Positions 1 to 32,087 of a stretch of 32,087 nt of DNA are shown here, in pieces. The translations under genes and the position numbers were made by a program. Source of the stretch: Flectobacillus sp. (GTDB taxonomy: Bacteria; Bacteroidota; Bacteroidia; Cytophagales; Spirosomataceae); assembly GCA_023255485.1 (NCBI GenBank), contig JALRIJ010000004.1, forward strand, positions 1 through 32,087, given 5' to 3'. The notes under the pieces are model-generated. The model saw only the letters and a list, made by a program, of their open reading frames with translations, did not search any database and was not told the origin of the DNA. Positions within the stretch are counted from its first letter, which is position 1. Every line of letters starts with the position of its first letter.

Positions 1-1350
1 AATGATACACTCACGTTAATTTATGATGCTCTGTTATTGGGTGTTCAGCCCGAGAAACAGCAACAGGTAGTAAGCAAAGAGAACAGTTCTTTTTCGTTTT
101 CGTTGGCAATAGAAAAGCCTGCTGTCATTGAGCTTCATCTCAAAAAACAACAGCTACTCGTCTATGTCGAAAAGGGGGATAAGATAGCCCTTAGTTTTGA
201 TGCCAAAGACTTGATAAAATCTGTGGTTTTTAAGGGAGATAGGAGTTTGGAAAATACGTTTCTAACCCGTTTTTACGAGAAATTTGCTAAGGACTTTGCT
301 ACCCCTGCGATGTTTGCTAAGATGGGTATAACACCGATTGATGCCTTGGAAATGGAGTTATTTGATGCCAAAAGGGAACAGTCTAGCTTTTATAAGAACG
401 ATGAACATAAAGGTCAATTTTCAGAAGCCTTTCGCTTGTACGTAGAGAATCAAATCCGTTGGAATTATTGGATGTATATTCTCGCATATCCTGTTGTTCG
501 TGCCAATGCCAATACAGGACAAAATCTAGTGATGTCGTTGCCTTCTGCCATGTTAGAAGAATTGGACGAAAAGAAGATAAGCGATGATGCTCTGTTGTCG
601 TCTTCGTATCGTAATTTCTTGATTTATTATGTGACGTATTATAATTCTAAGGAGCAAAATTTTATTAAATATGCCGATATGGGTAAAGCCATGACCGATA
701 AGCATCGTTTTGCCAGAGAGCATTTACCCGTATATTCTTATCAATTATTTTTGGCTTACCTGATTCATAATCAATGTACTGTAACGACTCCTTCGGTAGT
801 GAGAAATACCTTTGAAGCCTTATCTATTACTCCTAATTCTGACCAATTAGCGAATTTAGTGAAGCTCAAATGTGCGGATATCATGAGTAAAAAAGATGAA
901 GAGCTAGCTAAAAAAGAAGACGATAGAAAGTCTTTTAGAGCAATTGATATTAAAGGAGATACTGTTTCGTTGGCGAGTCTAAAAGGAAAAGTTGTTTACT
1001 TAGACTTTTGGGCTTCGTGGTGTGGCCCTTGTCGTCAGGAGTTTCCACATTCTAAACTATTGCATGGAAAGTTTACCGAGAAACAATTGAAAAATATGGT
1101 GTTCTTGTACATATCAATTGACGAAAAGGAGGAAAATTGGCGGAAAGGAATGGAGGCCTTAAAGCTAGATAATGGCTTGAATTTACATTCACAAGGGGGA
1201 TGGGAATCGCCTGCTGCAAAATTCTTTAAAATCCAGTCGATACCTCGTTATATGTTGATGAATAAAAAAGGGGAAATTGTGGACAAAAATGCTAAGCGAC
1301 CTAGCGACCCAGCAATTTTTAATGACATCCTTCAACTGTTGGAAAAATAA
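1..1350 (+). CDS. TlpA-like thioredoxin-fold protein, 5' end outside window
   Basis: The reading frame is open from base 1, so the gene begins upstream; the first internal start (TTG at 37) is unlikely to be the real one. The visible 449 residues show a beta-rich N-terminal part like that of Bacteroidota TlpA proteins with a DUF4369-type domain, then a helical middle, then a thioredoxin domain from about residue 315. The active-site motif W-C-G-P-C has its cysteines at visible residues 341 and 344, and a cis-Pro region (SIPRYML) follows. Such proteins are normally exported and act as thiol-disulfide reductases in the envelope; the signal peptide would lie outside the window. The substrate is unknown. 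The gene ends at a strong bidirectional terminator. Confidence 0.88.
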
Positions 1351-1351
1351 T

Positions 1352-1405
1352 AGGCAAAAAATGGTCTGAGCTTTGAAAATTAAAACTCAGACCATTTTTT
1401 TGCCT
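1352..1405. terminator. Bidirectional rho-independent terminator
   Basis: The arm at 1352-1370 pairs with 1386-1405 through an almost perfect stem of about 19 bp, differing only by one extra T in the A/T stretch. The core is ATGGTCTGAG / CTCAGACCAT, flanked by A-runs and T-runs. It sits between the convergent TlpA-like gene and the DUF4286 gene and can serve both strands. Confidence 0.9.
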
Positions 1406-1410
1406 ATTGC

Positions 1411-1713
1411 CTAAACCTCTTTCAACAAACTTTCAAAGAAGACATATTTGCCACTGTAACGTAAGTCAATTTTAGCTTTAAAAGAGTCTAAATATGTATT
1501 TCTAAACGTTTCTAATTTGCGTGGATTATTGAAAAGATATTGCACCGAAAAGGTAGCCGCTCCATTATCTACTTCCGTTAATAGCTGTAACATTTTGTGT
1601 TCTAATGGTAACTCTGTAGCCATTACTTCGGGCAGGTGAGTTTCTTTCATCCATGTTAAGAAGTCTTCTTCATTTCCTAATTCAATGCTGTATGTGGTGT
1701 TATAAAGAATCAT
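1411..1713 (-). CDS. DUF4286 family protein
   Basis: This 100-residue protein starts MILYNTTYSIE and contains the segment WMKETHLPEVMAT, which I recognise as typical of the DUF4286 family of small Bacteroidota proteins. The fold is probably ferredoxin-like, resembling dimeric alpha/beta-barrel proteins; the function is unknown. It has no signal peptide and no cysteines, so it is probably cytoplasmic. It lies downstream of the WG-repeat gene on the same strand, but a terminator separates them, so it is probably a separate unit. Confidence 0.82.
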   Translation of the reverse strand: MILYNTTYSIELGNEEDFLTWMKETHLPEVMATELPLEHKMLQLLTEVDNGAATFSVQYLFNNPRKLETFRNTYLDSFKAKIDLRYSGKYVFFESLLKEV

Positions 1714-1730
1714 GTTGTCTGTGTTATGTT

Positions 1731-1767
1731 AATAAAAAATCCATCCCCAAAGGTAGGAGATGGATTA
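1731..1767 (-). terminator. Rho-independent terminator of the WG-repeat gene
   Basis: Read on the minus strand, the sequence forms a stem of AATCCATC with GATGGATT, extended by CC/GG across a one-base bulge. A T-rich run (TTTTTTATT) follows directly. It lies just after the WG-repeat gene stop and before the DUF4286 gene. Confidence 0.85.
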
Positions 1768-1797
1768 CTGGAATCAAAAAAAGCATTTGAAAACCTG

Positions 1798-3936
1798 TTA
1801 TTGATTAGCAAGTTTTCTGATTTCATCAAATCGAGTACAGTTCGTTACGCAATCACCATTGCTATTGAGAATGAACTTACTACCAATATTATCGATTAAT
1901 TCAAACTGTTTGGTGGCAGGAAGAATATTAATTTCGGTAAAATAACAAGGAGCAATTTTAGCGTTAAAACGGTTAATTACGCCCAATTTTCCTGGCCCTT
2001 TTGATACAATAGACAAGCCATTGTTGAACGGTCTTACTTCATCGTAGTCAAATGAAATCTGAACCTTTCCTTTTTTATCAATAAAACCATATTTGTTATT
2101 ATCAAATTTTACACCATACAAGCCCTCAGTCGAGTACATCATTTCTTTGTAAGCAGGCTTACTGATGACCTTGCCGCTTGTATCGATTAACCCCCATTTG
2201 CCGTCTTTCATTACTGGGAAAAGGAAGTTGGAATCATACTTACGAATCGACTTGTAGCCCGTGTTTGTGATGCGGTGCAAGGAGTTTCGTTCAATAAGAT
2301 TATATTCTAACTCTTCGTCGTTGTTAGATGTTGGTGTAAACGTTTTAATAACAATATAGCTGTTATTAAAGAGGGTATCCGTAGTTGCATAGCGAATACC
2401 AATGGGAGCTGCCTCATTGGTTTTGCCAATAATCAACGTACCTGCTTTATCATAGACCATATCCACCTTACAGTTACCCGAAGGAAGGCTACAGTTTTTA
2501 GCATTTTCACGAACCACAACTAAACCTAGTTTATTAAAACTAGCCACTTCATCAAATTGTAGTGGAATAACTTCTGTACCATCGTGTTGTAGGTAACCAC
2601 ATTTTAGGCTGTTATTAACGCCATCCTTACAAGCTGATACCAAGCCGTATTGATTAAACGTACCAATAGAGCGATAAATAGGTTCAATAACTACCTTTAA
2701 ATCGGTATTGATAAAGCCAAAGTATTTTCCGTCTTTGATTGGAGCTAATCCGTACTTGTTAAACTCACCAATGGTAAGGTAGGTTTTGCTGGTACGAAGG
2801 TCATTAAAATCCACTAAGTGAACGCCCATTTCATCTTTAGCAATACCTAGTGAAGCAGAGAAGCCCAAAGCTGGATCTAATGGGAGTGGGGTAATTTGAC
2901 TAAACGAAGGCTTGATTTTGATGTTTCCTTCGGTATCCATTAAGCCCATTTTTTTATTTTGTTCGATAATCATCCATTTGCCTTGCTCAGCGGCAGGGTT
3001 GAGGTTATCGTAAATAGCATCAATTTTGATAGAACCATCCAATTTGATGAGTCCATAACCTTTGCCTTGTTTAACTTTTAGCAGGTCTTTATTGAAATTG
3101 CTAATTTCGTCGAAAAAGTCAGAAACAGGTTTTTTGCTTACATCGTAATTGTTATCGATTAAAGCCATTTTCCCATTTTTGAATTTTGCAATGCTAATTC
3201 CCGAACGTAAGGCTTGTGCTTCTACCACATTTTCTAGGGCATCGCTTTCGTTACCATACATATCAACGAAATACCAGTCAAACTTTTTCACAAGAGCTTT
3301 GCCATCGTTAAAGTTTTCAGCTTTTTCGTATTGGCACGGAATAATTTCGTCGCCACAGAAGTTTAAAAAGCCAAAAACTTGGTCTTTTTTGATACGGGCA
3401 AAACCTTGGTGGTAGTTTTCGACTAAACCATAGCGAGAATTCCCTTTTAAGGTTTCGAGTGGAAAAGAGACAATTTCTTCGTTGGCATAGTCTTTCATTT
3501 TAAAGAATACCCCATCATTTTTAGCATTAAAACACTGAGCCGAAATGACGTTAGAGTGCCTACGTTTGATGTCGCTTTTTTGGTCTATCTGAAAAATATC
3601 ACGAATGTTATCCGTCTCAATTGTTTTGGCATCCGCCTTGTATTTTTTGTCTAGTTTGGCGAGCATCGCCGCATAACTATCGGCATTCACTACATTCTCT
3701 TTACTGAGGTTGCTTATTTCAGTGAATAGACTGCTTTTGGCATTTTTTTCTAAATTGTCTAAGTCTCGTTTAAGGGTTGATATGACATTTTTGCGGGCGA
3801 CATCCATGGATTCCATTCGTTCGCCAACTTGCATATTTCCAATGAATACTCTGGAAGAATCGGTTCGAGAAGCATTTTGCTGTGCAAAAACACTTGTCGC
3901 TGTAATGAGTAATGACAGGGTAAATAGTTTTCTCAT
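1798..3936 (-). CDS. Secreted WG-repeat (KWG) protein
   Basis: The 712-residue product begins with a clear Sec signal peptide, with predicted cleavage after SVFA. Residues of about 30-130 are helical and charged. The rest consists of many WG-type repeats of the form [Y/W]-G-[F/L]-I-[N/D]-x-x-G-x-x-[V/I]-I-P-x-[Y/F]-D-x-[I/V]; clear examples are FGFLNFCGDEIIP, YGLIKLDGSIKI, KWGLIDTSGKVIS and KYGFIDKKGKVQI. WG repeats probably form beta-propeller or solenoid surfaces for binding in the envelope. I see no catalytic domain and no C-terminal T9SS sorting domain. The next upstream gene on this strand is 227 bp away, beyond a large inverted repeat. The function is unknown; the family call is firm. 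Confidence 0.9.
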   Translation of the reverse strand: MRKLFTLSLLITATSVFAQQNASRTDSSRVFIGNMQVGERMESMDVARKNVISTLKRDLDNLEKNAKSSLFTEISNLSKENVVNADSYAAMLAKLDKKYKADAKTIETDNIRDIFQIDQKSDIKRRHSNVISAQCFNAKNDGVFFKMKDYANEEIVSFPLETLKGNSRYGLVENYHQGFARIKKDQVFGFLNFCGDEIIPCQYEKAENFNDGKALVKKFDWYFVDMYGNESDALENVVEAQALRSGISIAKFKNGKMALIDNNYDVSKKPVSDFFDEISNFNKDLLKVKQGKGYGLIKLDGSIKIDAIYDNLNPAAEQGKWMIIEQNKKMGLMDTEGNIKIKPSFSQITPLPLDPALGFSASLGIAKDEMGVHLVDFNDLRTSKTYLTIGEFNKYGLAPIKDGKYFGFINTDLKVVIEPIYRSIGTFNQYGLVSACKDGVNNSLKCGYLQHDGTEVIPLQFDEVASFNKLGLVVVRENAKNCSLPSGNCKVDMVYDKAGTLIIGKTNEAAPIGIRYATTDTLFNNSYIVIKTFTPTSNNDEELEYNLIERNSLHRITNTGYKSIRKYDSNFLFPVMKDGKWGLIDTSGKVISKPAYKEMMYSTEGLYGVKFDNNKYGFIDKKGKVQISFDYDEVRPFNNGLSIVSKGPGKLGVINRFNAKIAPCYFTEINILPATKQFELIDNIGSKFILNSNGDCVTNCTRFDEIRKLANQ

Positions 3937-3996
3937 GGTTAGTCTGTAAATTGAGATAAGTAGTTTTGGGTCGGGATTTTCGCTAAAGTAAATTAG

Positions 3997-4073
3997 CTCC
4001 TATTCTATATTAAAATCAAGTCTCTTTTGGGAAAATAATCTGTCTTGATATTGATTTTAATATAGAAGCGGAG
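3997..4073. repeat. Near-perfect 23-bp inverted repeat, 31-nt spacer
   Basis: Positions 3997-4019 are the reverse complement of 4051-4073, with two mismatches in 23 bp. The inner 15 bp (TCTATATTAAAATCAA-type core) match exactly. The spacer also contains ATCAAG (4015-4020) and CTTGAT (4044-4049), which could form a competing stem. There is no T-run after either arm, so it does not look like a standard terminator. It lies between the WG-repeat gene and the FAD/Fe-S dehydrogenase gene. Confidence 0.85.
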
Positions 4074-4163
4074 TTTAATATTGCTTTAAGTTAGCAAATT
4101 GGTAGCGTTTTTGTAAAATTAATTAAATTTTTTATATTTTTTCGAGGTATTTTTATCTTTTCG

Positions 4164-7100
4164 TTAATCTTTTAGGGCATTCCATAAGATTTCTACGGGA
4201 TGAAGAGCGATACGTCCTGTACCATCCTTAATTTGATGGCGACAACTTGTACCTGGGGCAGCAATAATAACGCTCTCTTCTTGCTTACGAATGGTTGGGA
4301 AGAGTACCAATTCCCCAATTTTCATCGAAACATTATAGTGTTCTGCCTCATAACCAAAAGAGCCTGCCATCCCACAACAACCTGACGGAATTAGCTGTAC
4401 CTCATAGTTTTGAGGTAACGAAAGGATTTTCTTGGTAGCTGTCAGCGATGATAACGCTTTTTGATGACAATGTCCATGGAGTTTGATCAACTGTTTTTCC
4501 TGTGTAAACATATCCTTAGTAATCCGCTTTTTGTCCATTTCTTGTGCCAAGAACTCATCAATCAAATAGGTATTGTCCGCAATGCGTTCAGCATCTGATA
4601 GCAAGGATGGAGGTACTAGTTCTAGGTACTCATCACGTAGGGTTAAAATCGCCGAAGGCTCAATGCCGATAATGGGGCAATTGTCTTGAATTGCTTCGGA
4701 GAGTAACTGAACATTTTTAATAGCAATCTGTTGTGCTTCCCGTACGAGTCCTTTTGATAGATAAGTACGTCCACTTTCAAGATGTTTAGGAATATGTACT
4801 TCGTAGCCTAACGAAGTCAGTAGCAAGATGGCCGTTTGTCCTAATTTGACATCGTTGTAATTGGTAAATTCATCACAGAATAAATATACTTTTCCTTTTT
4901 TAGGACGGCGGCTAGCGGTCTTAGACGGAAGGGGTAATTTGCTGTAAAAGCTATTCTTTTCTCGTTTTTCCTGTGTTTTAAGACGATTAATTTGCCAGTC
5001 TCTGAGTGTCGTTTTGCCTACAGTAGGTAAACTACGTTCGGGAGCAAAGCCTAAGAATTTCTTGACTAAAGCTGAGGTAACAGGGTTTTTTACAATAAAA
5101 TTATAAATCGAAGGGACTTTAATGGCTAAAGCCTGTGATTGGGTAAAATTAGCAATTACCTTGGTTCTGAAAGGTACACCATTCGCATCGTAGTAGTGCT
5201 GTAAAAACTCAGCTTTCATTTTGGCAACGTCAACCTTTGAAGGGCACTCTGACTTACAGCCTTTGCACGACAAGCATAGGTCAAGGACATGCTTTACTTC
5301 ATCGCCTCCCTTGCGTCCTTTGGTTTGTACATTTCCTTTAGCTGCTTCGCTAGTATCTTGTGTTAAAAACTGACGTAATACATTGGCTCTTGCTCTTGTG
5401 GTATCTTTTTCCAGACGAGTAGCCATAAAACTAGGGCACATCGTACCTCCAGTAATTTCAGATTTGCGACAATCGCCTGAGCCTGAACATTTTTCAGATA
5501 AACGAAGGATTCCTTCTTGTCGAGAGAAGTCAAAAATAGTTTTGATTTCAGCAGTTGTTTTACCCGCCTCATAACGTAGGGACTCGTTCATCGGAGGGGT
5601 ATTGACGATTTTTCCTGCATTAAAAATATTTAGAGGGTCAAATACCTTTTTGACTTCATGGATAAGGTCAAACACTTTAGTCCCCATCATGTAGCCGATA
5701 AACTCGCCACGCAAACGTCCGTCCCCATGTTCCCCACTTAGCGAACCGCCATACTTCTTGACAAGGACAGCAGTTTCTTGCAAAATTGTTCGGAACAGCT
5801 CTTTGCCCTCAAGCGTTTTGAGGTTAATCATCGGTTCTACGTGTAGCTCTCCCGCACCAGCGTGAGCGTAGTAAGAGGCGTTTACCTGATGTTTGGCTAG
5901 TAATTCCTGTAATTCGGTGATATAAGCTGGAAGGTCTTCTGGTAATACAGCACAGTCTTCAATTAAGTTAACTGGTTGTGTATCACCAGGTAAGTTACGA
6001 ATGAGTCCTAAGCCAGCTTTTCGTACATCCCAAGCGGGTTTGGTATCTTCTCCACGAATAATAGGATAAGCATATCCATGTCCCGCCTCTTTTAATTCAT
6101 CAATTAGAGCATTTGCCTTTAAGGTAATTTCCTCTTGGCTGTCGGCCATAAATTCAACCATCAAGATGGCTTGTGGGTCACCTTCGATGAAGAAACGGTT
6201 TTTGTGATATTCGTGATGTCCTTTAGTAAAATCCAGAATATACTTGTCCACTAATTCAGATGCCATTGGTTGGTGTTTTAACGCAATGATATTGGCATAA
6301 AGTGAATCCATAATACTAGTACAATGAATACACACTAGCCCTGCTTCTTTGGGAGGAAGAGGAATTAGCTTTAGTTTCACTTCTGTAATAAAGGCCAAGG
6401 TTCCTTCCGAGCCAGCCAATAGTTTACAGAAGTTAAAAGCCTTGGTAGAACCTTCAACAAAGAGTTCGTTATCATTTAATAAATCAAGAGCATAGCCTGT
6501 ATTGCGGCGAGTTAAGGCTTTTTTAGGGTAGGCCTTTTCGATAGCATCTTGATTAAATGGGTTATGAAGTAACTTATGAATTTCACGATAAATAGCTCCT
6601 TCAACACCTTGTAGCTGAGCTTTTTTATAAAACTCATCTTTCGTTAAATCCTTAAAATGAGCTTCTGTTCCATCGCTCAAAATTACCTGAGCCTCTAAGA
6701 GGTTATCTCGTGTATCTCCCCAAACGATTGAGTGCAATCCGCATGAGTTATTGCCGACCATTCCGCCAATCATCGCACGACTTGCAGTTGACGTTTCGGG
6801 GCCAAACATTAGTCCCATTGGCTTCAACATGGCATTGAGGTCGTCACGAATAATACCGGGTTGAATGCGTGCCCATTTTTCTTCAGGATTGATTTCTAGA
6901 ACATTATTGAAGTATTTGGAAGTATCCACTACGATGCCTTTACCGACCACTTGCCCCGCCAGAGAAGTACCCGCTGAACGAGGAATCAGCGTTACCTGAT
7001 GCTTACGGGCAAACTTAACCAATCGTTGAATATCGGTATCGTCCTTTGGGATGGCAACAGCAATTGGTTTCTCCTGATATACAGAGGCATCTGTGGCATA

Positions 7101-7205
7101 TAATACCTTAATGGCATTGTGTTCTGTTGAATTGTCGAAGTAGATTTTCCCTTTGAGTTGTTCTTGTAATTCTGTAAAATCACTAAGCGTTATTTTTGTC
7201 TTCAT
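4164..7205 (-). CDS. FAD- and [4Fe-4S]-binding dehydrogenase (GlcD-GlcF fusion; D-2-hydroxyglutarate/D-lactate type)
   Basis: The predicted product has 1013 residues from ATG at 7205; a TTG seven codons upstream is less likely. Residues of about 40-270 form a PCMH-type FAD domain (PRSAGTSLAG near 75, GGMVGNNSCG near 147). The flavin-oxidase C-terminal domain follows, with HAGAGELHVEP near 448 and GEHGDGR near 491. A ferredoxin-like segment has cysteines at 573, 579, 590 and 644, 647, 650, 654. The CCG-type C-terminal half carries GHCHQK near 911 and SGCCGMAGSFG near 941. The length and fused layout match E. coli YdiJ (about 1018 residues), a 2-hydroxyacid dehydrogenase that probably passes electrons to a quinone or other carrier. 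The substrate (D-2-hydroxyglutarate, D-lactate or glycolate) cannot be told from sequence. It appears to be a single-gene unit. Confidence 0.9.
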   Translation of the reverse strand: MKTKITLSDFTELQEQLKGKIYFDNSTEHNAIKVLYATDASVYQEKPIAVAIPKDDTDIQRLVKFARKHQVTLIPRSAGTSLAGQVVGKGIVVDTSKYFNNVLEINPEEKWARIQPGIIRDDLNAMLKPMGLMFGPETSTASRAMIGGMVGNNSCGLHSIVWGDTRDNLLEAQVILSDGTEAHFKDLTKDEFYKKAQLQGVEGAIYREIHKLLHNPFNQDAIEKAYPKKALTRRNTGYALDLLNDNELFVEGSTKAFNFCKLLAGSEGTLAFITEVKLKLIPLPPKEAGLVCIHCTSIMDSLYANIIALKHQPMASELVDKYILDFTKGHHEYHKNRFFIEGDPQAILMVEFMADSQEEITLKANALIDELKEAGHGYAYPIIRGEDTKPAWDVRKAGLGLIRNLPGDTQPVNLIEDCAVLPEDLPAYITELQELLAKHQVNASYYAHAGAGELHVEPMINLKTLEGKELFRTILQETAVLVKKYGGSLSGEHGDGRLRGEFIGYMMGTKVFDLIHEVKKVFDPLNIFNAGKIVNTPPMNESLRYEAGKTTAEIKTIFDFSRQEGILRLSEKCSGSGDCRKSEITGGTMCPSFMATRLEKDTTRARANVLRQFLTQDTSEAAKGNVQTKGRKGGDEVKHVLDLCLSCKGCKSECPSKVDVAKMKAEFLQHYYDANGVPFRTKVIANFTQSQALAIKVPSIYNFIVKNPVTSALVKKFLGFAPERSLPTVGKTTLRDWQINRLKTQEKREKNSFYSKLPLPSKTASRRPKKGKVYLFCDEFTNYNDVKLGQTAILLLTSLGYEVHIPKHLESGRTYLSKGLVREAQQIAIKNVQLLSEAIQDNCPIIGIEPSAILTLRDEYLELVPPSLLSDAERIADNTYLIDEFLAQEMDKKRITKDMFTQEKQLIKLHGHCHQKALSSLTATKKILSLPQNYEVQLIPSGCCGMAGSFGYEAEHYNVSMKIGELVLFPTIRKQEESVIIAAPGTSCRHQIKDGTGRIALHPVEILWNALKD

Positions 7206-7580
7206 GTCTAAGTAGCGGGCAGTCAAGTAAAGATGGATTCTCGCTCTTTATGGGGTATTTATTTTACACTTTGCAATATACATGTTGCATATCGTTCTTC
7301 CAATGTGCTATATTAATTATAGGTAAAAAAGCCCAATTATACCCATTGATAATACCCAGAACAAAAATGGTGCTATTGTGGTAGATATTATCATAACCAT
7401 CCAATCTTGTAGATATTTTGCCATCGTAGTAGGCAAACTAACCATTAGTCATAAATCAGTCTATTTGTCCGAGAAGCCTCTTATCTTCGTATGTTGTTAA
7501 GCCTGTTTTCACTTATCTTAATGGAGACAGCCCAGTTTATTTTCTTACTCCTTAGCTGTAACTGTATTCGTCCACAATTC
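7206..7580. other. Divergent intergenic region with a short inverted repeat
   Basis: This 375-bp gap separates the divergent dehydrogenase and ABC-permease genes and must contain promoters for both. A small inverted repeat, TGCAA at 7272-7276 and TTGCA at 7285-7289, lies about 70 bp from the dehydrogenase start and could be an operator. TATCTTCG at 7482-7489 resembles the -7 element TAnnTTTG (one mismatch), with TTTG at 7464-7467; the 14-bp spacing is shorter than usual. No gene or RNA is recognisable. Confidence 0.4.
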
Positions 7581-8828
7581 ATGAAAATACTAAGACAATT
7601 ATACGAAAGCCTTCGTTTTGCTTGGCAAGCACTTACCGAGAACATTTTACGCACTACCTTGTCGTTGTTAGGCGTATCTGTCGGTATATTTTCCATTATT
7701 GCCGTTTTAACCTTAGTAGATTCGATGAACCGAAGTATTACTAGCGAATTGGAATCGTTTGGTAAGGGGGTGGTATACGTAGGGAAATGGCCTTGGATTT
7801 TTTCTAATAATTATCCTTGGTGGAAATACCTAAATCGTCCTAATACTCGCTTTAGTGAGTATCAGTACCTGCAAGACAATGTAGAACATCGTCAGGCGAT
7901 TGCGATTATGGACAGGAAGGGAGGGGTTACATTCAAAAATGGAAGTAATAGCATTGATGCCAATTTGATAGGTTGCTCTTTTGAGTATGACAAAATTCAA
8001 GAAATGAATGTAATCAAGGGGCGTTATTTTATGCAAAAAGAAACAGAAAGTGGAGCTTCATCCATTATTATTGGTTCTACCATTGCTGAAACGCTCTTTG
8101 GAGATACCGATCCGATTGATAAGGAGATAAAAGTAAATGGGGTAAAGTTTAGAGTTATTGGAGTGCTCATTAAAAAAGGTAAAGATTTGTTGAGCAGTTT
8201 AGGCGATGACGACCCCGATGCACAAGCCTATATTTCTTACAGAACCTATGCAAATATATTTCAGAATGATGAACCACAACCTGATATAGCGTTAAAAGCA
8301 CTGGCAAGTGATGTGGGTGAGGTAATCTTGGAAGGAGAAATAGAAGGGAAAATGCGTAATATCAGGGGCTTAAAACCACTGGATGAAGATAATTTTTCAA
8401 TCAATAGACTGGATGGAGCTACTAAGTTTTTTGAAGGAGTCTTTGGGGTTTTAACACTTGCTGGTTGGGTGATTGGCTTATTTTCGATGCTAGTGGGTGG
8501 TTTTGGAATTGCCAATATTATGTTTGTATCGGTAAAAGAACGAACAAATATCATTGGTATTCAGAAATCATTAGGAGCTAAAAACTATTTTATCTTGGCT
8601 CAATTCTTATTTGAGGCTATTTTCTTGAGCTTGTTAGGAGGACTAGTCGGGTTATTATTGGTATATTTGATTACGTTTATTCCTATTCCAACCTTTCAGA
8701 TTGTGTTGTCCATGAAGAATTTGACCTTAGGCATTGGCGTATCAAGTGTAATTGGAGTGCTTTCTGGAATCATTCCTGCATGGTCTGCTGCTCGGATGGA
8801 TCCCGTAATCGCTATTCGCTCAAAGTAA
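7581..8828 (+). CDS. MacB/FtsX-type ABC transporter permease
   Basis: The product is 415 residues if started at ATG 7581 (MKILRQLYESLRFAWQAL). An upstream in-frame ATG at 7491 would add a 30-residue hydrophobic piece and is less typical. The layout is MacB-like: one N-terminal membrane segment near residues 22-45 (LLGVSVGIFSIIAVLTLV), a periplasmic core domain of about 220 residues, and three C-terminal membrane segments of the FtsX type near 285-315, 335-370 and 380-405. It ends with ARMDPVIAIR, the usual C-terminal motif. Such permeases work with a cytoplasmic ATPase and often a membrane-fusion protein in export or lipoprotein handling, but neither partner is in this window. The substrate is unknown. 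Confidence 0.88.
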   Translation: MKILRQLYESLRFAWQALTENILRTTLSLLGVSVGIFSIIAVLTLVDSMNRSITSELESFGKGVVYVGKWPWIFSNNYPWWKYLNRPNTRFSEYQYLQDNVEHRQAIAIMDRKGGVTFKNGSNSIDANLIGCSFEYDKIQEMNVIKGRYFMQKETESGASSIIIGSTIAETLFGDTDPIDKEIKVNGVKFRVIGVLIKKGKDLLSSLGDDDPDAQAYISYRTYANIFQNDEPQPDIALKALASDVGEVILEGEIEGKMRNIRGLKPLDEDNFSINRLDGATKFFEGVFGVLTLAGWVIGLFSMLVGGFGIANIMFVSVKERTNIIGIQKSLGAKNYFILAQFLFEAIFLSLLGGLVGLLLVYLITFIPIPTFQIVLSMKNLTLGIGVSSVIGVLSGIIPAWSAARMDPVIAIRSK

Positions 8829-9015
8829 GAAATAAACGCAGACGGGTAACATTTCTTCAATTATGGTTAATTTTAGATGAATTTGATGCAAACTAATTGC
8901 AAACTAATTCAAAGTTTTGCAAATTTGGAGTATATCTTAATATTTTATCCCAACCACGAAAATTGAGCGACTTATGCCATTTAATGAACAACTTCTTTCC
9001 GCAAAACAAACGACA

Positions 9016-9393
9016 ATGAATTTTTTTAAAAAGTTATTTGTAGGGTTAGTCCTTTTTATTTTCATCGCTCTGGGGGTTAGTTATGTCTTGACCCGTTTCT
9101 CTTATTCTAAAGGTGTACGAGCAGGCGTAGTTTCTAAATTATCTGAAAAAGGCTACCTCTTTAAAACCGTCGAGGGCGAATTAAATGTAGGTGCTCAAGG
9201 ACAAGTAGGTAATATGGCAAATAACTTGTGGGCTTTTACTGTAGAAAGTGATAATACGGAAGTCGCAGCAAAATTACAAGAAGCTATGACTGTTGGTAAA
9301 CGAGTGACACTTCATTACGAACAGCGTTACTTGAAGTTCTCATGGATGGGTGATACTGACTATTTCATCACAGCAGTTGAAGAAGCCCCATAA
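9016..9393 (+). CDS. Small membrane-anchored protein of a Bacteroidota family
   Basis: The product is 125 residues from ATG 9016; ATG 8974 would add 14 polar residues ahead of MNFFKKL and is less likely. One membrane segment (about residues 7-25) is followed by a short globular domain containing YSKGVRAG, KGYLFKTVEGEL and SWMGDTDYFIT. I recognise this family from Bacteroidota genomes, where it is often mislabelled 6-phosphogluconate dehydrogenase; nothing here supports that activity, since there is no Rossmann motif and the protein is far too short. The domain probably faces the periplasm. The function is unknown. A terminator follows about 30 bp after the stop. Confidence 0.8.
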   Translation: MNFFKKLFVGLVLFIFIALGVSYVLTRFSYSKGVRAGVVSKLSEKGYLFKTVEGELNVGAQGQVGNMANNLWAFTVESDNTEVAAKLQEAMTVGKRVTLHYEQRYLKFSWMGDTDYFITAVEEAP

Positions 9394-9425
9394 GCAAATC
9401 GTTTGATAAAATGATAAAAGTTAAG

Positions 9426-9454
9426 AGCCTTTGTTGAATGCAAAGGCTTTATTT
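9426..9454 (+). terminator. Rho-independent terminator
   Basis: The stem AGCCTTTG (9426-9433) pairs with CAAAGGCT (9441-9448) around a 7-nt loop and is followed by TTATTT. It lies just after the small membrane-protein gene. Confidence 0.8.
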
Positions 9455-9478
9455 GTTGTTATGGTATTAAAATAATTA

Positions 9479-9507
9479 GCTACCACAAGCGTTACTTCGT
9501 TGGTAGC
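9479..9507 (+). repeat. Inverted repeat in the leader of the DUF1232 gene
   Basis: GCTACCA (9479-9485) is the reverse complement of TGGTAGC (9501-9507), and an inner CG/CG pair could extend the stem across small bulges. There is no T-run afterwards, so it is not a terminator. It lies 95 bp before the DUF1232 start and could be an operator or an RNA hairpin. Confidence 0.5.
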
Positions 9508-9602
9508 ATGAAGTGCTGGAATACCTGAAAGTCGAAATTCAAAATCCAGTATTCAACAAGTATCATTATTACTACAATAGTTCATCAATTTCTCTGTTAA
9601 AC

Positions 9603-10040
9603 ATGAATCAGCAAGATTTAATCAGCCGAGTATTAAGCTCTTATTTTTTCAAAAAAGCTACTAAAAAAGCAGGCAAGTATGCAGTTGGTAGCGTAGCCCT
9701 ACTTGAACTACTACGAGAGGTACTCGTAAAAGCACAGTCCGTTGGTCAGAAAGACGGGAAAAGTACAGGAACCGTAATTCTGGAGCGAATCAATACCTTA
9801 GGGCGATTAATTAAGGCGTACGTGACAGGTACTTATCGGGTTATTCCTTGGGCTACCATTCTTAAAATAGTAGCGGTATTTATCTACTTTGTATCACCGA
9901 TTGATGTAATTCCCGACTTTTTACCCATTATTGGGTTGACTGATGATATTGCTCTGTTAAGCTGGCTTTTTAGTTCTTTACAAAGCGATATTGAAGCCTT
10001 TGAAGCATGGGAGAAAGAAGGAGTTGTGAAGCTTGGGTAA
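9603..10040 (+). CDS. DUF1232 (YkvA-like) membrane protein
   Basis: The product is 145 residues from ATG 9603 (MNQQDLISRV). An upstream GTG at 9513 would read through the leader hairpin and gives an atypical N-terminus. The C-terminal half carries the DUF1232 signature: a hydrophobic stretch followed by SPIDVIPDFLPIIGLTDDIALL (about residues 94-118), predicted to be a membrane hairpin. The N-terminal half is basic and helical. YkvA-type proteins are widespread but functionally uncharacterised. The gene lies between two terminated units, so it is probably monocistronic. Confidence 0.88.
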   Translation: MNQQDLISRVLSSYFFKKATKKAGKYAVGSVALLELLREVLVKAQSVGQKDGKSTGTVILERINTLGRLIKAYVTGTYRVIPWATILKIVAVFIYFVSPIDVIPDFLPIIGLTDDIALLSWLFSSLQSDIEAFEAWEKEGVVKLG

Positions 10041-10057
10041 AGAAAACATACAGACCC

Positions 10058-10090
10058 TTGTTACGTTTTAAAAATCAACCGTTATCTTTA
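10058..10090 (+). promoter_or_regulatory. Candidate Bacteroidota promoter for tatA
   Basis: TTG at 10058-10060 is followed after 22 bp by TATCTTTA at 10083-10090, one mismatch from TAnnTTTG. The spacing fits the 17-23 bp known for Flavobacterium-type promoters, and the -7 box ends 24 bp before the tatA start. No transcription start is mapped. Confidence 0.45.
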
Positions 10091-10114
10091 CGAAAATTTT
10101 AACTAATTACTGAA

Positions 10115-10321
10115 ATGGAATTAACAGCAATATTATTATTCTTGAACGGCTTAGGTGGCGGAGAATTGTTACTTATCGGTTTGGTTATCCTTCTTCTTTT
10201 TGGTGGTAAAAAATTGCCAGAATTGATGAAAGGACTAGGAAAAGGAATGAAAGAGTTTAAAGACGCTCAGAAAGATATTCAAGAACAAATCAGCAAAGGT
10301 TTGGACGACGATAAGAAATAA
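10115..10321 (+). CDS. tatA: Twin-arginine translocase subunit TatA
   Basis: This 68-residue protein has the TatA/E layout: a short N-terminus, one membrane helix (about residues 14-30, [16 protein letters not shown]), the [20 protein letters not shown] hinge and amphipathic helix, and a charged tail ending DDDKK. It should oligomerise in the inner membrane to form the translocation path for folded Tat substrates together with TatC, which is not in this window. A candidate promoter precedes it and a strong terminator follows, so it appears to be transcribed alone. Confidence 0.93.
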
Positions 10322-10356
10322 TTCACTTTCTTAGACATTTACGAATACCTCAAATT

Positions 10357-10402
10357 GCATAGTTAACGCCCTTTTAGTCGTTGACTATGCTCTTATTTTT
10401 TA
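10357..10402 (+). terminator. Rho-independent terminator of tatA
   Basis: The 12-bp stem GCATAGTTAACG (10357-10368) pairs with CGTTGACTATGC (10379-10390) with one G-T wobble and a 10-nt loop. A T-rich run (TCTTATTTTTT) follows. Confidence 0.88.
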
Positions 10403-10436
10403 TAGTCACGGCTGTAGTACAGGAATTGAAAAACGC

Positions 10437-11852
10437 ATGAAAAATTATACAACGCTAAGCGAAATACAACAAGATTTATATGCAGGAAAACTTACTTGTA
10501 TTGAATTAGTAACTTATTATCTAACAAATATTGCAGAGAAAAACCCTACGCTCAATGCTTTTTTGAACGTTTTTGGCGAGGAGGCGTTAACAAAAGCTGT
10601 TTTAGTAGATCAAAAAATTAAAGACGGAACAGCAGGTAAATTGGCTGGTCTTGTGTTAGGAATTAAAGATTTGCTTTGTTACCAAGGGCATGTTTCTCAG
10701 GCAGGTAGTAGAATTTTGCAAAACTTTGAGTCGCAGTTTAGTGGAACAGCTGTACAGCGTTGTATCGATGAAGATGCCATTATTATTGGTACGCAAAACT
10801 GTGATGAGTTTGGAATGGGGTCAACCAACGAAAACTCAGCCTACGGTATCTGCTTAAATGCTATCGGAGAAAACCGAGTGGCAGGAGGTTCTTCAGGAGG
10901 TTCGGCTGTAGCGGTTCAGGCTGATATGTGTTTTGCTTCTCTAGGTACTGATACAGGCGGTTCTGTGCGTATGCCGGCAGGCTTCTGTGGATTGGTGGGG
11001 CTGAAACCAACTTATTCTCGTGTGTCTCGTTGGGGACTAATTTCTTATGCTTCTTCGTTTGATTGTATTGGCCCAATTACCAAATCAGTGGCAGATGCAG
11101 CACTTCTTTTGGAAGTGATTGCAGGAAAGGACGAACAAGATAGCACTGTTTCTACACTACCCACAGATGCGTATGCAACGCTAAAGCCAGCGAAGTCACA
11201 CTATAAAGTTGGTTACTTACGTGAGGCTATCGAAAGTGATGGATTGCAACCAGAAGTAAAGGCTGCAACCTTAGCAAAACTAGAGGCTCTAAAAGCTCAG
11301 GGGCATATGGTTGAGGCTGTCGATTTTCCATTGATTAAATACTTTTTACCAACGTACTATATTTTAACAACCGCAGAGGCAAGTTCTAATTTATCTCGTT
11401 TTGATGGCGTAAAATATGGACATAGAAGCCCAGAATCAGTTGACTTAATGTCGATGTATAAGAAGTCAAGAGCGGAAGGTTTTGGAAAAGAAACTCGTAA
11501 GCGTATCATGTTAGGAACTTTTGTACTGAGTGCAAGTTACTACGATGCTTATTACACCAAAGCTCAGCGAGTTAGACGACTAATCAAAGAATATACCGAT
11601 ACGCTATTGGAACAGTACGATTTCTTGGTTTGTCCAACAACTCCAACTACAGCTTATAAGGTAGGTGAAAAAACAACCGATCCACTTCAAATGTACTTAG
11701 GTGATTTGTTTACAGTACAAGCAAATGTAGTGGGTTTACCTGCTATTTCGGTTCCTAATGGAGAAGATAACGATGGAATGCCTGTTGCTTTTCAAGTAAT
11801 GGCAGGGGCTTTTAAAGAAGCTGAATTGCTTGCTTTTGCTAATACGCTTTAG
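10437..11852 (+). CDS. gatA: Asp/Glu-tRNA amidotransferase subunit A
   Basis: The 471-residue product belongs to the amidase-signature family and matches GatA throughout. The Ser-cisSer-Lys triad is visible: Lys77 (LGIKDLL), Ser152 in AGGSSGGSA and Ser176 in TDTGGSVR. Each lies two positions earlier than S. aureus GatA K79/S154/S178. SRVSRWGLISYASSFDCIGP is also GatA-like. In the GatCAB complex it releases ammonia from glutamine, which is used to convert Glu-tRNA(Gln) or Asp-tRNA(Asn) to the cognate aminoacyl-tRNA. gatB and gatC are not adjacent, as is common in Bacteroidota. The start ATG follows the tatA terminator by 35 bp. No clear terminator follows. Confidence 0.95.
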   Translation: MKNYTTLSEIQQDLYAGKLTCIELVTYYLTNIAEKNPTLNAFLNVFGEEALTKAVLVDQKIKDGTAGKLAGLVLGIKDLLCYQGHVSQAGSRILQNFESQFSGTAVQRCIDEDAIIIGTQNCDEFGMGSTNENSAYGICLNAIGENRVAGGSSGGSAVAVQADMCFASLGTDTGGSVRMPAGFCGLVGLKPTYSRVSRWGLISYASSFDCIGPITKSVADAALLLEVIAGKDEQDSTVSTLPTDAYATLKPAKSHYKVGYLREAIESDGLQPEVKAATLAKLEALKAQGHMVEAVDFPLIKYFLPTYYILTTAEASSNLSRFDGVKYGHRSPESVDLMSMYKKSRAEGFGKETRKRIMLGTFVLSASYYDAYYTKAQRVRRLIKEYTDTLLEQYDFLVCPTTPTTAYKVGEKTTDPLQMYLGDLFTVQANVVGLPAISVPNGEDNDGMPVAFQVMAGAFKEAELLAFANTL

Positions 11853-11947
11853 GGTTGAAAGGTTTTAAGATAAATAATAAGGCAATAATTATGTTTTTTT
11901 GCGTTTAAATGCCATAAAGTCCAGATACGCTTCTCTTGATTATTTTC

Positions 11948-11955
11948 TATCTTTG
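11948..11955 (+). promoter_or_regulatory. Candidate -7 promoter element (TATCTTTG)
   Basis: This is a perfect match to TAnnTTTG, but no TTG stands at the expected 17-23 bp upstream. If used, it would give a leader of roughly 205 nt before the lytic transglycosylase. Chance matches are frequent in AT-rich DNA. Confidence 0.3.
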
Positions 11956-12027
11956 TGGTTAAGTAATAGGATATAAGTAGCTGTTCCTTAGTACAAAGGC
12001 AATAGATTGATTATTGATGACAACCAT

Positions 12028-12081
12028 ATCCTCTACGGATTACGATACTAAAGTCTAAATTGAAAATCCTTTACGGAGTAA
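12028..12081 (+). repeat. Pair of near-identical 16-bp elements
   Basis: ATCCTCTACGGATTAC (12028-12043) and ATCCTTTACGGAGTAA (12066-12081) match at 13 of 16 positions and start 38 bp apart. Each contains the partial palindrome TCC-N5-GGA. They lie 85-138 bp before the lytic transglycosylase start and could be tandem binding sites. Confidence 0.5.
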
Positions 12082-12165
12082 CTTGATGATGGGGCTTATT
12101 CTTGCTTGTAAGCAGTAGTGCTTCTAGGTTGGTTGGTCTTCACATTTTTAAAGTCTGATAAGTAG

Positions 12166-13707
12166 ATGAAATTAACTATTTTACGCAAGTGCATCCTAGC
12201 GTCCTTACTACTTGCCAACTATTGTGGGTTTAGCCAAATAGAAGGAGCAAGCAATGGAACAACTGCCACTGATTCGGCGAGCGTGTCTGCTCCCAATCAG
12301 CCTATTGTAGTTGAACAAACATGGTTGATTGACCCTAAGTTGGTTCAACCTCGTTTGCAGGCTTTACAGAAGGAAATTCCTTTGACCTACAACACCTTCA
12401 CGCATCAGTTTGTGGAGTACTTTGCCTATCGAAAACCTTCGTTTACGAAAACAATGTTGGAGAAAAAGGATATGTTTTTCCCTTTGTATGAAAAGTACTT
12501 GAAAAAATATGGTTTACCTGACGAATTAAAGTATTTGTCGTTGATTGAATCAGGTCTAAACCCTAGAGTTATCTCTCGTGCAGGAGCAGGAGGTCTGTGG
12601 CAATTCATGCCCAAAACGGCTCGTATAGATTTTGGTTTACGTATTGATGAATATGTAGATGAACGCTTTGACCCTGAAAGAGCAACCGAAGCAGCTTGTC
12701 GTTATATGCGTCAATTATACAATATCTTTGGAGATTGGCACCTGGTATTGGCTGCCTATAATACTGGTCCAGGTAACGTGAGAAGAGCAATTCGTAAATG
12801 TAATGGCGGACAAACATTCTGGGATATTTATAATTGCTTACCCAAAGAAACTCGTAGTTATGTACCTCAATACATTGGGATGTTGTACATGATTAATCAT
12901 GCAGAGTCACATGATATTTTTGCGGAAAATATCGAACAAGCTATTCCTCATGACACGATTCACGTGAACTCTTTCTTGGACTTGGATAAGTTTGCTAGTC
13001 TTAGTAACATCAGTTTAGAAGATATTCAACGGTTGAATCCTCATATTTTAACGCATATTCTTCCTGGTCATACTCGTAATTTTTCATTGAAATTACCAAG
13101 AACAGATATGGCATTTTTTAAAGCGAATCGTGGTTCTATCATGGACTCTGCTACAAAAATGCCTTCGACACTTATCGGAAATCAGGCAACAGAAACTTTG
13201 CTAGCATCAAATCCTTCTACTTCAACACCAGAAGATACTAACAAAGAAATTGTGGTAACTAATGCTGTTATGACCACCAAGCCCAATGCAGAAGAAGAGC
13301 AGTTGGATGATGATATGGAGGATGTGGTAATTCGAAAAAAACCGAAGAAAAAATACTATATAGTTCGTCGTTCGGATAATTTAAGTGATATTGCTGATAA
13401 ATTTAAAGTGGATGTTTTTGATATTAAAGTATGGAATCACCTACGTAAATCGACGATTGTACCAGGGCAAAAGTTACTTATCTTGAAAGAATCTGCTGTA
13501 TCGAGTACTGTAAAGTATGCTGATGCAAGAAGAAAAGATAAAGAGGCTGTGCGTAAAGGAAAAATCCGTTTCCATCGAGTGGAATCTGGCGATACGCTTT
13601 GGAATATTTCACAACGTTACGGTGGTTTATCGGTAGATAAGTTGAAAAAATTAAATGGTATCAGAGGAAATGTTGTAAGACCAGGTACTAAATTAAGAGT
13701 TTCGTAA
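12166..13707 (+). CDS. LysM-containing lytic transglycosylase (MltD-like)
   Basis: The 513-residue product has an N-terminal signal peptide ending near GFSQ (residue 24). A goose-type/SLT lysozyme-like domain spans about 105-250, with the catalytic Glu128 in LSLIESGLNP, then GAGGLWQFMPKTAR and LAAYNTGPGNV. An acidic, Ser/Thr-rich linker leads to two LysM domains at about 396-440 and 467-513. It should cleave peptidoglycan between MurNAc and GlcNAc, forming 1,6-anhydroMurNAc, in the periplasm; the LysM domains hold it to the wall. No clear lipobox (ANYC precedes the cleavage region), so it is probably soluble rather than a lipoprotein. A strong terminator follows. Confidence 0.92.
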   Translation: MKLTILRKCILASLLLANYCGFSQIEGASNGTTATDSASVSAPNQPIVVEQTWLIDPKLVQPRLQALQKEIPLTYNTFTHQFVEYFAYRKPSFTKTMLEKKDMFFPLYEKYLKKYGLPDELKYLSLIESGLNPRVISRAGAGGLWQFMPKTARIDFGLRIDEYVDERFDPERATEAACRYMRQLYNIFGDWHLVLAAYNTGPGNVRRAIRKCNGGQTFWDIYNCLPKETRSYVPQYIGMLYMINHAESHDIFAENIEQAIPHDTIHVNSFLDLDKFASLSNISLEDIQRLNPHILTHILPGHTRNFSLKLPRTDMAFFKANRGSIMDSATKMPSTLIGNQATETLLASNPSTSTPEDTNKEIVVTNAVMTTKPNAEEEQLDDDMEDVVIRKKPKKKYYIVRRSDNLSDIADKFKVDVFDIKVWNHLRKSTIVPGQKLLILKESAVSSTVKYADARRKDKEAVRKGKIRFHRVESGDTLWNISQRYGGLSVDKLKKLNGIRGNVVRPGTKLRVS

Positions 13708-13729
13708 ATTAATCACGTATTGAAATAAG

Positions 13730-13765
13730 AGTCCGCATGATGCCGAGTTATGCGGACTTTTTTTT
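13730..13765 (+). terminator. Rho-independent terminator of the lytic transglycosylase
   Basis: AGTCCGCAT (13730-13738) pairs perfectly with ATGCGGACT (13750-13758) around an 11-nt loop and is followed by eight T residues. It overlaps the extended ruvA reading frame, which helps place the real ruvA start at 13785. Confidence 0.92.
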
Positions 13766-13784
13766 ACCTAATAATTCAAGAAAT

Positions 13785-14393
13785 ATGATTGCTTACATTG
13801 AGGGCAAGTTAGCTCATAAAGACCCCGCTTACGTAGTGATTGATGTGCATGGCGTAGGGTATGAAATTAAAATTTCGCTACAAACTTATTCTGCTTTACA
13901 AGACGGAAGCGAGAAATGTAAACTATTTACCTATTTAAGTATCCGTGAAGATGCTCATGTGCTGTTCGGATTCAAAGATTTAGATGAAAAATCCTTATTT
14001 TTGGATTTATTAAGTGTATCGGGTATTGGGGCGAATACTGCCTTGGTGATGCTGTCGTCCATGTCATCAGGTGAAATTCGTACTGCTTTGGTAAACGAAG
14101 ACGTAAAAACCATTCAAAGTATCAAAGGAATTGGAGCAAAAACAGCTCAGCGTGCAATTATTGAGTTGAAAGATAAGCTGAAAAAAGAACACCTATTGGG
14201 TTCAAGTGCGGGCGGAACAACTACCACTTCATTTGCAGCATCGGGAAGTTCAAAAGTAAAAGCAGAAGCCTTGGCCGCTCTTGTTACTTTGGGTATTCCG
14301 AAAAATGTGGCAGAGAAAAGTATCGAAGCGATTTTGAAAAAAGAAGGCGATAATCTGACCGTAGAACAACTGATTAAATTAGCACTACGGTAA
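13785..14393 (+). CDS. ruvA: Holliday junction DNA helicase subunit RuvA
   Basis: The product is 202 residues from ATG 13785 (MIAYIEGKLAHKDP), the conserved RuvA N-terminus. An in-frame ATG at 13737 lies inside the preceding terminator hairpin and is rejected. Domain I (OB fold) covers about 1-62, domain II (two helix-hairpin-helix motifs, VSGIGANTALVML and IKGIGAKTAQRAI) about 65-140, and domain III about 155-202. A Ser/Thr/Gly-rich linker separates domains II and III. RuvA binds four-way junctions and directs the RuvB motor for branch migration. The order ruvA-sprA-gcvH also occurs in Flavobacterium as I recall it, so this linkage looks conserved. Confidence 0.95.
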   Translation: MIAYIEGKLAHKDPAYVVIDVHGVGYEIKISLQTYSALQDGSEKCKLFTYLSIREDAHVLFGFKDLDEKSLFLDLLSVSGIGANTALVMLSSMSSGEIRTALVNEDVKTIQSIKGIGAKTAQRAIIELKDKLKKEHLLGSSAGGTTTTSFAASGSSKVKAEALAALVTLGIPKNVAEKSIEAILKKEGDNLTVEQLIKLALR

Positions 14394-14738
14394 GAATAAA
14401 ATCATTTGGTACATAATTTGAAGTGAACTAAGAAATTATCAGTTTGTAAGAAATATAAACAGGGTTTTTATCGTTTGGTTATACGGGAATCATCACGTAA
14501 ATACCTACATTAAATTAACATGCCACCTCTGTTAAGTAAGCATTTGAGCGTTATCATCTCGCTCTGAAATTATCATAGTAACATATTGTATTTTCAGTAT
14601 TAAGTATTCATGCAAAAATATCTTAAATTCACTTTTCTTGTAAAGGCTTAGTAGCTAGGGTATTAAATCCAAAATTTAAAATTCATAATTTTGCATTATT
14701 ACTTAGTCAAGTGGTTTACTTACTTTATCAATTATACT
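14394..14738. other. Intergenic region upstream of sprA
   Basis: This 345-bp gap has no clear terminator for ruvA. A short hairpin (GAGCG 14546-14550 with CGCTC 14560-14564) and a promoter-like -7 box close to sprA are the only structures I see. It holds no coding frame or recognisable RNA. Confidence 0.4.
14686..14693 (+). promoter_or_regulatory. Candidate -7 promoter element of sprA (TAATTTTG)
   Basis: This is a perfect TAnnTTTG match 45 bp before the GTG at 14739. No TTG is present at the usual distance upstream. If it is the promoter, the TTG at 14691 is part of the -7 box and cannot start translation, leaving GTG 14739 as the start. Confidence 0.4.
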
Positions 14739-17700
14739 GTGCAACGAAATAAGTTTTACATACTTTCTGGGAGTTTAGTTTTATCAGTTTTTGCCTCGCT
14801 TGCTTGGGTGCTACCTGCTCGTATGAATACGATGAGCAATTGGAATGACTTTGTGAGTAGCGAAGAGATGATAGCCGAAGGAGATACCATTAAAAAGTCG
14901 GGGCGTCGTCCTCGTTTCAAATTAAAAGATAGAACAACGACTCGTTTTTCTGCTAAAAATGCTAATTCGCCTTTCGTTTTAAAAGACCCTAAAGGAATTT
15001 CTACTGAATTCAAATTGGATTCAGCAGGAAAAATTGCCGTATATGAACAATTTAAGGATAATCCACAGCTAGGAGATTATCGTCCTGCCGAACAGCTCTC
15101 TTTCAAAGATTACCAAAAAGTACAACAACAACGTTTTTTACGAGATTATTGGCGAAAATATGCCGCTTCTTTGGATGGTAAAGACGATACCAAGGGGAGG
15201 GGTTTGTTACCCAAAATTGAACTTCCTCCTTCGATTGACCGTATTTTTGGCGGTTCACAAGTAGAATTTAAACCCAATGGAAATATCCTGTTGGATGTAG
15301 GTTATTTGTACCAGTTTTATGATAACCCTTTAACTCCTGTCAATTTGAGAGGAACAGGAAATCTTAGTTTCCAAGAGCAAGCACAAATTAACTTTCAAGG
15401 AAAGATTGGCGATAAGCTGAATCTTAATACCAATTTTGATACCAAAGCTAGTTTCAATTTTCAAAATCAGCTAAAACTAGCGTGGCGTTCCAATGAAGAG
15501 GATATTCTACAAAATGTAGAAGCAGGGAATACTTCGTGGACGTTAAATAGCCAATTGATTCCTGGGGTACAAAACCTATTTGGTCTTAAAACGCTGATGC
15601 GTTTCGGGAAAATGGATGTAACCTTTGTCGCTGCACAACAACGCTCAAAACAAGATTGTATCACCTTACGAGGAGGTTCTCAAGGAAAATCCTTTGAAAT
15701 TAGAGCCGATAACTACGACGAAAATAGAAACTTCTTCTTGTCTTCTTTCTTTAGAGAAAATTATGAACGTTCGCTAAAAAGCCTACCTGCTATTACCTCT
15801 GGCGTAACGATTACTCGTTTGGAAGTCTATGTAACTAATAGAACTAACAACACGGAAACCTTACGAAATATCGTAGGTTTGTCTGATTTGGGGGAAGCGA
15901 AACCATATAACTCGCAGGTAACGCTTGTTGCGGGCAAAACAGCAAGTGCTTCGGTTGATAATAAGAACAATACTTTATATACCAAATACGTAGCAGATTC
16001 TAGCTCTGCTATTGGCAAGGCCTTACGTCAGGCAGATAAAACCACTGCTACTTTAGAACAAGAAGGCTTTAACAAAGGAACTGATTTCGATATGCTTCGA
16101 GGAGCGAAACGCTTGAGTGAGCGAGAATTTCGTTTTCATCCAGAACTAGGCTATATTTCCTTGGTAACACCCCTCAGAAATGATGAAGTCTTGGCGGTTT
16201 CGTATGAATATACCTTGAATGGACAACCTCATCAAGTAGGAGAGCTAACAGAAAACTACCAGAGTAGAAGAGACGATGAGGTCTTGGTAATGAAATTATT
16301 AAAGTCATCTACCATTCGGAATAACTTGCAACATCCGATGTGGAACTTGATGATGAAAAACGTTTACTCGCTTAATACACAGCAAATTAATAAGTTAGGG
16401 TTTCAGTTACGAGTAATTTATAAAGATGACCAAACAGGTATTGATAACCCTAACTTACAAGATGGGCCACTCAAAGATATTCCTTTGGTGAAAGTCTTTG
16501 GTCTGGATAAACTGAATACCAATGGCGATCAGGTAACGGAAAATGGCGTAGAAGGAGATGGTAATTTCGACTATGTAGAAGGTGTAACGATTGATAGTAA
16601 AAATGGACGGGTTATTTTTCCTGTCTTAGAACCTTTTGGAAGTTACCTGAAAAGTAAAGTTTCTAGTGATGTAGAAGCAACGAATAAGTATGTTTTTGAC
16701 CAGTTATACCGTTTGACCCTTACGGATGCTCAGCAGTTACAAGGGAAAAATAAGTTTTTCCTGAAAGGTAGTTACCAGTCAGCAGGAGGAGGAGAAGTTA
16801 CTTTACCTTTTGGAGTGGATGGTAAATCCGTACAAGTGACAGCGGGTGGTGTGCCATTGACCGCAGGAATCGATTATATTGTAGAGGCTGAATTAGGGAA
16901 AGTACGTATTTTGAATGCTGGGGTGTCTAATTCAAGCAGAGAAATAAAAGTATGTTACGAAAAACCTGATTTGTTTAATAACCAAACCAGAACATTAGTC
17001 GGAACGCATATCGATTATATTTTAGGAAAAGACTTCCGAGTGGGAGGAACTTTTCAACATTTGAGTGAAAGCCCTCCAGGTTACTTGAGAAGGGTACAAA
17101 TTGGTAGCGAACCTGTTAGTAATACAGTTTTTGGCGTAGACGCTTCGATTCAACGCAAATCAAAGTTGTTGACAAGAATGTTGGATGCCTTACCGCTTCT
17201 TTCGACAAAAGAAACATCGGCTGTTGACTTTCAAGGAGAATATGCAACCATTATCCCTGCGGTGAATAGTACGGTTCAAGACAATTCCTTTATTGATGAT
17301 TTTGAAGCCGCTCGTAATATCTTTAGTTTAAATAATCAGAGCACTGCTTGGAAAATAGGAGCTGTTCCAAATCAATTTAGAGGAACAGTAACAGATGCTC
17401 CTGAGGTGAATTTTAAGCGAGCCAAAATTTCAGCTTATACCGCTGATTTTAGTTTATACGGTAGTAGTAGCTTCTCCGTGAATGTACCCGGTATCAATGC
17501 TGCCGAAACGAATAACTATGCGTATGAACGTTCGGTGGCTTCACAGTCTTTATTCCCTAACCGTTCGCAAGCTAATAATATTACAGGCTTACCCATTGGT
17601 ATTTTTGACGTTGCTTATTTCCCGTCAGAAAGAGGGATGTATAACTTCAATACTGACCTCGATAGTAAGGGGCATTTGCCAAATCCGAAAGGTAATTTTG

Positions 17701-20700
17701 GAGCGATTACTCGTGCTTTGACTTCGGATACGGATTTAGACAATGCCAATATCGAAACGTTAGAGTTTTGGGTAATGAACCCTTTTGTTGATGGGGATGG
17801 TGGTATTGTGCGTGCGACAGGCAACAGAGACCAAGATAGAGCCAATGCCGAAATTCGTAATCGTGTCGGTGGTAAATTTGTGATTAACCTAGGAGATATT
17901 TCGGAAGATGTAATTCCTGATGGACGTTACAACTTTGAAAACGGGATTCCTGTAGGAGAAAAAGTATTGGTGTCTGCTAATGGGAAAGTCCGTAACGTAG
18001 AAGAAACCTCTTGGGGACTTGCTCCAACTCGCCAGTTTGTGACCAATGCTTTTGATTTACAAAACGGACGTGAAGCTCAGGATGTGGGCTTTGATGGTTT
18101 ACCGAATAATCCAACGGCAACCGATACCTATTTCAACGAAAAAACAAAGTTTGGGGATTATTTGAAGCAAATACGCCAAAAAGTAACTGATGCAGATGCT
18201 TTATCTGCCATTGAAAATGACCCATCTGGTGATGACTTTGTTCACTATTTGAATAGCAAATACGATAATACGTCTAGTATTATTTTACGTTATAAAGATT
18301 ACATGGGGATGGAAAATAACTCGCCATCTACCTCTACTACAGGAACTTCGGGTTATACTGAGGCTAGTAATCAACAGCCTGACCGTGAGGACTTAAATAA
18401 CGATAATACCATCAACGACACTGATGCCTACTACGAGTACGAGTTGGATATGAAGAAAGAGAAGATGACAATCGGACAAAACTTCATTGTTGATAAGGTG
18501 ACTGAAAATGGCGTAGATTGGTTCTTGGTTCGTATTCCTGTGAAAAACTATTCTAAGCGAGTAGGAAACATCAACGGCTTTAAGTCGATGCGTTTTATTC
18601 GTATGTATATGACTGAATGGGAAGCTCCTGTGGTAATGCGTATGGCTTCTTTACAGTTAGCAGGCTATAATTATCGTAAATATACAGGAGACTTAAATCC
18701 AAGAGGTTTGGCCGAAGTACCAGAACCTTACGATGCAAACTTTAAGTTAACTACGGTAAGTATTGAAGAAAATGGCCCTGCCGCAACCAAAGCAGACAAC
18801 ATTGTACCTTACGTAGTGCCTCCTGGTTTTACTCGTGATAGAGATGTAACGACGATTAATAACATTGCATTAAATGAGCAATCAATGAGTTTGTCGGTAG
18901 AAGGGCTTCGTGATGGAGATGCTCGTGCTGTGTTTAAAAACACCATGTTTGACTTTATCAATTATAAAAACTTACGTATGTTCTTCCATACGCATAGTCA
19001 AACAAATGAGACAAGTACAATTGATGGTAAAGTAACAGGCTTTATTCGTATTGGTACTGACCAAGTTGATAACTATTATGAAATTGAAACCAAAGGTTTA
19101 AAAGCGACAGCACCAAGTGCGTCCTTAACTTCGAGAGCCAGTACGGAGTCGCCTGATGCAGCAACTGAAATTTGGCCTGTCGAAAATGAAATTAATATCC
19201 CTTTTGATAGACTAAGAGAAGTTAAGAGAGAGCGAGATAAGCAAAATAAAAGCCTAACTGTTCCTTTTAAAATGGAAGTAGAGGGCAACGACGGAAGAAC
19301 TTATACCATTAGAGTCGTCGGACGACCTGATTTAAGTGCCGTAATGTCTATTATGATTGGGGTACGAAATCCCAATGATTTGCCAAACGATGACCACCAA
19401 CCAAAAACCTTTACCATTTGGGTCGATGAATTGAGAGCCTCAGGTTTTGACCAAACATCGGGTAGTGCAGGGGTTGCTAAATTGGGTTTGAAATTAGCGG
19501 ATTTTGCAAATGTTACCATGAACGGCTCTTTCAAGACTTATGGTTTTGGAGGTGTTCAATCTAAAATTTCAGACCGTAGTCGTGAAAATAGCTTAGAGTA
19601 TGGAGTCGCTGCGAATATCAATTTGGATAAATTATTGCCTCAAAAATGGGGTTTCCAAATTCCGATGTACGTGAGTTATGACCGTAAAAATATTACGCCT
19701 CATTTTGACCCATTAGATCCAGATATTCCTTTAGAAGACAAAATTAATACGATTTCTGATCCTGATAAGCGTGAAGCGTACCGCAAATTAGTAGAAGATA
19801 ATACCGAACGAAAAGGAATTAACTTTAGTAATGTGCGTAAAGTAAGAGCATCAGGAGCAGAAGCTCGCCCTTGGGACTTTGAAAACTTTACCTTTACGTA
19901 TGCTTTCTCAGAAATGACACGTACGAGTATTCTCATCAATGAATACCGACAACTGTCGCATAAAGGAGGGATTACCTACGCATTTACGAGTAATCCAAAA
20001 CCTTTAGAGCCGTTTAAAGAGCTCATTAAATCGTCGCATCCAATGTTACGTTGGGTGAAAGATTTCAATATCAATCCATTGCCTAATAACGTTGCCATTA
20101 GAGCAGATATGGATAGAAGTTTTGTGAAAACGGTATTACGAAACTCTGACGGTACGTCGTCGGAGGGAATTCAAAATTTTACGAATGCTACGCCATTATT
20201 TGAAAAATATTGGTTGATGACTCGTAATTATAATTTGGGTTGGAACTTGACAAAAAGTGTCGTAATTAATTATGCGGCGAATGTCAATGCAATCATCGAT
20301 GAACCGTCTGGCGATATTGATACACAAGCTAAAAAAGACTCTGTGCGTAGAAGTTTATTACGTTTGGGACGTACCAAAAACTTTGAGCAAAACTTCTCTG
20401 GCGTATGGCGTTTACCTTTAAATAAATCGCCTTTAACCGACTGGATGACGGCCGATTATAGCCATAAATTTGGGTACGTTTATACAGCAAGTTCTTATAA
20501 TTTGCGAGATTCGACGGGAGCTTTATTCGGAAATATTATCAAAAACTACCGAGATAGAGGTATTACGGGGAAAATTGACTTTGTGGCTTTGTATAACCGT
20601 ATTCGTGCCTTACGTCTTGCCAATCAACCACGAGTAAGTCGTAAAAACATTGCAAGAAACCCTGGGGATGATGAAGAAATCATGAAGCCTCAGCCTAATT

Positions 20701-22070
20701 TCCTTCGTAGTGTTACTCGTTTGCTTATGGCAATTCGTGGTATTCAGGTAAATTATAATATCAATGAAACAACGACTTTACCGGGCTTTTTACCATCGCC
20801 AGGCTTATTAGGAATGAGCTCGACGGGGTCTGCCCCTGGGTTTGGTTTCGTAACGGGTAGTCAGGACGGAGATGTACGATTCCGAGCTGGGGAGAATGGA
20901 TGGCTTACCAAAAGTACCGTTCAAAATACGCCATTCGTACAAACCAAAACGCAAAACTTAACCTATCGAAGTGCGATAGAACCTTTCAAGGATTTCAAAA
21001 TTCAGGTAGAAGGAAAATGGAGTCGTTCGGATAATTATCAAGAGTTCTACCGACCAGCAACGCTTGGTGGTAAATTTGAAAGCCAAAGTCCAGTCCATTC
21101 GGGTAATTATACCATGACATTCTGGTCGTTCTTGACGGCGTTCGACAGCAATGCACCGAATGAAACTTCGGGTATTTTCAATCGATTCAAAGACTATAGA
21201 AGTATTATTAAACAACGCTTAGAAAATAGTAGAACATTTGGTTCGGACGAACGATACAATTTGAATTCGCAAGATGTGTTAATTCCTGCTTTCTTTGCGG
21301 CCTACAGTGGGGTGTCACCAAATGCGGTGAGTTTTTCTCCTTTTGTGAATATCCCATTACCAAACTGGCGTTTAGATTATAATGGTTTAGCAAATGTGGG
21401 TTGGTTTAAGCGTAAGTTCTCGTCGATAGCAGTGACGCACTCTTACACTTCTACTTATAGCGTAGGTAATTTCGTGTCGTCGTTAAGCTATGATAATCCA
21501 TTTGAGTTGAATATCAATAATATGTTGTATCCACTTTCGTCTAAAGTGGATGAACAAGGCTATTTGATTCCTGTTTATGTGATGAGTACGATTACGTTCC
21601 AAGAAAAATTTGCTCCTTTTATTGGGTTCAATGCAACGACCAAAAATAAGATTTCATTGCGTTTGGAATACTCACAAGATAGAAGTGTTGGGTTAAATTT
21701 AGCGAACTCACAAGTGGCTGAATTAAGTAATAAGGATTTAACCTTTGGAATGGGCTTTACGAAAGCAAATATGTTGATTCCTTTCAAAGTGAATCGTCAG
21801 CGAGTGAAATTACCGAACGATTTGAAGTTCCAAATGAACTTAACCGTGCGTGATACTCGTACTATTCAGCGTAAATTAGATGCAGAAACGGTAGTAACTA
21901 ATGGGTTCTTAAACTTCCAATTCCGTCCACAAATTACGTATAATGTGAGTAAACGTATGAGTATGAGTATGTATTTCGACAAAATGTTCAACAATCCGTA
22001 TGTGTCAAATACGTATTACCGCTCAACGATTGCCGCAGGCTTCCAAGTGCGTTTCAGTTTGTCGGACTAG
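14739..22070 (+). CDS. sprA: SprA/Sov, outer-membrane translocon of the type IX secretion system
   Basis: The product is about 2443 residues, close to F. johnsoniae SprA and P. gingivalis Sov. There is no suitable ATG. GTG 14739 gives a short basic start followed by a signal peptide (FYILSGSLVLSVFASLAWVLPA); TTG 14691 would add 16 residues and overlaps a -7 box. The sequence is typical of the family: an N-terminal barrel segment (KLNLNTNFDTKASFNF), large periplasmic/plug segments, and many amphipathic beta-strand stretches up to a C-terminal barrel end (GFQVRFSLSD). SprA forms the very large single-chain barrel through which T9SS cargo crosses the outer membrane, and it supports gliding in motile species. 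It is followed by gcvH after 241 bp. No frameshift is evident. Confidence 0.95.
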   Translation: MQRNKFYILSGSLVLSVFASLAWVLPARMNTMSNWNDFVSSEEMIAEGDTIKKSGRRPRFKLKDRTTTRFSAKNANSPFVLKDPKGISTEFKLDSAGKIAVYEQFKDNPQLGDYRPAEQLSFKDYQKVQQQRFLRDYWRKYAASLDGKDDTKGRGLLPKIELPPSIDRIFGGSQVEFKPNGNILLDVGYLYQFYDNPLTPVNLRGTGNLSFQEQAQINFQGKIGDKLNLNTNFDTKASFNFQNQLKLAWRSNEEDILQNVEAGNTSWTLNSQLIPGVQNLFGLKTLMRFGKMDVTFVAAQQRSKQDCITLRGGSQGKSFEIRADNYDENRNFFLSSFFRENYERSLKSLPAITSGVTITRLEVYVTNRTNNTETLRNIVGLSDLGEAKPYNSQVTLVAGKTASASVDNKNNTLYTKYVADSSSAIGKALRQADKTTATLEQEGFNKGTDFDMLRGAKRLSEREFRFHPELGYISLVTPLRNDEVLAVSYEYTLNGQPHQVGELTENYQSRRDDEVLVMKLLKSSTIRNNLQHPMWNLMMKNVYSLNTQQINKLGFQLRVIYKDDQTGIDNPNLQDGPLKDIPLVKVFGLDKLNTNGDQVTENGVEGDGNFDYVEGVTIDSKNGRVIFPVLEPFGSYLKSKVSSDVEATNKYVFDQLYRLTLTDAQQLQGKNKFFLKGSYQSAGGGEVTLPFGVDGKSVQVTAGGVPLTAGIDYIVEAELGKVRILNAGVSNSSREIKVCYEKPDLFNNQTRTLVGTHIDYILGKDFRVGGTFQHLSESPPGYLRRVQIGSEPVSNTVFGVDASIQRKSKLLTRMLDALPLLSTKETSAVDFQGEYATIIPAVNSTVQDNSFIDDFEAARNIFSLNNQSTAWKIGAVPNQFRGTVTDAPEVNFKRAKISAYTADFSLYGSSSFSVNVPGINAAETNNYAYERSVASQSLFPNRSQANNITGLPIGIFDVAYFPSERGMYNFNTDLDSKGHLPNPKGNFGAITRALTSDTDLDNANIETLEFWVMNPFVDGDGGIVRATGNRDQDRANAEIRNRVGGKFVINLGDISEDVIPDGRYNFENGIPVGEKVLVSANGKVRNVEETSWGLAPTRQFVTNAFDLQNGREAQDVGFDGLPNNPTATDTYFNEKTKFGDYLKQIRQKVTDADALSAIENDPSGDDFVHYLNSKYDNTSSIILRYKDYMGMENNSPSTSTTGTSGYTEASNQQPDREDLNNDNTINDTDAYYEYELDMKKEKMTIGQNFIVDKVTENGVDWFLVRIPVKNYSKRVGNINGFKSMRFIRMYMTEWEAPVVMRMASLQLAGYNYRKYTGDLNPRGLAEVPEPYDANFKLTTVSIEENGPAATKADNIVPYVVPPGFTRDRDVTTINNIALNEQSMSLSVEGLRDGDARAVFKNTMFDFINYKNLRMFFHTHSQTNETSTIDGKVTGFIRIGTDQVDNYYEIETKGLKATAPSASLTSRASTESPDAATEIWPVENEINIPFDRLREVKRERDKQNKSLTVPFKMEVEGNDGRTYTIRVVGRPDLSAVMSIMIGVRNPNDLPNDDHQPKTFTIWVDELRASGFDQTSGSAGVAKLGLKLADFANVTMNGSFKTYGFGGVQSKISDRSRENSLEYGVAANINLDKLLPQKWGFQIPMYVSYDRKNITPHFDPLDPDIPLEDKINTISDPDKREAYRKLVEDNTERKGINFSNVRKVRASGAEARPWDFENFTFTYAFSEMTRTSILINEYRQLSHKGGITYAFTSNPKPLEPFKELIKSSHPMLRWVKDFNINPLPNNVAIRADMDRSFVKTVLRNSDGTSSEGIQNFTNATPLFEKYWLMTRNYNLGWNLTKSVVINYAANVNAIIDEPSGDIDTQAKKDSVRRSLLRLGRTKNFEQNFSGVWRLPLNKSPLTDWMTADYSHKFGYVYTASSYNLRDSTGALFGNIIKNYRDRGITGKIDFVALYNRIRALRLANQPRVSRKNIARNPGDDEEIMKPQPNFLRSVTRLLMAIRGIQVNYNINETTTLPGFLPSPGLLGMSSTGSAPGFGFVTGSQDGDVRFRAGENGWLTKSTVQNTPFVQTKTQNLTYRSAIEPFKDFKIQVEGKWSRSDNYQEFYRPATLGGKFESQSPVHSGNYTMTFWSFLTAFDSNAPNETSGIFNRFKDYRSIIKQRLENSRTFGSDERYNLNSQDVLIPAFFAAYSGVSPNAVSFSPFVNIPLPNWRLDYNGLANVGWFKRKFSSIAVTHSYTSTYSVGNFVSSLSYDNPFELNINNMLYPLSSKVDEQGYLIPVYVMSTITFQEKFAPFIGFNATTKNKISLRLEYSQDRSVGLNLANSQVAELSNKDLTFGMGFTKANMLIPFKVNRQRVKLPNDLKFQMNLTVRDTRTIQRKLDAETVVTNGFLNFQFRPQITYNVSKRMSMSMYFDKMFNNPYVSNTYYRSTIAAGFQVRFSLSD

Positions 22071-22311
22071 GGTAAGAGAAAAGGGATTGACAGCTTTAGT
22101 TTTGATTTAAATCATTATTTTAAGCTCCGTAGTAGTTCACTTCTATGTGTGTACAAAATTGGTAGATTGTTTTTTTTGCTGTAAATTGCATCAATTTAAG
22201 AGACATCAGCATTATGACCTAATGCTTGATTCTCCTGAGTGAAAAGCCTATTGCTTGATGCTTATTGCCAAAAGCAATCCAAGAAATGTCAAACTAAAAA
22301 CAAAAAGATAA

Positions 22312-22692
22312 ATGAATTTTCCAGCAGAACTTCGTTATACAAGCGAGCACGAGTGGGTGAAAATAGATGGAGATATTGCCATCGTAGGTATTACTGATTT
22401 CGCACAGAGCGAATTAGGAGACATCGTTTATGTAGAAATCGAAACAGAAGGTGAAACACTAGCGGAAGGTGAAATCTTTGGTTCGGTTGAAGCTGTAAAA
22501 ACAGTTTCTGACTTGTTTTTGCCAGTAGCTGGTGAAATTTTAGAAGTAAATGCTGCCTTAGCAGACGATCCAGAATTGGTGAATACTGACCCTTATGGAG
22601 AAGGATGGATGATTAAAATGAAAGTGGCAACACTTGCTGATATTGAAGGTTTAATGGATGCTGATACCTACAAAACTCACGTAGGACATTAA
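22312..22692 (+). CDS. gcvH: Glycine cleavage system H protein
   Basis: The 126-residue product matches GcvH from end to end. The lipoyl-lysine is Lys63 in FGSVEAVKTVSDL, and the family motifs LRYTSEHEWV, GITDFAQSELGDIVYVE and NTDPYGEGWMIK are intact. GcvH carries the aminomethyl intermediate between the P, T and L proteins of glycine decarboxylation. No other gcv gene is nearby, so it must work with genes elsewhere. It is followed by a strong terminator. Confidence 0.97.
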   Translation: MNFPAELRYTSEHEWVKIDGDIAIVGITDFAQSELGDIVYVEIETEGETLAEGEIFGSVEAVKTVSDLFLPVAGEILEVNAALADDPELVNTDPYGEGWMIKMKVATLADIEGLMDADTYKTHVGH

Positions 22693-22713
22693 TCTTAATT
22701 TCCTCCAACTGAA

Positions 22714-22739
22714 AAGCCCTGTTTACAGGGCTTTTTTTT
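22714..22739 (+). terminator. Rho-independent terminator of gcvH
   Basis: AAGCCCTG pairs with CAGGGCTT around a short loop and is followed by a run of eight T residues ending at 22739. Confidence 0.92.
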
Positions 22740-22854
22740 GACCGTGTCCTAAAAACACCCCTTAGATGCCTCCAAAGGCAAGAATACCTTTTGAGCGATA
22801 CTTATCGTTGAGCGTCGTTTATTTTATTTCAACAAAATTATAATTTACAATACG

Positions 22855-24126
22855 GTGAAGATTCTTATTCGTTCTGCTAGAATTGTTTCTAAAAATACCA
22901 CACTCAATGGGTTGGTAAGAGATATTTTTATTGATAATGGTATCATTACTCAATTAGATGAGTTAATTGATGTAGAAGCAGATGAGATTATTGAAGGCAA
23001 CAATCTTTGTGTTTCTATTGGCTGGTTTGATATGCGTGTACATGCAAAAGACCCAGGCTATGAGCATAAGGAAAGCCTTTATTCACTTGAGAAAGCTGCC
23101 TTAGCAGGAGGCTTTTCTTCTTTGGCTCTTTTGCCCAATACCAAACCTGTTGTACAAACTCGTGAAAGTATTCATTACCTCAAAAGAGCAGGAGACTTAG
23201 TGAAGTTTTATCCGATGGCTGCCGTTACGGTGAATACAGACGGGAAAGATTTTACGGAAATGATTGACCTTCACGAAGCGGGAGCAGTTGCTTTCTCTGA
23301 CGGTGAACATCCTTTGCAGAATCCTGATATTTTGTTGAAAACACTTCAATATTTGACTCAGTTTGGTGGCGTTTTAATTAATCAACCAGAGGATAAAAAT
23401 CTTACCCATTTCGGGCAAATGCACGATGGAGTCGTAAGTGCTTTGATAGGGATGAAAGGCATGCCTAACATGGCGGAGGAAATTATGATTATGCGTGATT
23501 TGAAGTTGTTGGAGTATGTAATGGATACGCCCTTTGGGGATTTAAGTAACGATAAAAGTCTGTTGCATTTCTCTTGTATCTCAACTGCCGAATCAGTGAA
23601 TTTAATTCGTCAAGGTAAAGCGAAAGGCTTGCCGATTTCATGCGATGTTGCGGCTCATCAGTTATGTTTTACCGAAGGTGATTTGGTCGATTTTGATACC
23701 AATTTTAAGGTAAATCCTCCTTTCCGTACTGCCGCAGATGTAAAGGCTCTTTGGGCTGGTTTAGCAGATGGCACGATTGATACCATCGTTTCGGATCATA
23801 CACCACATGATGAAGAATCGAAAAAGTTGGAATTTGATGTGGCAGATTTTGGAGCAATTGGCTTAGAAACGCTTTTCGCAGCAGTCAATACCTATAACGA
23901 AGGCTTATCACTAGAAGAAATAATTGAAAAAATAACCATCAATCCTCGTCGTATCTTACGCTTACCAATTCCTCAAATTGCGGTAGGAGAGAAGGCTAAT
24001 TTGACAATCTTTAGTCAGGACGAAACGTGGGTATATGTAGAAAAAAATATTGTATCAAGTGCCAAAAACTCGCCTTTCATCGGCAAACAGTTGAAGGGTA
24101 AAGCGATTGCAGTGATTTCAAAATAG
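22855..24126 (+). CDS. Dihydroorotase-like amidohydrolase lacking several metal ligands
   Basis: The 423-residue product starts at GTG 22855 (MKILIRSARI). The overall sequence follows class I dihydroorotases: GWFDMRVHAKDPGYEHKE near 56-73, NPPFRT near 287-292 and SDHTPHDE near 313-320. Several catalytic positions differ. The HxH motif reads R61-V-H63, the carboxylate D149 is present, the later histidines are replaced by Gln177 (QPED) and Cys241 (LHFSCIST), and D314 is kept. It therefore may not bind a normal two-zinc centre. Similar degenerate homologues exist in Flavobacterium as I recall. It could be a non-catalytic partner of aspartate carbamoyltransferase or have another role; annotation as pyrC should be treated with caution. 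It is followed closely by two DUF4199 genes. Confidence 0.85.
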   Translation: MKILIRSARIVSKNTTLNGLVRDIFIDNGIITQLDELIDVEADEIIEGNNLCVSIGWFDMRVHAKDPGYEHKESLYSLEKAALAGGFSSLALLPNTKPVVQTRESIHYLKRAGDLVKFYPMAAVTVNTDGKDFTEMIDLHEAGAVAFSDGEHPLQNPDILLKTLQYLTQFGGVLINQPEDKNLTHFGQMHDGVVSALIGMKGMPNMAEEIMIMRDLKLLEYVMDTPFGDLSNDKSLLHFSCISTAESVNLIRQGKAKGLPISCDVAAHQLCFTEGDLVDFDTNFKVNPPFRTAADVKALWAGLADGTIDTIVSDHTPHDEESKKLEFDVADFGAIGLETLFAAVNTYNEGLSLEEIIEKITINPRRILRLPIPQIAVGEKANLTIFSQDETWVYVEKNIVSSAKNSPFIGKQLKGKAIAVISK

Positions 24127-24153
24127 TTTTAATCACATTTTAGAAAAGAAGAA

Positions 24154-24702
24154 ATGTTTAAACTAACATATTTAAAATCCGTATTGTTATACGGGATTTT
24201 AGCAGGTGTTCTTACATTGGTTTACTGCTTTGTAGTGAAGTCAATGGGAGTGATTCCTTTGGATGGTAAAAAAGCCCCTAGTATCTTATTGAGTGGCGTT
24301 TGTATGGCCTTAGCGGTTTGGTCGTGCCGTGAAAAAAACGTGGATAAGGTAATCCATTTTTGGGAGTGTCTTCTAATTGCTAATCTTACCAATTTGGTAG
24401 GTGCTTGTATTAGTGCTACTGGATTGTATTATTGGTTGAGTGCAGACCCTACAATGGTTCAAGATTTTATTGCAGAATCGCTACGAGTCTTGACGTTGCC
24501 CAACGTGAAAGAAGAATATGTGAAAGATTTAGGAGAAGCGGTCTATAGTCAGGCAATTCAAGGGTTTAAATTGTTAACACCTAGTGATTTAGCATGGGAT
24601 GAACTCAAAGGCTTAAAAGGGAAGTTGCCACTTGGCTTTTTTATGTCGATGATGATTGCCATTTACTTTAAGAGACATTATATTACTCCCAAAGCTGTTT
24701 AA
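24154..24702 (+). CDS. DUF4199-like membrane protein (first of two)
   Basis: This 182-residue protein has hydrophobic segments at about residues 8-28, 42-57, 72-95 and 157-170 and a basic C-terminus. The layout resembles DUF4199 proteins of Bacteroidota. It begins 27 bp after the dihydroorotase-like gene and ends 6 bp before the second DUF4199 gene, so the three are probably co-transcribed. The loop between the third and fourth segments (about 97-155) is longer and more polar than in its neighbour. The function is unknown. Confidence 0.68.
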   Translation: MFKLTYLKSVLLYGILAGVLTLVYCFVVKSMGVIPLDGKKAPSILLSGVCMALAVWSCREKNVDKVIHFWECLLIANLTNLVGACISATGLYYWLSADPTMVQDFIAESLRVLTLPNVKEEYVKDLGEAVYSQAIQGFKLLTPSDLAWDELKGLKGKLPLGFFMSMMIAIYFKRHYITPKAV

Positions 24703-24708
24703 GGAATT

Positions 24709-25239
24709 ATGAGAGAACGTACACCGACTCAATTAGCCTTGAAATGGGGAGCTATTTTGAGTGTTTTAGGAATGATTAGTACAGCCCTTAATTATGTGCT
24801 GGAGGCCTATCGTGATAACACCGTGGCTACCATCGCCTTTGTGGTAGGACTTTTGGTGAGTACCATTGTCTATGTGCTGGCAATGAAAGCTGCTCGCACC
24901 AATAACGAAGGCTATTTGACTTTTGGACAAGGGTTTGAAATCGGGGCTTTGGTTTCGGCAATTTCAGGATTATTGGTTGCTGCTTTCAACGGGGTTTATT
25001 TACGATTTATTTCTCCTGAAACCATGCAAAAATTAGAGCAATTACAGCGTCAACTTGCCTTAGCAAGAGGTATGACGGCTGAGCAGTATGAGAAAAATAT
25101 TGCTTCGGCTTCGGGACAATTATCAAGTAGTGTCGGATTCTTATTCATTCTCAAGTTTTTTGTACTACTTGTTTTAGGAATTATAATTTCTTTGATTGTT
25201 GCTGCGTTTCTTAGAAAAGAGAAGTCTATTTTTGAATAA
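24709..25239 (+). CDS. DUF4199 membrane protein (second of two)
   Basis: This 176-residue protein contains the DUF4199 hallmark NNEGYLTFGQGFEIG (about residues 65-79) with flanking membrane helices near 13-30, 37-58, 80-100 and 142-168. The segment between the third and fourth helices is helical and charged (QKLEQLQRQL), and the C-terminus is basic (RKEKS). It starts 6 bp after the previous gene, which indicates an operon. The function is unknown. Confidence 0.82.
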   Translation: MRERTPTQLALKWGAILSVLGMISTALNYVLEAYRDNTVATIAFVVGLLVSTIVYVLAMKAARTNNEGYLTFGQGFEIGALVSAISGLLVAAFNGVYLRFISPETMQKLEQLQRQLALARGMTAEQYEKNIASASGQLSSSVGFLFILKFFVLLVLGIIISLIVAAFLRKEKSIFE

Positions 25240-25397
25240 TATAAGTAGTAAGACACATTTTTTAAGAATTATATAGTAACATCGTAAACATTGGCAATTG
25301 ATTGCTACGTTTTCACAGAACGATGTTATGTGGTTAATAATGCTTGTTTAGGTTCTTCCATTCACCACTATTTTATCAGTTTCTAACTTTTTCTTTC

Positions 25398-26123
25398 ATG
25401 CTCCAAATTTTTAAAAAAGAAATTAATACCTTCTTAAGTTCGTTGATAGGCTACATTGTTATTGGTGTATTTCTAACGACAACAGGTTTATTTGTTTGGT
25501 TTTTTAAAGACAATATACTTGATTTTGGCTATGCCGATATGTCTTCCTTTTTTCAGGTAGCACCCTTTGTCTTCTTATTTTTGATTCCTGCCATTACGAT
25601 GCGAGCATTTTCAGAAGAAGTGAAAAGTGGTACGATTGAATTACTTTTAACAAAGCCTTTAACGGCTTGGCAAATTGTCTTAGGAAAATACGTGGCTTGT
25701 TGTGCATTGATTCTTTTAGCCTTACTACCAACCTTGCTTTATTACTATTCGGTATATCAGTTAGGAAATCCACAGGGGAATGTAGATTCAGCAGCCGTCT
25801 TTAGTTCTTATCTTGGGCTCTTTTTATTAGGTTGTGTTTTTGCCGCAATGGGAGTGTTTACCTCTGCGTTAACCGATAGCCAAGTGACGGCTTTTGTACT
25901 AGCATTTGTACTATGCCTGATTCTTTACTACGCCATCAGTAGCTTTGCCGCTTTACCATTCATGGGTAGTTTTGGGTATCTACTCGGTAAATTAGGATTG
26001 GATTATCAATACGATGCTTTAGGGCGTGGCTTAATCGACTCTCGAAATGTTCTGTATTTCTTGTCGGTCATTTTTATAGCTCTCTTTGCAACTCGCTGGC
26101 GTTTGATAGCGTTGAGGAAATAA
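25398..26123 (+). CDS. gldF: Gliding-associated ABC transporter permease GldF
   Basis: The product is 241 residues from ATG 25398 (MLQIFKKEINTFLSSLIGY), the usual GldF start; an in-frame start at 25344 would add 18 atypical residues. It has about six membrane helices, the ABC-2 permease motif MRAFSEEVKSGTIELLLTKPLTAWQIVLGKY near residues 68-98 and the C-terminal LDYQYDALGRGLIDSRNVLYFLS. With GldA (ATPase) and GldG it forms an ABC transporter linked to gliding in Flavobacterium. Here gldG does not follow: the gene ends 6 bp before a strong terminator. Confidence 0.9.
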   Translation: MLQIFKKEINTFLSSLIGYIVIGVFLTTTGLFVWFFKDNILDFGYADMSSFFQVAPFVFLFLIPAITMRAFSEEVKSGTIELLLTKPLTAWQIVLGKYVACCALILLALLPTLLYYYSVYQLGNPQGNVDSAAVFSSYLGLFLLGCVFAAMGVFTSALTDSQVTAFVLAFVLCLILYYAISSFAALPFMGSFGYLLGKLGLDYQYDALGRGLIDSRNVLYFLSVIFIALFATRWRLIALRK

Positions 26124-26129
26124 GAATAA

Positions 26130-26186
26130 AAATAGCATAAAAAAGGTCGTTTCTTTCTGACAGAAACGACCTTTTTTATGCTATTT
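26130..26186. terminator. Bidirectional terminator with a perfect 25-bp stem
   Basis: Positions 26130-26154 are the exact reverse complement of 26162-26186, with a 7-nt loop. The arms contain A6/T6 blocks next to GGTCGTTTCT/AGAAACGACC. It lies between gldF and the convergent transporter gene and can serve both. Confidence 0.93.
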
Positions 26187-26310
26187 AACTTGAACCAGAA
26201 ACAGATATACTACAAGTTAATAACGTTGGGTGTTAGATAAATCACTTATTATCAAATAGTTGAATTAAAAAGGTGGAATTTAACATTCATCATTCCGAAT
26301 TCTTACTTTA

Positions 26311-27627
26311 TTAGTGCATAATGATGGGAGTATCCATGTTTTCGAGAGATTTCCCTTTTGTTTCTGGCATCATTTTCCAGACAAACAATAATTGTAGGCA
26401 CATCGTAAATGCAAAAAACGCAAAGACTAAGCCACCTCCAAATGTTTCTACGATATAAGGAAAGGTAAACGCAATGACAGAAGCCATAAACCAGTGGGTA
26501 AATGAGCCCAAGGCTTGCCCTTTAGCACGTACTTCGTTCGGGAAAATTTCTGAAATGAATACCCAAATAACAGCTCCTTGCGAGAACGCAAAAAAGGCGA
26601 TATAAGCAAACAGGTAAAAGGGAACATTCATACCCATTTGTTGGCTGTAGAAGGCATTAGAAACTAAAACTAAGGTCAGAATTAATCCAATAGAACCTAC
26701 AAACATTAAGGCTCTTCTGCCAAATTTATCAATCATACTAATACCCACTAGCGTAGATACTAAATTGATTAAACCAATACCTGCGGAAGAAAGGAGTGCC
26801 GAACTCTTGCCAATACCTGCCATTTCAAAAATGCGAGGAGCAAAGTAAATGATGGCATTGATTCCTGAAACCTGATTGAAAACGGCAAATAAAACCGCTA
26901 ATAAGATAGGTTTGCTGTAGGCCGCTTGAAACAAAGGCGTATTGCTCTGTGTTGCGTTCTTTAGAATAGAGTTAATTGTTCCTTCTACATTGGGCTCTCC
27001 AATGGTCGCTAAAATACTACGAGCTTGACTCACATCGTCCTTTTTGAGTAATAACCAACGAGGGCTTTCTGGAATAAACACAACGAGTAAGATATAAATA
27101 GCGGAAGGAATAGCCTGAATACCCAGCATTAAACGCCAGTCTTCTTCTCCAACTCCTGAGAGTAAGTAGTTAGATAAATAGGCCATCAAAATCCCAAACA
27201 CTACGTTAAATTGGAAAATAGCAACCAAGCGTCCTCGTTTGGCAGCAGGTGAAATTTCGGTGATATAAAGGGGGGCAACAACCGATGAAACCCCAACGCC
27301 AAAACCTCCTAAAAAACGGAAAAGTAAAAACACGGACCAGTCGTAGGCGTAAGCGGTACCGATGGATGAAAACAAATAAAGTGCTGCAATCAGAAAAAGT
27401 GATTTCTTTCGGCCTAAACTATCGGCAATCATACCACCACACATCGCTCCGAATACCGTGCCGATTAAGGCAATCGAAACGGTTAGTCCGTGTTGAAAAG
27501 CATCGAGTTGCCAGATTTGTTGTAAGGTTTGTTCGACACCCGAAATAACGGCTGTGTCGAAACCAAAAAGAAAACCGCCTAGTGCGGCAGATAAAGCCCA
27601 AACGAAAATTTTGGTATTCTGATTCAT
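26311..27627 (-). CDS. Sugar-porter family MFS transporter
   Basis: The 438-residue product has twelve predicted membrane helices and the sugar-porter signatures: GGFLFGFDTAVISG (about 17-30), DSLGRKKS after helix 2, PESPRWLLLKK near 187, QVSGINAIIYFAP near 253 and PETKGKSLE near the C-terminus. It resembles XylE-type proton/sugar symporters. The sugar cannot be assigned, and no sugar-catabolic gene is nearby. It is a lone minus-strand gene bounded by terminators on both sides. Confidence 0.93.
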   Translation of the reverse strand: MNQNTKIFVWALSAALGGFLFGFDTAVISGVEQTLQQIWQLDAFQHGLTVSIALIGTVFGAMCGGMIADSLGRKKSLFLIAALYLFSSIGTAYAYDWSVFLLFRFLGGFGVGVSSVVAPLYITEISPAAKRGRLVAIFQFNVVFGILMAYLSNYLLSGVGEEDWRLMLGIQAIPSAIYILLVVFIPESPRWLLLKKDDVSQARSILATIGEPNVEGTINSILKNATQSNTPLFQAAYSKPILLAVLFAVFNQVSGINAIIYFAPRIFEMAGIGKSSALLSSAGIGLINLVSTLVGISMIDKFGRRALMFVGSIGLILTLVLVSNAFYSQQMGMNVPFYLFAYIAFFAFSQGAVIWVFISEIFPNEVRAKGQALGSFTHWFMASVIAFTFPYIVETFGGGLVFAFFAFTMCLQLLFVWKMMPETKGKSLENMDTPIIMH

Positions 27628-27750
27628 GGGGGAAATGGATTTGATTATAAAAATGGAATTTCGTAGGTTAATATTACTAAAGAATCATTAGAAAATATAA
27701 TTTTTCGGTTATTGACTTGACTTTATGTAGTGATGTAGTCACTTTTTACC

Positions 27751-27783
27751 AAAAAAGCCCCTACCAATTCGATGGCAAGGGCT
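27751..27783 (-). terminator. Rho-independent terminator of the 136-residue gene
   Basis: On the minus strand, AGCCCTTGCCA pairs with TGGTAGGGGCT (two G-T wobbles) around a 6-nt loop and is followed by six T residues. It lies about 110 bp after the stop of the unrecognised gene. Confidence 0.72.
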
Positions 27784-27894
27784 TAGTGATATGTTTTTGA
27801 AGTGTAGTTGGCACAAAATACTTGTCGTATTTTATGGGCAAAGATTACTCTGTACCTACGTGCCTTGATAAACTTGATACCTTCTTGTAGGAGA

Positions 27895-28305
27895 TTAGGC
27901 TGCGTTTAAGTAATCGTCCGCATCTACTCTTTTATGAAATAAAGCTCTGAAGGTAGCCGCCATCGTCATGATTTGCTCTACTTTATGTTTAGCCATTCTA
28001 TATGGATAGTTATCTTCTACTGCTTGCATAAGTCCTGCGAAAGTAGCAGATAGCATATACAATTCTTCTAAATGAATTGAAAAGTCGACTACTTTGTACA
28101 TTAAAAAGCCTTTTCTTCCATTAGGGTTTACGATGAAAAGGATTAAGTAAAAATCCTCATCTCTCAAAAATGAAACTACTTGGGTACTGTTGAAATGCTT
28201 TGGTAAATGCCCGTTGTCGATAAGAATATCCAAAATTTCTACTTCGTTGGTACTCGTATATAAGTTTGATGTTAAGTACTGTTGATTGAATGCCGTGTTT
28301 TCCAT
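27895..28305 (-). CDS. Unrecognised 136-residue protein
   Basis: I do not recognise this protein. It starts MENTAFNQQYL, has no signal peptide, membrane helix or cysteine, and appears to be a small soluble alpha/beta protein. The middle holds strand-like stretches (FYLILFIVN, GFLMYKVVDFS) and the end is helical (HKVEQIMTMAATFRALFH). A real gene is supported by its clean start after a non-coding region, ordinary codon use and the terminator downstream. It is alone on its strand and faces away from nuoI across a 676-bp gap. Confidence 0.7.
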   Translation of the reverse strand: MENTAFNQQYLTSNLYTSTNEVEILDILIDNGHLPKHFNSTQVVSFLRDEDFYLILFIVNPNGRKGFLMYKVVDFSIHLEELYMLSATFAGLMQAVEDNYPYRMAKHKVEQIMTMAATFRALFHKRVDADDYLNAA

Positions 28306-28981
28306 GATATGTAATGTGCCGAAGCGTTTTTTCGTTATTTTTCCGAAAGATTATAAGAAAAAAAGTAATTATCAAATGCCCTAAAAAACAGCTAAAAGTG
28401 TGTAAAATAGGTGATTTTTAGCATTTTTTTGTTTTTTTGTCCGAATAACCCTTAATAATTTTGGCTTATTGAACAACAAGTAAGTCATTTATCAAAAAAG
28501 ATGTTTTCTTTTCACCCATATAAGTGTAAATACTCATTTTTTTGTTTTTTATTATTTTTTTTTGGACTTTACAAAGGTTGTTCTATTGCTTTTAGGCTAT
28601 TTTCAGTCAATAAAATGGAGATATGTTCAAATTGTAGTTGAGTGGAAAGGCATTTGTCTTGTTAAGATAGGAAAAAATCAAAAACAATGTTAAAAAATAG
28701 GTCGAAAAGGTGAAAAAAGTTTTTTTATTTTCACGAAAAAAAATGTAATATTTTTTTACCGTCTTTTGAAAAGAGCAACATAATGAAGCTGTAGTTTAGA
28801 AGCTCAAGAGTGGGCTAAAATAAAGACTTTTTATGGTTAGAGTGTACTTCTGTTGTTATCTAATTGCTCTTCTTAGGCTTTAATGTCTATGCGTAAGGGC
28901 ACAAAAACAAGAAAAAGCCATCGAAAACAGTATTTTATAACTAGTTTTGTGGTTTCGTTTTATAAACCTTGTAGAAGGTGA
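28306..28981. other. AT-rich gene-free region between the 136-residue gene and nuoI
   Basis: This 676-bp stretch has many poly-A/poly-T runs and is more AT-rich than its neighbours. Perfect TAnnTTTG boxes occur at 28456-28463 and 28942-28949; the second would give nuoI a leader of about 30 nt. A hairpin (GTGAAAA 28710-28716 with TTTTCAC 28728-28734) is visible. A 32-codon basic frame (28883-28981) ends exactly at the nuoI start but has no other support. I recognise no RNA gene. Confidence 0.5.
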
Positions 28982-30160
28982 ATGTACATGCAAAAAGGAG
29001 CTAATAATACATATTGGGGAAATATTAAAGAAGGGGTTAAATCGTCTTTGAAAGGACTTAGTTTATCTTTTCGTCATCTCCTAGAGGCACGAAGAAGCCG
29101 TAAACCAATGTTTGTCGGTAATGTCTCTTATTTTGACCAACAAACAGGGATTGTCACCACACAGTATCCTAGAGAACTCTTACCCGTACCTGATAACGGA
29201 CGCTATCAGTTGCATAATGAAATGGATGATTGTATCGTCTGTGACAAATGTGCTAAGGTATGTCCTGTTGACTGTATCGAGATTGAGCCTATCAAAGCGA
29301 CAGGTGTAGTGGGTCATGCGTCGGATGGCTCTGCGATTCGTTTGTATGCTGCCAAGTTCGATATTGATATGGCAAAATGTTGTTTCTGTGGGTTGTGTAC
29401 AACGGTTTGCCCAACAGAGTGCCTTACAATGTCGAAGGAATACGACTTCTCGGAGTTTGATATTACGAAACATAATTTTGCTTTTGGAAATCTATCACCA
29501 GAACAAGCTCAGGAAAAGAAGGATTTGTACGAGCAGTTTATGCTTGAAAAAGAGGCGTTCAAAAAGCAGACGGCAAAACCAACTGCTGCGGAGGAAGATA
29601 AACCGAAGCCTGCGACAAAGCCTGCCTTCAAACCTATGGCTCGCCCTGTTGCAAAAGCGGTAGATACTCCGCCTGTACAAGAAGAAGCTAAAACAGTTGA
29701 GCCAACCGAAGAGCAATTACCCAAACCAAAACCAGCTTTTAGACCAGCCTTTAAAAAGCCTGCTGTCCAAGAAGAGGAACAAACTTCGAGTGAAATACCA
29801 ACCAAACCAGTTGATGAAGTTACGCCAGTGGTAGAAGAAGCGAAGCCAAAGCCAGCTTTCCGTCCGAAGTTTAAGAAGCCTTCTACAGATGCGGTAACGA
29901 GCGAAGTCAGTCAGGAGGAAGCATCTCTTGCCGAAACGCCTACTGAAGCCCAAGCGGTAGAAGAAGCGAAGCCGAAGCCAGCTTTCCGTCCGAAGTTTAA
30001 GAAGCCCTCTACGGATGCGACCACGAGCGAAGTAAGTCAGGTGGAAGAGCCTCTTGCCGAAACGCCCACAGAAACCCCAGCGGTAGAAGAAGCAAAGCCG
30101 AAGCCAGCTTTCCGTCCGAAATTTAAACGACCAACATCAAATCCAGATACAGAAAATTGA
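28982..30160 (+). CDS. nuoI: NADH-quinone oxidoreductase subunit I with a long repetitive tail
   Basis: The start is ATG 28982 or the ATG two codons later. Residues of about 20-170 are a standard NuoI. Two [4Fe-4S] motifs are intact, C84-x2-C87-x2-C90-x3-C94-P and C133-x2-C136-x2-C139-x3-C143-P, which form clusters N6a and N6b on the electron path to quinone. NuoI proteins are usually about 160-220 residues; this one has 392. Residues of about 196-392 are Lys/Pro/Glu-rich with recurring KPKPAFRPxFKKP motifs, including a 42-residue repeat present 2.6 times. The tail is probably disordered. nuoJ overlaps by 3 bp, and no upstream nuo gene is adjacent. Confidence 0.93.
   Translation: MYMQKGANNTYWGNIKEGVKSSLKGLSLSFRHLLEARRSRKPMFVGNVSYFDQQTGIVTTQYPRELLPVPDNGRYQLHNEMDDCIVCDKCAKVCPVDCIEIEPIKATGVVGHASDGSAIRLYAAKFDIDMAKCCFCGLCTTVCPTECLTMSKEYDFSEFDITKHNFAFGNLSPEQAQEKKDLYEQFMLEKEAFKKQTAKPTAAEEDKPKPATKPAFKPMARPVAKAVDTPPVQEEAKTVEPTEEQLPKPKPAFRPAFKKPAVQEEEQTSSEIPTKPVDEVTPVVEEAKPKPAFRPKFKKPSTDAVTSEVSQEEASLAETPTEAQAVEEAKPKPAFRPKFKKPSTDATTSEVSQVEEPLAETPTETPAVEEAKPKPAFRPKFKRPTSNPDTEN
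29831..30160 (+). repeat. 126-bp tandem repeat inside nuoI (2.6 copies)
   Basis: Copies begin at 29831, 29957 and 30083, exactly 126 bp apart; the last is cut by the stop codon after 78 bp. The first two copies are nearly identical over their first 80 bases, and many changes are single third-position bases. Each encodes VEEAKPKPAFRPKFKKPSTD followed by a Ser/Glu/Thr-rich spacer. More degenerate copies of the KPKPAFRP motif lie upstream, from about 29607. Confidence 0.95.
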
Positions 30161-30675
30161 TACAACTAGTTTTTATAGCCTTTGCTCTACTCAGTGTAGT
30201 GTCAGCACTGGTCGTATTATTGACCAATAATGTCCTTTACGCAGCCTTTAGTTTGTTAGTAACATTCCTCGGAATGGCTGGACTATATGTGATTGTAGGG
30301 GCTGATTTTTTGGGAGTCGCCCAAATATTAGTATATATCGGAGGGATTTTAGTCTTACTCATTTTTGGAGTCATGCTAACAAACCAGAAGGGAACAAAAT
30401 CGCAAGGACGTAATGATATTTTAACTGAAAATACGAATCGTGTTATTGGGCTTGTGGTCGCAGCAGGGATGTTTGGTTTGTTGTATTTCGTGTTTTCAAA
30501 AGGTCATTTTGCAGAAGTTCAAGCCTCTCTTTTTACGGATACGCCTTTGAAAGCAACTACGCAAACGATTGGTTTACAATTGATGACCGATTTTGTACTT
30601 CCTTTTGAAGTATCGGGTGTATTACTCATGGCCGCTCTATTGGGAGCCGCTTATTTAAGTACAAAGCAAAAATAA
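30157..30675 (+). CDS. nuoJ: NADH-quinone oxidoreductase subunit J
   Basis: The 172-residue product starts at TTG 30157, overlapping the nuoI stop within TTGA. The N-terminus it gives (MIQLVFIAFALLSVVSAL) aligns with NuoJ. Five membrane helices are predicted, with the conserved GADFLGVAQILVYIGGILVLLIFGVML at about residues 48-74. NuoJ is a membrane-arm subunit whose third helix contains the pi-bulge linked to coupling of quinone reduction and proton pumping. The overlap suggests translational coupling with nuoI. Confidence 0.93.
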   Translation: MIQLVFIAFALLSVVSALVVLLTNNVLYAAFSLLVTFLGMAGLYVIVGADFLGVAQILVYIGGILVLLIFGVMLTNQKGTKSQGRNDILTENTNRVIGLVVAAGMFGLLYFVFSKGHFAEVQASLFTDTPLKATTQTIGLQLMTDFVLPFEVSGVLLMAALLGAAYLSTKQK

Positions 30676-30700
30676 AACGCTAATTAAGAATCCGAATCTC

Positions 30701-31003
30701 ATGGCTTATATCTCGTATTATTTGTTAACGAGTGCTTTACTCTTTAGTATTGGTTTAGGAATTGTTGTGACCAAACGAAATATCATTATGGTATTGATGG
30801 GTATCGAATTGATGCTCAATGCGGTGAATCTTAATTTGGTTGCATTCAGCAAAAATGACCCTAGTCTACAGGGGCAGTTATTCGCTATTTTTGTCATTGT
30901 AGTAGCTGCATCCGAAGTCGTGGTGGGCTTATCGATTGTTTTAAAGGCTTATGAGCATTTCAAAACCGTTAATTTGGATGAAATAAGCGAATTGAAGAAG
31001 TAA
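30701..31003 (+). CDS. nuoK: NADH-quinone oxidoreductase subunit K
   Basis: This 100-residue protein with three membrane helices is full length for NuoK. The conserved membrane glutamates of the proton path are visible in MGIELMLNAVNLNLVAF (Glu36) and ASEVVVGLSIV (Glu70). It starts 25 bp after nuoJ. nuoL, which normally follows nuoK, is not here; an acyl-CoA thioesterase gene follows after 28 bp. Confidence 0.95.
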   Translation: MAYISYYLLTSALLFSIGLGIVVTKRNIIMVLMGIELMLNAVNLNLVAFSKNDPSLQGQLFAIFVIVVAASEVVVGLSIVLKAYEHFKTVNLDEISELKK

Positions 31004-31031
31004 TCATCAATCAACTATAAAGCCTTTTAAA

Positions 31032-31550
31032 ATGAGTAAAACGAAAGTAGTGTCTGAGTCATTGACAATTATGACGGAGATGATTTTTCCGAACGATACC
31101 AACACATTGGGTAATTTAATGGGGGGAAATCTGATGCGTATGATGGATGTGGTAGGAGCAATTTGTGCTCAAAAACATTGTAATCGTATCGTTGTCACAG
31201 CGTCAGTCGATAATGTATCCTTTAAACAATCGGTTCCTTTAGGGAGTGTGGTTACCTTGCAAGCGAAAGTAACAAGAGCCTTTAATTCGTCGATGGAGGT
31301 TGTCATTGATGTATGGGCAGAAAATATTCCAGCTCAACAGCGAGTATCGACCAATAAAGCCTTTTTTACGTTTGTAGCTGTTGACCAGTCGGGTCGTCCG
31401 ATTGATGTACCCCAAGCGATTCCAGAAACTGCTGAGGAAAAAGAATATTACGAAGGGGCTTTACGCCGTCGTCAATTGCGATTGGTATTGGCAGGCCGTT
31501 TACCTGCGAGTGAAGCCTCCGAACTAAAAGCCTTGTTTGATATTCAATAG
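31032..31550 (+). CDS. Hotdog-fold acyl-CoA thioesterase
   Basis: The 172-residue product belongs to the YciA/cytosolic acyl-CoA thioesterase group. The motif PNDTNTLGNLMGGNLMRMMD (about residues 20-39) holds the usual catalytic Asn24 and Asp39, and SVDNVSFKQSVPLGSVVTLQAKV continues the hotdog core. It should hydrolyse acyl-CoA to free acid and CoA in the cytoplasm; chain-length preference is unknown. A helical, arginine-rich tail of about 35 residues follows the core. The spacing suggests it is co-transcribed with nuoIJK. Its stop lies 1 bp from the stop of the convergent gldD. Confidence 0.9.
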   Translation: MSKTKVVSESLTIMTEMIFPNDTNTLGNLMGGNLMRMMDVVGAICAQKHCNRIVVTASVDNVSFKQSVPLGSVVTLQAKVTRAFNSSMEVVIDVWAENIPAQQRVSTNKAFFTFVAVDQSGRPIDVPQAIPETAEEKEYYEGALRRRQLRLVLAGRLPASEASELKALFDIQ

Positions 31551-31551
31551 G

Positions 31552-32087
31552 CTATTTTTCCCATTCTAAGGTATTGAGCAAATGAATGACATCTTTTTTA
31601 AGGTAGTCAATCACAGGGGCAAGAGAATCGCTTTTAAGAGCTGTGTTGAAGTACAAAGCACCACGCAAATAATGCTTCGTCGAATCGGTTGTATAAAACT
31701 GTAAATAAGTGGGAACTTCGCCTTCTAATTCCATTAAGTTAGCGGTCTTACCACTAGGAGTTTTCAAGATTAAATCTTGAATCGAATAGGCTTTAATGTT
31801 ATGTTTTGCCGCAAGAATATGAGCGTCGTCAATCAAATGAGCCAGTTTAACTTTATCGCCATGTAAAGGTTTGTAAGTAAGCTGAATCATGGCTTTAAAT
31901 TCTGGATAGACAATATAAATCCAATGAGGTTCAGCCCAACGGACAGAGTCTTTTTTGATAATCGCATATTTAGAATAGTCAAAACGATAGGGATGCTTTT
32001 CGGTCAAAGGCTGATAGGCTTCTACAGGTAAGTCAATACGATTATAACCTTTGGGTTTAGGCATAAACGTATCCGAATCATTTTTAC
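31552..32087 (-). CDS. gldD: Gliding motility lipoprotein GldD, 5' end outside window
   Basis: The frame stays open to the right edge, so the start (and the expected lipoprotein signal peptide) is missing; about 178 residues are visible. The sequence FMPKPKGYNRIDLP followed by PYRFDYSKYA matches the conserved N-terminal part of GldD, and FKAMIQLTYKP and YLRGALYFN also fit. GldD is a lipoprotein required for gliding and for function of the type IX machinery in Flavobacterium. Together with sprA and gldF this is the third gliding/T9SS gene in the window. No terminator separates it from the thioesterase gene. Confidence 0.88.
   Translation of the reverse strand, partial: KNDSDTFMPKPKGYNRIDLPVEAYQPLTEKHPYRFDYSKYAIIKKDSVRWAEPHWIYIVYPEFKAMIQLTYKPLHGDKVKLAHLIDDAHILAAKHNIKAYSIQDLILKTPSGKTANLMELEGEVPTYLQFYTTDSTKHYLRGALYFNTALKSDSLAPVIDYLKKDVIHLLNTLEWEK

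Follow-up and report, generated by a model that had tools for sequence, protein, structure and literature searches.

The window, by which I mean the whole stretch of 32,087 nucleotides analysed here from a Flectobacillus sp. genome (GCA_023255485.1, contig JALRIJ010000004.1), contains only three complex I genes: nuoI, with nuoJ and nuoK directly 3' of it (Table 1). In relatives, nuoH, nuoL and nuoM adjoin as well. The nuoI-like product has two CxxCxxCxxxCP [4Fe-4S] motifs and Fer4 domains, as expected of a NuoI/NDUFS8 protein, and scores below the NCBIfam cut-offs for NuoI (82.1 against 113 bits for TIGR01971, 83.1 against 163 for NF004537). Its true start may be at 28988, since relatives begin at MQKGANN, and its TGA stop (30158-30160) overlaps the TTG start of nuoJ at 30157, giving a shared TTGA (3-4 bp). 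The gene for the gliding lipoprotein GldD (Pfam PF25593) lies beside nuoIJK on the reverse strand (31552-32064), and the window also encodes a 2459-aa protein on the forward strand (14691-22070) which I take to resemble SprA.

Table 1. Features of the nuoI locus, in positions of the window.
Feature	Position	Strand	Basis or remark
nuoI-like gene (set B), 392 aa	28982..30160	+	intact ORF; start possibly 28988
Double [4Fe-4S] ferredoxin part, both CxxCxxCxxxCP motifs	29219..29434	+	Fer4 domains; cysteines invariant in alignments
Helix closing the folded part, residues 173-197	29498..29572	+	AlphaFold2, pLDDT 75-89; rest of model poor
C-terminal tail, ~197 residues, from about residue 196 to 392	29567..30157	+	P/E/A/K/T-rich, net charge -3, without predicted secondary structure
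Degenerate first motif copy, KPATKPAFKPMARPVAK	29613..29663	+	read from translation
Motif copy 1, KPKPAFRPAFKKPA	29723..29764	+	translation and DNA-level pattern
126-nt (42-residue) tandem unit, 2.4 copies, 90% matches	29830..30126	+	
Motif copy 2, KPKPAFRPKFKKPS	29843..29884	+	translation and DNA-level pattern
Motif copy 3, KPKPAFRPKFKKPS	29969..30010	+	translation and DNA-level pattern
Motif copy 4 (C-terminal copy), KPKPAFRPKFKRPT	30095..30136	+	translation and DNA-level pattern
nuoJ (set B), 172 aa	30157..30675	+	PF00499; TTG start overlapping nuoI stop
nuoK (set B), 100 aa	30701..31003	+	PF00420

A preliminary description of this DNA had reported a long, charged and probably disordered tail with at least four motifs, in an intact frame that overlaps nuoJ and is no misread, and both points held up. 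The tail contains four exact copies of KPKPAFRPxFK(K/R)P plus one degenerate copy, and at the DNA level the motif pattern matches exactly at 29729, 29849, 29975 and 30101. A single-chain AlphaFold2 model from 32 sequences, with a badly modelled core (mean pLDDT 56), showed nothing structured past residue 197; the tail is probably disordered as modelled, and would be so in vivo. Each motif is basic and the spacers are slightly acidic, with the net charge of the tail near zero (-3 in the window protein, median +4 in the family). An origin by frameshift or readthrough was ruled out by codon-level selection and family-wide conservation, and a single TAG recorded in one relative (G001) was no in-frame stop, being merely the alignment extending beyond that gene's own stop.

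In the window's family (f1, assigned to the Spirosomaceae through its named relatives), each of the 37 complete proteins carries the motif, in 1-11 copies and at total lengths of 241-550 residues, with named examples from Flectobacillus, Arcicella, Runella, Emticicia, Larkinella, Dyadobacter, Siphonobacter, Aquirufa and Spirosoma. A copy lies close to the C-terminus, at a median of 7 residues from the end in this family, and a single copy, likewise placed, is all that many relatives have. The family tails gave 186 motif matches against 1.97 +/- 1.37 in composition-preserving shuffled tails, an enrichment of about 94-fold. Conservation reached 100% for F, 100% for P, 99% for K and 90% for M/F. 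The search pattern itself presets P and, for the F, M/F and K positions, the class of residue, so that information lies only in which residue of a class is used. Comparing tandem copies gave a pN/pS of 0.11 for motif codons and 0.44 for spacers, counted with the pattern required in one copy only, as requiring the motif in both copies is biased. By these counts the motif is under strong purifying selection, although its copy number changes often: on a FastTree tree of the folded part of NuoI, in which several long branches are uncertain, the copy-number class (of three classes) shifts at least 33 times.

This mobility raises the question of whether tandem duplications simply multiplied one functional C-terminal motif without benefit. 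Such a neutral expansion would fit the wide variation in copy number between related genera, the tandem unit that differs in length in each of them (25-68 codons), and the persistence of single-copy relatives. However, the internal copies are also constrained, because they keep a pN/pS of about 0.1 while the adjacent spacers drift, and I consider this explanation decidedly unlikely.

The motif is essentially private to nuoI. Its DNA pattern has four matches in the window's genome, 4/4 of them in nuoI, and the reversed control has 0; in 37 genomes of the family, 106 of 117 matches fall inside nuoI, and the 11 elsewhere, compared with 21 for the reversed-pattern control, are at chance level. Seven regions among these 11 were read, and most were chance frames or lay within unrelated proteins. 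Another contig of G006 (G006:C165:12588, L174:3001) encodes KPVFRPTMK in an unrelated frame; this peptide matches a nuoI tail copy exactly, perhaps through chance or misassembly. A generic low-complexity tail was ruled out by this privacy, and a general effect of charge or composition is insufficient as an explanation because the motif is both selected and restricted to nuoI.

The tail had previously been placed on an ordinary complex I NuoI, and here the earlier account has to be corrected. The same genome has a canonical operon, nuoABCDEFGHIJ (set A), on the reverse strand of contig C222 at 793-9505 (L262, C222:1-20000), whose subunits E, F, G, H and D were named by Pfam and several others from their sequences. 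Its NuoG is short (338 aa) and its NuoI, of 172 aa, passes TIGR01971 (132.5 against a cut-off of 113 bits) and has no tail; set-A NuoI proteins in eight other genomes likewise end at 172-203 residues and lack the motif. Because the canonical operon has this tail-less NuoI, the tail belongs to the second set alone. Comparison with PDB structures placed the window protein nearest to NdhI of chloroplasts and cyanobacteria (7wfg, 7eu3, 9grx, 6hum), and set-A NuoI nearest to Thermus and mitochondrial complex I subunits.

Gene content and order show the window nuoI as a member of a second, dispersed complex I set (NuoD/H/I/J/K/L/M; set B) without NuoEFG, paralogous to the canonical operon. Complete Spirosomaceae genomes encode two NuoH and two NuoD. 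The window's metagenome-assembled genome contains set-B D, I, J and K, the second NuoD standing alone on contig C99; a second NuoH was not found in this assembly, which is 88.8% complete, and its incompleteness may explain the gap. The set-B order in relatives is nuoH-I-J-K-L-M (L159) or nuoI-J-K-L-M (L196, L210), and nuoHIJKLM(N) lie together in some. The earlier proposal that the tail could bind a partner stands for a motif-bearing tail, with the second, headless set as the enzyme concerned instead of ordinary complex I.

Set-B NuoI was present in 99 of 148 genomes sampled across the order Cytophagales. Forty of the 99 are without NuoF, because they have no PF01512 protein, and in a further eight (family f18) the sole PF01512 match is RnfC-like, as the genes next to it indicate in two of them and the span of the match in the other six. 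Where inspected, the f18 matches were ruled out as NuoF, being RnfC beside RnfD (named from protein sequences). The only PF01512 match in the window's genome lies within the set-A operon. About 48 of the 99 genomes have no complex I other than set B; NuoD and NuoH were present in set-B-only genomes where looked for, and NuoJ, K, L and M are adjacent in relatives. Since 40 plus 8 of the 99 genomes are without NuoF, set B appears to work without an NADH module and is, by its gene complement, a headless complex I of the 11-subunit type.

Across the order, set-B NuoI has 0-11 copies of F-[KR]-P-x-[MF]-K, and one of them usually lies near the C-terminus. Outside the window's family, most families have a related basic/hydrophobic-P-x-hydrophobic-basic motif in 0-9 copies, frequently placed towards the C-terminus; in several families, divergent versions escape the strict pattern. 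The preliminary description would have counted the tail as ordinary had all Bacteroidota NuoI shared it, and the survey shows otherwise: among the NuoI proteins compared, it is absent from the set-A proteins examined, from families f6 and f21, from f12 G169 and one f2 genome, from the sister family of the class (f23), and from a Chlorobi-like family. Family f21 (L168-L170) has strongly reduced genomes of 0.9-1.8 Mb and keeps a tail-less set-B NuoI. The tail is thus real, order-wide and selected, on a different enzyme than first supposed.

Several observations accompany this distribution. In other classes of the phylum (f34, f47 and f68; L092-L099, L102, L172), NuoI tails contain a different repeat, K-K-L-S-P-M-M-A-A-K-L-A-A-K-K, in 2-3 copies, which suggests that multivalent basic tails evolved in parallel on NuoI. 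The NuoI of f39, from another class (L087, L088), has a tail of 89-96 residues and nests within the Cytophagales on the NuoI tree, possibly by horizontal transfer or as a long-branch artefact. A fused E1-type 2-oxoacid dehydrogenase gene (PF00676 + PF02779 + PF02780) lies directly upstream of tailed nuoI at 31 of 78 named loci (e.g. L182:7451-9676, L215:7788-10010), though not in the window; this is probably shared gene order and possibly a functional lead.

The literature searched held no description of a repeat-motif tail on NuoI, including in headless 11-subunit enzymes. Those complex I-like enzymes, in Desulfitobacterium, Prevotella and other Bacteroidota, are without NuoEFG as set B is (PMC11238625, PMC6560451), and their electron donor is stated as unknown (PMC11238625); set B differs in that its genes are dispersed and, in the Spirosomaceae, coexist with a canonical NuoEFG-containing operon. 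NdhI of the ferredoxin-fed NDH-1 is, like the window protein, a subunit of a complex I without NuoEFG and carries clusters N6a/N6b, whereas its solved chains, of 163-196 residues, have no repeat tail. Cyanobacterial NdhI contacts ferredoxin via the lysine cluster Lys86/89/91 (PMC7021789), but the window protein does not conserve them, its corresponding loop being almost lysine-free in the alignment. Disordered spacers with many short-motif copies among them do occur in CsoS2 and EPYC1. These are dedicated scaffold proteins with known partners, whereas the window tail sits on a redox subunit.

The C-terminal extension of E. coli NuoI is, like the window tail, lineage-specific and on the same end of the same subunit, and its residues 139-180 line NuoG, NuoB, NuoF and NuoE (PMC8357420). 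The tail could by this example be a structural staple that binds the peripheral arm of the very complex it belongs to (NuoB/C/D), thereby stabilising this complex or guiding its assembly, one C-terminal copy being enough and the extras spare. Ordered extensions of NuoI, NuoB and NuoF act in this way in E. coli, many relatives have a single copy near the C-terminus, and the motif stays fixed where linkers diverge. The E. coli extension is, however, an ordered, non-repetitive single copy of ~42 residues in an enzyme with NuoEFG, compared with ~197 repetitive and probably disordered residues here, and as many as 11 copies, with recurrent gains and losses (33 changes), are more than a single site on a 1:1 complex calls for. 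A staple is therefore a rather doubtful reading, if a serious one.

Alternatively, the basic/aromatic motifs may bind the anionic face of the membrane or other respiratory complexes and so cluster the enzyme. Every motif is basic and contains F/M, and the tails in other classes with their different basic/hydrophobic repeat look as if any multivalent tail of this kind sufficed. Against this, the fixed register of the motif suggests a specific groove over general lipid binding, and the slightly acidic spacers leave the whole tail near neutral, making a membrane or supercomplex tether unlikely. It seems very improbable indeed that proteases cut the tail off or that it is inert for some other reason, given purifying selection and its retention in the Spirosomaceae and in most of the order's remaining families.

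At somewhat less than even confidence, I favour the reading that the tail serves a headless complex I as a row of short linear docking motifs, displayed on its exposed electron-entry subunit. A single motif, F-[KR]-P-x-[MF]-K-P flanked by basic residues, would recur along a disordered chain, as a rule also close to the C-terminus, and tandem duplication would have multiplied it in the Spirosomaceae. Each motif would fit a defined docking site of a partner protein, and having several of them would raise local concentration and avidity. The likeliest partner would be a protein or module that feeds electrons to the set-B enzyme, or a factor that holds this donor there, because NuoI carries the electron-entry clusters N6a/N6b and would lie uncovered when NuoEFG is missing. 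The C-terminus of E. coli NuoI runs along the NuoG/NuoE/NuoF side (PMC8357420), and a free tail in the headless enzyme would therefore emerge near the electron entry. The partner may accordingly be the donor itself or the factor holding it, but with a net charge near zero the tail is unlikely to capture an acidic ferredoxin simply by electrostatic attraction, and the lack of conservation of the NdhI contact lysines also speaks against plain ferredoxin capture.

Further points count against a docking array. The tail is about equally common in set-B genomes with and without a PF01512 protein; the headless, tail-less lineages f6 and f21 presumably still receive electrons, and the existence of such relatives is another point against plain ferredoxin capture; and the many copies could stem from neutral slippage, with a single C-terminal one functional. 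The narrower version of the docking array, in which the tail is a donor-recruitment platform of an aerobic headless complex I and its identical motifs capture the donor beside N6a/N6b, is possible though on the improbable side.

What supplies electrons to complex I enzymes that have no NADH module is still to be settled (PMC11238625), and a selected motif private to nuoI sits exactly on the subunit that should receive those electrons. For the Spirosomaceae, the tail-less paralogue in the NuoEFG-containing complex I of the same genome provides an internal control, and the motif is a ready bait peptide for finding the partner. If the tail does recruit the donor, such a platform would be a solution unlike the accessory subunits of NDH-1 and unlike the NuoEFG module.
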